Assembly: GCA_018660835.1 (NCBI GenBank)
Contig: JABJJN010000020.1
Span: 310,001-374,000, forward strand
Length of the DNA: 64,000 bases
Reading direction: 5' to 3'
DNA from: Gemmatimonadota bacterium
GTDB lineage: Bacteria > Latescibacterota > UBA2968 > UBA8231
The notes under the pieces were generated by a model, which saw nothing but the letters and a program-made list of their open reading frames with translations, did not search any database and was not told the origin of the DNA. Shown piece after piece: positions 1 to 64,000 of the stretch (position 1 is its first letter; every line of letters starts with the position of its first letter). The translations under genes were made by a program, and so were the position numbers.

Positions 1-1367
1 GCCTGCAAGTCATGCAGTTCATCGGTCAGCGATGACTGCACCCCGGCGACATCAGCGTTTCCGTGGATACTACACATCTCATATGGATCAGCCTGCAGAT
101 CAAAGAGTTCCCATTCGGGGGGATGCGTCTCGTCGCCTGAACCCTTCTGTCCACAGCCATCGTTGTAGAAATAGATCAACTTGTGATCGTGGGTTCGCAG
201 CCCATAGTGGGCGTAGACATTGTGAGCGCCATCGCCGTGCATCCAGTAGCGATAGTACATGGACGTGCGCCAATCCTCAGGTCGCTCGCCGTGCAGAAGC
301 GGGCGAAAGGATCTGCCCTGGAACTCGTCGGGAATCGTGACACCCGCCAGATCGAGAAAAAGCGACGCAAAGTCGACATTCAGAATCATGTCGTCACACG
401 TCGACCCCGCCTTTACTTCACGTGGGAAGCGCAGCACGAAAGGCATGCGCAGCGACTCTTCATACATGAAGCGCTTGTCGAACCAGCCGTGATCACCCAG
501 GAAGAATCCCTGATCGGAAGTGTAGATGACGAGCGTGTTGTCGACGATCCCTTCCTCTTCCAAATGGTTGAGCAATCTGCCCACACCATCATCTACCGAA
601 GCGATCACGCGCAGATAGTCTTTGATATACCGCTGATATCTCCAGCTCTTCTCTTCCGCTGGTGACAGTCCGCTGGGCACATCCGCCTTGAGATCTTTCC
701 ACTGCAGGTCTTCCATGCGCATCCGTGCCGCACCAGCCGCAGCAGAACGATTCTCGTACGTGTCATTGAAGGTTTCCGGTTCGAGGATTTCCTCACCCTC
801 ATACATCGTGGCATGTTTGGCGTCGGGTTGCCATTCACGATGTGGCGCCTTGTGATGAACCATCATGCAGAACGGGCGTGACGTATCTCTCTCCTTCAAC
901 CACTGCAGCGACATATCCGTAATCAGATCGGTTACATAGCCCACGTGCACGCGCTGACCGGCGGAATCGATCATCACCGGGCTGTGATAGAGTCCCTGTC
1001 CTGGCAAGACGCGCCAATCGTCAAAGCCCGTCGGCTCGTGCTCGGGTCCCTGGCCGAGGTGCCATTTGCCAAACAGAGCCGTCTGGTAACCGGCTTCCTG
1101 CAGCAATTTGGGATACGTCAGCAGGCGATTGTCCATGTGCGTCGCCAGCGTCGTCACCTGATTGATGTGGTTGTAGGTTCCCGTAAGAATTGCCGCTCGT
1201 GACGGTGTGCAGATGCCATTCGTGCAGAAGCAATTGTCAAAACGCATCCCTTCGTCAGCGATGCGATCCAGATTGGGAGTACGATTAATGCGACTGCCAT
1301 AACAACTCATGGCATGCGACGCATGATCGTCGGCCATGATGAAGAGAATGTTGGGTTGATCGCTCAC
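1..1367 (-). CDS. Sulfatase (arylsulfatase type), 3' end outside window
   Basis: Type I sulfatase that hydrolyses sulfate esters, probably on a glycan. About 455 residues are visible and the C-terminus lies beyond base 1. Residues 5-14 read PNILFIMADD, the usual N-terminal strand with two metal-binding aspartates. Cys53 sits in CTPSR, the C-x-P-x-R signature whose cysteine is converted to formylglycine. A later SDQG..GDHG..DK stretch supplies more active-site residues. The start is GTG at 1367, preceded by an AAAGGAA Shine-Dalgarno; the ATG just upstream runs into a stop. No signal peptide is evident, so export is uncertain. It is the last visible gene of the RraA, TonB-receptor, YfiR, kinase operon, 10 bp after the kinase gene. 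Family assignment is firm; substrate is unknown. Confidence 0.93.
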   Translation of the reverse strand, partial: MSDQPNILFIMADDHASHAMSCYGSRINRTPNLDRIADEGMRFDNCFCTNGICTPSRAAILTGTYNHINQVTTLATHMDNRLLTYPKLLQEAGYQTALFGKWHLGQGPEHEPTGFDDWRVLPGQGLYHSPVMIDSAGQRVHVGYVTDLITDMSLQWLKERDTSRPFCMMVHHKAPHREWQPDAKHATMYEGEEILEPETFNDTYENRSAAAGAARMRMEDLQWKDLKADVPSGLSPAEEKSWRYQRYIKDYLRVIASVDDGVGRLLNHLEEEGIVDNTLVIYTSDQGFFLGDHGWFDKRFMYEESLRMPFVLRFPREVKAGSTCDDMILNVDFASLFLDLAGVTIPDEFQGRSFRPLLHGERPEDWRTSMYYRYWMHGDGAHNVYAHYGLRTHDHKLIYFYNDGCGQKGSGDETHPPEWELFDLQADPYEMCSIHGNADVAGVQSSLTDELHDLQ

Positions 1368-1377
1368 ATCATTCCTT

Positions 1378-3627
1378 TCAACGGTCGATGCTCTCAAGCC
1401 AGTCTGAAATACCACGCATGTCGTAGGCCTGGGCCATCGTGCGCAATTGCCTTGCAAGAGTCACGCCGTCACCCCCCATGGCATGGACCTGATCAAGGTG
1501 TTCCCGTGTGGCGTTGATATCCCCCACTTGCGTTGCCTGTACCAATCCTTCGAATAGTGGGTCAGGCAGGAAGGACGCGACAGCGACCAGCGAATCAAGG
1601 GAGACTTCCTCCGTCAGTACGGGCTCTGCCTCGCCAGCAACAAACTCGAAGGTGGCGCCGAGCATTTCATGCAGGCAGCCGTAGATCCGCTCGCGACGGA
1701 AGGGTTTGTCGATAAAGCTGTCAAACCCCTCCTCGAGGAATCGATCCCGCTGATGGGCAAGAGCCGACGCCGTGACGGCTACGATCTTTGGTGCCTCATT
1801 GCCAAGTCGCTCCATGATGGCCTTGCGAACCTGACTACCGTCCATGCCGGGCATGCGGATATCAAGAAAGACGATGTCGAAGGTGTCCGACTCGATCGCA
1901 GCCAACGCTTGCTCACCACCGTCGGCGAGCACCGTCGTCACCCCAATGTTCTCAACCATGGACGCCAGGACTTCACGATTCTCGGTGATGTCATCGACGA
2001 CGAGGGCCCGCACTTCACAATCCGAAGCCAGACGCACAACGCGTATCCATTGTTCATCCGTCGTTGGCACGTCCCGCCCCGTTGGTAGCGTGAGATCCAC
2101 CTCGAAGTAGAAACACGTGCCTTCACCAGGGGTCGAGTCCAACTGCAACTCTGCTCCCATCAGTTCCACGTGCTGGCGAGCGATCGTCAACCCGAGGCCT
2201 GTACCGCCGGCGAAATGTCCGAGAGCGCCCTGATCGAAGGGTTCGAAGATCGCTTCCTGCCGATCCGTATCGATGCCCGGGCCCGTATCCGTCACCGCGA
2301 TGTGATATCGTTGCCCGGAGACTTGCTGCAGGCGCAGGATGACACTGCCCGCCTCGGTGAATTTCACCGCATTGCCAAGCAGATTGATCAGCACCTGGCG
2401 TAACTTATTGGCGTCACCGTGAACCAGCTTGCGGTCGACGGTGATTTCCGTCGACCACGTAAGTCCCTTGTCGCGACAACGCAGTTCGAACATCGTGGAC
2501 AAGGTTTCCATCAGACCCGTGATGTCGAAATCCTGCGGTATCAGAGCGAGACGCCCCGCCTCGATCTTCGAGATGTCGAGAATATCGTTGATCAGGGCCA
2601 GCAGATGATCACCGGAACGTTCAATCGTGCTCACCGCATGGCGTTGGCGTTCATCGAGTTGCACAGCGTCCCGAAGAATCTGTGCGTAGCCAAGGATCGC
2701 ATTCATCGGTGTGCGGATCTCGTGGCTCATGTTCGCCAGAAAAGTACTCTTTGCCCGGCTCGCCCCCAGCGCCTCGTCGCGCGCCTCGACGAGCTGCTCG
2801 TTGATGTTCTCAATCAATTCCTGGGCGCGCTCGTGATCAAGAATCTCAGCCTGCAGTGCTGCATTCGCCTTTGACAACTCGGTTGTACGCTCGCCAACAC
2901 GGCCCTCAAGTACTTCCTGGGCCTGACGCAGTTCAGCATCACGCCGCTGAATCTGATCAAGCATGTCATTGAAGCCGTCACACAGGTCACCGATCTCATC
3001 ATCAGACTCTCGCGGTACCCGCTGCGCGTAGTGGCCCGTCTGGGTCACATTCGTCGCCGTCGCCGTGAGATTGATCACCGGGTCAGAGATCATCCGCTGC
3101 AGGTAGACGGAGAGCACCACAGACAGCACACCTCCGAAACCAAGCACGAGCAACGCGTACAGCACCATCTCCACCAGACGATCATCGAGGACACCCATGT
3201 CAGCACGCAGATAAACCGTGCCACGCAGCTCATCCTGTCTCCTTATCCCGTGGTACAGATGCAGGAAATCGTCTTCGAAACGATGGGCATCGACTCGTGC
3301 AGGCGGAAAGACAAAGCCCTGGCCGTCACGTTGGTAGGTGGCAAATACATTGCCCCCCGCATCGTAGATACAGGCCTGCAGAATCGATGTCTCTGATTGC
3401 AGGGTGCCCAGAACCTGTTCGGCCGCTTCAGCGTCAAGAAATCTCAGCGCTGCATCGGCATTCTGTCCGACCAGTTGCGCTGCCGACGTCAACTGCCGAA
3501 CCGTCGAGGCGCGTGTCTCGCGATATTCCTTCAACAGGAAGATGGCGCAGGCCAGAACAAGGACAGTCCCCGCTGTCAGGAACTGCATCGTGACGAGCTT
3601 GCGCTTGATCGAGATTCTCTTGGCCAT
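1378..3627 (-). CDS. Hybrid sensor histidine kinase/response regulator with CHASE8-like sensor
   Basis: Membrane hybrid kinase of 749 residues. TM1 is at about 12-32, followed by a periplasmic CHASE8-like sensor (about 33-150), TM2 (about 153-175), HAMP (about 176-228) and a coiled coil (228-290). The HisKA box has the phosphoacceptor His302 in NMSHEIRTPMN. The HATPase domain has N419 (LLGNAVKF), DTGPGI and GGTGLGL motifs. A receiver domain has phosphoacceptor Asp589 in FLDIRMPGMDG, and a helical tail of about 70 residues ends the protein. It overlaps the YfiR-like gene by one base and precedes the sulfatase gene by 10 bp. The YfiR-like/kinase/TonB-receptor grouping suggests it senses a periplasmic or outer-membrane signal and relays it to an unseen partner. 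No output domain such as GGDEF is present. Confidence 0.93.
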   Translation of the reverse strand: MAKRISIKRKLVTMQFLTAGTVLVLACAIFLLKEYRETRASTVRQLTSAAQLVGQNADAALRFLDAEAAEQVLGTLQSETSILQACIYDAGGNVFATYQRDGQGFVFPPARVDAHRFEDDFLHLYHGIRRQDELRGTVYLRADMGVLDDRLVEMVLYALLVLGFGGVLSVVLSVYLQRMISDPVINLTATATNVTQTGHYAQRVPRESDDEIGDLCDGFNDMLDQIQRRDAELRQAQEVLEGRVGERTTELSKANAALQAEILDHERAQELIENINEQLVEARDEALGASRAKSTFLANMSHEIRTPMNAILGYAQILRDAVQLDERQRHAVSTIERSGDHLLALINDILDISKIEAGRLALIPQDFDITGLMETLSTMFELRCRDKGLTWSTEITVDRKLVHGDANKLRQVLINLLGNAVKFTEAGSVILRLQQVSGQRYHIAVTDTGPGIDTDRQEAIFEPFDQGALGHFAGGTGLGLTIARQHVELMGAELQLDSTPGEGTCFYFEVDLTLPTGRDVPTTDEQWIRVVRLASDCEVRALVVDDITENREVLASMVENIGVTTVLADGGEQALAAIESDTFDIVFLDIRMPGMDGSQVRKAIMERLGNEAPKIVAVTASALAHQRDRFLEEGFDSFIDKPFRRERIYGCLHEMLGATFEFVAGEAEPVLTEEVSLDSLVAVASFLPDPLFEGLVQATQVGDINATREHLDQVHAMGGDGVTLARQLRTMAQAYDMRGISDWLESIDR

Positions 3628-4163
3628 TACTCCACCGATGAATCGACCAGTGTCGCCAGGCGCAGAAGATGCGAACTCATCTTCAACCCCGAAGCTTGTA
3701 CGGTTTCGGGATTGACCTCAAACTTGAGGCGTCCATCGACAAGAATGAAGTTGATGCAGCTGCCACGGCGAGCGAAACCGGCTTCGTCGCTCACCGTCAG
3801 AACGGCATGATTCTTCAGACGCGCACTCAACTCGTCAATTGTCACGCCTGGCTTGTCTCCGACGACGAGAATGTGGACAGTCGACAGAGAGTCTGATGTT
3901 TTGGTGACAGAGCGCACGTGTACCGTGCGCTCACCGACAGTGCGCTTCTGGGCTGCTTGCAGCAGATACGTGGTTACCGGTGACTCCCCAAGAACGCCGA
4001 TGACAAAATCACCAGAGCCTCCGGCGGGCCACGTCACATACTCCGCGAAATTGAGAATGAAAACCGCTTTGAACCGGGCCAGACGCTCAGCCGTCTCGGC
4101 GGACTGCGCCCACGTCGCCGTCGCCAGCGATAACACGGCAAGTCCAATCCAAAGACGCTTCAC
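3627..4163 (-). CDS. YfiR-like periplasmic protein (DUF4154)
   Basis: Secreted protein of 178 residues with a signal peptide ending near TATWAQS (about residue 20). The family hallmarks are visible: KAVFILNFAEYVTWP near the N-terminus, FVIGVLGESP, a central LVVGDK strand, then VLTVSDEAGFARRGSCINFILVDGRLKFEVN. In Pseudomonas, YfiR is a periplasmic repressor of the YfiN diguanylate cyclase. Here the partner encoded next door is a CHASE8/HAMP hybrid kinase, so the likely role (inference) is a periplasmic modulator of that kinase. Its start lies 3 bp after the TonB-receptor stop and its stop overlaps the kinase start, indicating co-translation. The family call is strong. Confidence 0.88.
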   Translation of the reverse strand: MKRLWIGLAVLSLATATWAQSAETAERLARFKAVFILNFAEYVTWPAGGSGDFVIGVLGESPVTTYLLQAAQKRTVGERTVHVRSVTKTSDSLSTVHILVVGDKPGVTIDELSARLKNHAVLTVSDEAGFARRGSCINFILVDGRLKFEVNPETVQASGLKMSSHLLRLATLVDSSVE

Positions 4164-4166
4164 TCG

Positions 4167-6512
4167 CTATGCACCCAGCATATAGCGGACACTGAAGAAC
4201 CATTCTCGTCCAGGCTGCGGATGGTAGGGCGGAATAAACCCGGAAGGATTCTGAATACTCGGTTGCAGGCCATCGACGGGGCGCACGCCAGAACCGGACT
4301 GGCGACCAATCCCCGAGTAGGCTGTGTCGAAGAGATTGCGAATCGTCAGTTGCGGCACAAGTCGTCGATCGGGCAGCAGCCGATATCCGGTCAGCGTCAG
4401 ATTCAACAACAGCTCGCCGTCCATGTAGCCATCAGGCTTTGCTTCGGTAACATAGTCATAGCCAACTTGCTCGACCCGCTGCGGTGTTTTTGGCTGGAAG
4501 TACAGATTGGACTCAGGGGCGCGAATCTGCCCGCGCCAATTGGCACGCAGATCCAAAGAGAGGCGGTCCTGCAGGAACATGGCGTCGACACCGACTGTCA
4601 CCTTGTGCCGTGCTGTATTGTCCAATGGATCCCCCCCATCTCCCGCAGTAAATACGTAGTGGCCGAATCCACGCCACTGGTCCCGTAGGCGGAAGTCGGC
4701 ACCCACCGTCAAACCTCGGATGCTGGCAGAACCAACATTCTGAAAGTAATCGAGGAACTCACTATTCGGCCCGATCGGAACTTTCGTCGTGTCCGGGTTG
4801 GGCGCGACGGCGATCAGATCCGTGAGTTTGCTGTAGAAGACAGTTGCGCGAGCAATGGCGGAGGTAAACCGATAGTTCAATTCCAACTCACCCGTGACAA
4901 TCTTCTCAGGTTCGAGCTGAACATTGCCACGAAACTCGTCGAACTGCTCGAAAACGGTTGCAGACTTGAAGGCCTGACCATACAGCAGCTTGAAACCCAT
5001 TCCACGTTCGGGAGAGCGGACCAGTGAGGCCCGTGGATTCAGAACCTGACCGTATTCGTCGTCCGCGTCATAGCGCACGCCGCCGGTGAAGGTCAGATTC
5101 TCATCCAGGCGCACCTGATCCTGCACATACACAGCAGCATTCTTTGAGAAAAACAGTGGCTGCACGACAGCCTCTTCGCTGGTGTATGCCGAAGCGATCA
5201 CATTGCTTTTTGAGTCTTGCAGCGGCCCCAGTGAGATTCCGAAGTATTGTTTCACCTCTTGTTCCAGTTGGAAGCCGACAACCAGATCCTGATTGTCAGT
5301 AACCACCAAATTCAGTTGCTGATCAACACCGGCGACATACCCTTCGCCATGATACCCCTTCACCTTGTCGTCGACGGCAGCATCCACGCCATTGTCGACG
5401 CTCTGGTATTTGTAGGTATAGACAAAACCAGTCTCGGGGAGAATCTGGTTGCTGCGGAAATAAAACCGTGTTCTCGATGACAGACTGTCGGTCACATCGA
5501 AGGTGTATCCCGCGACGACGCTGTAGCCGCGATGATGGACGCGATAAGGCGTGCCATTTGTGTTGGCGAAATACTCATAGCCAACAACTTCGCTACCGAG
5601 TCCCTCTTCTTTGTCGTAAAAGGTCGCATCGAGGATGAAGTTGCCCTTCTCTGCTCGCCCGCGCAGATAGACATCGTCGATGTCGGTTGCAAAGCCATTG
5701 GCGATGGGTCGAGTTCCGACGGCAAGACGCTCGTTCGCGACATTGCCGACCTCCGTCGTCAGCACGGTATCCGGTTCGAAATTGCCGGTGAAGTAGCTGC
5801 CGGGATCAGGGCGCCCCAAACCGCCATCACCATCGGTACGATACCAGCGACCCGCAAGACGCAGGCGCAGATCATCCTTCGGCCGGTACGTGGCGACGAA
5901 CTCGGGTGCCAGCGTCGCATTCTCGCCGACCTCGGCACGTGCCTCGACCTGCAATCCGCGTGGCGCGTCGACGAGGGGTTTCGTGATGATATTGATCAGG
6001 CCGGCGTAAGCATTTGCACCATATAGTGCAGACCCGGGGCCACTCACGATCTCAATCATCGCCACATCACTGAGGATCAAGTCGAATCCGAGGCCTCGTG
6101 CCCAGCCATTGGAGACATCGTTCTGCACGATGCCGTCCACCATGATGAGCGTCTTCGTCTGACCAAGATCAGAGATCCCGCGAAAAATGAAATGTGTTGG
6201 ATATTCACCCGAGGGCTGCGAAGTGGTGAATTCGAACCCAGGTACATCCTTGAGCACTTCTTCAAGCGTCCGATAGCCGCGGCGCTCGATCATCTCTGCC
6301 GTGATCGCCGTGATATTTGCCGGCGCCTGAGCGATGCTCTGCTTCTGTCGGCCCGGTGTGACAACCTGGATCTGCATGAGGTCCTCAAGGCCCACTTCCA
6401 ACAAGGCATCGAGTTCGTCTGCCTCGACATCACCTGGAGTGAGGCCCATGACGAGACCCAGAGCTAAACAGAGACAGACCAGTCGGCTCGAACATTCCAA
6501 CCTGGACATCAT
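4167..6512 (-). CDS. TonB-dependent outer-membrane receptor
   Basis: Outer-membrane beta-barrel receptor of 781 residues with an N-terminal signal peptide (hydrophobic LVCLCLALGLVMGL). The mature start carries a short LEDLMQIQVVTPGR segment resembling a TonB box, followed by a plug domain (SIAQAPANITAITAEMI, LEEVLKDVPGFE, IMVDGI, IEIVSGPGSALYGANAYAG). The remaining ~600 residues are strand-rich and end in an aromatic/aliphatic strand (EWFFSVRYMLGA), as expected for a barrel. The start codon overlaps the stop of the RraA-like gene as ATGA. It is co-directional with a YfiR-like protein, a hybrid kinase and a sulfatase, so it probably imports or senses a sugar-type ligand. The ligand cannot be read from sequence. 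Confidence 0.92.
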   Translation of the reverse strand: MMSRLECSSRLVCLCLALGLVMGLTPGDVEADELDALLEVGLEDLMQIQVVTPGRQKQSIAQAPANITAITAEMIERRGYRTLEEVLKDVPGFEFTTSQPSGEYPTHFIFRGISDLGQTKTLIMVDGIVQNDVSNGWARGLGFDLILSDVAMIEIVSGPGSALYGANAYAGLINIITKPLVDAPRGLQVEARAEVGENATLAPEFVATYRPKDDLRLRLAGRWYRTDGDGGLGRPDPGSYFTGNFEPDTVLTTEVGNVANERLAVGTRPIANGFATDIDDVYLRGRAEKGNFILDATFYDKEEGLGSEVVGYEYFANTNGTPYRVHHRGYSVVAGYTFDVTDSLSSRTRFYFRSNQILPETGFVYTYKYQSVDNGVDAAVDDKVKGYHGEGYVAGVDQQLNLVVTDNQDLVVGFQLEQEVKQYFGISLGPLQDSKSNVIASAYTSEEAVVQPLFFSKNAAVYVQDQVRLDENLTFTGGVRYDADDEYGQVLNPRASLVRSPERGMGFKLLYGQAFKSATVFEQFDEFRGNVQLEPEKIVTGELELNYRFTSAIARATVFYSKLTDLIAVAPNPDTTKVPIGPNSEFLDYFQNVGSASIRGLTVGADFRLRDQWRGFGHYVFTAGDGGDPLDNTARHKVTVGVDAMFLQDRLSLDLRANWRGQIRAPESNLYFQPKTPQRVEQVGYDYVTEAKPDGYMDGELLLNLTLTGYRLLPDRRLVPQLTIRNLFDTAYSGIGRQSGSGVRPVDGLQPSIQNPSGFIPPYHPQPGREWFFSVRYMLGA

Positions 6513-7258
6513 TTTTTCTCGACGCCTCCGTAGGGCTTGCCTTCGAAGATTGCTCGCACCTCATCTGAGTTCGTCGCCTTGCTCAGTTTACCCATACGAT
6601 CCTCCTCTTCCTCACGCAGCTTGTGCAGATTGTCCACGACTTGCTGCAGATGCTGCGCCGGAAACTTGCAGGCACCATTCTCATCCATGTGAACGATCTC
6701 ACCCGGGGCCACGTCCATCCCGGAAACGTGCACGGGTACATTGACTGCGTATACCTCCTGGCCACCGTGTCCAGGGGCGACACCACTGGTCAGATACTGG
6801 AAGGACATGGGGCGGATCTCGTCAATGTCGCGGGAGGGACCATTGGACACGGCACCAACGCAGCCAAGGGCTTTCATCGCCGTCGTCATATTGCCGCCCG
6901 AGAGACCGATCTTTCCCGCCAACTCTGGTGGGAACTTTTGTTGAAAACAGAAAATCGAGGGTTTTGGCGAGGCGTCGATGGCATCGAAGACATCCATACC
7001 ACTGAGACGACCAAAATCAGGATCCTTCGGACCATAGACTGCAGTCACCGCATAGCCGGCGAGCGCCCCTATCTCGGGATACCAGCAGCGCAGTCTGTCG
7101 TCCGTATACCAGTTCTCTGTCAAGGGATTGTACAGACTCAGACAAAGTGGATGCTGCGGATAGGTAGCGACGACATTCGTCACCGAGGGCGTATCGAACT
7201 GACGGATCTCCTCGAGGAGCTCACGCTCCCGCTCGAAATCACGAGCTCCCTGTGTCAT
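6509..7258 (-). CDS. RraA-like family protein (HMG/CHA aldolase-like)
   Basis: Protein of 249 residues related to the RraA/4-hydroxy-4-methyl-2-oxoglutarate aldolase fold. The central GGNMTTAMKALGCVGAVSNG followed by PSRDI matches the family's conserved glycine-rich loop and Arg-Asp metal/pyruvate site. VHMDENGACKFP corresponds to the later conserved D-x-x-G segment. Related proteins cleave pyruvate-containing aldols or decarboxylate oxaloacetate; some are RNase E inhibitors, which is unlikely here given the catabolic context. It is the first gene of the operon and overlaps the TonB-receptor start by 4 bp. A C-terminal charged tail (LREEEEDRMGKL) is longer than in compact RraA. The exact reaction is unknown. 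Confidence 0.82.
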   Translation of the reverse strand: MTQGARDFERERELLEEIRQFDTPSVTNVVATYPQHPLCLSLYNPLTENWYTDDRLRCWYPEIGALAGYAVTAVYGPKDPDFGRLSGMDVFDAIDASPKPSIFCFQQKFPPELAGKIGLSGGNMTTAMKALGCVGAVSNGPSRDIDEIRPMSFQYLTSGVAPGHGGQEVYAVNVPVHVSGMDVAPGEIVHMDENGACKFPAQHLQQVVDNLHKLREEEEDRMGKLSKATNSDEVRAIFEGKPYGGVEKK

Positions 7259-7376
7259 CTATCACCTTCTTCGTTGGCCGAACGCAAATCTGGCCGATAT
7301 AGGACCTGAGTTTGGTCGATAGGGTAGGCGGTGGTTGGGTCATCATCAATCAGACCAATGCTGGCACAGACCAACT

Positions 7377-7736
7377 TCATCTGTCTATGACCACCTGGAT
7401 CTCGTCCGGGCCATTCGGGACGACACAGAGAAACTCGAAAGCCTCGTCTCCCTGGGCCTCGTACGAATGTGGCACATTTGCCGGGATGAAGACGGAATCC
7501 CCCGCCGACACCTGCACTATTTCGTCGCCGATCCGCACGCGAGCGCTACCTCGAAGCACGTATTGACCGTGCTCTACAGTGTTGGTGTGCAGTGGCATGC
7601 CACCCCCTGGCTCCATGCGAAAGCGCCGCATGGCGAAATTTGGCATCTCATCGCTGCCAAGCAGAATCTGGCGCGATGCATCTGTGCCACCTGGAACGGT
7701 CTCAAATGGCACATCGGCCGCGCGGCGAACAGTCAT
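7377..7736 (-). CDS. Small cupin-domain protein
   Basis: Single-domain cupin of 119 residues. The first cupin motif is visible as PLHTNTVEHGQYVLRG and the second as GDSVFIPANVPHSYEAQG, providing two to three histidines and a glutamate for a metal site. Proteins of this size act as small dioxygenases, isomerases or ligand-binding proteins, and no substrate can be inferred. It lies 75 bp downstream of the aldo/keto reductase on the same strand and may be the last gene of the unit beginning with the FliG/MotA chimeras. The 118 bp between it and the RraA-like gene hold no gene. Confidence 0.85.
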   Translation of the reverse strand: MTVRRAADVPFETVPGGTDASRQILLGSDEMPNFAMRRFRMEPGGGMPLHTNTVEHGQYVLRGSARVRIGDEIVQVSAGDSVFIPANVPHSYEAQGDEAFEFLCVVPNGPDEIQVVIDR

Positions 7737-7811
7737 GGGGAGCCTGTATGGAAAGTGGGAGTTTTCTAAGGCTTGGAAAGATACGTTTCGGAGCCTGCCC
7801 GCGTCACTCCA

Positions 7812-8777
7812 TCAGGACTGACCTGCTTCCATGGCATCTGCATAGGTGTCACGTGCCTGCATCAACCGCGCCAACAGATCTGGCGGCACATTGAGCGTGG
7901 TACCACGCACCATCTCGTCCACGTGCTCTTCAGATTCTGCCCCACCCAGGACGCTTGTTACACCTTCCTGATGCACCATCCATGCGACGCAGATTTCAGC
8001 GCGTCCAACATTCATCTCTGCCGCAACGGCATCGATCTGAGTACACAGCTTCGCCAATGACGACCCGGGATCTGGTGTCTTCTCCGGTGCAAGGTCACCT
8101 CGATCCATGGGAGAGAATGCAAGTAGGCCGAGTCCGCGGCGTTGCAGCATGGGGATCATCTGTCGTTGCAGCCAGCGAGTGCGAGATCCTCCATCCTCCA
8201 TCAATGCCGCTCCGCCAATATTGAAATAGTCCTCCACCCCAACCGGTGAATCCGTGCCCTCTTCCTGCGCCGCGGCAAGGATCGCCTCGACCAGATCCGG
8301 CGGATGGTTGGACACACCCCAGTAGCGAATCAGACCCGCATCGATCAACCCTTGCATGCGGGTACACAGTGCGTTGGCTGGCGTCGTGCCATCTGGTTGA
8401 TGCAGCAGATACAAATCGATCACATCACGTTGCAGTCGCCGGCGACTTCGGTCAACGGATTCGCGCAGCAGGGCCTCGGTGAAAGGGATCACCTCCTCTA
8501 TGTTGTCTTCGTCTCGGGGAGACACCTTCGTACACACAACCACATCGTCCGGTGCTTTTTCGAGGGCTTGGCCAAGAAGCCGCTCCGATCCTCCCCAGCC
8601 ATAGGCATTGGCGGAATCGAAGAAGCGCACCCCCACATCGAGGCAGTAGCGCAAAACGGCTTCGGCTCGGGTGTTGGTCTCGACGCGCTCCATGGTGCGA
8701 AAAGCCGTCCCCTGACAGAGACGGGTGACCTGCAGATCTGATGTGCCAAATGCTGTTGTTTCCAGGTCACCCGCCAT
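7812..8777 (-). CDS. Aldo/keto reductase
   Basis: NAD(P)-dependent reductase of 321 residues in the AKR TIM-barrel superfamily. Visible landmarks are the N-terminal FGTSDLQVTRLCQGTAF, the catalytic Asp/Tyr segment FFDSANAYGWGGSERLLGQAL, the catalytic Lys in VVVCTKVSP, the DVIDLYLLHQPDG histidine strand, and the cofactor-binding C-terminal half (LLAFSPMDRGDLAP; SVLGGAESEEHVDE). The start is ATG at 8777 with a GGAG 7 bases upstream, only 11 bp after the second FliG/MotA chimera, so the two are probably co-transcribed. Substrate unknown. Confidence 0.9.
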   Translation of the reverse strand: MAGDLETTAFGTSDLQVTRLCQGTAFRTMERVETNTRAEAVLRYCLDVGVRFFDSANAYGWGGSERLLGQALEKAPDDVVVCTKVSPRDEDNIEEVIPFTEALLRESVDRSRRRLQRDVIDLYLLHQPDGTTPANALCTRMQGLIDAGLIRYWGVSNHPPDLVEAILAAAQEEGTDSPVGVEDYFNIGGAALMEDGGSRTRWLQRQMIPMLQRRGLGLLAFSPMDRGDLAPEKTPDPGSSLAKLCTQIDAVAAEMNVGRAEICVAWMVHQEGVTSVLGGAESEEHVDEMVRGTTLNVPPDLLARLMQARDTYADAMEAGQS

Positions 8778-8788
8778 ATCTGATCTCC

Positions 8789-10159
8789 CTATGCGGCTGG
8801 ATGCGGGTAACCCGCATCATATACTCGTTGACCTGCTTCGACCGCAGCTTTCCTCGCTGCTTCGACCAGATCCTGTGGTTTGTGCCCCATCTGAATACCC
8901 GCCAACCCGGCGATCACCATCGCTTCGCGTCGTTTCAGACGTACGCGCACATCCTGGACACTGTCCTTCATTACCGCAAGGATCTGAGGCGCGGACAGAT
9001 GATCCGTGATGGTCGCCTTCAGGCCGGCGGTCAAGACCTCATCATCATCGACCAACTCAAGAAGAGGCTCGAGAGCCTCAATACCTTCACGCCGGGCAAT
9101 CGTGGCCAGATCCGCATAGAACACGGACCAGTCCTCGTCGCTCATCGACATCAATGGACTCTCCCGCAATCTTGCCAGCAGATCATCGAGAACAACTCGC
9201 CCCTCAGATACCATCAGCTTGCCAGGCGTGTCACGAAAATAGGTCTCCAGCTTGGTGCGGACGATCGCCGGATTGTCGAGAGACTGAATCGACATCCAAC
9301 CCTCGATCGCCATCTGTCCTCGCACCGTGCGATGACGCAGAATCGTCGCCCCTCGCGTTTCAACCAGATCCTGCACCAGATCGGGTTCGGTGCCATCCAC
9401 GATGTACTGAACCGCCTCAGTCAATAATGTGGGTGCCCCACCCACCAAAGACTGCAATGACAGGATGCCGGCGACTCGTGCTTGCTCTGCGATATGATAA
9501 AGCGTCTCCGCCAGTTCCGATTCGGAGGCCTCCAGCAAGGGTCTCCCCATGTGCACAAATCGCTCTTCCGCGAGCAGATCAACGATGGCAGGTCCGGAAC
9601 GATCAGCCCCAGGATCTTCCCACTTCATCCAGCCCTGCCGCCCGAGCTCAACGAGCTGCCCTCGGACACGCGCCGTTGCCTGGGCCACCTCTTCCTCGTC
9701 CGCCTCACCCAGCAAGCTCACTTCCGTCTTGATGAAATCCTGAACCCGCTCAGACATATTGCAGTAGAACCGAGCCTTTGATTTTTCTGAGAGGGTTGGC
9801 AATACTCGCACCAGATCGAGCTGATCGACTTCGCGCATGGCGATCTGGATACTTCGATCGCTCAGGTGCTCAAGCGTGTCCAGATCCTGGACCCGCACCG
9901 TGTCGAGCAACTCCTCCCACTTGTTACATCCGTATGAACAGGCCAAAGCATGCTGCGACTCCTGCCGCGACAGGTCGAAGGCGGTCAGTTGATCGGCGCT
10001 CGCTTCAAGAGACAAACTGCTGGCACGCGGCAAATACGTCACAATACGATCGATGGCATCCACCGCACCTGCCTGAAAGGCCCTGTGCAGATCGCGTGCT
10101 TCTTTCTTGAGAAACTCGACGTTCGCCCGATCGGGCAGCGTGAGAGCTGGAGCAGACAT
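8789..10159 (-). CDS. FliG C-terminal / MotA cytoplasmic chimera (paralogue B)
   Basis: Soluble protein of 456 residues with no signal or membrane segment. Residues 8-87 form an N-terminal domain of the type that precedes ankyrin repeats in many bacterial proteins (FLKKEARDLHRAFQAG; QHALACSYGCNKWEELL). Residues 92-183 align with the FliG C-terminal domain: LSDRSIQIAMREVDQLDL and NMSERVQDFI compare with LTDRELQILLREVDQKDL and NMSERVRTFI in the FliG at 15.9-16.9 kb. Residues 213-309 and 342-437 are two copies of the MotA cytoplasmic part (IARREGIEALE; VDGTEPDLVQD). In the first copy the loop joins directly to the MotA-like tail IEGWMSIQSLDNPAIVRTKL, without TM3-TM4. Comparison is by eye. It is a tandem paralogue of the gene at 10386-11708 and lies upstream of an aldo/keto reductase. 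Function unknown. Confidence 0.85.
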   Translation of the reverse strand: MSAPALTLPDRANVEFLKKEARDLHRAFQAGAVDAIDRIVTYLPRASSLSLEASADQLTAFDLSRQESQHALACSYGCNKWEELLDTVRVQDLDTLEHLSDRSIQIAMREVDQLDLVRVLPTLSEKSKARFYCNMSERVQDFIKTEVSLLGEADEEEVAQATARVRGQLVELGRQGWMKWEDPGADRSGPAIVDLLAEERFVHMGRPLLEASESELAETLYHIAEQARVAGILSLQSLVGGAPTLLTEAVQYIVDGTEPDLVQDLVETRGATILRHRTVRGQMAIEGWMSIQSLDNPAIVRTKLETYFRDTPGKLMVSEGRVVLDDLLARLRESPLMSMSDEDWSVFYADLATIARREGIEALEPLLELVDDDEVLTAGLKATITDHLSAPQILAVMKDSVQDVRVRLKRREAMVIAGLAGIQMGHKPQDLVEAARKAAVEAGQRVYDAGYPHPAA

Positions 10160-10188
10160 AATTCACCCTTATCCGTGGTGTGCCTGAC

Positions 10189-10320
10189 GTCCGCTGTAGC
10201 AGGCAGGAAGAAGGGTCTGAGCGATGGCCAAAATACCTATGTCCATCGCTTCGCGATTGCCGTGCAACCGCTGACGTGGTACAGCGCCAAAGTCGAGTGG
10301 GTTCAACCCTTCCCGCGGAC
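10189..10320 (-). promoter_or_regulatory. Candidate structured leader B upstream of chimera B
   Basis: Non-coding 132-base element ending 29 bp before the ATG of chimera B. On the minus strand it begins GTCCGCGGGAAGGG and ends with GCGGAC, so its ends can pair. A small hairpin GGGT-TGA-ACCC follows the first block. The leader of chimera A (11737-11817) has the same layout with hairpin GGGC-AAA-GCCC, a compensatory change at the fourth pair. The shared blocks could alternatively be duplicated promoter DNA rather than RNA. Confidence 0.5.
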
Positions 10321-10325
10321 AAAGC

Positions 10326-10371
10326 GGCTCCCCGATGAGCCTTACCGATTGAGATACCTCACCGGGGAGCC
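10326..10371 (-). terminator. Nine-base-pair inverted repeat between the chimera genes
   Basis: GGCTCCCCG at 10326-10334 pairs perfectly with CGGGGAGCC at 10363-10371. A GAGCC at 10337-10341 can instead pair with GGCTC at 10326-10330, giving two mutually exclusive hairpins. It sits 14 bp downstream of the chimera A stop and immediately upstream of leader B. No U-run follows, so it could be an mRNA-processing or attenuator-like structure rather than a classic terminator. Confidence 0.4.
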
Positions 10372-10385
10372 CATGTCAATTGAAA

Positions 10386-11708
10386 TCAGCTGGTAGCCGT
10401 CTCCGTCACGGTCTTCGTCACCACGTCAGGATGCGCCCCTGCCACAACAGCAAGCAGGCCTGCGCTGGCGGCGAAGTGGTGCCGTTCCAATCGCGAGATC
10501 TCAGCTTCCATCTGCGCCATGAGATCAGCGCGCAGTTCGGCGTGATCCCGTGCAGCAATCACTTGCTCCAGTCCCGCCTTGAGCAGAGGTAGCTCGACGA
10601 CTTGAGCCGCCGAAGCCAGCGCCTCGAGACCGCCATTGCGTGCGGCAAAACCCAGATGCAGAAACAGGACAGCCAGATCACCCGGTGCGCGCGCCGCCAG
10701 CCAGCCACGCTCGATCCAGTCACGCAATTCATCAGCCGTGATCTGCTCGCGTGATCGATTCGGCGTCTCACCGACGCCCGCATCGAGATAGTGGACCTGC
10801 ATCTTGTGGAAGATGATCCATGGATTGTCCCCCGCCTGCAGAGAAGCGATGCCTTGGATCACCATGTCCAATCGCACGCGCCGGTTACGCGCCATCGTCT
10901 CGGTGCGCACCCGCAGGATGTCAGCGATCAGCTCCGGGTTGGTCCCATCTACGGCCAAACGGATTCCCTCCCTGAGTGCATTCACTCGACGACCGCGCGG
11001 GATATAGGACTCCAATGCGAGAATGCCATCGCGACGGGCAACTTCGGTCAGCTCAGCATAGATCTCGGCGATCTCCTCCACTTCGAGCTCTTCGAAGGAG
11101 ATATCTCCCACGGGATCATCATGTTGAACGGGCGGTGTCAGGTCCACTTCCCCCTCGAAGGGCAGAGCATCCGCCGCCGGCGGCCAAGTGATCTGACCAT
11201 TGTCTCGCAGCGTTTCGGCCCACTCCAGGATCCTCTGGCGCGACACAGTCGGCTCGTGAGCGGGCAGATCGCGTGCCAGCGTCTTCGACTCCTCTATGAT
11301 GAAACTGCGCACACGACGTGACATGTTCGTGAGGAAACGTCCACGCAGAGCGTCGGAGGCACCGACGATGGCACGGGATAGATCCTTCTGTGAGATCTGC
11401 CGCAGCAGTGTCTGCGTCTCTCGGTCATTCAGACGCGAGAGTTCATCGAAGTCGGATGTTTCGACGGCGCCCCGCAGACCATCCCAACTGCTGAGACCGT
11501 ATTCGCGTGCCAGAACATGCTGCGCTTCCTGCAACGACAGATCCATCGCGCGTAGAGCGTCATCGAAAAGTACGGTAGCTCGTGGTAGATGTTCCTGGAT
11601 GCGTGTGACGGCTTCATGATCACCGTCAGCAAAGGCCTTATGCAGACCCTTGGCCTGCTTGCGCAGGTTTTCAAGACTCGCCCGGGCGGGCAGCTTCTTA
11701 CTGGACAT
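10386..11708 (-). CDS. FliG C-terminal / MotA cytoplasmic chimera (paralogue A)
   Basis: Soluble protein of 440 residues with the same domain order as paralogue B. Residues 6-84 are the ankyrin-associated N-terminal domain (LRKQAKGLHKAFADGD; QHVLAREYGLSSWDGL). Residues 88-178 are FliG-C-like (LNDRETQTLLRQISQKDLSR; FLTNMSRRVRSFI; LRDNGQITW). Residues 211-309 are a MotA-cytoplasmic module (EIYAELTEVARRDGILALE; LAVDGTNPELIADIL; MVIQGIASLQAGDNPWII). Residues 342-436 are a weaker second copy (FAARNGGLEALA; LLAVVAGAHPDVV). The membrane helices that separate these segments in real MotA are missing. The start at 11708 is chosen for the GAGAGAGGG upstream; an in-frame ATG also exists at 11729. The acidic linker at 183-210 is probably flexible. 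No known family has this architecture to my knowledge; the function is not known. Confidence 0.85.
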   Translation of the reverse strand: MSSKKLPARASLENLRKQAKGLHKAFADGDHEAVTRIQEHLPRATVLFDDALRAMDLSLQEAQHVLAREYGLSSWDGLRGAVETSDFDELSRLNDRETQTLLRQISQKDLSRAIVGASDALRGRFLTNMSRRVRSFIIEESKTLARDLPAHEPTVSRQRILEWAETLRDNGQITWPPAADALPFEGEVDLTPPVQHDDPVGDISFEELEVEEIAEIYAELTEVARRDGILALESYIPRGRRVNALREGIRLAVDGTNPELIADILRVRTETMARNRRVRLDMVIQGIASLQAGDNPWIIFHKMQVHYLDAGVGETPNRSREQITADELRDWIERGWLAARAPGDLAVLFLHLGFAARNGGLEALASAAQVVELPLLKAGLEQVIAARDHAELRADLMAQMEAEISRLERHHFAASAGLLAVVAGAHPDVVTKTVTETATS

Positions 11709-11736
11709 ACTACACCCTCTCTCGTTCAACGCCCGT

Positions 11737-11817
11737 GTCCGCTGGTCAGGCTGGAAAGAAGGTCAATGTGAGGACTGCAACGGCAAAATCGAAGTGGGCT
11801 TTGCCCTTCCCGCGGAC
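11737..11817 (-). promoter_or_regulatory. Candidate structured leader A upstream of chimera A
   Basis: An 81-base element 28 bp before the chimera A start. On the minus strand it opens with the same 14 bases as leader B (GTCCGCGGGAAGGG), has a GGGC-AAA-GCCC hairpin, shares a CTTCTTTCCAGCCTG-like block, and closes with GCGGAC, complementary to its first six bases. The middle is about 50 bases shorter than in leader B. Conservation of ends and hairpin with a divergent middle suggests regulatory or RNA structure; a duplicated promoter is the alternative. Confidence 0.5.
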
Positions 11818-12023
11818 GTGGCAGCGCCTCCGAGCGCTACCCAATAGGTATTGAAGGGAAAGACGAAAGTCAACTGGGAGGCACAGCCATTCCCTGGGCC
11901 GGACTCCCGCGCGCTCGTGATTCACTAGGACGGAACTCAGAAATGCACTACTGGCAAATTCACAGGCAAGGGCATTCATTTCACCAGATTCCTGAGTGTC
12001 CAGTATCCGAAAGAGAGATTCCG
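11818..12023 (+). other. Intergenic region between divergent genes
   Basis: Together with leader A this makes about 315 bp between chimera A (minus) and the jelly-roll-like gene (plus). It must hold promoters for both. An upstream in-frame ATG at 11943 would extend the plus-strand gene, but the extension has no recognisable sequence. No other structure was seen. Confidence 0.4.
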
Positions 12024-12545
12024 ATGAGCCCACGGATCATTGATCTGGAAAATGCCGATCACAGAGATTTGCTGAATGCCGAATGGCGTTACGCCGATGG
12101 GCTCGTGCCCGGTGAGCCCAATGGCGGCCTGGTCAACGAACTGGCAGAAACACCTGCCCGCCTGGCGGACTACGACGACAGCAACTGGGATATCATAGAC
12201 GATATTCAACTCGGTCGATCAACAGGATTCTGCTTCGGCTGGTATCGAATGACCGTCACACTGCCGGAGACCATCGACGGTGAACTCCTCGCAGGAAGGT
12301 CAGTCTTTTTCGAAACCTGTGTCGACGACTACGGCGAGTTATGGATCGACTCAGAGTGTGACATGGCCTTTGGCGAAACAGGTCGTGGTTGTGTGTCGGG
12401 TTTCAACTATCCACAACGAGTCTGCCTCGCAGAGCAGGCCGAACCAGGTCGTGAACACGTGATCGCCGTACTCGCTGTCAACGGGCCCTTTGGCCGCCCT
12501 GGTGGTGGCATCTTCCTGCGGTATGCACGTCTGACGGTCGAATAG
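12024..12545 (+). CDS. Stand-alone galactose-binding-like (jelly-roll) domain protein
   Basis: Protein of 173 residues resembling the N-terminal sugar-binding jelly roll of GH2-type glycosidases and sialate esterases. Pattern features include the aromatic strand GFCFGWYRMTVTLPE, an FFETCVDDYGELWIDSE stretch typical of these domains (..DD.aevwvNg..), and a final GGGIFLRYARLTVE strand. No catalytic domain is attached and no signal peptide is visible. The start at 12024 has a GAGAG Shine-Dalgarno, whereas the ATG at 11943 does not. It is divergent from chimera A. The role may be carbohydrate binding, by analogy only. Confidence 0.6.
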   Translation: MSPRIIDLENADHRDLLNAEWRYADGLVPGEPNGGLVNELAETPARLADYDDSNWDIIDDIQLGRSTGFCFGWYRMTVTLPETIDGELLAGRSVFFETCVDDYGELWIDSECDMAFGETGRGCVSGFNYPQRVCLAEQAEPGREHVIAVLAVNGPFGRPGGGIFLRYARLTVE

Positions 12546-12574
12546 ATCGCCGAGGATGGCCGCAGAGTCCTGAC

Positions 12575-13432
12575 TCAGTGCAAAGGTCGACCGCAGCCGG
12601 CAAAAGTGCGCCCATCCCAGTCAATGCGCACATACTTCGGATAGATTTGGTCATCCATCGTGTCCGCACAGGGTCCTGCCGTCAACGTGACGATCAACGA
12701 TTGATCGCCTGAAGTTGTTGAGTACGTGGTGCGGTGTGCCTCGAGATCATTGGCGGGCCCAGGACACGGGGCCAGCGTCTCTTTTTGGCCATAGTCGTGG
12801 ATGAAGCGAATCTGACGACCCTCGGTGATTTCCAGCGTCCATCCCGGCTCATTGCCCGTCGCACGAAAATCGACCCCATCGAGCTTGGCCTGTGCCCAGA
12901 TCGCTGCACGTCGATTCTCATGGGGCTGAGTGTGCATCGGACCCTCATCAGCCAACCTTGTCAGGGGCCGGCAAGCGAGGAGGAGTCCCAATGTCAAAGC
13001 GAAGCACAGCCATTTGCAGTGGGATGACATGACTGCCATGAACGATGAATAGTGGTGATGGTGCTCGTGTGGATGATCATGATCGTGACCATGATCATCC
13101 TCGATCCGCATCTGCTCGGATCGATCGCTGATCTGCTGCGGGGCCAGCAGACCTTGGCTCGTCGTCACCAGATGCAGTGTCCGCAGCCATCTTTCATAGT
13201 ACGTCGATGACTCACCCTCTTGCTCGGCCTTGGCAATTTGCTCAGCGAGGGTCTCGCTGAACTGCTTCCATGCAAAGGCACCCTGCTCGTTCAGTGCAAC
13301 GGCCAGGCCAAAGACGCGCGCCTCCCATGGGGAAGTGAAGAGGATTTCACCATTCTCTCTTGGCAGCGCAATCTCCGGCGGCATCTGTGCGACTGTGGCG
13401 TCAACTGTCGCGTCGTCAACTAGCGGATCCAC
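12575..13432 (-). CDS. Nitrile hydratase accessory protein fused to His-rich linker and lipoprotein domain
   Basis: Open frame of 285 residues with two parts. Residues 1-100 match nitrile hydratase activator proteins ([47 protein letters not shown]), which help load the metal into the enzyme. Residues 112-127 are a His-rich tract ([14 protein letters not shown]) suited to binding cobalt. Without a stop the frame continues into a hydrophobic segment with a lipobox-like LLLAC (Cys154) and a ~110-residue COG3650-like domain ([29 protein letters not shown]). The start overlaps the alpha-subunit stop by 17 bp. An internal ATG at 13039 or 13030 could start a separate lipoprotein, though no Shine-Dalgarno is evident. 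Fusion, internal start, or an assembly indel are all possible. Confidence 0.75.
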
Positions 13433-14003
13433 GAGCTACCTCCCCTACACCGATCATCGAGTCGCGCGTGACGATCTCTGCCAGCGCTTCTTCGCTCATT
13501 CCCTCCGTGCCCGCAGGACGCTTCGGCAACACCATGTAGCGGATGTCCGAATTGCTGTCCCACACACGGACTTCGGTCGATTCCGGCAGGTCGAGATCGA
13601 ATTCCTTCAACACCGTTCGGGGTTCGCTGACAGCACGAGATCTGTATGCGAAAGACTTGTACCATGTCGGTGGCAAGCCGAGAACCGACCACGGATAACA
13701 GGAACACAGAGTGCAGACAACCATGTTGTGTACTTCATCGGTATTCTCCGTCACCACCAATTCAGCCCCATGCGGATCGGTAAAACCAAGCTCCGCGATC
13801 GCTGCTCTGCCATCCGCCAGCAACCGTTCTTTGTACGCCGGATCCGACCAGGCCCTTGCCACAACCTGCGCGCCCCGCATCGGACCGATATCCTCCTCGT
13901 AGTTCTTGACGATCTCATCGATTCGAGTCGACGTGATCAACCCCTTCTCTACCAGCAAGGATTCAAGGGCCTTCGTCAGAACCGCCGGATCTTCACTCGC
14001 CAT
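13416..14003 (-). CDS. nthA: Nitrile hydratase alpha subunit, cobalt type
   Basis: Catalytic subunit of nitrile hydratase, which hydrates nitriles to amides. The length of 195 residues is close to normal. The metal-binding claw is [10 protein letters not shown] at residues 96-105. Cys97, Cys100 and Cys102 are the ligands, and Thr98 and Tyr103 are the residues typical of the Co(III) rather than Fe(III) class. Later family sequence includes [29 protein letters not shown] and [11 protein letters not shown]. The start overlaps the beta-subunit 3' end by 11 bp and the stop overlaps the accessory gene, giving the beta-alpha-activator order common in cobalt enzymes. Confidence 0.95.
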
Positions 14004-14664
14004 CAGTTGCTACCTCCTCCTCCAGATACGACTCCCACATATCCAATACGACACTGCTGTTCGTCTCAGCCTGGTCGCCCCACAGTTCGACTCCATCGAA
14101 CCGCACGGCGTACATCGGTTGTGGGCCGTCGAAACCATCGATCGGCTCGTCATCTTGAAAACCTTGCGGCCTGTATCGAAGGATCACCGTGCCTCGACGC
14201 CCTCTCACGTATCGCGGCAGCCGCGTGTGACCATCCGGGTGAATCGTGCGGGCCACGACCTGATCACCCACGTCAAAACGCGGCTCCGCGGCGTCGACTG
14301 AATCGACGGCGCTCCGGGCCTCGCCGGCACTGAGCGCCTTTGCATAGGCCTCAGGGTCATCCGCGGGCAGGTCTGCCTTCTGATTCGTGGCGTACTTCGC
14401 CACGGAAGCATCGAATTCCTCCTGCGTGATGACACCGCTCTGCATCAGCGTGTTGATGCGGGCCAAGAGCCAGCGTTTGTAATAGCTCGATCCCAGATAG
14501 ACAGCAGGGTCCAGTGATTCCAGACTGAAGCGGCCACCACCATTCACGGCCATCGCGTTGGATATTCCATGAACACGGGCCTCCCACTCGTCGTGGTAGG
14601 ACAGTTCGTCGCGGACAATGGGACCGAATCCATGCATCCCACCCATATCATGTACGCCGTCCAT
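13993..14664 (-). CDS. nthB: Nitrile hydratase beta subunit
   Basis: Partner subunit of 223 residues. The N-terminus [16 protein letters not shown] is diagnostic of the family. It is followed by the helical [12 protein letters not shown] and [20 protein letters not shown] regions, and a C-terminal SH3-like barrel ([44 protein letters not shown]). The start at 14664 is preceded by AGGAGAG and matches the conserved family start. A much longer upstream open reading extension overlaps the GH113-like gene in another frame and is rejected. First gene of the nitrile hydratase operon. Confidence 0.95.
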
Positions 14665-14712
14665 CAAACTCTCCTGTGTCGTTTTGCGTCGTCGCAATAA
14701 ACAAACCCCTTC

Positions 14713-14740
14713 GCCGGTTGATCTCAAATCACCTACCGGC
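14713..14740 (-). terminator. Probable terminator of the GH113-like gene
   Basis: On the minus strand GCCGGT plus TGAT pairs with ATCA plus ACCGGC, with a 3-base bulge, followed by GAAGGGG and a T-rich run (TTTGTTT). The stem begins in the last codons of the lipoprotein gene. It is plausible as a Rho-independent terminator before the nitrile hydratase operon. Confidence 0.45.
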
Positions 14741-15784
14741 ACCGAACCACCGTGACATGACCCGCTGTGCCGGTTTTGTCTGCGGCAGATAGTCATCGTC
14801 GTCACCCAGATCATCACCGGGCCGCACATCCGCATCCCACTCCCATATGAAGAGCCCCGCAAACCAGTCCTGTTCCCAAAACACCCTGAACATCGCCTCG
14901 TATGCATCCGCTTGTTCCTGCACATCCACGGCGGCCTGCACATCGAAGTTCCACGGCTCCACGGCACCACCGGCAATGCTGCGGTAGCCAATCTCCGTAA
15001 ACAGAATCGGCCGATCCCAGGTAGCACACAGACGGTCTATGAGTCGTACATGGGGCCGCCAGCCTCTGATCAGTTCATCGACACTGGCATCGGTCCTGTG
15101 CGTCAGCGGGAAATAGGCGTGAATGCCGATGAAATCAACTTGATCCCAGAAGCCAACGTGCACCGCATCGTCCCAGTTGGCGCCGTATGTCAGAGGTCCT
15201 GAATAGATCTGACGAATCTCGCCGATCAGAGTAGACCAGAAGGCGGGACGCTCCCTCGTCGCACGCCCTAGTTCGACACCGATGCTGAACATATCTGCCT
15301 GCTGCTGTTCGGCAAGAAGTGCATAGTGAAGGATGAACGTGCGATAGTCGGCTTCCCAGGTCTCCCACTCCGTGTCGGTGTCGAAACCGATGGTCCCGCG
15401 CCACTGACCAGGTACATCCTGGGTTAGCCAGATATGCGGCTTGAGCAATGTGCGGATACCGCGGGCCCGGGCACGCGTAATCGTCTCCGTCAGACCCGCG
15501 TCGGTCTCACCCCAGCGCACACGCGTCGTGCGCAGTCGAATGTCAGGATCATCGAAGCGGGACTGCCAGCCAAAGGGGGTCACCGCAATCCAGCGTACCC
15601 CTGCCGCATCGAGTTCATCGAGAGCCACTTCCGCAAGTTGATTGGATACATCGAGACTGACACCGGCGATCTTGGCAGGTTGGTCGGCAAAGGGATTCGC
15701 TTCGTGGCGCACGGGATTGTCGTCGCCACAGCCGGCGAGACTGATGATCGTCGCACACAGCAGACATTTCGTGGTGAGTCTCAC
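14729..15784 (-). CDS. Lipoprotein with GH113-like (beta-mannanase type) TIM barrel
   Basis: Lipoprotein of 351 residues: signal LCATIISLAGC with acylated Cys19. The rest resembles GH113-type glycosidases. The strand GVRWIAVTPFGWQ, the RIRxxLKPHIWL-type strand (GIRTLLKPHIWL), acid/base candidate Glu171 in SIGVELGRA, and nucleophile candidate Glu264 in PILFTEIGYRS all occupy expected places. The C-terminal FAGLFIWEWDAD strand completes the barrel. The GTG start at 15784 lies inside the 38-bp repeat array after fliG and has no clear Shine-Dalgarno, so translation could be inefficient or coupled to fliG. It probably acts on mannan or a related glycan; the exact substrate is uncertain. Confidence 0.8.
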   Translation of the reverse strand: MRLTTKCLLCATIISLAGCGDDNPVRHEANPFADQPAKIAGVSLDVSNQLAEVALDELDAAGVRWIAVTPFGWQSRFDDPDIRLRTTRVRWGETDAGLTETITRARARGIRTLLKPHIWLTQDVPGQWRGTIGFDTDTEWETWEADYRTFILHYALLAEQQQADMFSIGVELGRATRERPAFWSTLIGEIRQIYSGPLTYGANWDDAVHVGFWDQVDFIGIHAYFPLTHRTDASVDELIRGWRPHVRLIDRLCATWDRPILFTEIGYRSIAGGAVEPWNFDVQAAVDVQEQADAYEAMFRVFWEQDWFAGLFIWEWDADVRPGDDLGDDDDYLPQTKPAQRVMSRWFGAGR

Positions 15785-15785
15785 A

Positions 15786-15875
15786 CGAAGGCGTCGTCGA
15801 AACGACGCCGATTCCTCTCTACACGAAGGCGTCGTCGAAACGACGCCGCTTCCTCTCTACACGAAGGCGTCGTCG
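15786..15875 (-). repeat. Tandem 38-bp repeat with UUCG-loop hairpins spanning the fliG 3' end
   Basis: Two full 38-bp units and a partial third. Each full unit contains a perfect 8-bp stem (GGCGTCGT / ACGACGCC) around a TTCG loop on the minus strand, at 15790-15809 and 15828-15847. Unit starts are 38 bp apart (15790, 15828, 15866). The third copy lies inside the fliG coding end (encoding DDAFV and stop), so the array looks like a tandem duplication of the fliG 3' end. It ends at the GTG of the downstream lipoprotein. The hairpins may terminate transcription or stabilise the mRNA. Confidence 0.8.
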
Positions 15876-16897
15876 GTGTCCCCACGCACGATCGTGACCT
15901 GGCCTTGCTCTTCCAGTTGACGCACCTGCTGCACGATTCGCAGTTGCACTTCCTCCACCTCACTCAGACGCATGGGGCCGAGAAACTCCATCTCCTCCGA
16001 GATGAAGGTGCGCACGCGTTCGGACATATTGCCGAGAATCTTGTCCTTCAACTCTTCCTCCGCCGCCTTCAGGGCGATGACAAGATCCTTCTGATCTACT
16101 TCGCGCAACAGAATCTGTAGTTCACGGTCCGTCAGTTTGTTGATGTCGGCAAAGGTGAACATCAGGTTGCGCACAGCCTCTGCAACTTCCGGGTCCTGTC
16201 CGTCCATCTGATCGAGGACATTCTTCTCGACACTTGAACCAGTGAGGTTGAGAATGTCGGCGACGACCTTCGGCCCACCAACATCCTGGTTGCCACCAAG
16301 GACGTCACGCAGACTGGCTTCCAGAGCTTCTTCGATTTCTTTAAGGACGGCGGGCGTGATATTCTCCATCGTCGCGATACGGTAGGCCACGTCCGCCTGC
16401 AACCGTTCGGGAAGATGCGCCAGAATGCCAGACGCCTGCGCTGGATCCAACTGCGACAGAATCAGGGCGATCGTCTGCGGATGTTCGTGCGAGATGAAGG
16501 GTGCGACCTGCTCGGGGGCAACATTCTTGAGCATGTAGAAACCGGAGGAAACACTGCTTGCGACACGGTCGAGGATTTCCTGCGCCCGCCGGGGGCCAAC
16601 AGCGCGTTCCAGGGCGCCACGAGCGAAATCCAAACCACCTTGCGCCACCCACTCGCCAGCCAGCAGGTGCTGCTCAAATTCATCGAGCACCTTATCCTGC
16701 ATCTCGACGCTGACCGTCTTGAGATTTGCCACAGCTTGGGTAATCTCTTCGATCTCATAGTCGGAGAGAAACTTCATCACTTCACCCGCCGCTTCCTGAC
16801 CAAGAGCGACAAAGAGAATGCCGATCTTGGTCATGACAGGAAGGGAGTCTTCTGCCGCCTCTCCATCAGCGTCATCAGGCTGGCGATCCTCTGCCAT
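15857..16897 (-). CDS. fliG: Flagellar motor switch protein FliG
   Basis: Rotor protein of 346 residues, normal length for FliG. N domain about 20-105, middle domain with the conserved EHPQTIALILSQL (138-150) and GGPKVVADILN (207-217), C domain about 250-338. The C domain retains residues that contact MotA in characterised FliG: LVIALK (Lys277), NMSER (Arg294), EE (301-302) and PMRLS (Arg310). The start at 16897 has GGAG 8 bases upstream; an in-frame ATG at 16978 adds 27 unfamiliar residues. No other flagellar gene is seen in the window, which is unusual because fliG normally sits in a fliF-fliG-fliH operon. Two proteins carrying FliG-C domains are encoded 4-8 kb downstream. Confidence 0.95.
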   Translation of the reverse strand: MAEDRQPDDADGEAAEDSLPVMTKIGILFVALGQEAAGEVMKFLSDYEIEEITQAVANLKTVSVEMQDKVLDEFEQHLLAGEWVAQGGLDFARGALERAVGPRRAQEILDRVASSVSSGFYMLKNVAPEQVAPFISHEHPQTIALILSQLDPAQASGILAHLPERLQADVAYRIATMENITPAVLKEIEEALEASLRDVLGGNQDVGGPKVVADILNLTGSSVEKNVLDQMDGQDPEVAEAVRNLMFTFADINKLTDRELQILLREVDQKDLVIALKAAEEELKDKILGNMSERVRTFISEEMEFLGPMRLSEVEEVQLRIVQQVRQLEEQGQVTIVRGDTDDAFV

Positions 16898-17320
16898 GAT
16901 CAAACTCCGGTACGGGTGCGGGACAACCGACTCAGAGTTCCTGAGGCGCTCATTGGTCCAGTCGTGCTGGACGTGCATCGTTGCGCTGTATCCGGCTACT
17001 CTCCTTTGAACATAGTCAACTAAGAGTAGGAAAGCCGAACGTCCCGATTCGTGTTGCCCATCCCACCGGCGAGCTTAGGTCAACGCGCCGTCTGGGGGGA
17101 CACGCGGAATCGCGCACGCGGATCCGCGTGCAGACGCGATTTCGCGCGCTTCTGCGCTCCTCCGGGGCCCGCTGAACGGCATTTCCTCTCGAGTAGAGCG
17201 GCCAGACACACGCGTGAGTCGGACTGGCACTGCTATTGCGATGAGACAAGAGCCGCAGACAGCTCAAAGCTGCCACACGGGGCCGATCGCTCTCACTCGC
17301 TACGCCAGTCGAGGTTTTTC
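16898..17320 (+). other. 423-bp divergent promoter region of fliG and the fibre gene
   Basis: No gene is supported here. An in-frame extension of the fibre ORF back to 17051 would place 90 odd residues before a clear signal peptide and is rejected. The region contains a perfect 18-bp palindrome (17114-17131) within a CG-rich tract full of CGCG steps. It must carry promoters for fliG (minus) and for the fibre gene (plus); no confident -35/-10 pair was seen. Confidence 0.5.
17114..17131. promoter_or_regulatory. Perfect 18-bp palindrome
   Basis: GCACGCGGATCCGCGTGC reads the same on both strands. It lies 190 bp upstream of the fibre-protein start and about 217 bp upstream of fliG. It could be an operator for a dimeric regulator or a fortuitous CG-rich palindrome. 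No second copy was noticed in the window. Confidence 0.35.
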
Positions 17321-20300
17321 ATGAGAACCACCCTTGTTGGAATCATTGCGACCCTTGGCCTGCTCACGACTGCCAATGCACAGGTTCCCAAGACGCTGAC
17401 CTACCAGGCTACCCTCTCCGATACAAACGGTGTGGCCCTGGAGGACGGCACATACGAGATCACCTTCTCGATCTATCCGTCGACCACGTCGATCACCCCA
17501 CTGTGGGTGGAAGCTCATCCGTCGATTGCGACGAGCAACAGCGTGATGACGGTGGTGCTTGGATCAATCGCGCCCATCGGCATCGATTTCGATGACCCCC
17601 GATATCTGGCCATCTCGGTGGATGGCAATGGCGAGATGACCCCGCGCATCGAACTGACGGCAGTGCCCTCGGCTCGCACCGCTGCCACCGTGGAAGCAGG
17701 CGGCGTGCGCACCGCCTCCCTTGCCGACTCGTCAGTGACATCAGCGAAAATCGCCGATGGCAGCGTGCAGGCTGCGGATCTGGCAGGTGGGCAGGTGGTG
17801 AAGAGCGTCAATGGCCTGACCGATGCGGTAACTTTTGCGGCCGGATCCAACGTCACAATCACCAGTAGTGGCAGCACAGTGACCGTCGCCAGCAGCAGCG
17901 ACCTTGCAGACCTGTCCGTTACGAATGGCAAGATTGCCGGAAATGCTGTCACGAGCACCAAGATCTCCGATGGCAGTATTCAGGCTGGTGATCTGGCGAC
18001 TGGGCAGGTCGTGAAGAGTGTGAATGGCCTGACAGATGCCGTGACACTGACTGCCGGCGCGAATGTGACCATCACCTCCAGCGGTAGCACTGTCACCATC
18101 ACCTCGAGTGGTGGTGGTGGCGGCGGCGGCAGCACAGTTTCCAGCTCCGACATCGTCGATGGTGCCGTGACATCTGTGGATATCCTCGACGGTACCATCA
18201 CGGCAGCTGACATCGCCGCTGGTGTACTGTCCTCTTCGATTGCTGCCGGCGCGGTCACGACGACAGAGATTGCTGACGGCACGATCACCGCAACTGATAT
18301 GGGAACCGGTGCAGTGACGACGACGCAGATCGCCGATGGTACGATTGCGGCGGTTGACCTGGCAGCCAGCGCGGTGTCAACATCCGAGATTCTGGACGGA
18401 ACCATCGCCGCCGCGGATTTGGCCACAGGCTCTGTGACAACGACCGAGATCGCAGATGGCACCGTGGCGAGTGCCGATATCGCGGACGGAACGATTGCCG
18501 CCGTAGATCTTGCCGCTGGCGCCGTGACGACGACCGAGATCTTGGACGGCACGATTGCAACGGCAGATCTGGCAACGAGCGCTGTCACGACGACGCAGAT
18601 CGCCGATGGAACCGTGGCGACGGCAGATCTTGCGGCGAATGCAGTGACGGCAGCCCAGATCACCGACGCGACGATCACGGCGGCCGATATCGGCGCCAGT
18701 CAGGTCGTGAAGAGTGTGAACACTCTAACTGATGCGATCACCTTCGCCGCAGGCGCAAACGTTACGATTACGCCGAGTGGACAGACGCTGACGATTGCTG
18801 CCAGTTCGAGTGCAGCCAACACGCTGGACCAGGCCTATGACCAGGGCGGTGCAGGCGTGGGCCGCACGATCACGGCTGACAATGGTGCCGTGGACATAGC
18901 CGGGGCAGATGGACTGACGGTGAATGGCAAGATCGGTATCGGCACGACGACTCCCGCGGAGAAGCTGCACATCATGGGTGGGATACTTGTTGAAGGCTCA
19001 ACGGCAAGCTTTGCCCAGAGAGGCCTTCACATAGATATCGAGACAAGCGATCCAGCTCATACACTGACCAGAGTTGTCGTAGGAGAAACGGGGTCAAACC
19101 ACGGCTCCATGAGTCTGCAGACGACCAATAGCGGTGGGACAGGTGAGGTGGTTCGCTTGACGAATACGGGGAGCGTCGGCATCGGCACCGCGACTCCTGC
19201 GGAGAAACTGCATGTCTACGGCAACGTGCGCCTCGACAATGCGGGCAACGACAACACTATTTCCGGCGGCGTCGGCGGCATCGGCTCAATCAATTTCCGG
19301 GACAACGGCACTGGCCGAATGTCCTTCGATCACACCGAGAGATACATATTTAACATCGGCGGTGTGGAGAAGGTGCGCATTCTCGACGATGGCCATGTCG
19401 GCATTGGCACGGCGGCGCCGGCAGCGCTGCTGACCTTGAATCAAGCCGTGGGCACCGATGTGGGAGGCATGCGTCTGGTCGATGGTGCTGTGACGTGGTC
19501 GATGTATGGCGACGCGGGGGGTGATTTCCACCTCAAAGGCGGCGGAACCGCCACGGGTGAAATCGTCATCGACTCCGGAACCGGCAATGTCGGCATCGGC
19601 GCGGCGAGTCCGGGACAGCTCCTGTCAGTGCACAATCCCGGCACGGCCGGCTCGGCCTATCCCCTGCGGCTCATAAACGACATTTCGGCCGCTGCCAATA
19701 CCGGCGTGGGCATTGAGTTCGGCTTCCAGAACGGCACGCAGATATTGAGCAATATCGAATCGATTCACATCGGAGACAGTACGACGGATTTACTCTTCCG
19801 GACCCAAAAGACCGGTGGTCTCGCGGAAATCGCACGGATAACGGGCGATGGCAATTTCGATTTTGCCGGAAACACGAATGTCGTCATCGGCCGCACGGTG
19901 GCGCAGAATCCCACACCAACATCGTTGACTATCCGATCGAACATCGCCAACACGGGTGCAAGCCCAAACAGTGGAGCACACCTCGTCCTCTACTCCGGCT
20001 TCAATGCCGGGGGTAACTACGGACAGATCGAATACAACACGCAGTCCGGCGGCGCCGCGGGCGCCGATGCAGGAGCCCACATCTTCAGCACGGGCACAAC
20101 ATCCCTCGCTGAAGCCATGCGTATCGACCTAACCGGCAAGGTCGGCATCGGAACTGCCACTCCACCGGCACTGTTCTCCGTCGAGGAGGGGTCCATCAAT
20201 CTGAATCACTCGAACACACCCTTCATGAGGTTCCAGAGAGCTGGTGCAGAGCATGGGTACGTTGGGAATGCGAATGCGCTGTTTGTGGGCTCGACAGCAG

Positions 20301-21169
20301 ATTTTGGCATAAGAGCCGAAAACAACCTGATCTTCGGTATCAGTTCCTCTGAGTTCATGAGGCTCAGCAGTGGTGGCAAGTTCGGCATCGGGGAGGCAAG
20401 CCCTGTGCGAAGGCTGCACGTGACAGATGCCAGCGCTGCTGTGGCCGCCTTCAATCGCACGACGGATGATGGTCCTATCATCTCTCTCCAGCAGGATGGT
20501 GTGGAAGAGGGGACCATCTCCGTTTCCACTACGACCGTCTCGTATAATGCGTTCACCGGATCACATTACGCCTGGACGGACCGCGAGATCGAGATGGCAA
20601 CTCTGGTGACGCTCTCCGGTGACAATCACCGACTGCACGGGACAACTGACTCGGAGATCATCTACGGCATTACTCCTTCGAACAAGGCCAATGACCCGGC
20701 CATCCTTGGCGCCTATCTGCAACTGCAGGAGTCGACGGAGCCAGCCAGCAATGACAATCCTCATTTGGTGATGGCCGTGGGCAATGGCTTGATGTGGGTT
20801 GCGGACAATGGCGATGACATTCAAGTCGGCGACTTCCTGATCTCTGCGGATCTCGCAGGCCATGCGATGAAGGATCCGGGCACCTACGAAACGAGTTACA
20901 TCGTGGCACGGGCAGCGGAGCCCGTGAGTTGGTCAGATGTAGAAGACTTTGTGGTAGATTCCAGAGCGAAGGGGCTGAAGCACCGTAAGATCTCCGTCTT
21001 CTTCGAGAGCTTCACGCGTCACAACTCGGCGCAAGAAATCGCTTCTCTCAAGGCTGAGAACGTGCAATTGCGAGCACAGTTGTCTGCCTTGGCAACGGCC
21101 GTAGACAGACTTGCTGGGCAGATAGCGTTGACGGCCAGTCAGACACAGAATCTGGCCTCGCGAGACTGA
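17321..21169 (+). CDS. Secreted fibre-like repeat protein
   Basis: Exported protein of 1282 residues. The start at 17321 gives a clean signal peptide (LVGIIATLGLLTTANA). Residues ~20-130 form an N-terminal domain (VPKTLTYQATLSDTNG..LEDGTY). Three copies of a QVVKSVN(G/T)LTDA(V/I)T..AG.NVTIT module follow, near 17790, 18005 and 18700. A Ser/Gly linker, and tandem ~20-residue AVTTTEIADGTIAAADLA-type repeats come next. Six copies of a vGIGTatPaekLhv motif mark tail-fibre-like domains between about 18930 and 20420. The C-terminus carries a compact domain (GNGLMWVADNGDDIQVGDFL) and a leucine-heptad coiled coil (ENVQLRAQLSALATAVDRLA). The organisation resembles trimeric fibres of phage tails and of FCB-group surface proteins. 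It is probably a surface or extracellular fibre; no S74 autoprotease motif is visible. It is followed by the dockerin gene after 1 bp. Confidence 0.8.
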   Translation: MRTTLVGIIATLGLLTTANAQVPKTLTYQATLSDTNGVALEDGTYEITFSIYPSTTSITPLWVEAHPSIATSNSVMTVVLGSIAPIGIDFDDPRYLAISVDGNGEMTPRIELTAVPSARTAATVEAGGVRTASLADSSVTSAKIADGSVQAADLAGGQVVKSVNGLTDAVTFAAGSNVTITSSGSTVTVASSSDLADLSVTNGKIAGNAVTSTKISDGSIQAGDLATGQVVKSVNGLTDAVTLTAGANVTITSSGSTVTITSSGGGGGGGSTVSSSDIVDGAVTSVDILDGTITAADIAAGVLSSSIAAGAVTTTEIADGTITATDMGTGAVTTTQIADGTIAAVDLAASAVSTSEILDGTIAAADLATGSVTTTEIADGTVASADIADGTIAAVDLAAGAVTTTEILDGTIATADLATSAVTTTQIADGTVATADLAANAVTAAQITDATITAADIGASQVVKSVNTLTDAITFAAGANVTITPSGQTLTIAASSSAANTLDQAYDQGGAGVGRTITADNGAVDIAGADGLTVNGKIGIGTTTPAEKLHIMGGILVEGSTASFAQRGLHIDIETSDPAHTLTRVVVGETGSNHGSMSLQTTNSGGTGEVVRLTNTGSVGIGTATPAEKLHVYGNVRLDNAGNDNTISGGVGGIGSINFRDNGTGRMSFDHTERYIFNIGGVEKVRILDDGHVGIGTAAPAALLTLNQAVGTDVGGMRLVDGAVTWSMYGDAGGDFHLKGGGTATGEIVIDSGTGNVGIGAASPGQLLSVHNPGTAGSAYPLRLINDISAAANTGVGIEFGFQNGTQILSNIESIHIGDSTTDLLFRTQKTGGLAEIARITGDGNFDFAGNTNVVIGRTVAQNPTPTSLTIRSNIANTGASPNSGAHLVLYSGFNAGGNYGQIEYNTQSGGAAGADAGAHIFSTGTTSLAEAMRIDLTGKVGIGTATPPALFSVEEGSINLNHSNTPFMRFQRAGAEHGYVGNANALFVGSTADFGIRAENNLIFGISSSEFMRLSSGGKFGIGEASPVRRLHVTDASAAVAAFNRTTDDGPIISLQQDGVEEGTISVSTTTVSYNAFTGSHYAWTDREIEMATLVTLSGDNHRLHGTTDSEIIYGITPSNKANDPAILGAYLQLQESTEPASNDNPHLVMAVGNGLMWVADNGDDIQVGDFLISADLAGHAMKDPGTYETSYIVARAAEPVSWSDVEDFVVDSRAKGLKHRKISVFFESFTRHNSAQEIASLKAENVQLRAQLSALATAVDRLAGQIALTASQTQNLASRD
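18145..18696 (+). repeat. Tandem ~60-bp coding repeats inside the fibre gene
   Basis: Imperfect repeats encode the 20-residue unit AVTTTxIADGTIAxADLAxx (variants with EILDG or QIADG). Roughly eight to nine units occur in a row. They suggest a beta-solenoid or collagen-like extended rod built by internal duplication. The repeat makes long shadow reading frames on the minus strand that should not be annotated. Confidence 0.85.
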
Positions 21170-21170
21170 C

Positions 21171-22313
21171 ATGACTCGCAGTCTCCTTCTGATGTTCTGC
21201 TGCGTCGCCGCAGCCGCAAGCGCTCAGCCTCCTGCTATCGTCCTCTCCGGCGCTGGCGAGACAAGAGACAGCACGCTGATCCTTCAGTCTACCATCGGCC
21301 AGATGGGCGCCGCCATCGTAACGGGCGACAATCAGCAGCTGCGGGGGGGCTTTGCTTTTCTGTCGATCGAACCGGCACCGATCGATAGTTCTTTGATTCG
21401 TCTGTCCCTCACGGCGCGAGTACTCGTCGGTGACGTCGCGCTCGGCGATACGACGATCCATCAACTGACGATCCGCAACGATGGCTTCACGCCCGTGCCC
21501 CTCGTGATCGCCTCTGATGCGACGAGTTTTGTGCCCGTGCCTGGTGAAGTCACCGTCGCAGCGATGCAGTCCGTCGTCATCGACATCCACTTCTCACCGG
21601 TATCGGTCGGTGATATCGTTGGCACCCTCAGTGTGACAGGCCCTGACCAGATGCAGCTGTCTCTTGTGGAATTGTCTGGATACGGTGGCATCTTGCCAGA
21701 AGGTCCCCTCTCCATCGACTTCGGTTTGGGCCCCGGCGATCAGAATGTGCGTCAGGTAGGTGGTGCAGTCTCGGGATCCATCTTTACTGCCGAGTTACAC
21801 GCCGCGACGACAAGCACTTTCAGTGGCTGGCAGGTCATCGTCGACTTGCAACCGGGGCTGAACTACGTGGCCGATAGCTTCTCGCCCTCCGACTTGATTC
21901 CTGACATAGTCGTCGTGTCCAGCGTGATGGACGACCGTCTCAGTATCAGTGGCACGAGCCCTTCCTCACAGGAGGGCACCTCAAGAAGAGCACTTCTGGG
22001 GACATTCCAGATCGAAGTAACAGGCGCTTTTATGGAGAGTGCGGCGCTGGTGATTTCTCAGGTCTCCGTCGACCTGCAGGCCGTCGCCGGCACACCGGAG
22101 TTGGTACGTTCTACCGCCGTCATCACTACACGTGCCTCTGACCCCCTTCCAGGGGACTTTGACGAGAGTGGCATCGTCGGCCTCGATGACTTCTTCCTCT
22201 TCGCGGATGCCTTTCACCAACAGATCCTGAGATTCGATCTGAATGCTGATGGGGTGGTGAACTTTCGCGACTTCTTCATTTTTGCCGATCTCTTCGGTAC
22301 GCACCGAGAGTAG
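21171..22313 (+). CDS. Secreted protein with ASH-like, cohesin-like and dockerin type I domains
   Basis: Exported protein of 380 residues (signal LLLMFCCVAAAASAQ). Residues ~70-165 look like an ASH/choice-of-anchor immunoglobulin-type domain (IHQLTIRNDGFTPVPLVI; VVIDIHFSPVSVGDIVGTLS). Residues ~175-310 resemble a cohesin fold (FTAELHAATTSTFSGWQVIVD; LLGTFQIEVTGAF). The C-terminus is a dockerin type I pair: GDFDESGIVGLDDFFLFADA and FDLNADGVVNFRDFFIFADL, two Ca-binding loops with following helices. The ATG is 1 bp after the fibre stop, so the two are likely one operon. Dockerins of this sort in non-cellulolytic bacteria often mark extracellular complexes; the cohesin-like call is tentative. Confidence 0.75.
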   Translation: MTRSLLLMFCCVAAAASAQPPAIVLSGAGETRDSTLILQSTIGQMGAAIVTGDNQQLRGGFAFLSIEPAPIDSSLIRLSLTARVLVGDVALGDTTIHQLTIRNDGFTPVPLVIASDATSFVPVPGEVTVAAMQSVVIDIHFSPVSVGDIVGTLSVTGPDQMQLSLVELSGYGGILPEGPLSIDFGLGPGDQNVRQVGGAVSGSIFTAELHAATTSTFSGWQVIVDLQPGLNYVADSFSPSDLIPDIVVVSSVMDDRLSISGTSPSSQEGTSRRALLGTFQIEVTGAFMESAALVISQVSVDLQAVAGTPELVRSTAVITTRASDPLPGDFDESGIVGLDDFFLFADAFHQQILRFDLNADGVVNFRDFFIFADLFGTHRE

Positions 22314-22428
22314 TCTACCGGCCCCGGTCACCGGATCGTTGAATGGGTTGGCGTGAGTGCCAAAGTGATTCAGATTCTCGGCACCTCCATGGAACCGACC
22401 TCCGACTTCGACACCGAGAAATGTCCCT

Positions 22429-23286
22429 ATGCAAATCACTGATGCCCACGCACACGTGTTCAGCGACGACGAACAACGCTATCCGATCCTGGCAAGCGCT
22501 CGCCAACGCCCACCAGGCATTGGCACGGTAGATCACCTGCAGCAACAGATGGCCTCGGCTGACGTGCAGCGAGTCGTCGCCATCCACACGAGCATGACCT
22601 ATGGCTTCGACAATCGCTTCCTCACAGACACAGCCCGAGAGAATGTGCCGTGGATGGCTGGCGTCTGTACCCTGCACCCAGAGGACCCGGAGAGTCCCTC
22701 CTTACTCGAATCCCTCGTGCGCGAGTCCAATGTGCGTGGCATGCGCAGCGTCCCGGCAGGGCAGCCCGAGCGTCACCTTGATTACTCCGTTGAAAAGCAC
22801 CTTGACGACCCCCGTGTCGATGCCCTTTGGACGACGGCGGAGAAATTGGGCATCGCGATCAACGTCCTGATCCGGCTGCCCTTGGCCGACGAACTGGAGA
22901 CGATGCTACAGAAACATCCGGAGCTGCCAGTCGTCCTCGATCACTGCATGTTCGCCCATGGCAAAGACGGCTTGAACGGTGAGACGCTGCAGAAGACCTT
23001 GCATCTGGCCAGATATCCCAATCTGCACGCCAAGCTCACCTGGCTCGTAGCAGGCTCTGATCAGGATCATTCCTTCACCGATACACCGCCACTTCTGAGG
23101 GCCGTGATCGACGCCTACGGGCCGGACCGCTGCGTCTGGGGCAGTGACTTCCCGTGTGAATACTACACGCCAAAAGTCACTTACGCTGAGCACGTTGAAC
23201 TCTTCCGCCAGATACCCGACGTGAGTGACGCCGAGCTGGAGGCCATTTTCAGCACGACGCCCGGGCGTCTTTGGTTTGGCGACTAG
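22429..23286 (+). CDS. Amidohydrolase family 2 (COG2159/COG3618-type) hydrolase
   Basis: Metal-dependent TIM-barrel hydrolase of 285 residues. The N-terminal TDAHAHVF supplies the HxH metal site. Later landmarks are MRSVPAGQ, VVLDHCMFAHG, NLHAKLTWL and the CVWGSDFPCEYY strand with the catalytic aspartate. Family members hydrolyse lactones or decarboxylate aromatic acids; a sugar-lactonase role would suit the neighbouring catabolic genes but is not shown. The upstream 115 bp hold no gene. It is convergent with the enolase-superfamily gene, 19 bp away. Confidence 0.85.
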   Translation: MQITDAHAHVFSDDEQRYPILASARQRPPGIGTVDHLQQQMASADVQRVVAIHTSMTYGFDNRFLTDTARENVPWMAGVCTLHPEDPESPSLLESLVRESNVRGMRSVPAGQPERHLDYSVEKHLDDPRVDALWTTAEKLGIAINVLIRLPLADELETMLQKHPELPVVLDHCMFAHGKDGLNGETLQKTLHLARYPNLHAKLTWLVAGSDQDHSFTDTPPLLRAVIDAYGPDRCVWGSDFPCEYYTPKVTYAEHVELFRQIPDVSDAELEAIFSTTPGRLWFGD

Positions 23287-23305
23287 GCGAGCAACAGACC
23301 GCGCG

Positions 23306-24310
23306 TCAACCGACGCGGTATTTCTCCACGACAGCCATGTCGAGCTTCACGCCAAGACCCGGTCCCTCCGGCAGAACAAAGTGTCCCTCCTCCACGACGA
23401 GAGCACCGCTGAGGACGTCGTCAATGCGCACGAAGGGCAACTCGTCGCACGGCAAGGTGGCATTGGGAATCGTCGCTTGAACGTGTGTTGAATACGCCGC
23501 CTTCACCCCCAGACAGAGTCCACCCATCTGTACCCAGCAAGGGACATCTGCGGCGTCGGCGACGATCGCCATCTGTTTCACGACCTGAGCGGTTGCGCTG
23601 AAATTGACGAAATCGACACATTCTGCCTTCATCGCCCTCAGAACCGCCCCCGGATCCTGGAGGTGTAAGGCGATGGGGATGTTTGTCTTTTCCCGCAGCA
23701 TACGATACCAGTCGAGGTTGTTCTTCAGTACCGGGTCTTCGAAATTGGCGACCGTACCAAAAGGCTCTAGCTCATCCGCCAGGCGCGCCGAGACATGTGG
23801 ATACTCGAACAAGGTGTTTGGATCCACGCCCACCGTGTAATCCGCTCCCGCCGCTTCCTTCATCAACCGCACCGTTTCCACGATATTCCAGGGCCGCGCT
23901 TTGAGCTTGTGGTTGGTGAAACCGAGTTTGGCACCCACGATCGCTTCGGCGGCTGTTTCCTCCGGCTCCATCGGACAGGACCAGTAGGAGACGGGAATGC
24001 GATCGCGAACCTTCTCGCCAAAGAATCTGTGCAGGGGAATGCCATACGCCTGTCCGGCAATGTCGAGCAGGGCGCAGGTAAAGGGATCGGGCTGAGCGCA
24101 GGGGTCGAGGGCCAGTGGATCTTCGCCGGTGAGTTCCGCCGCCTTCGCCGCAAAGTCGGCCGGTGTCCCCTGGGTTTCGCCAATCCCCTCAAGGCCTTCA
24201 TCAGTCCTGATTCGACAGACCGTCAGTGTGTAGATCTTCGGATAGTATTTTGCGATCGCCGGGATAGGTGGGATCTCGACCTCGTATAGATCGATGTCAG
24301 TGATTTTCAT
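23306..24310 (-). CDS. Enolase-superfamily (mandelate racemase/muconate lactonizing type) protein
   Basis: Protein of 334 residues with the superfamily capping domain (MKITDIDLYEVEIPPIPA; RTDEGLEGIGET) and TIM barrel. The KLKARPWN strand carries a catalytic lysine, and metal ligands appear at GVDPNT (Asp) and NFEDPV (Glu). At the third ligand position, where D/E is usual, the sequence is IPIALHLQDP, apparently a histidine. The C-terminal VQMGGLCLGVKAA and GPGLGVKLD segments are typical. Enzymes of this group dehydrate or racemise sugar acids. The start at 24310 matches the family N-terminus. Substrate unknown. Confidence 0.85.
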   Translation of the reverse strand: MKITDIDLYEVEIPPIPAIAKYYPKIYTLTVCRIRTDEGLEGIGETQGTPADFAAKAAELTGEDPLALDPCAQPDPFTCALLDIAGQAYGIPLHRFFGEKVRDRIPVSYWSCPMEPEETAAEAIVGAKLGFTNHKLKARPWNIVETVRLMKEAAGADYTVGVDPNTLFEYPHVSARLADELEPFGTVANFEDPVLKNNLDWYRMLREKTNIPIALHLQDPGAVLRAMKAECVDFVNFSATAQVVKQMAIVADAADVPCWVQMGGLCLGVKAAYSTHVQATIPNATLPCDELPFVRIDDVLSGALVVEEGHFVLPEGPGLGVKLDMAVVEKYRVG

Positions 24311-24478
24311 TGGCGCATCTCCCTGCTTCGCCGACGATGCAATTCGCCGGTGCGTCTATTCGGACCGGTCGTCATTATCGTGAGTCTTGTGGGTGGCGTG
24401 CAAGTAGTGACAGAGAGCTGACATTACTCAAGCAGGTCCACTTTTGGTCGTGGCCAGGAGTCCACCTATCGTTGCTGT

Positions 24479-24958
24479 ATGGCGAAAAACAAAGATGAGT
24501 ATGGTCTCATAAAGGTCGTGCAGAAGCTCGAGCTCTTTCGCGCCCTCACCAGGGAAGAAGCACTGCATGTCCTGGGGATGTGTAGCCGACGCGTTTTTGA
24601 GGCGGAGGACGTCGTCTGGCGTCCTGGCGATGAGGGCATTGATATGCAGGTCCTGATCACCGGCAAACTGCACGTACTCGATGATGATGAAAAAGTCATT
24701 GGCCAGGTGCTGCCCGGTTCCTCCTTCGGTGAGATGGCCTGTCTTACCGGGAATCAGCGATTCGTCGGTTTCAAAGCAGTCGAAGAGTCCACCGCTTTGT
24801 CTCTGACACGGCAGTCCATGCATGGGCTCATCGGCAAACACCCCAAGTTGTACGTAAAGATTCTTGAAACAACGATTGAGTTGTTAGCCCATCGCGTGCG
24901 GCGTGCCAGTGCGGGAGCCGTCAAATTGACTGAAGAAGGCCAACCAAGCCTCTGGTGA
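24479..24958 (+). CDS. Cyclic nucleotide-binding domain protein
   Basis: Single CNMP-binding (CRP-type) domain of 159 residues. The beta-roll is visible (FRALTREEALHVLGMCSRR; VVWRPGDEGIDMQVLITGKL; VLPGSSFGEMACLTGNQR), with PGSSFGEMACL as the phosphate-binding cassette. No helix-turn-helix follows, so it is a ligand sensor or a protein-interaction module rather than a CRP-like regulator. It stands 19 bp upstream of an amidohydrolase on the same strand. The usual arginine of cAMP-binding cassettes (after the cassette Ala-Leu) is not obvious, so the ligand may not be cAMP. Confidence 0.85.
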   Translation: MAKNKDEYGLIKVVQKLELFRALTREEALHVLGMCSRRVFEAEDVVWRPGDEGIDMQVLITGKLHVLDDDEKVIGQVLPGSSFGEMACLTGNQRFVGFKAVEESTALSLTRQSMHGLIGKHPKLYVKILETTIELLAHRVRRASAGAVKLTEEGQPSLW

Positions 24959-24976
24959 AGGACACAGACCGATCTC

Positions 24977-25870
24977 ATGCTCTTTGACACACACACAAAT
25001 CTGATGTGGTATCCCGACCACCTGTCGGACGAATTCGTCGAATTCGCCTGGGAGGCAAAGCGGGCGAAAATGAAGTTGTCTGACGATGTCTACTTCGCTG
25101 GCAGCGACGTGGCGGAAGCGAATGCCTTCGACTCAAAACCGGAGCAATTGCTTGAGGCGACACAGGATGCCGACAAAGTCATCGTCTTTGGCATCAAGGC
25201 GCCCTTCTGCGGGATCCATGTAGATCAGCAACTGGTTGCCGACTTCGTCGCCCAGCACGACAAATTCATCGGTTGGTGTTCCGTCGATCCAAATGATGAA
25301 GACTGCATCGAGCAACTCGAATACTACGTCAATGACCTGGGTCTTCGTGGTCTCAAGTGTTCACCGATCTATCAGAATTGGGATCCACAGGATCCGCGAC
25401 ACCTACCGCTGTTCAAGAAAGCCGAGGCCCTCGGCATCCCCGTGAACATCCACCAGGGCACGTCCTTTGTTCGGCCCGGACCGCTGAAGTATGCCAATCC
25501 GATTCAGCTTGAGGACATCGCCGTTGCCTGCCCCGACCTGCGCATCGTCATCGCCCACATGGGGCACCCGTGGGAGGACGAGTGCGTCGTGCTGATCCGC
25601 AAGCATCCGAATCTATACACAAATATTTCCGCCTTGCACTACCGACCACTACGACACTATCAGGCATTCATTTCTGCCATCGAATACGGCGTCGAGCACA
25701 AACTGATTTTTGGCTCAGACTTCCCTTCCGCCACGGCTGCGCAGGTGATTGCCGGACAGCACAAGGTCAATCACGTCGTCGAGGGCACAAGCTTCCCGAA
25801 GGTGCCTGACGAAATGATCCACAACATCATCTATGAGAATTGGAAACGCTTCCTGCCGGAACACGTCTGA
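24977..25870 (+). CDS. Amidohydrolase family 2 protein with variant N-terminal metal motif
   Basis: TIM-barrel hydrolase of 297 residues. The opening LFDTHTNLMWYPDHL has HTN where the family normally has HxH. The remaining landmarks are standard: LRGLKCSPIYQNW, IPVNIHQGTS (metal/catalytic His), IVIAHMGHPW and KLIFGSDFPSAT (catalytic Asp). It is similar to COG2159 decarboxylases and hydrolases. It probably forms a unit with the preceding CNMP-binding protein. Activity may differ because of the changed first metal site. Confidence 0.83.
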   Translation: MLFDTHTNLMWYPDHLSDEFVEFAWEAKRAKMKLSDDVYFAGSDVAEANAFDSKPEQLLEATQDADKVIVFGIKAPFCGIHVDQQLVADFVAQHDKFIGWCSVDPNDEDCIEQLEYYVNDLGLRGLKCSPIYQNWDPQDPRHLPLFKKAEALGIPVNIHQGTSFVRPGPLKYANPIQLEDIAVACPDLRIVIAHMGHPWEDECVVLIRKHPNLYTNISALHYRPLRHYQAFISAIEYGVEHKLIFGSDFPSATAAQVIAGQHKVNHVVEGTSFPKVPDEMIHNIIYENWKRFLPEHV

Positions 25871-25894
25871 GGACGCACTGAGGCTCGGCGGGGC

Positions 25895-26647
25895 CTAAGA
25901 GTCAATCCCTCCGGCCTGCCGCTCGCCAGCTACAAGCACCGGTTCGGCATTCCCCCACAACTCATCGCCCTTCTTGATGGGCTCACACGAATACTGCGCC
26001 AGAAAGACACGCCGTAGTTCATCTGTCTGATTCGGCCCGGAAGAGTGGAAATTGTAGCTCGTGAAAACGGCGATGCTTCCCGCCGGACACACGACGGGGA
26101 CGCCGCGTTGATCGCCGAAGTAGCCAACCTTGTCGTTCGTCTCCGGATCGCGCTCGTGCTTCACCCAGCTGCGGATCCCCACATGCGAGAAGGGTAACAC
26201 ATAGACTGTGCCATTCTCTTCGCTCACATCATCCAATGGGCACCAGCACGTCAGATACGGTTTGTGATCGGGATCTCCCACGTAACCAGAATCCTGGTGC
26301 CAGCTGAATTTCATTCCCTGGCGCCCCTTCACGACAAACTGCTCCCAGAACAAGAAGGCCTCGTCGCCGAGAGTTGAACGACAGATATCAGCCATCAACT
26401 CGCTGAACAGAAACTCGCGCAGGCGTGGTTGCACTTTGAAGCAGTTGGAGATGAAGTAGCGCTGACCTCGATGCGTGATGCCCTGCGACGACTCGCCACT
26501 GGCATCCATCTCCGCATGCTTGCGATCCAGCGCCACCTGGCACTCGTCACGCAGCAACGCGAGGGACGCCGCATCGATCACAGAGTCGAGGATGAAATAG
26601 CCTTCTTCCTCGAATTGCTGTCGCTGGGCCTCGGTGACAACGGACAC
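25895..26647 (-). CDS. Phytanoyl-CoA dioxygenase family protein
   Basis: Fe(II)/2-oxoglutarate dioxygenase of 250 residues. The double-stranded beta-helix motifs are visible: FSWHQDSGY (HxD iron ligands), CWCPLDDVSEENGTVYVLPFSH, and GSIAVFTSYNFHSSGPNQ (distal His, then Arg in LRRVFLAQYS for 2-oxoglutarate). The GTG at 26647 is chosen for AAGGAG 7 bases upstream; the ORF extends back to 26728 without support. Substrates in this family include small hydroxylated natural products; none can be named. Confidence 0.9.
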   Translation of the reverse strand: MSVVTEAQRQQFEEEGYFILDSVIDAASLALLRDECQVALDRKHAEMDASGESSQGITHRGQRYFISNCFKVQPRLREFLFSELMADICRSTLGDEAFLFWEQFVVKGRQGMKFSWHQDSGYVGDPDHKPYLTCWCPLDDVSEENGTVYVLPFSHVGIRSWVKHERDPETNDKVGYFGDQRGVPVVCPAGSIAVFTSYNFHSSGPNQTDELRRVFLAQYSCEPIKKGDELWGNAEPVLVAGERQAGGIDS

Positions 26648-26767
26648 GTTGTGCTCCTTCAGTTGACGTGTGCTGCTGCAGACGGCTAGGAAGTCATGTC
26701 GAAAAAGGCATGACCGTCGCCAGAACACAAGACTTCTGTACGATCGGTGAAGGCAGCTCCGGATCTG

Positions 26768-28066
26768 TCACAATTCTGGCACGATCAGATCCGGCTGCTC
26801 ACCATTGAGACCGATATTCAGAAGAATCGTAGACCCGGAACTGCCGACACTTGACCTGCCATCCGTTCGATGCATCCTGTGCGGCAGCAGCACACCTTCG
26901 ATCTCCTCGTAGCGATCGAAGGTTGTGATCCACACAGGTGGACGCGCTCGCAGACCTCGCCGCTGCTGCCGATACCACTGCCTTTCCAAGTCCAGCAGCT
27001 CTTCACGAATACTGACCAGAAGAGCCGTCTTCACATCAAAGAACGCTTCATACGTGCGGCCGAATTTGCTGTCCTCGACGCGAATGCGATGGACTTGGCG
27101 ACCGGTAAAACTCGACAGACCGAGCTGGGCCCGACGATCGGTGTGATTCGACAGACCGAGATAGGCGAGTCGTACACCTTCATCGAGAAAACGATGCGCA
27201 ATGTGCCAGTAGATCCCTTCCGATCGCTCGCGGAACTTCCTCGTCGGTGGTGGCGAACTCTGTAACCATCTGGCTTCATACAGTTGATAGTAGAGGCCGC
27301 GAGATCGTCCCGGAGTCCGGGTCGCATAGGCCGGCAAGGGTGTCTGGCGAAGATCGATGGCGAAAGGCTCAAGGTCTTTGCGGCCCCTGGGGGCGTCATC
27401 GAATCGCCAGAGCCCTACGGGATAGGCATAGGGCGAGACATTGATGCTACCTGTGCTGGTCGCGTGTTCAGAAGCGACGATCCATACGAGCACATCCATC
27501 GTGTGGATCTTCAGCAGTTTCTCCGTGCCCCCCATCGCCTCCAGTGCGGCCGCCACGATGGCACGAGCACGATTCTCGAGCACACTCTGCTGGTCCGTCG
27601 TGTCCGGATCCGGCAGCCAGACCCGCGCGTAGGATCCATACAGATCACGCAGTCGCTGCACGGCTTCGATCTGTTGTTGGTCAAGGTCAACCGTGTCGAG
27701 ATCGATCTCGATCGGTTTGAAGTCGACAGAGCGGACGCCTATCTCAAACACACCCGTCAGGGGGGTGGTCGCCGCGGCAGGTGCCGCCGCCAGGCGCCCC
27801 ACCTCCTGTAGCGAAGCCAGGTCCTGTGCCAATTCCGCCACCTCTGCAGGTGTTGCGCTCTGCTCCATGGAAACGGTGGGAATTCGGGTGCTCGTGGCAC
27901 GGAATGCTTGCGGCACCAGCAATAGCAGATCTGGCAGATAGCGGGTTGGCCGCAAACTCTCTTCGCGCTGCAAGTTGATCAGCTTCTGATAAACAGCCAC
28001 CAACAGCAGATGAACGACGATGGACAGCGCCAGAGAAACAAAGGTCCGGCGCCATTTGCGCGACAT
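26768..28066 (-). CDS. Membrane-anchored protein of unknown function with TonB-like N-terminus
   Basis: Protein of 432 residues with one N-terminal membrane segment (FVSLALSIVVHLLLVAVY, about residues 9-27), an Arg/Lys-rich cytoplasmic tip and a Pro/Ala-containing linker, like the anchor of TonB-type proteins. The rest is periplasmic. It contains AAALEAMGGTEKLLKIHTM, a pattern seen at the start of outer-membrane lipoprotein-sorting-like domains, and strands ending in GLSSFTGRQVHRIRVEDSKF and EEIEGVLLPHRM. I suspect a periplasmic LolA/LolB-like lipid- or ligand-binding fold, but this is weak inference. It lies 45 bp downstream of the oxidoreductase gene. Confidence 0.6.
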   Translation of the reverse strand: MSRKWRRTFVSLALSIVVHLLLVAVYQKLINLQREESLRPTRYLPDLLLLVPQAFRATSTRIPTVSMEQSATPAEVAELAQDLASLQEVGRLAAAPAAATTPLTGVFEIGVRSVDFKPIEIDLDTVDLDQQQIEAVQRLRDLYGSYARVWLPDPDTTDQQSVLENRARAIVAAALEAMGGTEKLLKIHTMDVLVWIVASEHATSTGSINVSPYAYPVGLWRFDDAPRGRKDLEPFAIDLRQTPLPAYATRTPGRSRGLYYQLYEARWLQSSPPPTRKFRERSEGIYWHIAHRFLDEGVRLAYLGLSNHTDRRAQLGLSSFTGRQVHRIRVEDSKFGRTYEAFFDVKTALLVSIREELLDLERQWYRQQRRGLRARPPVWITTFDRYEEIEGVLLPHRMHRTDGRSSVGSSGSTILLNIGLNGEQPDLIVPEL

Positions 28067-28111
28067 GCACGCCTGCCTTCCCTACGGTACACCGCTAGGT
28101 ACACCTGCTCA

Positions 28112-29236
28112 CTATGCTTTGGAACGTGGCACTCGGCGCTGTTCGATCTTCGGCGCCGACTCATATCCAATACTATCGTAACCGGCGACATCCCCGCCAC
28201 GCATCCGGTACGGGTGGGGATAGATCTTGTGCGCTCGCTCGGACAGCGGCAGGGCGACACGTTTGTTGCCCTGGGCAGCGGACAGCTTGATCGCCACGGC
28301 AATTTCCAATGCCTGCCGGTAGTCGTGACCCGAACACTTCACTTCACCATCTCCCCTGTCGAAGGCGTCGAGCAACACCTGCAATCTAGGCGCCATCGAA
28401 CGTCCAGGCCGTTCCACGTCGAGGAAATTCGGATAGATCGGCGTAGCGGAGGCCCCCTCACCATGCAGAATGATGGGAGTGGGTTTCTGCAGAAAGAGCC
28501 GCCCTTGGGTTGTCGTCACGGACACGCGACAGCGTGTCCGCCCTTCATCCTGCGGTTGAGGAATCTCGCAGATGACACCAGTCGACAGACCCAGTCGCCC
28601 ATAGGCTGGACAGTCTGCCTCGATATCACTGGCTTCTTCCGCCCGATAGCTACCCACAGACGGCAATTCATAGCCTTCGACCCACTCCACCTCGGCCCCT
28701 GTGAGTCCACGCATCTGCGTCAGCTGCACGCAACCCGCACCTGAAACCTCTACGGGTAGTCCACCGGGAATCGCCACACTCGTGATATCACCAAACTCAC
28801 CCGACGCAAGCCAGGCGGCCGTCTCATCCAGCAAGGGAACTTCCCAATGTGCCGTGGCACAGCCGAAGGCGACACCCTTGTCGCGGCATGTGTTCACAAT
28901 TCGATCTGCTTCGGCCAGTTCAATGGCGATTGGCTTCTCACAGGAGACGACCTTTACCCCCGCCTCGACACAGGCCAGCACCATCGCTGGGGCAACCTGC
29001 ACCGGAAGGATGCAGCACACCACATCTGGCACCTCTACGGCGAACAACTCATCGAGAGTGCTGTACACATCGGTGATGTTGTGGTGCGCGGTGAACTCGT
29101 CGCGACGATCCGACGTATCCACGAGAATTGTATCACACTGCTCGTGTTCAACGGCGGCTGTCAGATAGTGACGGCCCCACATCCCGGCACCACCGACGAT
29201 GGCGACGCGATAGCGACGCGGGTCATTGCTGGTCAT
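28112..29236 (-). CDS. Gfo/Idh/MocA family oxidoreductase
   Basis: NAD(P)-dependent sugar or inositol dehydrogenase family, 374 residues. The Rossmann glycine loop IVGGAGMWGRHYL, the DVVCCILPVQVAP strand and the family signature VVSCEKPIAIELAEADRIV (EKP) are present. The C-terminal half is the alpha/beta substrate domain. It is the last gene of the symporter operon and follows the YCII gene by 33 bp. It probably oxidises a sugar released or imported by the neighbouring proteins (inference). Confidence 0.88.
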   Translation of the reverse strand: MTSNDPRRYRVAIVGGAGMWGRHYLTAAVEHEQCDTILVDTSDRRDEFTAHHNITDVYSTLDELFAVEVPDVVCCILPVQVAPAMVLACVEAGVKVVSCEKPIAIELAEADRIVNTCRDKGVAFGCATAHWEVPLLDETAAWLASGEFGDITSVAIPGGLPVEVSGAGCVQLTQMRGLTGAEVEWVEGYELPSVGSYRAEEASDIEADCPAYGRLGLSTGVICEIPQPQDEGRTRCRVSVTTTQGRLFLQKPTPIILHGEGASATPIYPNFLDVERPGRSMAPRLQVLLDAFDRGDGEVKCSGHDYRQALEIAVAIKLSAAQGNKRVALPLSERAHKIYPHPYRMRGGDVAGYDSIGYESAPKIEQRRVPRSKA

Positions 29237-29269
29237 TCAATCTCCGTTTGGGTCTTGATGATTCGGGCG

Positions 29270-29614
29270 TCACTCTCTAGGTAGAGCGATGCGAAAGGGC
29301 TGCAGTGAAGCGGTCATCACACCATCTCGTACCGCTGGATCCTCTGCCATGAGGCGCTGTGCAGTGACCTCATCCTGCGTCTCGAGGACGACGATCCCCA
29401 GAGTACGTGGCCCCTGATCGGTCGTACGGCCTGCGAACCTTACCGTGCCTGCCTCATTGAGGCGCTGCAGATACTCAAAGTGCTCATTGACCGTCAACCG
29501 TTCCTGCTCGGTGGGCCCCTCCGTAAGCATCTCGAGACGTGTCGGTCGCAGACAGTAGAGGAATTGTTGGGAATCTTCATTGGACATTCTGTTGAACCTA
29601 ACCGTCGCGGTCAT
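29270..29614 (-). CDS. YCII-related domain protein
   Basis: Small dimeric-type YCII protein. The 114-residue frame starts at 29614, overlapping the symporter stop as ATGA. An internal ATG at 29587 gives 105 residues and fits the family N-terminus (QFLYCLRPTRLEML). Landmarks are EHFEYLQRLNEAGTVRFAGRT and a LMAEDPAVRDGVMTASLQPF C-terminus. The conserved His/Asp pair of YCII proteins (H in NEHFEYL, D in AEDPAV) is kept. Role in the sugar locus unknown. Confidence 0.8.
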   Translation of the reverse strand: MTATVRFNRMSNEDSQQFLYCLRPTRLEMLTEGPTEQERLTVNEHFEYLQRLNEAGTVRFAGRTTDQGPRTLGIVVLETQDEVTAQRLMAEDPAVRDGVMTASLQPFRIALPRE

Positions 29615-31227
29615 CGAGCGACAGATTGGTGGGCCGTCTTCGCCGTCAGCAAACTGACCACGACGAAGAGGGTGACATTGACGACAAGACCCCAGGCACC
29701 GGTATCGATCATTCCCCGCATCGTCGTCAACAGATTACCGAAGGTAGCTCCAGCGAGCATGGGAAAGAAGGGGCTGAGGAAGAAGATGGTCGCGATCCCA
29801 CCGATCAACCCGGCGATCGCCCCCTGTCGGGTTCCACGCTTGAGAAAGAGCATATCCACCGTCAGCGGCAGTAGCTGCGTCGAAAATGCGATCGCCAGCA
29901 GACCGAGGATCACAATCATTGACAACGGATTGCTGTCCGATCGATGCGCAATCACAACCAGAACAAGGGCAAGTGTCGTGACCACCGCGATTAGTGCCCG
30001 TCCAACCCACAGCCGCTCTCGCTGTGATGCCTGGGGTCGGATGAACTGGTCGTAGATATCGTGGGTCACGAGGGCACTCAAGGCATGAAGATTTGAGTCC
30101 GCAGTGCTCATGGCCGCTGCCATGATGGCCACCAGGATCAACGAGGCGAGTACGGCCCCGAGGGGGCCCATCAGTTCGGGCAGATGATTCTTCAACACGA
30201 CCACAAGAATCTGATCAAACTCATACGCCGATTGGCCGACCAATGCGTGTGGCAGCACACGCCCCGCCGCATCGTAGCTGTAGTTGCCCACGGCATCCAC
30301 AAGAGGATACAGCACCTGGCCACCGAGTCCGACAAGCATCACGCCAAAGAAGAAGCACAGCGTGAGAACAGCGGCGAAGATCAGCGCGCTGCGCCGCAGG
30401 ACCTGGGATGACCGGGCGGCGTAGAATCGCATCCACTGAGCGGGCTGAATCATCGATCCAAGGGAGGCGAAGAGCGATGCCGTGAACAGCACCTCAGGCG
30501 TCCACCGACCAGAAGTACCAGGTGCAGAGAGCGAGCGCGGCGGCAACTCGGCAACGGCGCGGAAAAATGCTGCGGGGCCACCTAACACCCAAACGGCGGC
30601 GATGCCGGCCAGTAACATACCTCCCACCAACAGCCCGCCTTGCACGGCATCTGTCCAGGCGACAGAGCGCATGCCGCCGACCATGATGTAGAGCATCGTG
30701 ATCAGCGCCAGCACACAGGCCCCGGTCTCGAAGGCATCTCGGCCAAACAGCTGTTGCGACACGATCCCACCCGCTTGAATCTGCATCACCACATAGGGCA
30801 CCGCGTAGAGCAGGCCTACCAGAGCGACGAGGAGACGCAGCGACACGGGTGCCTGATAGTGGGCGGCGATCATGTCTGCCGGTGTAAGGAAGCCACCCTC
30901 TCTGCCGGCGCGACGAATACGAGCACCGAGCAGATAGATGGCCACACCGGCGACAGGCACATTCAGACTGAACAGGGCAAACACAACACCGTCGCGGTAG
31001 ACCATGCCCGGCGCACCCAGCAGGGCGAAAGAGCTGAAGAATGTTGCCATGATCGTCAGCGACGATACGATCCAACCCTGCGACCGGCCTGCGAGGTAGT
31101 AGTCCTCTTCGTTGTCCGCTTCCCGCTTGCGGTAGCCAAGGATGCCGAACACGAGCAACACACCCAGATAGAGTACGAGCATCACATAGGGAGCATTGCC
31201 CAAACCATTACTGATGGACTCAGTCAT
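29611..31227 (-). CDS. Sodium:solute symporter (SSS family)
   Basis: Integral membrane transporter of 538 residues with about 13 predicted helices. Family features include DYYLAGRSQGWIVSSLTIMATFFSSFALLGAPG at the start (unwound TM1 region) and the GGMRSVAWTDAVQGGLLVGG signature. Core helices follow (SLILVAIMAAAMSTADSNLHALSALVTHDIY), including the Na2-site serines. It overlaps the small membrane protein upstream by 8 bp and the YCII gene downstream by 4 bp. It likely imports the sugar or sugar acid processed by the flanking enolase-superfamily/sialidase fusion and oxidoreductase. Confidence 0.92.
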   Translation of the reverse strand: MTESISNGLGNAPYVMLVLYLGVLLVFGILGYRKREADNEEDYYLAGRSQGWIVSSLTIMATFFSSFALLGAPGMVYRDGVVFALFSLNVPVAGVAIYLLGARIRRAGREGGFLTPADMIAAHYQAPVSLRLLVALVGLLYAVPYVVMQIQAGGIVSQQLFGRDAFETGACVLALITMLYIMVGGMRSVAWTDAVQGGLLVGGMLLAGIAAVWVLGGPAAFFRAVAELPPRSLSAPGTSGRWTPEVLFTASLFASLGSMIQPAQWMRFYAARSSQVLRRSALIFAAVLTLCFFFGVMLVGLGGQVLYPLVDAVGNYSYDAAGRVLPHALVGQSAYEFDQILVVVLKNHLPELMGPLGAVLASLILVAIMAAAMSTADSNLHALSALVTHDIYDQFIRPQASQRERLWVGRALIAVVTTLALVLVVIAHRSDSNPLSMIVILGLLAIAFSTQLLPLTVDMLFLKRGTRQGAIAGLIGGIATIFFLSPFFPMLAGATFGNLLTTMRGMIDTGAWGLVVNVTLFVVVSLLTAKTAHQSVAR

Positions 31228-31453
31228 CGTCTCGTGCGCTCCAGTGACAGCGATAAGCGATGAGGATGACGCCGAATTGGATCACATACCAGAACAGACC
31301 CCACAAGTAGATCGTCGGCAGACCAAGAGTCGTGAAATCCGCCTGTGGGTCGGAGAAATCCGGATTGACCAGATGCAATCCAGGCCCCGCGCCCATAAAC
31401 ACAGCCAGCAGAAAGAATCCCGTCAGCAGTCGTGTGTTGGTGAGGATGTTCAT
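31220..31453 (-). CDS. Small two-helix membrane partner of the symporter
   Basis: Protein of 77 residues with two hydrophobic helices (LLTGFFLLAVFMGAGPGL and LWGLFWYVIQFGVILIAY), separated by a short loop containing P..F..P. Small proteins of this pattern commonly precede SSS symporter genes and are thought to be accessory subunits. The 3' end overlaps the symporter start by 8 bp. The ATG at 31453 is chosen; longer readings upstream overlap the fusion gene in another frame. Confidence 0.7.
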   Translation of the reverse strand: MNILTNTRLLTGFFLLAVFMGAGPGLHLVNPDFSDPQADFTTLGLPTIYLWGLFWYVIQFGVILIAYRCHWSARDDD

Positions 31454-31478
31454 CTGCCAGTTCTCAGCAATCCAGCCT

Positions 31479-33749
31479 CTATCGAAGTCGCCAATGGATA
31501 CCTTGCAAACTCGTCTTTTCACCGGGGCGGTGAATACCATAAAACACGGTGTAGATCGTACCGTCGGCCAACTGTGTCGACGCCGGATAGCCGAGATCCA
31601 TGCTGTGGTCGGGTGAGAGCAACAGTTCCGCACCCCACGTGCGTCCCTCGTCACGGCTAACTCGGGCAAACTCGCCCTGCGGCAGAATACGCTTGCCGTA
31701 CGTAAGCAGCAATCGATCATCGGCCAACCGCTTCAAGTGTGGCGGATATCCGTAGATCGATGTTGGACGCGCCGGTGTCCACGTACGCCCGCCATCATCG
31801 CTCTCTGACTGAAACAGCAGGCGTCGGGCGATACTCGGATACTGCGTACGGAACATCGCCACAATTCGACCACTGGGGCACTCGACAAGATGCGGCTCAC
31901 ACAGAGATGCTTTGATCCCACCTTCTGTCTCAAAACGGCTGATCACCGACCAGGTCTGACCATCATCGGAGGATTCCTCGGCAACCACTGCGGGCTCAGC
32001 ATCGATCGTCGCATTGCCGACAAAAAGCAGACGCCCATCGGCCAACTCAATCGGGCCGTGGGGCGCCGAACTGTGAACAGAAATCTTATCACCCCACGTC
32101 AGTCCTCCATCGGTGGATCGATGCACCCAGTGACCCAGTTCCACCTCACGCGTCTCAGCGGAAACCGTCGCCGCGTGTTCAGCGAAATCGTCGTCCGTCG
32201 TGAAGCCAATCGAAGTAAACCAGCTCGCCACGAGTGTTCCCTTTGACGTCTCGATGATCCCGGCATCACGATCGTCGAGGGGGCCATTGCGGATCGTACG
32301 TTCCTGGGACCAATTCTGCCCGTCATCGGTGCTGCGGATCAGCTGCATCTTGCCATAGGGGCACACATGAGATTCGCGGTCACCGGAAAAGGCGATGATC
32401 AGTTCGTCTGAAGCACGACGCACGATAGTTGGCCAGCCAATGTAGCGGCCAGGCTGACGACAGATTACCTGCGTGGAAAGGATCTGTGCATGATCTGCCC
32501 CCGCAGGATCCGTCTGGATGAGCCGCGACCCCTTGCTTTCAATCTCGGCGTATGCCGCGACAAACTCTGGTGTCTCATCATCGTCCCAGTAACTCGTCGT
32601 CAGTGGCGCAGCAAAACCGGGTGGAGGCAATTCGCGACTCCAGTCGGGACGCACCATGAAATGCGGATTCTCTGGATCCTTGCGAGTCCGCAGGTGGGCA
32701 CCATTCACATAACGCGTCTCGATGAGGAAGCGTGGATGCAGGGTTCGCTCCTGGCTCTCCAGTTCGGCCATCTTCGCTTCATCGAGTTCGACACCCAGAC
32801 CCGGCGCTTCGGAAACCTTGATAAACCCATTCACCGGATTCAGTGGCTCCGTGACGAATCGATCCTGCAAGATTTCCGTCGCACTCACAGAATGGAAACT
32901 TGCCGTGGGGAAAGCGGCCATCATGTGGGTCGTCATTGCCCGCGTGATATCGCTTCCAGAATTCTGCAGCATGAAGGGTGCACCGGCAGCGGCAAACAAA
33001 CCCGCACGGCGCTGTGCATCACCGATCCGCGCATGTCCCAGCATGTAGGCATCTGCCGGACGCCGCATGACCTCATACGTTGCTGCCGTGGGAAAGTGAT
33101 GCAGCACGATGGGCCGCTTGGCTCGCTGCTTGAGCTCTATATAGCCGTCGAGATCCTCACCGGGCAGCGGATCCTCGAAACAGCCCGCAATGGGATATTC
33201 AGACAACCGATCGAGAAGACTCGCCATATGATCGTCCGTGCCGTGCATGGTAAAATCATAGTGCAGCCTGAATCCCTCCGGGGCGACACGCTGCATCGCT
33301 TCTGTCTGGTCGATGACATTTTCAAAGGGAGACAGATGGTATTTCATCCATGTGTAGCCCTGCTCAGCATAATCGGCGACGGCCGCCGCCATACGTTCCG
33401 GGTGTGTGCTTACCGTCCATGCTGCCATGGGCACCCATGACCGGTGCTTCTGCCCAAACAACTGATACACGGGCACACCAGCGGCCTTGCCCATCAGATC
33501 ATACATCGCCGTGCCCAGACCAAGAGACGTCTCGTCTCCCATCCATTGGAATGGATTGGTCCCCAGATACCGATCGATGACCTGTTGCGACTCCGTGCTT
33601 TCGCTTTCGCCCAACCCGACGAGCCCATTGTCCGTACGCACGACATAGACCGTTCGCTGCGTCATGTCGTGATAGTGACTCAGCTCATACGCTCCACGAT
33701 CGACATAGCGAAGCGTGATCCGGCGTGGTTCGATCGATGTGATCTTCAC
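31479..33749 (-). CDS. Enolase-superfamily dehydratase fused to a BNR/sialidase propeller
   Basis: Protein of 756 residues with two halves. Residues 1-~385 are an enolase-superfamily protein (MKITSIEPRRITLRYVDRG; TDNGLVGLGESES; YTWMKYHLSP; CFEDPLPG; EAPGLGVELDE). Residues ~400-756 form a six-bladed sialidase-like propeller with five Asp-box motifs (STDDGQNW, STDGGLTW, SSDDGQTW, SDDGGRTW, SRDEGRTW). As in the gene at 23.3 kb, the third metal-ligand position reads LHH rather than D/E. The GTG start has AGGA upstream and fits the family N-terminus. It heads the operon with the SSS symporter. A bifunctional glycan hydrolase and sugar-acid dehydratase is an attractive reading, but no signal peptide is present, so the propeller would act in the cytoplasm. 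Confidence 0.85.
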   Translation of the reverse strand: MKITSIEPRRITLRYVDRGAYELSHYHDMTQRTVYVVRTDNGLVGLGESESTESQQVIDRYLGTNPFQWMGDETSLGLGTAMYDLMGKAAGVPVYQLFGQKHRSWVPMAAWTVSTHPERMAAAVADYAEQGYTWMKYHLSPFENVIDQTEAMQRVAPEGFRLHYDFTMHGTDDHMASLLDRLSEYPIAGCFEDPLPGEDLDGYIELKQRAKRPIVLHHFPTAATYEVMRRPADAYMLGHARIGDAQRRAGLFAAAGAPFMLQNSGSDITRAMTTHMMAAFPTASFHSVSATEILQDRFVTEPLNPVNGFIKVSEAPGLGVELDEAKMAELESQERTLHPRFLIETRYVNGAHLRTRKDPENPHFMVRPDWSRELPPPGFAAPLTTSYWDDDETPEFVAAYAEIESKGSRLIQTDPAGADHAQILSTQVICRQPGRYIGWPTIVRRASDELIIAFSGDRESHVCPYGKMQLIRSTDDGQNWSQERTIRNGPLDDRDAGIIETSKGTLVASWFTSIGFTTDDDFAEHAATVSAETREVELGHWVHRSTDGGLTWGDKISVHSSAPHGPIELADGRLLFVGNATIDAEPAVVAEESSDDGQTWSVISRFETEGGIKASLCEPHLVECPSGRIVAMFRTQYPSIARRLLFQSESDDGGRTWTPARPTSIYGYPPHLKRLADDRLLLTYGKRILPQGEFARVSRDEGRTWGAELLLSPDHSMDLGYPASTQLADGTIYTVFYGIHRPGEKTSLQGIHWRLR

Positions 33750-33839
33750 GGCTCATCCTGTCTCTTTGGTGAACTGCTTCAGGAAGTCTATGTACTGAGG
33801 CACGGGCGCGCCCCTTTTCTACATCTACACACAATACTG

Positions 33840-35042
33840 CTATACCCCAAGATGAATCGCGTCGTAGCCGAATCGTTCGCGAACGGCGTCCATTGCCGCG
33901 CCAATATCTGGCCGTCCATGCTCCAGAGGAAGCTCGAGTTGGCCCGTTGACTGTTCGAGGCCGGAGAGAGCGATTCCGAGGAGACGGACCTCACGTCGGC
34001 CATCGTAGTTTGCTCGAAACAACTGCTTCACGCAGGCCAATACGTGTTTCTCGACATTCGTCGCCTTGATCGTGCGTGCCCGCGTCAGCGTCTCGAAGTC
34101 GGCATAGCGCAGCTTCAGCGTAATCGTGCGCGCCACGATATTGCGACGTCGCGCACGCCAGCAAACTCTCTCACACAGCGATCGCAGGCGATCACCGATG
34201 GCGATCAGATCACCGACATCGTGGCCGAAGGTACTCTCGTTGGAGATACTGCCAACTGTCAGGCCGTCAGGATCATGTTCGCGGAAGGCAGGACGATCAC
34301 GTCCAAGGCTGCTGTCGGCCTCGCCCTTTACGACCTTGTGCACTGAGGCTGCCAAGCCCGCCTCTGGTGACGCCGACGGCGCGGCCAGCAGATCACCGAG
34401 TGTCTGCAGACCTGCCGCGAGCAAACGTGCTTCCGCCACGGGACCGATTCCCGGCCAGGTTCGGCACGCCAGGGGTTCGACGAAGGCTCGCTCTTGCCCG
34501 GCGCGAATCATCCGCACCCCGGCTGGTTTGGCCACATTCGACGCCATCTTTGCGATCGGTCGCGACGTGGCGATCCCGGCACTGGCGGGAAGTCCCACCT
34601 CGTCGAAGATCACGCCACACATCTCGCGCACAACCCGCTCGATCGTGGCATCATCATCACCGTCCACCGATTTGCGATACATCGCCTCGCACTGCTGAAA
34701 ATCGAGGAAGTATTCATCGATACTCGCCGTGCGCACGATAGGCGTGTAGCGCTCGAGGACCTTCTTCACCTTCGCCGCATACGTGCTGTATTCGCCGTGG
34801 CGCCCACTCAGATAGATCGCATTCGGTGCCAGCCGATAGGCCTCCGCAATCCCCATCCCGGAACGGACACCGAAAGCACGCACCTCATAGCTGGCCGCTG
34901 TTACCACACCACGTGAACCCGGGAGGGCACCAACGACGACAGGTTTGCCTACTAGGTCAGGCCTGAACAGACGCTCGACGGAGACAAAGAACGTGTCCAG
35001 ATCGAGACAGCAGATGCGCGGTTTTGGTGCCGTGGACTCCAA
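33840..35042 (-). CDS. dinB: DNA polymerase IV (Y family, translesion)
   Basis: Y-family polymerase of 400 residues. LDLDTFFVSVERLF carries the first catalytic Asp and the bulky steric-gate position. SYEVRAFGVRSGM is the finger motif. SIDEYFLDF holds the catalytic Asp-Glu. The thumb helix-hairpin-helix region (CRTWPGIGPVAEARLLAAGL) and the little-finger domain (ARTITLKLRYADFETLTR) follow. The C-terminus LPLEHGRP lies close to a beta-clamp-type QLELPL motif at the end of the protein, suggesting clamp binding. It replicates past lesions with low fidelity. No LexA box was identified upstream. Confidence 0.93.
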   Translation of the reverse strand: MESTAPKPRICCLDLDTFFVSVERLFRPDLVGKPVVVGALPGSRGVVTAASYEVRAFGVRSGMGIAEAYRLAPNAIYLSGRHGEYSTYAAKVKKVLERYTPIVRTASIDEYFLDFQQCEAMYRKSVDGDDDATIERVVREMCGVIFDEVGLPASAGIATSRPIAKMASNVAKPAGVRMIRAGQERAFVEPLACRTWPGIGPVAEARLLAAGLQTLGDLLAAPSASPEAGLAASVHKVVKGEADSSLGRDRPAFREHDPDGLTVGSISNESTFGHDVGDLIAIGDRLRSLCERVCWRARRRNIVARTITLKLRYADFETLTRARTIKATNVEKHVLACVKQLFRANYDGRREVRLLGIALSGLEQSTGQLELPLEHGRPDIGAAMDAVRERFGYDAIHLGV

Positions 35043-35133
35043 GGGGACTTGATCCGGTCAATCGTGACTCAAACAGGGCTTGGGCCCATTGTGGGTATCG
35101 CATGTAACCCTGGCAAGAGTTGGCTGTTAGCAC

Positions 35134-35964
35134 TCAACTGTGGATGCTGTCAACGAGTGCGGCCGACAGAGGTCCCTTGCGCCACCTGACAACATTCTCT
35201 TGCAGATGATCCACATCCGCCGTGCCAACGATGCCGACGTCGACGAACTCATGAAAGGCGATGAAGCGAAGCGACAACTCGATCGCGTCCGTGGGCGCAT
35301 CGGGCAGTTCGCGGACACGTGCCCAGTACTCACTCGCATAGTCATGATCACCACCCGCTTCGAGGAGCCGCGCATTGGCGATCGGTCGCTTTGCAATCAC
35401 GCCCAGACCCGCCTGTCTCGCCGCCGGCAGCACACGCTCAAGGGCCGACTGGTCGATGAGATTGAAGGTTACTTGCAGGGTGTCGAAGACACCCAATTCA
35501 ATCGCCGCCAGAGCATTCTCGTCGTCACCACTGTAACCGACGAAGCGGGTTCGACCATCATCACGAGCGCGTAGCAGCGCATCAACGGCTTCCCCCTCGC
35601 GCAAGATCTCTTCCGAGCAGGAATGCAATTGCAGCAGATCCACGTGGTCGGTACCGAGCCGTTGCAGTGACAGCGCGAGACCCGCTTCGATCACCGCTCG
35701 AGAATAGGCTACGCCTTGCACGTGGTCTGTCAGGCAACCGCACTTGGTCGCCAGCACATATTCATCACGGCGCTCCGCCAGGATGCGGCCGATCCGTTCT
35801 TCACTCGCCGGATAGCAGTCCGCCGTATCGATCAGATTGATCCCATCGTCGAGTACACGATGCAGCAGCACCGCCACCTGCTCTTCGGAAAGCGCATCGA
35901 TGCGCGCCGCGCCAAAGCCGAGGCGTGATACCTGCAGGTCCGTTTTACCTAGTTGAGTCTTCAT
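35134..35964 (-). CDS. Aldo/keto reductase
   Basis: AKR-family reductase of 276 residues from the ATG at 35964, which matches the family start KTQLGKTDLQVSRLGFGAAR; an upstream ATG at 35982 adds six residues. Catalytic and cofactor features: LIDTADCYPASEERIGRILA, VLATKCG, DHVDLLQLHS, VIAKRPIANARLL and the C-terminal VGIVGTADVDHLQENV. This subgroup resembles galactose/fucose-dehydrogenase-like AKRs. It is divergent from the heparinase-like gene across a 155-bp region holding repeated GGAGTCG motifs. Confidence 0.9.
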   Translation of the reverse strand: MKTQLGKTDLQVSRLGFGAARIDALSEEQVAVLLHRVLDDGINLIDTADCYPASEERIGRILAERRDEYVLATKCGCLTDHVQGVAYSRAVIEAGLALSLQRLGTDHVDLLQLHSCSEEILREGEAVDALLRARDDGRTRFVGYSGDDENALAAIELGVFDTLQVTFNLIDQSALERVLPAARQAGLGVIAKRPIANARLLEAGGDHDYASEYWARVRELPDAPTDAIELSLRFIAFHEFVDVGIVGTADVDHLQENVVRWRKGPLSAALVDSIHS

Positions 35965-36032
35965 GGCGACAAAGCAATACAACGCCGGTCCTTCTGCAAA
36001 ATTGCAGCGCCGGCGGCCCGTCCCTATATACA

Positions 36033-36085
36033 GGAGTCGCTAACTCCCTTTTTTTCGGAGTCGCTAACTCCGATGTCCGGAGTCG
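36033..36085 (+). promoter_or_regulatory. Repeated GGAGTCGCTAACTCC operator-like array
   Basis: The 15-base dyad GGAGT-CGCTA-ACTCC occurs at 36033-36047 and 36057-36071. A third half copy (GGAGTCG) is at 36079-36085. Spacings of 24 and 22 bp are near two helical turns. A T7 run follows the first dyad, so it could also fold as a short terminator on the plus strand. The array lies 35 bp upstream of the heparinase-like start and in the shared region with the divergent aldo/keto reductase, fitting a regulator binding site. Confidence 0.55.
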
Positions 36086-36119
36086 TCCACGCCACCTGAA
36101 GCCTCGACGGAGATTGACC

Positions 36120-39100
36120 ATGATCCAATGGGCCCCGCGCCTGATCATGACAGATCGTGTTTTCCGCCTTCCAGTCGAAACCCAGGCAGAGCCCCGACTG
36201 GAAGCTGCAGGGTTCGAGCAAATCGGCCTGCGCTTCTCGCCACGTGACCGGGCATGGATGTTCTACCTGCGATCACCATCAGTCAGTGGCGACTATCAAC
36301 TACGCGCCACCGACGCCACAGGAAACTCGTCATCCGTCAGCATTCGCGTGCGCACCTTGAGCCAGATGCGGCAACCCTTCGATGACAAGGGGACCTGCTG
36401 GCCGCGCCGCTGGCCCGTCGGCGCCCCGTGGGTATCCCAGAAGAAGCGGCAGACTCTGCAAGACGAGCCTGTCACAGATGTAAACGTAGAGCAGGTCGCC
36501 TGGTGGGCCGCCCAGGACGACGCCTCTCTCTGGCGACACCTCCCAAATGCTGAGAACCCACGCGCCCACTACGTCAATGTTCACCAGGGTTGTCCTGCGT
36601 GCGGCACGGAGATCTTCGCCCACGGCGGCTTTTATCCGTGGAGCCGCATCCACGCCCCGACAGATATGCGTTCCACCTGCCCAGCCTGTGCCGCCGTCTT
36701 CCCGAGCAATGATCTGCTCAACCATGACTTCACCAGTGGCAACTTCGTCGATGATGGCTTCGGCTATTTCGACGCGGAGGGCCATGTCTTCCTCTTTGCT
36801 GCGTCCAGTCGGCGTGAGCTAGTCGCCCAGTATACGGGGGCGATCCGTCTGCTCGACAACCACCTGCGCCAAGCTGCACCTGATCGAGGCATCACGCGCC
36901 AACTGGGTCTGATGCTCCTACGCTGGTCAGCAGAGGAAGTCTATGTCGGTGCGGCACCGCAGTTCCGCCACGGACCATCACAGGAGATCGAACGTGCCTG
37001 GGATGGCGGCCAACCTGACTGGGCCGGCATGGAAAACCCCATTGAGGCCCTGCATCGCAAAGGCTCCCTCTCCTATGCGATCGACGTGCCCGGTGTGACC
37101 GAGGTGCTGGCACGCGCCTACGACACGGTATGGCCCACACTTGCTCAGGATGATGAATGGATCGCCCGTGCAGCGGACCTCGGCCTCGATCTACCCGACA
37201 CCCAGGCAGGTCTGCTGCTGATCGAAGAGGCACTATCCTGTCTCATGCAGACAGCAATGGATGGCGCTGCCCTGGCCAACAAGCCGCGCACGAGTGTTGG
37301 CGTGCTCACTGCTCTGCGGGCACTGGATCGCGACGACGCCACCCAGGTCATGGACTGGCTCTACGACCGTGGCCCCGATCGACTGCGGGTCTTCATCACC
37401 AACAATTTCACCATCGATGGCGCCCCACCAGAGGCGACGGGTGGATACAACGACACCCACACACGCGGCGTCTTTGAACTTCAGGCTGAAATGGATGCAT
37501 TGCGACAGTTGCAGCCTGATGCCTATCCGGAATCGCAGTATCCTTCCATCACAGACGACCCTCGCCTGGATCAACTCGTGCGCTCACCATACGACATGAT
37601 CCTCCTGGACAAGGTCCCCTTTCATTTCGGCGATGGCGGTTCGGCCGGTGTGCAGCAACCACTGACCGAGAGCAATTCCCTGCGCCCACTGGATGCGACG
37701 ACCCTTGAACGCGCCGCCGCAGCAGGATCCGCAGCGGCAGCTGAACAGCTCGGTCGTCAGACCAGAGACGAACCAGGTGCTCCAGGCACGACAATTCACG
37801 ATGGCGTCGGCATAGCCATTCTGCGCACCGATGGCACACCAGAGCGGGCGGCTGCGGGCATTGTCTACGGCGATGCGCCATGGCACCGACATCAGGATCT
37901 ATTCGATACGCAACTGTATGCATTTGGCCGCCCCTTCCTGTCGGATCTTGGCTATCCACAGTCCTGGGCACACGTGGGCGCCTGGGAGGGCAACTGGGCA
38001 ACTCACAACAGCCTCTGGTCCGTCGTCGACGAGTTCGAGCCTCTGGAGCTCCCTTTCGACACACCCTGGCACTTCCTCAAAGAGATCGCTGGCCGCGGAC
38101 GGCTCGTACGCACACTTCGTGCCGAAGGCATTCAGATCGTCGAGGTGGAGGCCCAGCGTTGGGTCTTCGATGCCAAACAACTGCGTTGGGTGGATCCCGG
38201 TGTGCGTTATCGGCGGCTGCTGGCATTGGTCGAAACCGCAGAAGAGGGGATCGCCCTCGTCGACCTGAGTCGCATCGAAGGTGGCGACGAACACTGGCGC
38301 CTGTGCCGAGGCCTGGAGGGTCGATTCAAGCAGCAGGGCGTCGAACCTGCGTCGCATCCAGGCACACTCGCTGGAGTCGATGTCGAACGCGGCCAGGAGC
38401 CAACCCATGGCGACTATGCAGGACTCGCCTGGATGAATGAGGTCACGCAGATCGACGCCGGAGGCGCACCTGGGCAGTGGACGAGCCTGCACGACGAGAC
38501 CGCGCGACTCGATCTGCATCAACTGCATGTGAGTCCGGGTACCACACTGCGTACCGCTCGTGCTACAGCCGTCATGGACGCGCCTGATCGCTCCAGATAC
38601 GACTACCAAGCCCTCGCCTGGCAACGATCAGATCCCCAGGACACGACCTGCGTCGATCTCGTATTCGAACCACACATGGGGCAGCCGACCCTTGTCGAGG
38701 CGGGTAAGATCGAAGCATCAGCAAAAGGCACAGACAAAGCCGCTGCGTCGGGCGTGCACCTGGTAACGCGCTCCGGGCGCGATCTCTCCATCTACTGGTC
38801 ACCTTCTGCGGCGCCGGACGCAGAGACACAGTACAACGACGGCACCAGACTGCAAGGAGCCCTGGCGGTGATCGAGAAAGACCACGCCACCACCGTCGGT
38901 TGCAGTGGCATCACCATTGGCAACCAACAGCCGCGAGGCCCCCAGAGCGTCCAGATAGAGAGCAGCCGCCAGACGGGCACCATTCAGGCCCTCGACCGAC
39001 AAAACTGTACAGTCGATGTGATCGGACTCTCGGACATCACCGCAGGCGATCGCGTCCGTGTGAATCCTGCAGGACGTGCCCACAACTACAAAGTGACCCA

Positions 39101-39464
39101 AGTCGAGGCTCTGGAAGACAACGGCACCCGCCTCACCCTCGATATGGCCAGCATTCACGGTCGAGCCCGCGTGGCGGCAATTGATGCAGCACGAATCGAT
39201 TTGGATTTCCACCTGATCACGCGCACGGCGACCTTGCTCCATACACGCCTGCAGCGTGAGAGCGATGGCAACTGGCGACCGATCACGCATGCCTTCAATC
39301 ACGACGCCTACACAACAACCCTCGACGTCGGTGGTGCACCCGGTTTGGATGGTGCCCTGCCCGATTCACAATGGCTGTCTATCGGCGATTGGGTCATCGC
39401 CGTCGACTATGTCATCGGCGACCCGATTGCCTGGGAACCAACACACACTCACACCTTGAGGTAG
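36120..39464 (+). CDS. Heparinase II/III-like polysaccharide lyase
   Basis: Protein of 1114 residues. The start at 36120 has GGAG 9 bases upstream. No signal peptide is visible. The N-terminal third contains two CPAC pairs (CPACGTEI and CPACAAVF) likely forming a zinc ribbon within the alpha-toroid part. The centre has a heparinase II/III-type signature: YGDAPWHRHQDLFDTQLYAFGRPFLSDLGYPQ followed by ATHNSL, with histidines and tyrosine in the catalytic positions. The C-terminal half is a beta-sandwich. Such enzymes cleave uronate-containing glycans by beta-elimination. The following oxidoreductase gene begins 3 bp after its stop, suggesting a catabolic pair. Confidence 0.85.
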   Translation: MIQWAPRLIMTDRVFRLPVETQAEPRLEAAGFEQIGLRFSPRDRAWMFYLRSPSVSGDYQLRATDATGNSSSVSIRVRTLSQMRQPFDDKGTCWPRRWPVGAPWVSQKKRQTLQDEPVTDVNVEQVAWWAAQDDASLWRHLPNAENPRAHYVNVHQGCPACGTEIFAHGGFYPWSRIHAPTDMRSTCPACAAVFPSNDLLNHDFTSGNFVDDGFGYFDAEGHVFLFAASSRRELVAQYTGAIRLLDNHLRQAAPDRGITRQLGLMLLRWSAEEVYVGAAPQFRHGPSQEIERAWDGGQPDWAGMENPIEALHRKGSLSYAIDVPGVTEVLARAYDTVWPTLAQDDEWIARAADLGLDLPDTQAGLLLIEEALSCLMQTAMDGAALANKPRTSVGVLTALRALDRDDATQVMDWLYDRGPDRLRVFITNNFTIDGAPPEATGGYNDTHTRGVFELQAEMDALRQLQPDAYPESQYPSITDDPRLDQLVRSPYDMILLDKVPFHFGDGGSAGVQQPLTESNSLRPLDATTLERAAAAGSAAAAEQLGRQTRDEPGAPGTTIHDGVGIAILRTDGTPERAAAGIVYGDAPWHRHQDLFDTQLYAFGRPFLSDLGYPQSWAHVGAWEGNWATHNSLWSVVDEFEPLELPFDTPWHFLKEIAGRGRLVRTLRAEGIQIVEVEAQRWVFDAKQLRWVDPGVRYRRLLALVETAEEGIALVDLSRIEGGDEHWRLCRGLEGRFKQQGVEPASHPGTLAGVDVERGQEPTHGDYAGLAWMNEVTQIDAGGAPGQWTSLHDETARLDLHQLHVSPGTTLRTARATAVMDAPDRSRYDYQALAWQRSDPQDTTCVDLVFEPHMGQPTLVEAGKIEASAKGTDKAAASGVHLVTRSGRDLSIYWSPSAAPDAETQYNDGTRLQGALAVIEKDHATTVGCSGITIGNQQPRGPQSVQIESSRQTGTIQALDRQNCTVDVIGLSDITAGDRVRVNPAGRAHNYKVTQVEALEDNGTRLTLDMASIHGRARVAAIDAARIDLDFHLITRTATLLHTRLQRESDGNWRPITHAFNHDAYTTTLDVGGAPGLDGALPDSQWLSIGDWVIAVDYVIGDPIAWEPTHTHTLR

Positions 39465-39466
39465 AT

Positions 39467-40663
39467 ATGGGCAAGACCATCGATATCGCGATCGTCGGCT
39501 GTGGCGGCATGGCAGGCGCCCACTTGAATGGCTACGAAGAATTGCTGCGGGGCGGGGAGAGACGCTTCCGCATTGTCGCCGCAGTGGACGAAGTGAAGGA
39601 GGGTGCCGACGCCTTCGCGCAACGCCTGCACGACTCAGTGGGCTTCGATGTGAAGACCTTCACCAGCGTCGACAAGTTGCTCAACAGCGGGCTTCACATA
39701 GATGGAGCCGACATCTGCAGCCCGCACGGATTACATCACGTGCTGTCCTGCCAGTTGCTCGCCGGGGGCGTCAATGTCCTGTGCGAAAAACCCATCGGTG
39801 TCACCGTAAAGGCCTCCAAGAAGATTGCCGCCATGGCCAAGAAGACGGGCCTCGTCGCCGCCACGGCTGAACAGTGCCGACGCAGTATCGGCCAACGCAC
39901 GATTCACTGGGCCTTCAACGACGGGCTTCTCGGCCAACCACGCATGTGGTGGGCCATTGCCGCCTCGTGGCGTGATCCTGCCCAGGTCGGCGGCTGGCAC
40001 TGGCGCATCGATCGCAAGCTCGGTGGCTGCGGCATGGTCATGGACTCAGGCGCGCACTGGGTCGATACGATGCGTTACTGGTTTGGTGAGGTCGACTCGG
40101 TCTATGCCCGTGTCGAACAGATCTACGATCGCCCGCACCAGAAGGGCGATCGCCTCGTCAACAGCACCCAGGAAGACTTCTGGACCTGCATCTTCAACTT
40201 CGCTTCGGGATTGATCGGCACCTGGTCGTGGACAATCAGCGCCCCGGGCAAAGGCTTCACACAGTTGACGATGGCTGGCACCAAGGGATCGCTCATCGAC
40301 AGCGACATCTTCCATCCCGCTGCATTTCAGGCTCGCGGCGAGGCGCAACTGTTGGATGGCACCAGCTATAACATGGAGAAGCTGCAGCAGATGTATCAGG
40401 AGACGCTGAGTTCTCGCAAACGAAATCAACTCTTTCCATACGGAATCACCGGCGGCGTCACGCTGGAACTGTGGGATTTCATCGATGCCCTGAGCAAGGG
40501 ACGTCCCGTCGAGATCGACGTCGAGGAGGGTCTACGGTCGAAAGCCGTGAGCGAAGCCGTCTACGAATCAGGAAAGTCCGGCGACGTTGTGAAGGTAAAG
40601 GACGTGTTGTCAGGCAAAGTGAATGCTTACCAGAAGGACGTCGATCGCATGTGGAAACTCTAG
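39467..40663 (+). CDS. Gfo/Idh/MocA family oxidoreductase
   Basis: NAD(P)-dependent oxidoreductase of 398 residues. Rossmann loop IAIVGCGGMAGAHLNGY, the NVLCEKPIGVTVKASKKI signature and a substrate-site GGCGMVMDSGAHWVDTMRYWFG helix (H and K/D catalytic positions) are clear. It starts 3 bp after the lyase stop with GAGG in the overlap region. The last eleven residues (YQKDVDRMWKL) are echoed by a non-coding remnant at 42285-42316, beyond the next gene. Confidence 0.9.
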   Translation: MGKTIDIAIVGCGGMAGAHLNGYEELLRGGERRFRIVAAVDEVKEGADAFAQRLHDSVGFDVKTFTSVDKLLNSGLHIDGADICSPHGLHHVLSCQLLAGGVNVLCEKPIGVTVKASKKIAAMAKKTGLVAATAEQCRRSIGQRTIHWAFNDGLLGQPRMWWAIAASWRDPAQVGGWHWRIDRKLGGCGMVMDSGAHWVDTMRYWFGEVDSVYARVEQIYDRPHQKGDRLVNSTQEDFWTCIFNFASGLIGTWSWTISAPGKGFTQLTMAGTKGSLIDSDIFHPAAFQARGEAQLLDGTSYNMEKLQQMYQETLSSRKRNQLFPYGITGGVTLELWDFIDALSKGRPVEIDVEEGLRSKAVSEAVYESGKSGDVVKVKDVLSGKVNAYQKDVDRMWKL

Positions 40664-40717
40664 GGATGGATGGAAGTTCGCAGCCTCCTGAGAGACTCGA
40701 CCCGGTCACGTCAGACT

Positions 40718-42043
40718 TCAGCCAAAGTGACCAGATACTTTGCCGCCACGTTCTATCATCCGGTCTATGGCTTTCATGTTAATCATCAGTTGACGGGGGT
40801 GATGAAAATTGCCGAGGCGACTCGTGTGTTCCCTATAGGTCACGAATCTGTCAGCGTAGAGAATCCACAAGGGGTGACCGTACTGCTTGAGCGGGTATTT
40901 CTCGAGGACGTAGGTATACATCTTTGAGAACCAGTCCTTCGCCCACTGAGCACCCGTGTGTTCAAGGACGCACATCGTGCCGATGAGAATTTCCTCCTGC
41001 AGCCAGAGCGCCTTGCCTGTGTTCCATTCGCTGTTGTCCACATGAGTTATACCCATCATGAGGCCGCCGTATACATCATCCCACATGACCTCGATGTGAC
41101 GTCTCAGCAAATCGGCAGCACGGTCGAAGAGAGCTTTGTCCTTGCGTCGCAGGGCCTCGAACAACACCATCCAGAGGGTTTCGGGGGCGTGCCCGAAAAC
41201 AAACTGGCTGTGGTCGCCTTCGATCCGGGACATATCGTGATTGATGTTCTCGTTGATCAGGCCGAAGGCGGGATTGTAGTGGTACTCCATGACGGCCTCG
41301 ACGGCGCGGTCGTTGATCGCTTTCAGTTCGGGGTCGTAACGCTTTTCAAGCATCTGCGTCGTTGAACGCAGCAGGACGAACCAGTGACCGAGCCGGCGTG
41401 GGCTGACGACTTCAGGTGACGTCTCTGTCTTGGGAAGATTCCCGTAGTTTGGGCGATTGTCGTAAATATCGAGGCACTTGAGGATCATTTTCTTCGCCAT
41501 ATCCCAGTACTCGTCCTCACCGGACGCTTGCGAAAACTCCTGAAGACCGTTCGCGACAAACATATCGCCGTAGAATATTTCAGCCGGGCCGCCCAGCGGC
41601 GTGCCCTCGCGTGTGTATGCCGCGGGCAGCAGTTCCGCGCCAAGTGGATTCTGCTTCATAATGAAATCGACCGACATGCGCGCGACGTTGACGTAGTCAG
41701 GATCGGCCTTGACTGCGTTGCTCAGATAGGACATGACCCAGATTCCGCGCCCCTCGAACCAGGCGTTCTTGTTCGTATTGATCTTGGTACCGTCACGATC
41801 GAGGGAGGTTGTGAATCCGCCGAATTCTCGATCGACACAGAACTTGTCGTGAAAAGGCAGATAATCGTCGAACAGCCAGTAACGGTGTTCCTCTCTCAGC
41901 TCTGCGAGGGTTTTCCCCGCGAGCAAGCCATCATCGGTGACGGATGGCGCTTGGGGAGCCGCGCCCATATTTACTGATGCTGGTGCGCAGGACAATCCTA
42001 CGGCCGCTGCTCCTGCGGTGCCGAAAAACGCTCGTCGTTTCAT
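40718..42043 (-). CDS. N-acylglucosamine 2-epimerase (AGE) family protein, exported
   Basis: Protein of 441 residues in the AGE (alpha/alpha)6-barrel family, which epimerises or isomerises sugars such as N-acetylglucosamine, mannose or cellobiose. The N-terminus MKRRAFFGTAGAAAVGLSCAPAS looks like a Tat/lipoprotein signal, which is unusual for AGE enzymes. Barrel motifs include WFEGRGIWVMSYLSNAV, LGHWFVLLRSTTQML, and GDHSQFVFGHAPETLWM with catalytic-type histidines. The gene is inverted relative to its neighbours and is bounded by direct repeats of an oxidoreductase tail, suggesting later insertion. Its 3' end faces the oxidoreductase. Confidence 0.85.
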   Translation of the reverse strand: MKRRAFFGTAGAAAVGLSCAPASVNMGAAPQAPSVTDDGLLAGKTLAELREEHRYWLFDDYLPFHDKFCVDREFGGFTTSLDRDGTKINTNKNAWFEGRGIWVMSYLSNAVKADPDYVNVARMSVDFIMKQNPLGAELLPAAYTREGTPLGGPAEIFYGDMFVANGLQEFSQASGEDEYWDMAKKMILKCLDIYDNRPNYGNLPKTETSPEVVSPRRLGHWFVLLRSTTQMLEKRYDPELKAINDRAVEAVMEYHYNPAFGLINENINHDMSRIEGDHSQFVFGHAPETLWMVLFEALRRKDKALFDRAADLLRRHIEVMWDDVYGGLMMGITHVDNSEWNTGKALWLQEEILIGTMCVLEHTGAQWAKDWFSKMYTYVLEKYPLKQYGHPLWILYADRFVTYREHTSRLGNFHHPRQLMINMKAIDRMIERGGKVSGHFG

Positions 42044-42373
42044 TGTGACCTCGCTTTGAGTTGTCTTACCAGGGCTGACGATGGATTTCTACTTCCCTGA
42101 TGAATCAATCGGGACAAGGGCATCAATCAGAACAAGGCTTCCAGGACAGGATCCGTCAGATGTCGCATGGTTGTCTCTCCTCGGTCGAAGCTCGATACGT
42201 GATTCCGAGAGATGGATAATGATCGTGGGTACGTCACCCCAGAGCAACGTGGTGTGCGATGGGCGACGTAGCCGCGAAAAAAGTCAGAAGAATGTCAATC
42301 GCATGTGGAAGCTCTATTTACCTTCTTATGTCTAAGCCCTCGTTCAAACCATCGGCACCGTGAAGGCGGATAA
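42044..42373 (+). other. 330-bp intergenic region with a decayed gene tail
   Basis: The region lies between the epimerase start (minus) and trkA (plus). It holds the oxidoreductase-tail remnant described separately, plus promoter space for both flanking genes. An 84-residue reading across it has no recognisable content except the last part. No other element was seen. Confidence 0.5.
42285..42316 (+). pseudogene. Remnant of a Gfo/Idh/MocA gene 3' end
   Basis: These 32 bases match 40631-40662, the 3' end of the oxidoreductase gene, at 28 positions, and all four differences are transitions. In frame they encode SQKNVNRMWKLYL against YQKDVDRMWKL-stop in the intact gene; the stop is lost. The match flanks the epimerase gene as a direct repeat, pointing to duplication followed by decay or insertion. 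Confidence 0.65.
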
Positions 42374-43756
42374 GTGAAACGATCTGAGAACATCCTGGTC
42401 ATCGGGCTCGGCAGCATGGGCACCTATCTCGTGCGCCGTCTGACGCATGAGGGCCACCACGTGACGGTCATCGAGGGCGATGCGAAGATCCTTGCTGAAG
42501 CCGACGCAACACTCGACGCCCGGCTGATACTTGGTGATGCTGCAGACTTTGGCTGTTGGGGTCGGATCGATGCGGCGAAAATGGATTACATGATCGCCGT
42601 GACCAACGATGATGCGCTCAATATCCTGGCCGCACAGATCGCCGACCGCTACGGAATCCGCCAGAAGATCGCCCGCATTCGGTCTGTAGAGGTATGGGCG
42701 AAGAACGCCCCTCTCACGGCGGCAGATCTGAAAATTGATCTCGTCATCCGTCCCGGTGAGCTCGCTGCGAGAGAAGTCGCACGCTTGCTCAAAATGCAGG
42801 ATGGAAGCGGCGCAGTCGCGGTGGGCGATGGTGAACTGCGGGTTGTGAACGCGACCATCGGCCCCGACTCGTTACTGGCGAACGTCAGTCTCAGCCAACT
42901 CGCCGACGCCTACGACGACTTGCCCTTTCGCGTCGTCTGTGTCGAGCGCGACATCGTCACGCATATCCCAGGTGGCGACTTCGAAATACGACCGGGCGAC
43001 CGGGTACATCTCATTGCCCGCAAGGATCAGATCGCTCAGCTGATGCTCTTCGCGCCGGTGCCACCCAACGCCGGTGATCAGGTCCTGATCATCGGTGGCG
43101 GCCTCATCGGAGCTCGGATTGCTGAGTTGCTGCAGTCGACATACTCTGTGCGTCTGTTGGAGGAGGACGAAGCGCGAGCGGAAGAGCTGGCAAGCGTGCT
43201 GGAGAAGACAGAGTGTTTGCACGGTGATGGCTTGGATCGCGAGACGCTGTTGCAGGCAGGGCTCATGAACATGAACACGGTCATCGTCGCCACAGGCGAC
43301 AATGAGGCCAACATCATGACCAGTGTGCTGGCCAAACACATGATGCAGACGGGGACTGAAGTGTCACGCCCTGGAAGAACCATCACACTGGTGAAAAAGG
43401 AAGACTACGTCGGCATCGCCTCGGCCCTTGGCACCGACATGGTCCTCAGTGCCCAGATCCTGGGGGCGAACGCAGTATTGCGACACATTCGCAGTGACTA
43501 TGTCCTCAACGTCGCTCATCTCCACGGGTGTGATGCGGAGATGGTCCAGTTGATTGCCAATCCAGGATCACCGATCACCAAACGGCCGCTGCACTCTATC
43601 CCGGATATGGCGGGAAGAATCATGATCAGTGGTGTCCGCACCGATGGACGCTGGGACATCGCCCGTGGCGTAACGCAGATCAGGGAAGGCGATCACGTCG
43701 AATGCGTCTGCTCCTTTGATGGGCTCGCCGAGTTGCAGCGACTCTTTTTCGCGTGA
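42374..43756 (+). CDS. trkA: Trk potassium uptake regulatory protein TrkA
   Basis: Cytoplasmic NAD-binding gating protein of 460 residues, the normal four-domain length. RCK/TrkA-N domains begin with ILVIGLGSMGTYLV and VLIIGGGLIGARI (GxGxxG), each followed by a TrkA-C domain (LIARKDQIAQL; GDHVECVCSFDGLAEL). It binds NAD(H)/ATP and controls the TrkH pore. Its stop overlaps the trkH GTG start (GTGA), so the two are translationally coupled. ATG at 42374. Confidence 0.95.
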   Translation: MKRSENILVIGLGSMGTYLVRRLTHEGHHVTVIEGDAKILAEADATLDARLILGDAADFGCWGRIDAAKMDYMIAVTNDDALNILAAQIADRYGIRQKIARIRSVEVWAKNAPLTAADLKIDLVIRPGELAAREVARLLKMQDGSGAVAVGDGELRVVNATIGPDSLLANVSLSQLADAYDDLPFRVVCVERDIVTHIPGGDFEIRPGDRVHLIARKDQIAQLMLFAPVPPNAGDQVLIIGGGLIGARIAELLQSTYSVRLLEEDEARAEELASVLEKTECLHGDGLDRETLLQAGLMNMNTVIVATGDNEANIMTSVLAKHMMQTGTEVSRPGRTITLVKKEDYVGIASALGTDMVLSAQILGANAVLRHIRSDYVLNVAHLHGCDAEMVQLIANPGSPITKRPLHSIPDMAGRIMISGVRTDGRWDIARGVTQIREGDHVECVCSFDGLAELQRLFFA

Positions 43757-45234
43757 CCAACACCACCCAACCGACCGCCAGCAGTGCCAAGATCGTCGCC
43801 CACATGATCGGGGCACTGTTATTGGTGACCGCCGCCGGCATGCTTCCCCCGATCATCTGTTCGTTGATCTATGGTGAAAACGATCTATTCGCCTTCGTTG
43901 TGTCAGCTACGATCACGGCAGCGATCGGCGCCCCCCTCTACTGGATATACCGACGTCATGAGGATCTGAGTCCTCGACATGCCTTGCTGATCGCTTCCTG
44001 TGGATGGGTCATCGTGTCGGCAGCTTCGGCGCTTCCCTTCATGATTCACGGCGCCATCCCAAGCTTCGCGGACGCCTTTTTTGAAATGATGTCCGGTTAC
44101 ACGACGTCCGGCTCGACCATTCTCACGGACATCGAAGTAGTACCGCACGGCCTGCTATTCTGGCGCAGTGAAACGCACCTGATCGGTGGCATGGGCTTTG
44201 TGACGCTTGCCGTTTTTCTTTTGCCGCATGGCGTGAGCGGTCTGCGCCTGTTTCGCGCCGAGTCGAGCCCGGGGCAGACGATTACACGTGAGCGTTTCAC
44301 CGAGCGCAATCGCGACGCGATGGTCGTTCTGTGGGCAATCTATCTGATTCTGAATACGGCGCAGGCCCTGCTTCTGTTGGCAGGGGGCATGTCACTCTTC
44401 GACTCGCTGTGCCACACCTTCGGCACGGTGTCGACATCAGGATACTCGCCATACAATGCCAGCCTGGGTCACTACGATAGCGCCTATTTTGACTGGGTAG
44501 TGATCGTCTTCATGTTCCTCGGTGGCGTCAGCTTCGTGCTTTTCTACTGGGTCGCACGGGGAGACTGGCAAGCACTCGGCATCAACACCGAGATACGCTG
44601 GTACATCGGATTTGTCTTGATCATCTGCGGTGTCGTGTCCTGCATACTGTGGCAGAACGGCGCATACGGATTCGCCGACTCCGTGCGTTATGGCACATTC
44701 CAGGTCATGTCACTGCTGACAACGACGGGGTTCACCACAGCCGATTACGAAGTCTGGCCGAATGCAGCGCAGATGTTTCTCTACATCGCCTGTTTTGTGG
44801 GAGCCTGTGCAGGCTCGACCACGAGTGGAATCAAGATTGTTCACTACGCGATCATCTGCAAATTCATGGGTGCCGTCATACGAAAGATCTTCTTCAGACC
44901 CCTCGCTGTCGTGTCTGTGCGTCTCGACGGCCACCGGATCGATCAGGCGGTCATCCACCTGGCCCTGTGTTATTTCGTCGTCAACATCTTCCTCGTTCTC
45001 GCCGGCGGCTGTTTCATGGCACTCGTCGATGACTTGGATATCCAGACGGCCATGAGTTCCGTCATCGCCACACTGATGAATGTGGGCCCCGGCTGGGGCG
45101 GCGTGGGCCCGACGAAAAATTTCGCCTTCATCTCGGACACGGGGAAGTGGTTCCTCTCCTTCATGATGCTTGTCGGCCGACTCGAAATGTTTACGCCTCT
45201 CGTACTCTTCTACCCATCCTTCTGGAAGAAATAA
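43753..45234 (+). CDS. trkH: Trk potassium uptake membrane protein TrkH
   Basis: Potassium-translocating pore of 493 residues with four repeated pore loops. The selectivity-filter segments are recognisable: GYTTSGSTI, TVSTSGYSPYN, TTTGFTTADYE and NVGPGWGGVG. The helices are strongly hydrophobic throughout. The GTG start at 43753 overlaps the trkA stop. It ends 3 bp from the convergent methyltransferase stop. Together with TrkA it forms a complete constitutive K+ uptake system. Confidence 0.95.
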   Translation: MTNTTQPTASSAKIVAHMIGALLLVTAAGMLPPIICSLIYGENDLFAFVVSATITAAIGAPLYWIYRRHEDLSPRHALLIASCGWVIVSAASALPFMIHGAIPSFADAFFEMMSGYTTSGSTILTDIEVVPHGLLFWRSETHLIGGMGFVTLAVFLLPHGVSGLRLFRAESSPGQTITRERFTERNRDAMVVLWAIYLILNTAQALLLLAGGMSLFDSLCHTFGTVSTSGYSPYNASLGHYDSAYFDWVVIVFMFLGGVSFVLFYWVARGDWQALGINTEIRWYIGFVLIICGVVSCILWQNGAYGFADSVRYGTFQVMSLLTTTGFTTADYEVWPNAAQMFLYIACFVGACAGSTTSGIKIVHYAIICKFMGAVIRKIFFRPLAVVSVRLDGHRIDQAVIHLALCYFVVNIFLVLAGGCFMALVDDLDIQTAMSSVIATLMNVGPGWGGVGPTKNFAFISDTGKWFLSFMMLVGRLEMFTPLVLFYPSFWKK

Positions 45235-45237
45235 CCA

Positions 45238-46077
45238 TCACGCGATTCGCGCTGTGATCAGCGCATGGCCTCCGGTGTTGACCACCGATTCGAGCCTTGC
45301 CGTGTCGTTGATGGTTGCCAGGATCTTCGCAAACCGAGCCGGATTCGAGTCCTGCAGTTCCATGATCCCCTCGTCATTCCCGTATCCGATCCCTCGAATC
45401 GAGCGGGTATCTTCAACGACGTAGCCCGTGCGTTCAAAGTAGTCGGTGATCTGTGACGTTCGCGGGAAGTACGCCTCCTGAAAGCCCTGAATTGCATGGT
45501 TCCTGAAGTGGCCACTCTTGATGAGGCGCTCGAGATTCGCGCCATCGACCTGGTCCGGGGAAGAGAGAGCGCGCTCAAGAATGCTCTTCACGCCAACCTC
45601 ATAGGGCATATAGACTGCGAACACGGTGCCACCCGGCTGTAGCTTCTTTCGAACCTCTTCGAGACACTTGATCACCTCATGCTTCATGAGATGGTATAGC
45701 GGGCCGAATAGCAGGATGGTGGAAAACATTTCGTCGTCGTACTGAGACAGATCGAGCGCATTCGCCACATCAATTCGGACAACATTCTGTCGAATGTCAG
45801 GATCGAGAGAGGACGCTCGCTTCCGGGCTTCCTCAATGAGGTCTTCAGACAGATCAGCGAGGCAAACACTGTGGCCGAGACTCGCAAGGAAGAAGGCGTA
45901 TCGACCCGGCCCACCACCAAGGTCCAGAACATTGGATCCTGCAGGGATCTGCTCAGTCAGGATGGACCGCAAGATCTCAAATTCAAGCTGGCCCGCCGGT
46001 GTATCCAGACGGCCCCACTCATTGAAATCTGAGTAGTACGCTCTGATTCTATCGAAGTTTGTGGTCATGCCTCTCAC
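45238..46077 (-). CDS. SAM-dependent class I methyltransferase
   Basis: Methyltransferase of 279 residues. The SAM-binding motif VLDLGGGPGRYAFFLASLGH (motif I), the acidic CLADLSEDLIEEA and VVRIDVANALDLSQYDDEMF (motif III), and ILLFGPLYHLMKH (motif IV) are present. The family resembles small-molecule methyltransferases near bacterial resistance or modification genes; substrate unknown. GTG at 46077 or ATG at 46068 can start it; a GAGAGG lies too close to the ATG to decide. Confidence 0.88.
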   Translation of the reverse strand: MRGMTTNFDRIRAYYSDFNEWGRLDTPAGQLEFEILRSILTEQIPAGSNVLDLGGGPGRYAFFLASLGHSVCLADLSEDLIEEARKRASSLDPDIRQNVVRIDVANALDLSQYDDEMFSTILLFGPLYHLMKHEVIKCLEEVRKKLQPGGTVFAVYMPYEVGVKSILERALSSPDQVDGANLERLIKSGHFRNHAIQGFQEAYFPRTSQITDYFERTGYVVEDTRSIRGIGYGNDEGIMELQDSNPARFAKILATINDTARLESVVNTGGHALITARIA

Positions 46078-46100
46078 TCGAGATACTTCCCGTGCACGGG

Positions 46101-46868
46101 TCAGAACTTGCCGTTGTCATTCTTCCATTCTGCCCGGTCGGGCACTGTCTCTCTCGTATCCCAGTGTTCGACAAGTTTCTCATCCGCGAGCCGAAACAGA
46201 TCATAGAATGACGTGTGGATGCCATGCAGCGATCCCTCACTGACGGACAGGACGAAGTTTCCCTCTGCCAGTAGACGATGATTGGTCTCGTACTGGATGA
46301 CACGATTCCCATTGTCAGCGCACTGAGATAACGCAGATCGAAGCGATGCCAGACCGTCTCCGATATCCGGATTGTGTTCGGTATAGCAAGAGCCATCCAG
46401 GTAATGCTCCAGTCGATCAATCTTGCCTTGGATGAAGACCTCCTCCACGAAAGCGCGAACGCAATCTCGATTGAGTTCTGTCTTGTCTAAGTCTGTCGCC
46501 GTTGTCGGGCCCTCGAGCATGGAGTGACCGGATGGATTTGGCCCCTCCTTCTGCTGGATGTTGTCCCAATGCTCAACGGTCTGATCACCCTCGAAACGAA
46601 AGACCTCGAAACCGACATTCAGGCTACTGAAGTCATACTCAGTATGAGCAAACACGAAATCGCCATCTGAGAAAACACGTACCAACTCGACGCGCGGAGA
46701 GGTCTTGGCGATCCGCTTGAATAGCGTCGCCAGGCCCTCACCTCCCTCGTGCGTCTCAGGATTGTGCTGGATGTACTTGCCTTGATTCACGACCGCTACC
46801 GCTTCCTCGTCGCCCGTCTCAATTCCCTTGAGCAGAGCGCGTATTCCTTCTTTCCGTCTCGCCGACAT
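46101..46868 (-). CDS. Two-domain SnoaL-like (NTF2-fold) protein
   Basis: Protein of 255 residues made of two similar SnoaL/NTF2-like halves. The first has YIQHNPETHEGGEGLATLF and FVFAHTEYDF..EVFRFEGDQTVEHWDNIQ. The second has YTEHNPDIGDGLASLRSAL and FVLSVSEGS..YDLFRLADEKLVEHWDTRE. The repeated QHNP/EHNP and VEHWD motifs show internal duplication. Single-domain relatives are polyketide cyclases or steroid isomerase-like proteins. ATG at 46868 has an AAAAGGGA upstream. Confidence 0.85.
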   Translation of the reverse strand: MSARRKEGIRALLKGIETGDEEAVAVVNQGKYIQHNPETHEGGEGLATLFKRIAKTSPRVELVRVFSDGDFVFAHTEYDFSSLNVGFEVFRFEGDQTVEHWDNIQQKEGPNPSGHSMLEGPTTATDLDKTELNRDCVRAFVEEVFIQGKIDRLEHYLDGSCYTEHNPDIGDGLASLRSALSQCADNGNRVIQYETNHRLLAEGNFVLSVSEGSLHGIHTSFYDLFRLADEKLVEHWDTRETVPDRAEWKNDNGKF

Positions 46869-46921
46869 CACATCCCTTTTCTCTTAGTGTCGCAAATCTG
46901 ATGCTCGGTCTGCCCCCGAAG

Positions 46922-47617
46922 TCAGCCATTCTCGAGTAGCTGTCGAACTTCCTTGTTCTTGGCCACGTCCATGGGCGTCTCCCCCAGTTCATTGGTGAGA
47001 CTGACATTCGCCCCGTGTTCAAGCAGCAGCGAAACACCAACGACATCGCCCTGTCGAGCAGCATTATGAAGGGCAGTGCCACCCAGCGTGTTCCCATCAT
47101 CGGGATGCACATCGTCCACCTCGACTCCATGTTCCAACAGGATTGCAAGCATTCCAGGGCACTGCTTGTTGAAGTGAGCCGCGTGGGTGAAGGCATTCCA
47201 GTGACTTATGCCGTCCGGTCCCCGACCAGTCCCGGTAATCTGTGCACCATGCCTCAGCAGGCACTCGATGCAAGCGAGAGCCTTGCCTTCCGTCGCCGCG
47301 ACGAGCACACCGGGTGTATTCACATCGGCACCATGTTGGATCAGTATCTCGATCACAGGAACACATCGGTCGTATAGAGAAGCCCGCTTGAGCGCGTAGT
47401 TGCCCTCCTCTGTTACATCGCCGCCGATTTCGATGAGGTAGGCAAGGATTTCAAGTTGGCACTGAGTCGCCGCCTCGGTAATGGGCCGATAGTTGCGATT
47501 TTCCCCAGGCCGGATGATCGTCGTGAGCAGGTCCGGTTCGTCTTCCAGGAGACCTGTGACCGCAGCCAGGTCGCCCACTTCGATCGCCTCCCGCATCGCA
47601 TCTATGGACAAGCTCAT
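46922..47617 (-). CDS. Ankyrin repeat protein
   Basis: Protein of 231 residues composed of about six ankyrin repeats (DAMREAIEVGDLAAVTGLL; VIEILIQHGADVNTPG; ACIECLLRHGAQITGTG; GMLAILLEHGVEVDD; GGTALHNAARQGDVVGVSLL; LGETPMDVAKNKEV). The ATG at 47617 has AAGGGA upstream and starts directly at the first repeat; longer readings overlap the TPR gene. It is a protein-interaction module with no catalytic domain and no signal peptide. Confidence 0.88.
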   Translation of the reverse strand: MSLSIDAMREAIEVGDLAAVTGLLEDEPDLLTTIIRPGENRNYRPITEAATQCQLEILAYLIEIGGDVTEEGNYALKRASLYDRCVPVIEILIQHGADVNTPGVLVAATEGKALACIECLLRHGAQITGTGRGPDGISHWNAFTHAAHFNKQCPGMLAILLEHGVEVDDVHPDDGNTLGGTALHNAARQGDVVGVSLLLEHGANVSLTNELGETPMDVAKNKEVRQLLENG

Positions 47618-47660
47618 GACGTTAATCCCTTGGGGGTGGTCGGATGTTGGATCCGCGATT

Positions 47661-49685
47661 CTACTGAGCGTACGATTCGGCGAGCTGGTTGCACACAAGA
47701 GATAACTCGAGACGGCCTTCCGCAGCCAGCTTCTGCGCCAGAAGATTGCAGCGATCAGCGAAGCTTCTAGCCGCTTTCACGGAATCCGGGTGAAGCGCAC
47801 GCGCCCGTTCGAGTACTTCGCGTGCCGACTCAACTTCACCCATCTCCAGTAGGATGAACCCGTACTGCCGCCAGGCGGAGAAGTCGGAGGGCGACGCTTC
47901 AGCGAGCCATTGCAAGTGGGTTCTGGTAGCGGGTAGTTGCCCGGACCCGTAGAGTGCAATCGCCAGCATCTTGTGCAGGAAGCGTGTGTCAGGCCGGATC
48001 GCGACCGCCGCATCGAGATAGCTTACCGCCTTGTCGTATTCCTCCTGCATCGTGTAGAGCCTGCCAAGCAAGTGAAGTGCATTGACATTGGTATTGGACT
48101 CCTCGACGGCCCGCAGGAGCCACTGCTCGGCCTCTACCAGGTCGCCGCGATTGAGATAGTGCCGTCCCACGACCATCTCATCACGACCAAAATCCATCGG
48201 CAAGGTTTTGGTGCGTTCCAGGGCCCGCGCTTCACTTGTGTTCAGGACGATCCACGGAACGACATGGAAGAGCGAGATGAGAATGGCACTGAGCAGCGCA
48301 CCGTCGATGCCGATCTCGCGAGCCCCAAGAGAACGCGACTCAGAGTCGCCGCCAGCCACCTCCGAACGAAATAGGAACAAGCCGAGCGCGGCGCACACTA
48401 ACACCAGGGCCGACGAAGCGAAAACATCCCAATCGCGCGGATAACCGAGAGTGGGGTCCGCCGCCATCCAGTTCCCACCGAGATAGGAACTGCCGACGAC
48501 AATTAGAAACCCGCTCATCCCGATGAGGGCCTCCCGACCCCGGCGTAGCGCAAAGACCAGCGCCGGAAGGAAGAAGAAGAGGGCAAAGGGCCCAATCAGG
48601 AACTGCTCGCTGAAGAAGTCTCGCACGTGTCGGGTCGACAGTGCATAGGACCAGCCGGAACCTGAGCCCGAACCACTCACGAGTTCGCGAAGAAGATTTT
48701 CCGCCAGACCCGTTGGTGAGTATTGGCGCCCCTGAACTTCGAGCAGTCCGATCAAGGCTGCCACCGCGACTGCAAGGATGACGAGTTTCCTGGCAGACGC
48801 ACGAAGACGTCGAATGTCAAACCAACCGACGAGCACGAGAAAGACGTAAGAGGGCAATAGCGCGAGGCTGGACAGGTGTAGGCCAAGGGCGGCGACGAGG
48901 GCAAGCGTCGGCGGAACGATCCCACAAGCGCCGCGGAAGAGGCGGAGAGCGAACAACAAGTAGACACCGATGGCGACCGTCACGTAAGCGTAGTTCTCCG
49001 CGTAGCCAAAGAACAGCAGGACGAATCCCTGCGTGAGAATCAGGAGAGCACAGCCGATCCGTGTTGCGACCCGTTTGCGGGCGAGTTCTCCGCTCAGTTT
49101 CCAGATGACGTAGCAGAAGACGACACCACAAAGGATGCTTTCAAGCGCGGTACTGAGCTGTGCGATCTCTGGCGCAGGCATTCCATCGACAAGGCTGGCG
49201 ACCCCATTGTAGGCCAGCTGGTGCAGCCACATGGTGATCGGTTCCCGGGGATGGGACTGGAACCCCGTGCCCTTCGGAAGCTCCATGATGAGAACGACAG
49301 AATCACCCAGCAGCAGGTGCCTGACCCTGAACCACCAGAGGACAGCGAAGCCGATCGCACCGATGATGGCACCTGCAAGCACACGTGAGTGCGGCGATAG
49401 CTTGTGGTTGTCGTGTCTTGCCACCCATGATGACAAGCGTCGCGCCGCCGACGAGCCAGAGCAGAGGGGAAGGATGGCCAACGCAAGAACGCCCAATCCG
49501 GCGATGAACACAGGCAGGGAGAAGAATGCGTAGGAGTGAGCTCCCCAGAGCGTACCAGTCAACGCTTTGTATCCCAGTACGTGGGCGCCGAGGGTCAGCA
49601 CCCAGAGGACGATGACGCTGGCCCGAAGCCAGGGGCCGGATGCCGCCGGCTGGGTACGAGCCCCTGCCTCGGCGGTAACGCTCAC
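47661..49685 (-). CDS. Polytopic membrane protein with C-terminal TPR domain
   Basis: Protein of 674 residues. Residues ~20-490 hold about eleven hydrophobic helices with a periplasmic-type loop (LLLGDSVVLIMELPKGTGFQ), resembling glycosyltransferase-C/PMT-like multi-spanning proteins, although the acidic DE loop motif is not obvious. Residues ~510-660 are TPR repeats (GRHYLNRGDLVEAEQWLLRA; LGRLYTMQEEYDKAVSYLDA; GFILLEMGEVESAREVLERA). The start is GTG at 49685. A short GSGSGSG linker lies near residue 345. It could modify or assemble surface glycans, but the function is not established. Confidence 0.75.
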   Translation of the reverse strand: MSVTAEAGARTQPAASGPWLRASVIVLWVLTLGAHVLGYKALTGTLWGAHSYAFFSLPVFIAGLGVLALAILPLCSGSSAARRLSSWVARHDNHKLSPHSRVLAGAIIGAIGFAVLWWFRVRHLLLGDSVVLIMELPKGTGFQSHPREPITMWLHQLAYNGVASLVDGMPAPEIAQLSTALESILCGVVFCYVIWKLSGELARKRVATRIGCALLILTQGFVLLFFGYAENYAYVTVAIGVYLLFALRLFRGACGIVPPTLALVAALGLHLSSLALLPSYVFLVLVGWFDIRRLRASARKLVILAVAVAALIGLLEVQGRQYSPTGLAENLLRELVSGSGSGSGWSYALSTRHVRDFFSEQFLIGPFALFFFLPALVFALRRGREALIGMSGFLIVVGSSYLGGNWMAADPTLGYPRDWDVFASSALVLVCAALGLFLFRSEVAGGDSESRSLGAREIGIDGALLSAILISLFHVVPWIVLNTSEARALERTKTLPMDFGRDEMVVGRHYLNRGDLVEAEQWLLRAVEESNTNVNALHLLGRLYTMQEEYDKAVSYLDAAVAIRPDTRFLHKMLAIALYGSGQLPATRTHLQWLAEASPSDFSAWRQYGFILLEMGEVESAREVLERARALHPDSVKAARSFADRCNLLAQKLAAEGRLELSLVCNQLAESYAQ

Positions 49686-49891
49686 GTCGCTACCATCGCT
49701 TCCTCAAGGTGCTCATCAAGCAGTCTTGAAGACCATGGTGCAACATGCGTCTGTCGGGCATTTAGGTAGCTTTTCATTGGTTGCCAGTATCTCTCATGCC
49801 ATGCCTGCACGAGTCTGATACCAGGAATCGCTTCGATGGTGAGTCCTGTAATCATCCCACCAAACAAGAGAATCGCCCACCAGGGGCTGAT
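49682..49891 (-). pseudogene. Remnant of an SRPBCC (AHSA1-like) gene
   Basis: The frame reads FGGMITGLTIEAIPGIRLVQ followed by AWHERYWQ, matching the middle of AHSA1-type SRPBCC proteins (G.i.G.n.el.pg.rivqaWR..W). The N-terminal part is missing and the downstream part diverges before a stop that overlaps the TPR gene start. A TTG at 49867 could start a 61-residue peptide, but without the rest of the fold it is unlikely to work. Confidence 0.5.
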
Positions 49892-49936
49892 TCTATTTCG
49901 GCTGGGGCACGGTGAACTCGGCGAATTTGCTAGCTG

Positions 49937-50174
49937 CTACTTGGACTTCAAGGCACGGGCAACCGCGATCGCTGACTTCGACCAGGATCTTAGTGTTCGG
50001 GTGTTCTTAAGGATACGCGGTGGAACCTCGTAGTAGGGCATTTTGCCATGGCGAGACGCCGAAGCCTCCGAACATACCCCGCGACCTCACCTCTCCGATC
50101 GGCGAGAGGATTCCAACGATCGCATCGGCTGCTTCTCTTGCTACAGCTGTCCTCTTCACACCTTTCTGGCCCAT
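49937..50174 (-). pseudogene. Decayed TfoX N-terminal-domain gene
   Basis: The ATG at 50174 begins MGQKGVKRTAVAREAADAIV and continues to GEVRSRGMFGGFGVS, typical of the TfoX N-terminal domain. The frame then fails. In a different frame the family's C-terminal block resumes (KMPYYEVPPRIL; TLRSWSKSAIAVARALKSK). The central beta-sheet of about 40-45 residues is missing, so an internal deletion with frameshift has destroyed the gene. TfoX-like proteins are linked to competence or regulation elsewhere. Confidence 0.7.
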
Positions 50175-50238
50175 GACACACTCCTGCAGCGAGTTTTTGC
50201 TGAACGATTCTGGTGCAGTCGTCGCGCGATTGCCGCCC

Positions 50239-50673
50239 TTAGAGCCGCGTGTGGAAACCTGTCTTTTCGTTCGCCTTCAGACCCGCACTCTCATAGAACT
50301 TGAGAGTTGATGGTCTCTTGGAACCGGTGAGCAGCATGACCTTATAACATCCGTGGTCCCGTGCAACTTGCATCGCCGCCTGGAGCACTGCCGTGCCATG
50401 CCCCTTTCTGCGATGGTCAGGATGCGTCACCACATTCTCGATGAGGGCGTAAGGTCGCATAGACCTTGTGAGGTTGGGAATCAGATTGAGATAGCAGGTG
50501 CTCACGACATGCCCCTGATCCTCGCCCACAAGGATCACGTTGCCTTCGGCCTGTATGATCTGAGTGAAGGCCTTGTCGAACTGATCAGATGGAACCACTG
50601 GATCATCGGGTATCAGATGCCCATAGAGCTCTTGGATGGACTTCACGTCCTCTAGGGTCGCACGTCGGATCAT
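50239..50673 (-). CDS. GNAT family N-acetyltransferase
   Basis: Acetyltransferase of 144 residues. MIRRATLEDVKSIQELYGHL starts the fold, ALIENVVTHPDHRRKGHG carries the acetyl-CoA-binding R/Q-x-x-G-x-G/A loop, and DHGCYKVMLLTGS..FYESAGL is motif B. The ATG at 50673 matches the family start; the ORF runs back to 50733 without support. Substrate unknown. Immediately upstream of the TfoX remnant in transcription order. Confidence 0.9.
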   Translation of the reverse strand: MIRRATLEDVKSIQELYGHLIPDDPVVPSDQFDKAFTQIIQAEGNVILVGEDQGHVVSTCYLNLIPNLTRSMRPYALIENVVTHPDHRRKGHGTAVLQAAMQVARDHGCYKVMLLTGSKRPSTLKFYESAGLKANEKTGFHTRL

Positions 50674-50743
50674 GACAACACTCTTGCAGGGCTTGGGGAA
50701 CTCTCGCGGGAAGTCACCCGCTGTCGCACGCACGAATCACGTG

Positions 50744-51493
50744 CTATATGGCCCAGTACTTCCAAAGATCCTTGGGAACATCATAGCGAAAGGCCGGGTC
50801 GTCTCTATCGCGATGATCAAAACGGGCGATCAATGCGGTGCGTGGTGACGACCTTATGTTGATTGAGCCATTGTGGAAGAGAAACGCGTGCCAGAGCAGG
50901 AGATCTCCAGCCTTTGCTGTGAACTCGGTGCCGCCCGTCCTTGGATTGTCGCAGAAAACGTCCCAGGTAAATCCTTCGACATCCAGAAAGCTGCCATCTA
51001 AATGAGACGGATGCTCCAGGAAGTACCGGTGCGCAGCATGGTGGCTGTCCGGCCAATAGGTGAACGCACCACCTTGGGGCTCTACATCGTATAGATAGGC
51101 CGTCGCGCCAAGCATCAGCGGCAACCATTGCCCGCCGTACCCATCGATGTGACCGGACTGGGGCATTGTCCAGGTCGCTTTTGGCTGTGGCCACCTGATC
51201 TTGGGTGTGCCATGGCCGTAGATGAACGCCCCGCCACCGAGTTGCTCCACGAAGGCGTGCAGGACTGGATGACGCCAGAACGCTGACTCCGGAGGGTCGT
51301 ACTCGTATCGATGAACACGTTTGTCATCTTCGGGCCAGGTCTCAGGCGTCTCGAGACTCGATCCCAGTTGGCGCCAGATCTGACCTCGCCAATCGTCTAC
51401 AGCTGCCTGATCGAACACATTTCGCAAGACCACATATCCATGCGTCTTGAAGTGCCCTATCTGCTCATGTGAGAGGTACGATGAGGAGTCCAC
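50744..51493 (-). CDS. Phytanoyl-CoA dioxygenase family protein
   Basis: Second Fe(II)/2-oxoglutarate dioxygenase of this family in the window, 249 residues. GHIDGYGGQWLPLMLGATAYL contains the HxD iron motif. FTYWPDSHHAAHRYF is the typical loop, and AGDLLLWHAFLFHNGSINI gives the distal histidine, with RTALIARFDHR for 2-oxoglutarate binding. The N-terminal YLSHEQIGHFKTHGYVVLRN is the family's usual opening. The substrate is unknown. Confidence 0.88.
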   Translation of the reverse strand: MDSSSYLSHEQIGHFKTHGYVVLRNVFDQAAVDDWRGQIWRQLGSSLETPETWPEDDKRVHRYEYDPPESAFWRHPVLHAFVEQLGGGAFIYGHGTPKIRWPQPKATWTMPQSGHIDGYGGQWLPLMLGATAYLYDVEPQGGAFTYWPDSHHAAHRYFLEHPSHLDGSFLDVEGFTWDVFCDNPRTGGTEFTAKAGDLLLWHAFLFHNGSINIRSSPRTALIARFDHRDRDDPAFRYDVPKDLWKYWAI

Positions 51494-51534
51494 AGGATAC
51501 TTTCCGTATCAGGCCCGCTGCTGTCTCGGTGTCC

Positions 51535-51879
51535 TCATGCGTCGAGGACTGCAACCAGATCATCCCTTGATTGGGCCCTGGCAACATCTATTGCCAGCTG
51601 GCCCTCCGAGTCCTTCAGCTTCGTATTGGCACCCTTCATCGTGAGTGCCTCGATCACATCAGTGGTTGTTCCCACCGCATAACACGCGGCATGAAGAACA
51701 CTGGTCCCAGCAGGTCGCCGCCATCGAGCAATGGACGACACATAGTTGACATCGGCTCCAAGATCGATGAGAGCCATCACGACAACCAAGTCGGGACGGA
51801 CACCCAGTATCGTCCGAACAGTGTCGGCCTCTTGCCTCCAGATCGCTTGGAACAACTCGTGTGCAGAAGGGTCGGGCAT
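51535..51879 (-). CDS. Short ankyrin-repeat protein, possibly internally deleted
   Basis: Protein of 114 residues starting at the ATG at 51879 (MPDPSAHELFQAIWRQEADT). Ankyrin pieces are visible: LIDLGADVNYVSS, TSVLHAACYAVGTTTDVIEAL and KLKDSEGQLAIDVARAQ. The join RPDLVVVMALIDLGADVN skips part of a repeat, which suggests loss of one or more units. It follows the GGCT-like gene by about 14 bp. Confidence 0.7.
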   Translation of the reverse strand: MPDPSAHELFQAIWRQEADTVRTILGVRPDLVVVMALIDLGADVNYVSSIARWRRPAGTSVLHAACYAVGTTTDVIEALTMKGANTKLKDSEGQLAIDVARAQSRDDLVAVLDA

Positions 51880-51892
51880 GGGAACACTCAAT

Positions 51893-52306
51893 TCAGCGTA
51901 CGGAGCTTACGTAGCCCGGTGGAAACCCGAGCCGGCTGAGGACCGCTCGAAGACGAGCGGCATAGTCTGGATCGGTTTCGCCCGCGTTGGGCGCCTCCAG
52001 GAGATTGTAACACAACGCCGGGAAGGTCTCGCCATCCAATAAGCGGGCGATTATCGCCTCTGCTCGATATTGCTCCAAACCGGGGGCAGAATAGAGCCTT
52101 CCGAGTTCGTCGTGCGTCAGGGCGAACGCCATTCCGTATGCTCGTGCTCCAGAGGCAGGAGCAAGCGTCGCTCGTCGCCCGATTCTTAATGCATAGCCGT
52201 CGACATATGCACGGCGTGGGTTCACCGCCGTGATCTGGCTGGCACGGAGAATATCGCTGTCCATGAAAAGTCCGTAGAAGAAACCATCAATTCGTCGATC
52301 ACTCAT
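51893..52306 (-). CDS. Gamma-glutamylcyclotransferase-like (AIG2/GGCT fold) protein
   Basis: Protein of 137 residues with the GGCT-like opening FFYGLFMDSDIL (YG-x-LM type loop), ARAYGMAFALTHDELGRLY and a YNLLEAPNAGETDPDYAARL end. The family includes gamma-glutamyl cyclotransferases and amine-crosslink hydrolases. The catalytic glutamate usually in the central strand is not clearly located, so activity is uncertain. Confidence 0.7.
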   Translation of the reverse strand: MSDRRIDGFFYGLFMDSDILRASQITAVNPRRAYVDGYALRIGRRATLAPASGARAYGMAFALTHDELGRLYSAPGLEQYRAEAIIARLLDGETFPALCYNLLEAPNAGETDPDYAARLRAVLSRLGFPPGYVSSVR

Positions 52307-52474
52307 ATGGTATCAAACATCGTCGGCTCGATCTCGTTTTTCTCGCCATTTCGAAACCCTCTCCAGGATTCATCCCCTGCATAGCACGATCAGTTCAGCA
52401 ATCGACTCGGATCAAGTACATCCGTTGCAGTGCGTTTGCATATGTTGATCTGTTAACTCTCTCATGGGCTTGCT

Positions 52475-52939
52475 GTGATTGACATCGGCACATTGCTCTT
52501 CGGCGTTGCGTGCGTGATCATCGCCTTGATTGCATCGGGTATCACGGCTTGGGTGCTCCACCGGTACTCATTGATCGCACCGGCCAATCGCGACCGCCCT
52601 CCCTGGTACATGACATGGAGACGCGTGGTGGTTCTAGCGCTCGGTGCATTCCTGATCGGCCTTCTGAGCCAACTCGCGGGCACTTACCGCGGTTTCGCCC
52701 TCATGCACATTTTCACATTTATGCCAACGCTGTTCTATCCGCAGATAGGGGTTCGACGTTGGATCCTTCTCCTCGAGCAGACATTGCTTTGGCTCGTCTG
52801 GACGATGGGCGTAATGAGCATTGAAACGGGCAGCGCGGCGCTCGAACCTACGACCGCTATTGGATGTCTTCTTTCCATTGCAGTTGGCCAGGCAGGTCTG
52901 TCGGTTGGACGAATCCTTCTCGAGGATGGTTGGAGATGA
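52475..52939 (+). CDS. Small multi-pass membrane protein of unknown function
   Basis: Protein of 154 residues with about five hydrophobic segments (LLFGVACVIIALIASGITAWV; VVVLALGAFLIGLLSQLAG; FALMHIFTFMPTLFY; LLLEQTLLWLVWTMGVM; IGCLLSIAVGQAGLSVG). The GTG at 52475 is the only workable start and has a weak Shine-Dalgarno. I do not recognise the family. It is isolated on the plus strand between minus-strand accessory genes. Confidence 0.6.
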   Translation: MIDIGTLLFGVACVIIALIASGITAWVLHRYSLIAPANRDRPPWYMTWRRVVVLALGAFLIGLLSQLAGTYRGFALMHIFTFMPTLFYPQIGVRRWILLLEQTLLWLVWTMGVMSIETGSAALEPTTAIGCLLSIAVGQAGLSVGRILLEDGWR

Positions 52940-53010
52940 CCTGCGAGGGCTCCTGAACCCCCGGTGCATTTGACGAACCCCTGTAGGCGCTGTCGCTACC
53001 CATAAGCTCC

Positions 53011-54009
53011 TTATGAGTTCCGTAGTGCTTTCGACGTCACTTGGCGTACGAAGTCTGTCTTGGCCTGCGTGTAGCGCTCACGGTCACTGTGGAAGCTAAC
53101 CGCCAGCTCTCTCTTCAGTTCCGCGTATTGCTCCCTCTCTTCGGCGTGGGATCGGAGGTAGTCTCTGAAGGCGAGCCCGTCCCATATGGGGTGTTCCTTT
53201 GGCGCACAGTGGACATGATGGGTGCGTTGACCCATCAGACCTTTGCGTTTGACGAAGGCCATGTGGCCGGAGTGCCACCAGTAGTCCCATGTCTCGTCGT
53301 CGAAGCAGGAGACAACGTGGGGTTTGGCGGTGGTGACAGAGGGGATCTCCACCAGGATATCGACCACCGGCTTGGCTGGAATGCCGGGGATGGCGGTGCT
53401 GCCGTAGTGCTCGATGCGGCGTGCGATCCCGGTGCCGAGTTGGTTCGTGAGCCAGTCGGCCATCAGAGTGAACTGGTGTGACCAAGATGGATCGTGATCG
53501 AGGAGCTCGACTTCATCGCTGCTTGCATCGTCTGTGCTCAGACTCACGTATGAGTTGGCGGAGATCCAGAAGTTGTGCGACGTGGAGACCCGTGGCTGAT
53601 CCGCTGTGACCGGCAAAGGCCCCGTGTATTCTCCCGTGTATCTGCCGGTGCCAGATTCAGAGCGGGTGAGCCATTGCCAGGTGATGTCGTCCTGCGCGAC
53701 GATCACGGAGTGACCTTCGCGCGTTTCCCATATGACTCGGGCGTTGTCGCCCAGGAACCACGCAACCATCCCGTCTGGAATATCATCGATGTGACCTACT
53801 TCGATGCCGAGGAAATGCAGATCGCCATCGTCGCCGACGGGAGACTGAAAACCGACGTATCGGGTCAGGTCACCCGTGTGCTGCACCTCTTTTGTCAGGC
53901 GGTTGAAGAGACCGCCGTAGAAGCTCATCATGGCTTCAAAGTCGCCCTTGATGAGGACTTGCTGGCTTCCGACCAGCTGGATTCTCGCTTCTTCTCCAGC
54001 CTGTGTCAC
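53011..54009 (-). CDS. GyrI-like domain fused to GrpB-type nucleotidyltransferase-fold domain
   Basis: Protein of 332 residues. The N-terminal ~155 residues look like a GyrI/AraC-effector-binding small-molecule domain (FEAMMSFYGGLFNRL; VGDDGDLHFLGIEVG; IPDGMVAWFLG). The C-terminal ~165 residues are GrpB-like (VELLDHDPSWSHQFTLMADW; IEHYGSTAIPGIPAKPVVDI; DYLRSHAEEREQYAELKREL), where the GS..PGI..KP..D pattern recalls nucleotidyltransferases. A GTG at 54009 with AAGAGGGG five bases upstream is preferred over ATGs at 54030 and 54090. It is divergent from the TrmB regulator. Confidence 0.82.
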   Translation of the reverse strand: MTQAGEEARIQLVGSQQVLIKGDFEAMMSFYGGLFNRLTKEVQHTGDLTRYVGFQSPVGDDGDLHFLGIEVGHIDDIPDGMVAWFLGDNARVIWETREGHSVIVAQDDITWQWLTRSESGTGRYTGEYTGPLPVTADQPRVSTSHNFWISANSYVSLSTDDASSDEVELLDHDPSWSHQFTLMADWLTNQLGTGIARRIEHYGSTAIPGIPAKPVVDILVEIPSVTTAKPHVVSCFDDETWDYWWHSGHMAFVKRKGLMGQRTHHVHCAPKEHPIWDGLAFRDYLRSHAEEREQYAELKRELAVSFHSDRERYTQAKTDFVRQVTSKALRNS

Positions 54010-54184
54010 GTGATCCCCTCTTGAGAACATCTCACTCAGATACCCGTGTCCATCGGTCCCACCGTCGGCAATGCCAGCTCTGCTGAGCACCCCACTTCAA
54101 TCAACGCAAGCAAAGACGCTCAGAGTGAGCAACCGCAAAGATTCCCGCAATCACGTGTTGACATTCCTTTATCTCGATTTCATA

Positions 54185-54204
54185 TTGACTACCATGGTAG
54201 TCAA
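54185..54204. promoter_or_regulatory. Perfect 20-bp palindrome over the trmB-type start codon
   Basis: TTGACTACCATGGTAGTCAA is self-complementary across all 20 bases, and its centre is the ATG of the regulator gene (54194-54196). TrmB proteins bind palindromes of this kind, so this is a likely autoregulatory operator. Binding there would block transcription or initiation directly. Confidence 0.7.
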
Positions 54205-55000
54205 CACAACAGCCAAAGACCTTTTGCTGGAGTTGGGCTTCAGCGACAATGAGGCCCTCGCCTATCTCTCATTGTTGTCGTGCCAACCAGCCACAGCGTA
54301 CGAACTGGCCAAGGTATCGGGCATCCCCTCTTCCAAGATCTACGAGACGGCGAGCCGGCTTGTCGACAAGGGTCTGATCGAACCTGTCTCTGCTGATTCA
54401 GGCCGCGGTCAGCGCTACATCGCTCTGGGCGCCGAGGACTTCGTCGCCGCTCGCCAACAGGCCGTCACCCGTACAACACAGGCCCTGGAGCCTCTGTTGA
54501 AGGCGGCAGGCAATGGCGTGGAAGCAGATTTTATCTGGCAACTCGACACGGTCGAAGGGGTCGTCGACAAGGCACGTCAGCTATTGCAGGAGGCGGCAGA
54601 GACGATCCTGATCTCCCTCTGGCCAGAGGAACTCGATGCTTTGCGACAGGACCTGCTCGCCGCCGAGGAACGAGGTGTGTCCATCGCCCTCGTCCACTAC
54701 GGTCTGCCCGAGGAAACCATCGGCGCAACCTATCACCACCCTGTCGAAGACACGGTGCGCCGCGAGCGTGGCGGCCGCAGTCTGACCTTGGTCGCCGACA
54801 GTCGTGGTGTCGTCATCGCCACCCTCTTTGATGATGGCCGTGTTGAAGGGGCGTGGAGTCGCAACCGAGCCTTCGTCTTTGTTGCCGAAGACTACATCCG
54901 ACACGACGTCTATATCACCAAAGTCACCGCCGAGATGGGTGCGGCTCTGCAACAGAAATTTGGACCGGACTACGCCCGGTTGCGGGAGATCTTCCAGTGA
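54194..55000 (+). CDS. TrmB family transcriptional regulator
   Basis: Protein of 268 residues. The winged-helix DNA-binding domain (about 1-75) is clear: LLLELGFSDNEALAYLSLLS, ATAYELAKVSGIPSSKIYET and ASRLVDKGLIEPV. The C-terminal part (about 100-260) resembles the TrmB/phospholipase-D-like regulatory domain that in relatives binds sugars. The ATG at 54194 lies in the palindrome and starts at the family N-terminus; the longer frame from 54071 is not supported. The stop overlaps the aminotransferase GTG. It probably controls this aminotransferase/UxuA-like unit (inference). Confidence 0.88.
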   Translation: MVVNTTAKDLLLELGFSDNEALAYLSLLSCQPATAYELAKVSGIPSSKIYETASRLVDKGLIEPVSADSGRGQRYIALGAEDFVAARQQAVTRTTQALEPLLKAAGNGVEADFIWQLDTVEGVVDKARQLLQEAAETILISLWPEELDALRQDLLAAEERGVSIALVHYGLPEETIGATYHHPVEDTVRRERGGRSLTLVADSRGVVIATLFDDGRVEGAWSRNRAFVFVAEDYIRHDVYITKVTAEMGAALQQKFGPDYARLREIFQ

Positions 55001-55860
55001 AAGCTTGTTGGATGAATGGGACCATGGTCGATGCGGACGACGCCGGCATTTCGGTCTATGACCACGGCCTGCTGTATGGCGATGGTGTCTTTGAGGGGAT
55101 TCGGTTCTACGACACTGTTCCCTTTCGACTGGATGCCCACCTGAAGCGACTGCAGCGCTCGGCGCGGGCTTTGCATCTGGATCTGCCCTACTCCCTTGAG
55201 CAGCTGGCAGCAGCAACACGACAGACCGCCTTGGCGACACAGGAAGCCGATGGCTACATCCGCCTGGTCGTCACCCGCGGCAAGGGTGCCCTCGGCATCG
55301 ATCCGAGAACCTGTGCCGCTTCTACCGTCTTCATTCTCGCCGATGAGCTGCAGGTTGTAGATAGCCAAGCGAAACGAGACGGTGCGCGCCTCATCGTCTC
55401 ATCCCTTCGACGACTCTCGGTGGATCAACTCGACCCACGAATCAAGTCACTCAACTACCTGAACCAGATCATGGCCCGCCTCGAAGCCAATGATGCCGGT
55501 GCCGATGAAGCAGTCATCCTCAATAGCAATGGCTTAGTCGCCGAGGGTACCGTGGACAATCTGTTCATCGTCACGGAGGGCGTCCTGTTGACACCTCCTG
55601 TGCTGGATGGTGCACTCGATGGTATCACTCGCCAGGTTGTTCTGGAGTTGGCCTCTTCGCAGAACATCCCCTGCCGCGAACAGAGCCTGGCGGTCTATGA
55701 TTTACTCAACGCGGATGAGTGTTTTCTTACCGGCACGGGTGCTGAACTGATTCCGGTGGCTCAACTCCAGGGACGTTCCATTGGCTCCGGTGAGCGACCA
55801 GTGTACGAGCGGCTTCAGACCGCCTTCACACAGCTGGTTCGACTCGAGGCCGCTGCGTAG
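54997..55860 (+). CDS. Class IV aminotransferase (branched-chain / D-amino acid type)
   Basis: PLP-dependent transaminase of 287 residues. The GTG at 54997 overlaps the regulator stop (GTGA) and gives the standard start KACWMNGTMVDADDAGISVY. DHGLLYGDGVFEGIRFYD is the fold-type IV signature. The PLP lysine is in DPRIKSLNYLNQIMA, the catalytic Glu region reads NGLVAEGTVDNLFIV, and the cofactor-phosphate loop is DGITRQVV. Length and motifs resemble IlvE. Reaction direction and substrate are not certain. Probably co-transcribed with the TrmB-type gene. Confidence 0.9.
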   Translation: MKACWMNGTMVDADDAGISVYDHGLLYGDGVFEGIRFYDTVPFRLDAHLKRLQRSARALHLDLPYSLEQLAAATRQTALATQEADGYIRLVVTRGKGALGIDPRTCAASTVFILADELQVVDSQAKRDGARLIVSSLRRLSVDQLDPRIKSLNYLNQIMARLEANDAGADEAVILNSNGLVAEGTVDNLFIVTEGVLLTPPVLDGALDGITRQVVLELASSQNIPCREQSLAVYDLLNADECFLTGTGAELIPVAQLQGRSIGSGERPVYERLQTAFTQLVRLEAAA

Positions 55861-55953
55861 AGAGTCATCAGCTCTGGCAGCACTTGCCGCCACGTTCCCT
55901 GTTCATGATCGTGTGTTCACACTTCAGGCGTGTTGGTAGGAGAAGGAGTTCGC

Positions 55954-56928
55954 ATGTTCATTCAGGATCAGATCAACTGGAACGATCTCGACAGCGACTG
56001 GCTGGATTTTTACGCCGCCTTGGGAGTGGACTCCATCCACCTGGAAACGCGCCAGGCCGTGTCGGCACAGGATCATCAGATGAACATCTCGGATGGTGGG
56101 AATCATACCGAATTGTTCGAGCAGGCCCGTGAAAAAATCGAAGCGAAGGGCATGAGACTGAACAATGTGTTCTTCTCCTGTCCGAAGCAGATTCCACTCG
56201 GTCTGGAAGGCGCCCAGGAGCAGACAGCCAACTGGATCCAGTTGCTGGAATCCCTCGGGCAGGCTGGCATCCCCGCTTTGGGCTGGAACTTCAAACCCAT
56301 GGGAAACTTCCGTACCGAGTCTGCCATTGGCCGGGGCGGCGTAGCCTACAGCACCTTCGACTACGCTGCCTTCATGCGGGATCAACCGGAACCATACACG
56401 CCGGAGATTTCCGAAGTGGAGATGTGGGCGCGCATGACAGCCTTTATCGATGCCGTATTACCAGCGGCCGAGAAGGCGGGCGTGACCATGGCGCTTCATC
56501 CAGACGATCCGCCTGTTCCAGAACCATTGGGGGGCGTGGCGCAGATCTGTTCAACGCGAGAGCAGTTTCGACGAATTTTCGACCACCGTCCAAGTGCGCA
56601 GCACAAGATGCTCTTCTGTCAGGGCTGTATGACGGAACTGCTCGGCGAGGGTGTGTATGACTTCATTGCCGAGATGTCGGCGCGTGAGGCGATCAGCTGG
56701 GTGCACTTTCGCAACGTCAAAGGTCAGCTACCCTCTTTCGAGGAGGTCTTCATGGACGAAGGCGACATCGACATGCGTCGAGCGATGCAGACCTATCGTG
56801 ACAATGGGTTCAACGGCCCCTTCATGATGGACCATACACCCAGATTTCCTTCTGGTGAGTCGCAACGTTATGGCAAAGCCTATGCGATCGGGTATATCCG
56901 AAGACTGATTCAAGAGGTGTACGGATAG
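55954..56928 (+). CDS. Mannonate dehydratase-like (UxuA family) protein
   Basis: TIM-barrel protein of 324 residues with the xylose-isomerase-like/UxuA features VTMALHPDDPPVP (metal ligands), MLFCQGCMTEL, SWVHFRNVKGQLPSF and GPFMMDHTPRFP. UxuA dehydrates D-mannonate in hexuronate breakdown. The protein is slightly shorter than E. coli UxuA and may act on a related sugar acid. The ATG at 55954 has AGGAGAAGGAG upstream; an in-frame ATG at 55930 lacks support. It lies 93 bp downstream of the aminotransferase gene. Confidence 0.85.
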   Translation: MFIQDQINWNDLDSDWLDFYAALGVDSIHLETRQAVSAQDHQMNISDGGNHTELFEQAREKIEAKGMRLNNVFFSCPKQIPLGLEGAQEQTANWIQLLESLGQAGIPALGWNFKPMGNFRTESAIGRGGVAYSTFDYAAFMRDQPEPYTPEISEVEMWARMTAFIDAVLPAAEKAGVTMALHPDDPPVPEPLGGVAQICSTREQFRRIFDHRPSAQHKMLFCQGCMTELLGEGVYDFIAEMSAREAISWVHFRNVKGQLPSFEEVFMDEGDIDMRRAMQTYRDNGFNGPFMMDHTPRFPSGESQRYGKAYAIGYIRRLIQEVYG

Positions 56929-56976
56929 CGCTGACTGTGGCACCCCTCGACTGACGAGGCTTGATCTACTGCACTT

Positions 56977-59589
56977 TTGTGTAGTAATTTGAAATCATCC
57001 TTCCCGGCAAACCACGGATCTGCCTTGAGCCTACCCGCCGATCGCGGCTTCCTCCTCCACGTCTACCACCGCCAGCACGGACCGGGCGCCGCGATTTTCG
57101 GCATTGGCCGCCTCGAGTCGGGTGAGACCTTCGCCTTTGTCGATCCCCGCCAACGACCAGGCTTCTTCCTGCGTGAGAGCGAAGTCGAGCAGGCGGCAGA
57201 ATTGTGTCGCCATGGAGGCGCCGACATCGAGCCTCTCACATCGCCACCGCTGACGACGATGGATGACGAACCTGTGCAACATGTCGGCTGCCGCCGCGTG
57301 CCCCAGGTTCGATCCTTGGCCGAGGCTCTGCACAAGGCGGGCTTGCGAACCTATGAAGCTGACCTGAGTTATCCTCGACAGTATCTGATCCAGCGCGGAC
57401 TGCGGGGCTCGATCTCCATCTCCGGCTCCTGGCGCAAGGGCCAGGGTGTTGATCGCGTCTACGTCGAACCGGAATTGGCACCCGATGATTGGGAGCCGTC
57501 CCTGCATGTGCTGTCTCTCGATCTTGAGACACTTCCCGATGCATCACAGATCCTGTCGTGTGGTTTCGTCAGTTGGGGATGGGACAACCCCATCGAGCAG
57601 GTGCATATCCTGGGTGAGCCACGCCCTGACGATCCAACCCATGTGTTCTGTCATGCCAACGAACGCCAGCTCGTCGCCGCCATCGTCGAGCAGATCCGCC
57701 AAGTCGACCCCGATGTATTGACCGGTTGGAATGTCATCGACTTCGATCTGACCGTGCTGCAGCAACGCTGTCGAGCCCTCGGTGTGCCTTTCAATCTCGG
57801 CAGATCCAGTGATGATTCCTGGTATCAGGAGGGCGACACGTGGGGCGGCAGCCGCGTCATCGTCTATGGCCGCCAGGTTCTCGACGCCATGCACCTGGTG
57901 CGTGCGACATTGCAGCGCTACGATGACTACCGTCTCGACACGGTCGCGCGCGCCGTCGTAGGCCGCGGCAAAACGTTAGAGGCAGATGCAACGGGTGGTA
58001 GCATGCCGCAGAAGATCCTCGACGCGTGGAAGCAGGATCGCGCGGCATTCTGCGACTACTGTCTCGAAGATGCGCGCCTCGTACGCGACATTCTGGAAAC
58101 CGAGGATCTCGTGCAATTGAGTCTGCGTCGTGGTGCGCTCACGGGCCTGCCCTTAGAGCGCGCCTGGGGATCTGTCGCCGCCTTCGACTTCCTCTACATC
58201 TGTGGTCTGCGACAACGAGGCATGGTGGCACCCACGACGGGCATCGATCGGATCAAGCTTGGTGGATCCCCCGGTGGCCTGGTGATGCCGACGACGGCCG
58301 GTCTCTATCGCAATGTCTTCGTCTTCGATTTCAAGAGTCTGTATCCGTCCATCATCCGCACCTTCAACATTGATCCTCTCACCTATCTCCAGGCGCGCAA
58401 TCTCTATATCGCTCAAACCAGAGATGGCGCTGTTGCGGAGGGACCTCAGGAGTATGTGACAGACCCCGGTGGCCGTGATGACTCAGGGACCTCTGATTCT
58501 GGCACCTCTGATCGGCTCGACCTGCCACCGTCGGACACGACCTATCTACGCGCCCCGGGAGGCACACGTTTCGTTCGTGAGCCGGGCATTCTGCCACAGA
58601 TCCTGGAGGGGTTTTTTGCCGAAAGAGCCGACGCCCGCAGTCGCGGTGACGAACTGGCCGCCTACACCTACAAGATTGTGATGAACTCCTTCTACGGTGT
58701 GCTCGCCACCGGCTCGTGCCGCTTCGCCGAAGAGGAACTGGCGGGCGCTATCACAGGCTTCGGTCACTACTTGCTGCGTTGGGCCAAGGAACAACTACAG
58801 TCGAGTGGCCGCGGCACGGTCCTCTACGGCGATACAGATTCCCTTTTTGTCGATCCCGCCTTGCCTGCCAATGCGACTGCCGCCGAGGCACACGCAGCAG
58901 CGACCGAGTTGTGTCGATGGATCAACGAGCAGGTTGCCAACCACGTACGCGAGCGCTTTGATACGCCGAGTCATCTCGAGATCGAATTTGAGAAATACTA
59001 CCAGACCTTTCTTCTGCCTCCCATGCGAGGCGATAGCGAGCGGGCTCGCGCCAAAGGATACGCCGGCCTGAAGGTCAGTCCCGATGGCGAGGAAGAAGTG
59101 GAGATCATTGGCATGGAGGCCGTGCGACGTGACTGGACCGATCTTGCCCATGAACTGCAACGTGACCTGCTTGATCTGGTATTTCACGATGCCCCGGGTC
59201 AGGACCTCGAAGCACGTGTATTGTACTGGGTAGATGCCGTGCGCAAGGGCGAGTGCGACGATCAGCTCATCTATCGCAAGGCGCTGCGCAAATCAGTGGA
59301 CAGCTACACGAGCAATATCCCGCCACACGTGGCCGCCGCTCGTCAGCAAGCCTCGCCACGTGGTACCATCTTCTACGTCGTCACCCGCGATGGCCCACAG
59401 CCAGCCAGTGATCGGCGTGCCCCCATCGATTATGAACACTACATCGAGAAGCAAATCCGCCCCATTGTGCGCACGATTGGTCAGGTATGTGACCTTGATG
59501 TCGAGGTCGCGCTGGGCGGCATGGCAGATCTGTTTCGCAGTCGACCCACCGCAGCATCTGTATCCGAGACACGACAGGAGACGGCATGA
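56977..59589 (+). CDS. polB: DNA polymerase II (family B)
   Basis: Family B polymerase of up to 870 residues. Exonuclease motif I is LSLDLETLPD, Exo II is TGWNVIDFDL and Exo III lies near YCLEDARLV. Polymerase motif A is DFKSLYPSIIR, motif B YTYKIVMNSFYGVLAT and motif C YGDTDSLF. Length is close to E. coli Pol II (783) with an added DSGTSDSGTSD insert near residue 508. The start codon is unclear: TTG at 56977 has no Shine-Dalgarno and TTG at 57025 is an alternative. It overlaps the next gene by 4 bp. It likely functions in repair or translesion synthesis alongside DinB. Confidence 0.95.
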   Translation: MCSNLKSSFPANHGSALSLPADRGFLLHVYHRQHGPGAAIFGIGRLESGETFAFVDPRQRPGFFLRESEVEQAAELCRHGGADIEPLTSPPLTTMDDEPVQHVGCRRVPQVRSLAEALHKAGLRTYEADLSYPRQYLIQRGLRGSISISGSWRKGQGVDRVYVEPELAPDDWEPSLHVLSLDLETLPDASQILSCGFVSWGWDNPIEQVHILGEPRPDDPTHVFCHANERQLVAAIVEQIRQVDPDVLTGWNVIDFDLTVLQQRCRALGVPFNLGRSSDDSWYQEGDTWGGSRVIVYGRQVLDAMHLVRATLQRYDDYRLDTVARAVVGRGKTLEADATGGSMPQKILDAWKQDRAAFCDYCLEDARLVRDILETEDLVQLSLRRGALTGLPLERAWGSVAAFDFLYICGLRQRGMVAPTTGIDRIKLGGSPGGLVMPTTAGLYRNVFVFDFKSLYPSIIRTFNIDPLTYLQARNLYIAQTRDGAVAEGPQEYVTDPGGRDDSGTSDSGTSDRLDLPPSDTTYLRAPGGTRFVREPGILPQILEGFFAERADARSRGDELAAYTYKIVMNSFYGVLATGSCRFAEEELAGAITGFGHYLLRWAKEQLQSSGRGTVLYGDTDSLFVDPALPANATAAEAHAAATELCRWINEQVANHVRERFDTPSHLEIEFEKYYQTFLLPPMRGDSERARAKGYAGLKVSPDGEEEVEIIGMEAVRRDWTDLAHELQRDLLDLVFHDAPGQDLEARVLYWVDAVRKGECDDQLIYRKALRKSVDSYTSNIPPHVAAARQQASPRGTIFYVVTRDGPQPASDRRAPIDYEHYIEKQIRPIVRTIGQVCDLDVEVALGGMADLFRSRPTAASVSETRQETA

Positions 59590-60893
59590 AGTTCTGGATA
59601 TTCGCCCACGACACAGGCCCCTTTGATCACTGGATGGATGACCACAAGCGTCGTTTCGACGCTTGGCACGCAGCCGGTGTCCGTGGCATCGTCATCGGCT
59701 ACATGAACTTCCACCTGCCGGACGGATCACGTGTCCGCGCCTGGACACCTGATCCTGAGATTTATGCAGCCCATGGCGAACCGGTGCCCGAGGGTCCCAC
59801 CGATCCAGAGCGCGAGGCCCACCTGCAGGCCATGCTCAACAACGCCGCCGAACGTGGGTGGCAGATCATGATTTTCGGCGGCCCCACAGACCCGGCGGCG
59901 CTACAGGATCAAGCGAACAGTTTTCCCCAGGCGAGTGGCTTCATCGTCGACGGCCCGGGGGAGAACCATTACGAACTCGCCTTTCATCACCACGGTGAAT
60001 TGCTCGAATTGCGACCCGGCGAGGATACCGCCTATGCCGAGATCGGTGCCGATGTCGATCGACTCGAACGCGGTTTTGGTGCCCTGCGAAAAGGCCTGCA
60101 TCAGTTGACACCCGAGCGCGTTCGTTATCTGGCACCGGGCGGCACCTTTGGCGGCTTGGCGCTCTTCGATATTGAAGAGGACACCCTCTACTGGCTGCGC
60201 CAACGGCGTCTGTTGTCGCAAAAGCGCTGGGCTGACACGCGCGCTGCCCTCGATGCCGTGGATCGCCCGCTGCTATTGGGTGGCATTCCACGGACGGCCA
60301 CTTTCTCGCCACTCACGGGCCAGGACTATGAGCAGATGTCGGGGCCCTTCGATCTACTCTTCCCGAAGCACTATTACTGGCACCGCGGCTTCGATGGACT
60401 GTATGGTACCGTCGCCCGCTGGGTGCAACGATTGTGCCGATGGAATGATCGACTCACCGAGGCGGATGCCTTGCTCGTTGTCGAAAATCTCTTTGGCCTG
60501 CAATTACCTGGAGTCCACAGTCTTCTCGATCTTGAACTCGGCTTCCCGCAGGAATTCTTCGACAGCGTCGTCACCTCAGAGACACAACGAGCGCTCGCCG
60601 CGGTCGGTGGCGATGCGGACCGCTTGATTTTCTGGGTCTCGACGGGCAGAGCACCGCACGCAGGTGATGCCATGACGGCGCGTGATCTGCGGGGAATCCT
60701 GGCAGCATCAGAAGCGGCCGGTGCCTCGCGTTTCCTCTTCCATCCCGATCCGCACCTGGCGGCCAGCGAATGGCGCGTCCTGTCTTCCATGTGTGGGACG
60801 GCATGGGAAGAAACACCGGGGGGCTGGTTTCCAGGGGCCGAGGATCCGACCAATACCTATTCGGGCGACCTCAAACCGACTCAGCCAGACTGA
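59586..60893 (+). CDS. Unrecognised 435-residue protein, possibly TIM-barrel glycosidase-like
   Basis: Protein of 435 residues with no clear family. Alternating segments resemble barrel strands and helices: KFWIFAHDTGPFDHWMDDH, GVRGIVIGYMNFHLPDG, GWQIMIFGGPTDPAAL, GFIVDGPGENHYEL, LLLGGIPRTATF and SRFLFHPDPHL. Conserved-looking acidic residues could form a catalytic site, but no known catalytic pair is identifiable. The ATG overlaps the polB stop (ATGA), indicating translational coupling with the polymerase even though no DNA-binding feature is visible. A sugar-active role is only a guess from the neighbours. Confidence 0.6.
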   Translation: MKFWIFAHDTGPFDHWMDDHKRRFDAWHAAGVRGIVIGYMNFHLPDGSRVRAWTPDPEIYAAHGEPVPEGPTDPEREAHLQAMLNNAAERGWQIMIFGGPTDPAALQDQANSFPQASGFIVDGPGENHYELAFHHHGELLELRPGEDTAYAEIGADVDRLERGFGALRKGLHQLTPERVRYLAPGGTFGGLALFDIEEDTLYWLRQRRLLSQKRWADTRAALDAVDRPLLLGGIPRTATFSPLTGQDYEQMSGPFDLLFPKHYYWHRGFDGLYGTVARWVQRLCRWNDRLTEADALLVVENLFGLQLPGVHSLLDLELGFPQEFFDSVVTSETQRALAAVGGDADRLIFWVSTGRAPHAGDAMTARDLRGILAASEAAGASRFLFHPDPHLAASEWRVLSSMCGTAWEETPGGWFPGAEDPTNTYSGDLKPTQPD

Positions 60894-60915
60894 GCGGGAG
60901 TGTGACCAATCGGGA

Positions 60916-61881
60916 CTAGTCGAAGGACATCACGACCTTCACAGCACCATGTTTCTCAGGTTCCTCGAAGGCCATGGTGAAGGCTTGTTGGATGTCGGCA
61001 AAGGGCATCACGTGTGTCAGCATGGGGCGTACATCGATGCGCCCTTCGGTGATCCACTGCAGGGCTGGGCTGTAATCGAAGTGCGGATTGGGTCCAACAG
61101 TTGTGATGATTCGTGTTTCATTGATGAACATGCGCAGAAAGTCCAGGGACATGACGCCGCGTCCCTCTTCTTTGTTCGGCACACCGAAGTACAACAGCGT
61201 GCCATTTCGACGCAGCAGCGACGCGGCCAGTTGAAAGGACTCCTGTTTGCCCACCGCTTCGACGACCAGCGGTGGCAATTCGCCATCACATAGACTACGC
61301 ACCTGCTCCACCAGACCGGCACCCAGAGGCAGCGTATGCGTCGCCCCCATGCGCGAGGCGATCTCAAGTCGGTGCGCAAGTGGATCTACGGCGATGATGC
61401 GTCGTGCGCCTAGATTCCGCAGGGCCCCATTGAACAACTGCCCCACGGGCCCTTGTCCCAGCACCACAACATCCTGACCGATCACCGGGTCGAGCTTGTA
61501 AAAGGCATGTAGAACGGTACCAAAAAGCTGACTCATGAGGATGACATCGACCTCACCATCGCCAGGTAGTCGGATACAACCGCCGTCATCGTTGGCCAAC
61601 ACATATTGTTGGAATAGCGGCCGATCGAAACCATAGAGCAACACTCGTTCGCCGACTGTATAACGACCCGAGGGACATGCCTCAACGATCCCCAACCCCT
61701 CGTGTCCGCTCTGGCCCGGTGCCAATGGATAGTCTCCAGCTAAACCGATCCAGGCGGGTTTGTCGGTACCACAGATGGCGGTGCGTTCCAGCCGTACCAG
61801 CATCTGGCCATCCGTCGCCTCTGGAATATCGACCTCCAGTAACTCCCATTGACGCGGTTTGATCAGCCGAGCCGATTGCAT
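60916..61881 (-). CDS. Zinc-type medium-chain alcohol dehydrogenase
   Basis: MDR-family dehydrogenase of 321 residues. AICGTDKPAW holds the catalytic-zinc cysteine, GQSGHEGLGIV the zinc histidine and Glu (GHE), and VVLGQGPVGQLFNGALRNLG the Rossmann glycine loop. The structural-zinc four-cysteine lobe is absent or reduced. The ATG at 61881 is preferred because GAGGAG lies about 8 bases upstream; a GTG at 61890 is also in frame. It is co-directional with the aldose-epimerase-like gene, ending 12 bp before its partner's stop region, consistent with a sugar-oxidation pair. Confidence 0.88.
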   Translation of the reverse strand: MQSARLIKPRQWELLEVDIPEATDGQMLVRLERTAICGTDKPAWIGLAGDYPLAPGQSGHEGLGIVEACPSGRYTVGERVLLYGFDRPLFQQYVLANDDGGCIRLPGDGEVDVILMSQLFGTVLHAFYKLDPVIGQDVVVLGQGPVGQLFNGALRNLGARRIIAVDPLAHRLEIASRMGATHTLPLGAGLVEQVRSLCDGELPPLVVEAVGKQESFQLAASLLRRNGTLLYFGVPNKEEGRGVMSLDFLRMFINETRIITTVGPNPHFDYSPALQWITEGRIDVRPMLTHVMPFADIQQAFTMAFEEPEKHGAVKVVMSFD

Positions 61882-61893
61882 TTGAGACACTCC

Positions 61894-62724
61894 TCAGAAT
61901 GTGTAAACGAGGGACCAACTGAATGTGACACCCGTGGCCAACTCGCGCTCCATATAGGGCTCGAAGGAAACAGTACAGGCATTGCCCCAGATGGGCATCT
62001 GCGACAGCTGGAAGTCACTCTGCACAACCACTTGCCCTGTCACGGGATGAAAATACTGCGCCCGAAGTTCCCGCTCCTCACATCCTTCGACTTGTACGAA
62101 CTGACCTTTTTCCCAGTCGTGGGCGGGCTTTCTGAGAATCTGGCCACTCGGGGAGACACCAAAGCCAGGATTCGAAACGATGGACGAGTCGAAGGAGAAG
62201 GAGCAGCAAATGTCGTCCTGCGGCCATGGAAAAAATGGATGGGCATACCAGACCAGGGGTAGTGGTACTGTGCCCTGATTGGTCACCCTCGTCTCGGACA
62301 GGATCCCGCGCTCGTTCAACACGACGCGGCGCTCCACCGTAGCCGACCAGTCACCCAATGACTGCTGTGTCACCATCTGCAACTGTGACGGCGTCTGCGC
62401 TACGGACCATTCACAACGTTCGTGAACACGGGAGGTGTTCATTTGCTCAGGATCTGGGTCGGCACTGACGAGACTATTGCCGAGGATCAACCGCACTCCC
62501 TCTTCCTCGCCGAGAGCATTGCGGAAGGCTTCAGGCATCCCCTGCCCGTGATAGACCGGAGGGTGCTCCTGGGGGAATACGGGGCCCGCGAGTAGATCAC
62601 CGTGCACCGCGTCCGTGACTTGGTAGACGTAGCAACCTGACACGTAACGTGTGCCAAGGCGGCTTTCGTCGTCCACGGGGTCTAAGATGTGCAGCGTCAA
62701 CTGCGAGTTGCTCAGAGTATACAT
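61894..62724 (-). CDS. Aldose 1-epimerase-like (galactose mutarotase fold) protein
   Basis: Protein of 276 residues with a beta-sandwich pattern of mutarotase-type enzymes. Features include RYVSGCYVYQVTDAV (substrate-binding), VVLNERGILSETRVTNQGTV, LVWYAHPFFPWPQDD (the conserved HPFF/HPYF catalytic-His region), and a late WGNACTVSFEPYMERELATG (Glu-bearing strand). The ATG at 62724 is the best start. The gene is divergent from the DUF922-like gene across 43 bp. It likely interconverts anomers of a sugar handled by the dehydrogenase next to it. Confidence 0.78.
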   Translation of the reverse strand: MYTLSNSQLTLHILDPVDDESRLGTRYVSGCYVYQVTDAVHGDLLAGPVFPQEHPPVYHGQGMPEAFRNALGEEEGVRLILGNSLVSADPDPEQMNTSRVHERCEWSVAQTPSQLQMVTQQSLGDWSATVERRVVLNERGILSETRVTNQGTVPLPLVWYAHPFFPWPQDDICCSFSFDSSIVSNPGFGVSPSGQILRKPAHDWEKGQFVQVEGCEERELRAQYFHPVTGQVVVQSDFQLSQMPIWGNACTVSFEPYMERELATGVTFSWSLVYTF

Positions 62725-62767
62725 GTCATCGTTGGCCTTCTCGGCGTCGCACCCCGACCTTTGTGGC

Positions 62768-63460
62768 ATGCGACGAATCTTGCTGTTGTGCTGTGTGTGC
62801 CTGCTGCTGCCCGGATCAGTCTGGGCAGGACCACCTCTCGACTTGAGTCGTGTCGATTCCCTCGACCTGACGGGGTATCGCAGCCTGCGGCGTGATGATT
62901 TTTCCGGCGCCCATGCTCCGGCTCAATTCCTCCACTCCCAGGTGCTGCCCGTTGCGGTCTCGTGCATTTATGTTGTCGTGAATCCCGGTGCCCGTATCTA
63001 CGCGGAGCCACGAATCGTCGATGGCGTCACAACCTACGTTCCACTCGTCAGCGATCTGTCCTTCCAAGCGGTCCTGTCGAGATCCTGCTCATGGTGGAAC
63101 AAAGAGCACAGTGTATCACCCGCCTACGTGCTTGAACATGAGCAGATCCACTTCGCCCTGTACGAAGTTGCTGCCCGCCGTCTCAATCAGAGCGCCGCGG
63201 GTTTGATCCGATCCTTGCCCGTCTCAACCAAATCAGCGCAATCTGCCATTGCGTCGACACAGCAGTTCCTGCAGCAGAGCCTGAATCGGATGATGCAGCA
63301 GATCGTGAAAGACAATACACGGTTCGATCGCGAAACGTCCTTTGGATTCCAACCTGACCGCCAAGAGCGATGGCGCAGGTCAGCGGACGGTGACCTGGCA
63401 GATCTCGCGGCCCATGCGGTGGAACTTGACCTGCGTCCTCGTGGAAAACCAGATCGGTAA
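62768..63460 (+). CDS. Secreted DUF922-like protein (putative metalloprotease-like)
   Basis: Exported protein of 230 residues (signal RRILLLCCVCLLLPGSVWA). Residues ~120-145 include VLEHEQIHFALYEVAARRLN, resembling the HExxH-like helix of DUF922/putative zinc-protease proteins, although the motif is HEQIH. Conserved tryptophans/cysteines (SRSCSWWNKEH) precede it. A hydrolase activity is possible but untested. The ATG at 62768 is preferred over 62651, which lies inside the opposite gene's start region. It is convergent with the HAD-like gene. Confidence 0.75.
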   Translation: MRRILLLCCVCLLLPGSVWAGPPLDLSRVDSLDLTGYRSLRRDDFSGAHAPAQFLHSQVLPVAVSCIYVVVNPGARIYAEPRIVDGVTTYVPLVSDLSFQAVLSRSCSWWNKEHSVSPAYVLEHEQIHFALYEVAARRLNQSAAGLIRSLPVSTKSAQSAIASTQQFLQQSLNRMMQQIVKDNTRFDRETSFGFQPDRQERWRRSADGDLADLAAHAVELDLRPRGKPDR

Positions 63461-63475
63461 CAACAACCATCCCTC

Positions 63476-64000
63476 TCATGGTTCCATCTGACCGGAAAAC
63501 AGGTCGCCACACATTTGATCCACTTCCTCCCACGTCATACATCTTCGCAAACGCCCGGCATCCTCCATCTGACGATTCCAGGGCTGGTCCATGAGTGCCA
63601 CGGGGATCTCGAGCTCATCATGTAGCACACCCGCCACAGCAGCCGAGTCCTCCACCGCCAGATCGAAGCCAAGACCTGCGATCTGCTCCATGGGCATCGC
63701 TTCCACACCGTCTGTCATTTCCTGCAGACCACCATAGTTACCGTACTTGTCAGCGAAAATCAGGCGCGTGTGGGCGACTTTTCGATCCTGAAGCCAGCTG
63801 CGTGTCGCTGCAAAGGTCTGCGTAGGCCGCCCCGTCACAATCCACACCTCCACACCGACATCACTCCATCGCGACAGTTGCTCCACCGCGCCCGGACGTG
63901 AACGGTGCTGCTGCAGGACCTTGGGTTCATGGGCATAATGCATGAATTGCCGCAACTCTTGCTGATCGAGTCCGAGGCTAACCCCAAGATCCCATGAGGT
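63476..64000 (-). CDS. HAD-superfamily hydrolase-like protein, 5' end outside window
   Basis: Visible C-terminal ~174 residues of a HAD-like protein; the start lies beyond base 64000 since the frame is open to the edge. VEVWIVTGRPTQTFAATRSWL is the motif II region (Thr-Gly-Arg-Pro), and LIFADKYGNYG plus FDLAVEDSAAVAGVLHD the later motif III/IV-type segment. Such proteins resemble COG5663-type or 5'-nucleotidase HAD enzymes. Catalytic motif I (DxDxT) must be in the missing part. An internal ATG at 63955 is not the likely start because coding continues upstream. Confidence 0.7.
   Translation of the reverse strand, partial: TSWDLGVSLGLDQQELRQFMHYAHEPKVLQQHRSRPGAVEQLSRWSDVGVEVWIVTGRPTQTFAATRSWLQDRKVAHTRLIFADKYGNYGGLQEMTDGVEAMPMEQIAGLGFDLAVEDSAAVAGVLHDELEIPVALMDQPWNRQMEDAGRLRRCMTWEEVDQMCGDLFSGQMEP

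Follow-up and report, generated by a model that had tools for sequence, protein, structure and literature searches.

Predicted soluble fusions of the FliG torque domain and MotA cytoplasmic modules behind a conserved RNA leader in Latescibacterota

The flagellum is driven through the contact that FliG makes with MotA, and both faces of this contact are found here in one polypeptide chain that is predicted to be soluble. Two adjacent genes (A and B) in the stretch of DNA analysed (64,000 nucleotides, hereafter the window) encode such chains, which raises the question of whether these proteins act on the motor or use its surfaces for another purpose. Both open reading frames are present where the earlier note had placed them (Table 1), and an alternative start of A, a TTG codon located 21 nt further out, would give 447 residues. 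A and B share 33% identity, and A matches 22 other proteins (E ≤ 3.5e-61) while B matches 20 others (E ≤ 1.4e-27), the latter labelled Latescibacteria or Latescibacterota by NCBI; because of this identity and the strong matches to other proteins, the architecture is more than a chance arrangement. Tens of proteins have it, and variant forms include a doubled FliG_C, a single MotA module, an NT-FliM form (NT being the helical N-terminal domain), and sigma-factor fusions.

Table 1. Positions of the genes, domains, and leader elements in the window
Feature	Positions	Strand	Remarks
Gene A	10386..11708	-	NT - FliG_C - MotA module 1 - MotA module 2; 440 aa from ATG
A, NT domain (N-terminal, helical)	11457..11708	-	
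A, FliG_C domain	11187..11453	-	Pfam
A, MotA module 1 (torque loop and tail, without TM3-TM4)	10788..11096	-	
A, MotA module 2	10410..10742	-	
Gene B	8789..10159	-	Domain order as in A; 456 aa
B, NT domain (N-terminal, helical)	9893..10150	-	
B, FliG_C domain	9632..9886	-	Pfam
B, MotA module 1	9236..9538	-	
B, MotA module 2	8858..9196	-	
Leader of A	11706..11847	-	Ends on ATG; model R1, E 3.2e-26; R1 training row
Leader A, pseudoknot 5' strand GUCCGC	11812..11817	-	Covariation
Leader A, pseudoknot 3' strand GCGGAC	11737..11742	-	Covariation
Leader A, predicted pairing partner of the ribosome-binding region	11754..11762	-	
A, purine-rich ribosome-binding region, within the conserved helix	11715..11723	-	
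Leader of B	10157..10352	-	Ends on ATG; model R1, E 1.1e-25; R1 training row
Canonical FliG (N, M, and C domains) near A	15857..16978	-	Pfam and NCBIfam profiles

Rotor and stator parts in one chain

The Pfam FliG_C profile matches residues 93-181 of A (447-residue numbering, E 2e-15) and residues 92-176 of B (E 6.4e-11), both exceeding the cut-off of 23.3 bits, so that the rotor domain read from the letters in the earlier note is borne out by profile. Compared with FliG (PF14842, PF14841, and PF01706), A and B share the C-terminal torque domain, its fold, and the R281/D289 sites, but they are fused to MotA modules, lie outside any flagellar operon, and show no FliG_N or FliG_M match at E ≤ 1, both of which are found in the canonical FliG of the window. 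The scores against TIGR00207 are 32 and 29 bits, with a cut-off of 226.7.

In the loop part, NCBIfam MotA models match residues 215-281 of A (8e-15) and 212-270 of B (5.5e-12), with scores far under their cut-offs. In A, the MotA tail directly follows the loop, as the match to PDB 9lu9 covers the loop (72-132) and then the tail (214-254). A profile-profile comparison with 12 real MotA proteins matches module 1 with 99.7% probability (E 1e-26), with aligned parts before and after the TM3-TM4 stretch, which is itself a gap, and module 2 with 95.8% probability (E 8e-9) in the loop part only; the two modules match each other with 98.9% probability (E 2e-17). Two MotA cytoplasmic modules per protein, as proposed before, are thus found. 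The Pfam MotA_ExbB model has no match to A or B at E ≤ 1, probably because it covers mostly the membrane part.

Kyte-Doolittle profiles of A and B contain no peak ≥ 1.6, from which both proteins are predicted to be soluble, and among the 55 chimera-type proteins used, seven show one weak peak (1.61-1.83). Together with the TM3-TM4 gap, this agrees with the proposed absence of a membrane segment, and the four transmembrane helices and ion channel of MotA are not found in A or B by hydropathy or alignment. A and B share with the MotA/PomA stator subunit the torque-generating cytoplasmic interface, the C-terminal tail, and the R90/E98 sites; in contrast to it, they carry two modules per chain and have no adjoining MotB, the sole MotB_plug match of the genome (G000) being on contig C101.

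Structures of FliG and of MotA/PomA superpose on the AlphaFold models of A and B (pLDDT 87 and 91). Model B superposes on PomA with an rmsd of 9.1 over 156 residues. Foldseek alone is weak (best E 3e-3), and the predicted fold is argued from the superpositions and sequence profiles instead. The domain reading of the earlier note was right in every part, including the likeness of NT to a domain found ahead of ankyrin repeats, which follow it in five of ten other NT proteins scanned.

Neither the FliG_C-MotA chimeras nor the leader RNA described below appear in the titles or abstracts of the top literature matches listed, and a passage search of PMC12505986 gives no mention of fusion, soluble, or Latescibacter. 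A role in anti-phage defence was rejected, as PADLOC assigned no family to A, B, or two related fusions (L021 and L131). No relative of A was found in the viral contigs searched, and no relative of B in the plasmids searched.

A conserved leader that tracks the NT domain

Each of the two genes is headed by a conserved leader of 142-196 nt, new here, with a covarying pseudoknot and a conserved helix predicted to cover the ribosome-binding region. Model R1, built on 21 rows including the leaders of A and B, gives 97 matches, distributed over 24 of 64 genomes from this phylum; the A/B genome (G000) has 16 leader genes. Among 95 places examined, NT lies within 800 nt downstream in 76 and upstream in none, and in 67 it is encoded in the reading frame that starts where the leader itself ends; with the 18 training places removed, these downstream and in-frame counts are 58/77 and 52/77. 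FliG_C or MotA parts follow at 17 leader places, where B is not counted since its frame is cut by the locus edge. The leader also precedes NT genes in one Opitutaceae record and two gammaproteobacterial records, and its records span three or more bacterial groups. No leader match is found ahead of the canonical FliG.

Rfam gives no match at E ≤ 5 for positions 10100-12000 of the window and none at the gathering score for the whole window; on ten leader loci, its one weak match (E 0.22) is located outside the leader. The conserved structure is supported by covariation. Single leaders show no clear folding advantage over shuffles (z 0.24 for leader A and -2.10 to 0.48 for six leaders) in a program that cannot show a pseudoknot. 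A loose pattern allowing one mismatch was rejected as a specific detector, since NT lies downstream at only 23 of its 43 distinct places and the rest look mostly unrelated; the leader alignment was drawn from those 23, with two dropped. A promoter and terminator scan showed nothing exceeding shuffled sequence.

Translational riboswitches with pseudoknots have a conserved covarying 5' leader in which a helix covers the ribosome-binding region. The leaders of A and B share the covariation, the pseudoknot, and, by prediction, this helix, but they have no match in the above Rfam searches and track one protein domain (NT) instead of one pathway; with their strong covariation, we regard them as a candidate for a new regulatory RNA class. 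In the same genomes, NT-ankyrin proteins have this leader and NT, with ankyrin repeats instead of FliG_C-MotA.

Contact residues, flagellar genes, and a possible motor mimic

The residues of the rotor-stator salt bridges are mostly kept in the chimeras, namely the FliG-type R281/D289 sites and the MotA-type R90/E98 sites of A/B-type proteins. The following site counts are unweighted over 55 proteins that include near-duplicates and fragments, one being a piece of B. Lys occupies the K264 site in only 8 of 67 copies, and most of the conserved residues that come after the torque helix (Ec 296-300) have been lost. In module 2, counted without L131, the R90 site is kept in 39/39 and the E98 site is Glu in only 14/39. 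Mean retention over 61 conserved columns is 0.39, or ~0.44 without the seven gap columns.

A and B are flanked by aldo/keto reductase and nitrile hydratase genes, with cupin and GH113 genes also among the neighbours, where MotB is absent. Flagellar genes occur in 7 of 8 genomes with soluble MotA modules versus 21 of 56 without, and FliG_C or MotA payloads are almost confined to genomes having flagellar genes. Two payload-bearing genomes (G009 and G012) have FliG_C and FliM, and the p value for payloads rises to 0.085 if they are counted as non-flagellated. FlhA, FliP, MotB_plug, and Flg_bbr_C were not found in these two or in G015 (96% complete), which has neither FliG_C nor FliM; FlhA, FliP, and MotB were also not found in G005. 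However, G005 encodes FliF-, FliE-, FlgC-, and FlgK-type frames (FliF and FliE named by eye); therefore, its marker gaps are assembly gaps, and flagellar loss in this genus (g5) was rejected as a general claim. Four genomes (G003, G004, G008, and G011) have flagellar genes, yet in none of them does a soluble MotA module score above 80 bits.

We tentatively favour a role of A and B as motor mimics gated by RNA, which would use the kept contact residues to bind the rotor and stator of the flagellum or to bind one another. The kept residues and the flagellar co-occurrence, both read from sequence, are compatible with a mimic or with a scaffold that would compete with or brake the motor, as had been suggested. 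The leader may hide the ribosome-binding region and release it on a signal. The FliG_C of A and B would then dock on MotA loops, and their MotA modules on the torque helices of FliG; the docked proteins would occupy the torque interface, by which rotor-stator engagement would be lowered or redirected. Judging from match ranges only, each chain likely needs two modules, because the spliced long helix of either module, having no TM3/TM4 partner, would find one in the other module.

YcgR and EpsE are cytoplasmic motor brakes or clutches that touch MotA or FliG. They resemble A and B by analogy in being cytoplasmic and in the proposed outcome, but A and B have no PilZ match at E ≤ 1, a feature of YcgR, and would copy the motor's own surfaces instead of using an unrelated fold. 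YcgR is also named in the abstract of PMC10140304. With both faces of the rotor-stator contact in one predicted-soluble chain, A and B offer a naturally occurring soluble model of it for crystallisation or assays. Several observations count against a mimic: the K264 and Ec 296-300 losses, the E98 site of module 2, the non-flagellar locus, G009 and G012, the genomes with flagellar genes but no soluble module above the score given, the lack of a clear folding advantage of single leaders, and the PomA rmsd of model B.

Scaffolds and captured payloads

A close rival, to which we give serious weight, is a scaffold independent of the motor, in which FliG_C and the MotA modules form a generic binding pair like ankyrin and the motor is their origin only; the likely binding partners of A and B would then be one another or further regulators. 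The locus outside a flagellar operon fits this, as does the range of parts behind NT, which besides ankyrin repeats precedes sigma-54 ATPase, PhyH, and methyltransferase. Related fusions comprise membrane MotA-FliG_C, sigma factor-FliG_C-MotA, NT-FliM, and sigma factor-FliM. Ten sigma factors (625-743 aa, L131 included) carry FliG_C behind the sigma domains at the place where relatives have ankyrin, HEAT, or TPR families. FliG_C-MotA and FliM thus occupy slots filled elsewhere by repeats, which fits a general adaptor role. In four instances, A-type and B-type relatives also lie on contigs of identical length, which is what a conserved pair would show. Against the scaffold stand the near confinement of the payloads to genomes with flagellar genes and the identity of the kept residues as rotor-stator contacts, although an A-B pair would keep these as well. 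A FliG_C tree of 90-residue domains has low support and is silent on a single or multiple origin of the fusions.

Genes with the leader and NT form a family with interchangeable C-terminal parts (ankyrin, FliG_C-MotA, FliM, sigma-54 ATPase, and methyltransferase). This exchange suggests that motor surfaces were adopted as regulatory modules, including in the sigma-factor fusions. That leader and NT are a reusable front end, placing soluble copies of machine parts under one RNA signal with the flagellar motor as the clearest target, is a rather doubtful extension; if true, domain mimicry would be a means of controlling large machines, with copies of the rotor's FliG_C, the MotA loop of the stator, FliM of the C-ring, and the sigma-54 ATPase.

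It is improbable that leader and NT are a spreading constant 5' unit fused to copies of host domains, with perhaps functionless payloads and many decaying copies. The great variety of C-terminal parts behind the 97 leader places, the several leaders followed by NT frames that are short or frameshifted (L262, L309, L310, and L321), and the Opitutaceae and gammaproteobacterial records would agree with such capture. However, the length and order of A-type and B-type proteins are constant over tens of relatives, dN/dS is ~0.12 (one pair), and a repeat search of window positions 7000-18000 found no inverted repeats and only two others, the leader repeat of 36 nt and a tandem repeat of 38 nt.

A stator-side autoinhibitor only, in which FliG_C likely caps MotA and the MotA modules merely dimerise the protein, is very improbable: the membrane MotA-FliG_C fusions of the A/B genome and relatives (L021, P0024, and L204) do have a rotor domain attached to a stator subunit, but dimerisation alone would not require the R90 site that every counted module 2 keeps.

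Domain order and MotA modules of A and B

Proteins A and B, encoded by two neighbouring genes, share 33% identity, and our own profiles place the same domain order in both: a shared N-terminal helical domain (NT), FliG_C, MotA module 1 and MotA module 2. FliG_C, which the earlier note had read in both proteins, is the sole Pfam family above cut-off in A and in B alike, and the two MotA cytoplasmic modules per chain were confirmed by our own profiles and by profile-profile comparison. NCBIfam MotA models match residues 212-281 under their cut-offs, and a PDB sequence search of A shows MotA 72-132 directly adjoined by MotA 214-254. The reported lack of a membrane segment also held, with no transmembrane peak in A or B; one weak peak is present in 7/55 chimera-type proteins.

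In the comparison of seven chimeras with 12 real MotA, module 1 matches at 99.7% probability (E 1e-26, 41% identity), and the alignment gap spans the stretch holding TM3 and TM4. Module 2 matches real MotA in the loop part only (95.8%, E 8e-9) and matches module 1 along its length (98.9%, E 2e-17). These profile matches indicate that module 1 is, by sequence, the torque-generating interface and tail of MotA, and that module 2 is likewise, by its likeness to module 1. According to PMC12505986, this interface and tail are peculiar to flagellar stators.

Contact residues and spread of the architecture

PMC7564593 gives the rotor-stator contact pairs as MotA R90-FliG D289 and MotA E98-FliG R281, and the PomA counterparts of R90 and E98 are R88 and E96 in PMC8863984. 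Among 67 FliG_C copies out of 55 proteins, the R281 site is Arg in 63 (12/15 in real FliG), the D289 site is acidic in 64 and the D288 site in 43, and the K264 site is Lys in 8. Mean retention of the columns conserved across 15 real FliG from these genomes is 0.39 in chimera FliG_C (about 0.44 without seven gap columns); the non-contact columns Ec 242, 248, 258 and 279, retained at 0.92-0.96, are likely structural. The R90 site of module 1 carries Arg in 36/53 and Lys in 7/53, with an acidic E98 site in 42/53; module 2 has Arg in 39/39 and Glu in 14/39 at these sites.

Another 22 proteins match A at E <= 3.5e-61. B is matched by P0044-P0064, including P0047, a fragment of B itself; one B-like protein is named by NCBI merely FliG C-terminal domain-containing protein. 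Soluble MotA-module matches above 80 bits occur in 8/64 genomes of the phylum: G000 (which holds A and B), G001, G005, G007, G009, G019, G036, where the match runs to the contig edge, and G042, where it is a sigma-factor fusion. The orthologues L023/L034 in G000 and G001 show dN 0.19 and dS 1.50.

Features of the window and of related loci (G, genome; C, contig)
Feature	Position	Strand	Description
A	10386-11708	-	ORF, 440 aa
B	8789-10159	-	ORF, 456 aa
Window repeat	15783-15858		tandem pair of 38-nt unit at fliG gene end
Window frame	17051-21169	+	1372 aa; no Pfam match at E <= 0.001
L035, L036, L037			doubled FliG_C
L024			single MotA module
L107, L114			NT-NT-FliG_C
L061			leader before NT gene, Opitutaceae MAG
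L078			leader before NT gene, gammaproteobacterial MAG
L057			leader before NT gene, Olavius Gamma 3 endosymbiont
L147	4200-5255	-	leader-NT gene, divergent FliM payload
L149	1596-2444	-	leader-NT gene, divergent FliM payload
L148			leader-NT gene, divergent FliM payload
L021 (G000:C97)	7881-9011	-	membrane MotA + C-terminal FliG_C
P0024			membrane MotA + C-terminal FliG_C
L204 (G036)	3306-4556	-	membrane MotA + C-terminal FliG_C
L131 (G042)	3574-5463	+	Sigma-70-type (ECF) factor, C-terminal FliG_C
P0075-P0093, P0096			Sigma-70-type (ECF) factors, C-terminal FliG_C
L150 (G000:C75)	5162-6337	+	FliM-like domain fused to ECF sigma factor
L028 (G000:C15)	5423-8194	+	924-aa chain: FliM, FliN-type domain, complete FliG
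L104 (G000:C8)	5541-8458	+	FliG, FliM, receiver-domain-like frame (by eye), consecutive, away from flagellar locus
L030	6745-8517	+	FliG_C protein with membrane helix
L108, L112, L116-L119			FliG_C protein with membrane helix
L120 (G011)	4047-8165	-	propeller/Y_Y_Y/SpoIIE regulator containing FliG_C
L123	5356-6153	-	SnoaL-like domain fused to FliG_C

The RNA leader and the genes behind it

A 36-nt repeat is present 5' of both A and B, and the pattern GTCCGCGGGAAGGG-N5-CCCACT occurs twice in the window against 0.00 expected. Its core is found at 11/221 loci, seven distinct places after overlaps, every one with an NT frame downstream. For the leaders of alignment A9 (21 rows, selected for NT downstream), the aligned sequences predict the pseudoknot GUCCGC/GCGGAC, a hairpin GGGY-RCCC and a pair of nested helices, the outer one joining CCUUCUUUC to the purine-rich ribosome-binding region. 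The 24 pairs are 95.8% paired, against 31-56% on sliding, and 13 show both-side changes against a shuffled mean of 4.4. A covariance model that leaves the pseudoknot out has precisely two hits in the window, with E values of 3e-26 and 1e-25 and each among the training rows; across the phylum it has 97, in 24/64 genomes, 16 of them in G000. Over 94 aligned model matches (90 distinct), the pseudoknot, absent from the model, is 98.3% paired, and double-sided changes occur in 5/6 of its pairs (19 cells of this kind vs 2.0 shuffled); the remaining 18 pairs are 96.5% paired, 16 of them with double-sided changes. The leader region has no Rfam match at E <= 5. It speaks against the leader structure that single leaders fold no clearly better than shuffled sequence (z from -2.10 to 0.48).

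The leader and NT belong together. At 95 of the 97 places (two weak G007 places omitted), NT stands at 67 in the reading frame that starts where the leader ends and at 76 within 800 nt downstream, and upstream at none; without the 18 training places, these counts are 52/77 and 58/77. FliG_C or MotA follows at 17/95 places, from which B is missing because its frame is cut by the locus edge. Seventeen places lack any downstream profile match: some (L262, L310, L321) have an NT-like start and break off, five (L292-L295, L297) belong to one NT-less family, and further ones are weak matches. The proteins of this family have 336-339 aa and begin MQRY, with a weak SnoaL match in L292. The parts after NT comprise ankyrin, sigma-54 ATPase, PhyH, PcfJ, methyltransferase, FliM and FliG_C-MotA, with the leader where checked; the FliM payloads, collected by FliM search and leader, have a Pfam match in L147 and L149. 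No leader match precedes the NT frame L197 (G000 C73), so the leader is not universal to NT genes.

The motor as a possible target and other fusions of flagellar parts

Flagellar rod/hook genes (Flg_bbr_C) are present in 28/64 genomes: in 7/8 genomes with soluble MotA modules vs 21/56 others (p 0.017, kinship uncorrected). Among the 24 leader genomes, with G009 and G012 dropped, FliG_C/MotA payloads occur in 5/10 with flagellar genes vs 0/12 without (p 0.0096, kinship uncorrected); p becomes 0.085 if both are scored as having no flagella. Genomes with flagella are, moreover, the ones that could supply FliG_C/MotA domains for copying. Because of this and the uncorrected kinship, the motor is only favoured as the target of A and B, and the suggested rotor-stator mimic, or scaffold competing with or braking the motor, is partly supported. 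We tentatively regard A and B as RNA-gated soluble motor mimics, a reading somewhat short of an even chance; a close rival, rather less probable, is that both are a motor-independent scaffold.

By eye, no fliG-sized frame lies between the fliF-like and fliH-like frames in the flagellar locus of L216, L217 and L219. G000 has 19 FliG_C matches, 0 of them on C101, the contig carrying its flagellar locus. The membrane MotA-FliG_C fusions (377-423 aa) are stator subunits carrying a rotor domain; no recognised MotB frame was seen by eye beside that of L021. The L131 sigma factor has three FliG_C and then one MotA module, and relatives of the FliG_C sigma factors carry ankyrin, HEAT or TPR in FliG_C's place. 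The L028 chain is a single-chain C-ring unit. The FliM match of L150 (E 4e-6) scores 27.2 bits vs a cut-off of 27. L030 has a FecR match under cut-off, and a sigma-70-like frame lies near the FliG_C/membrane-helix protein in L030, L108 and L112 (by eye).
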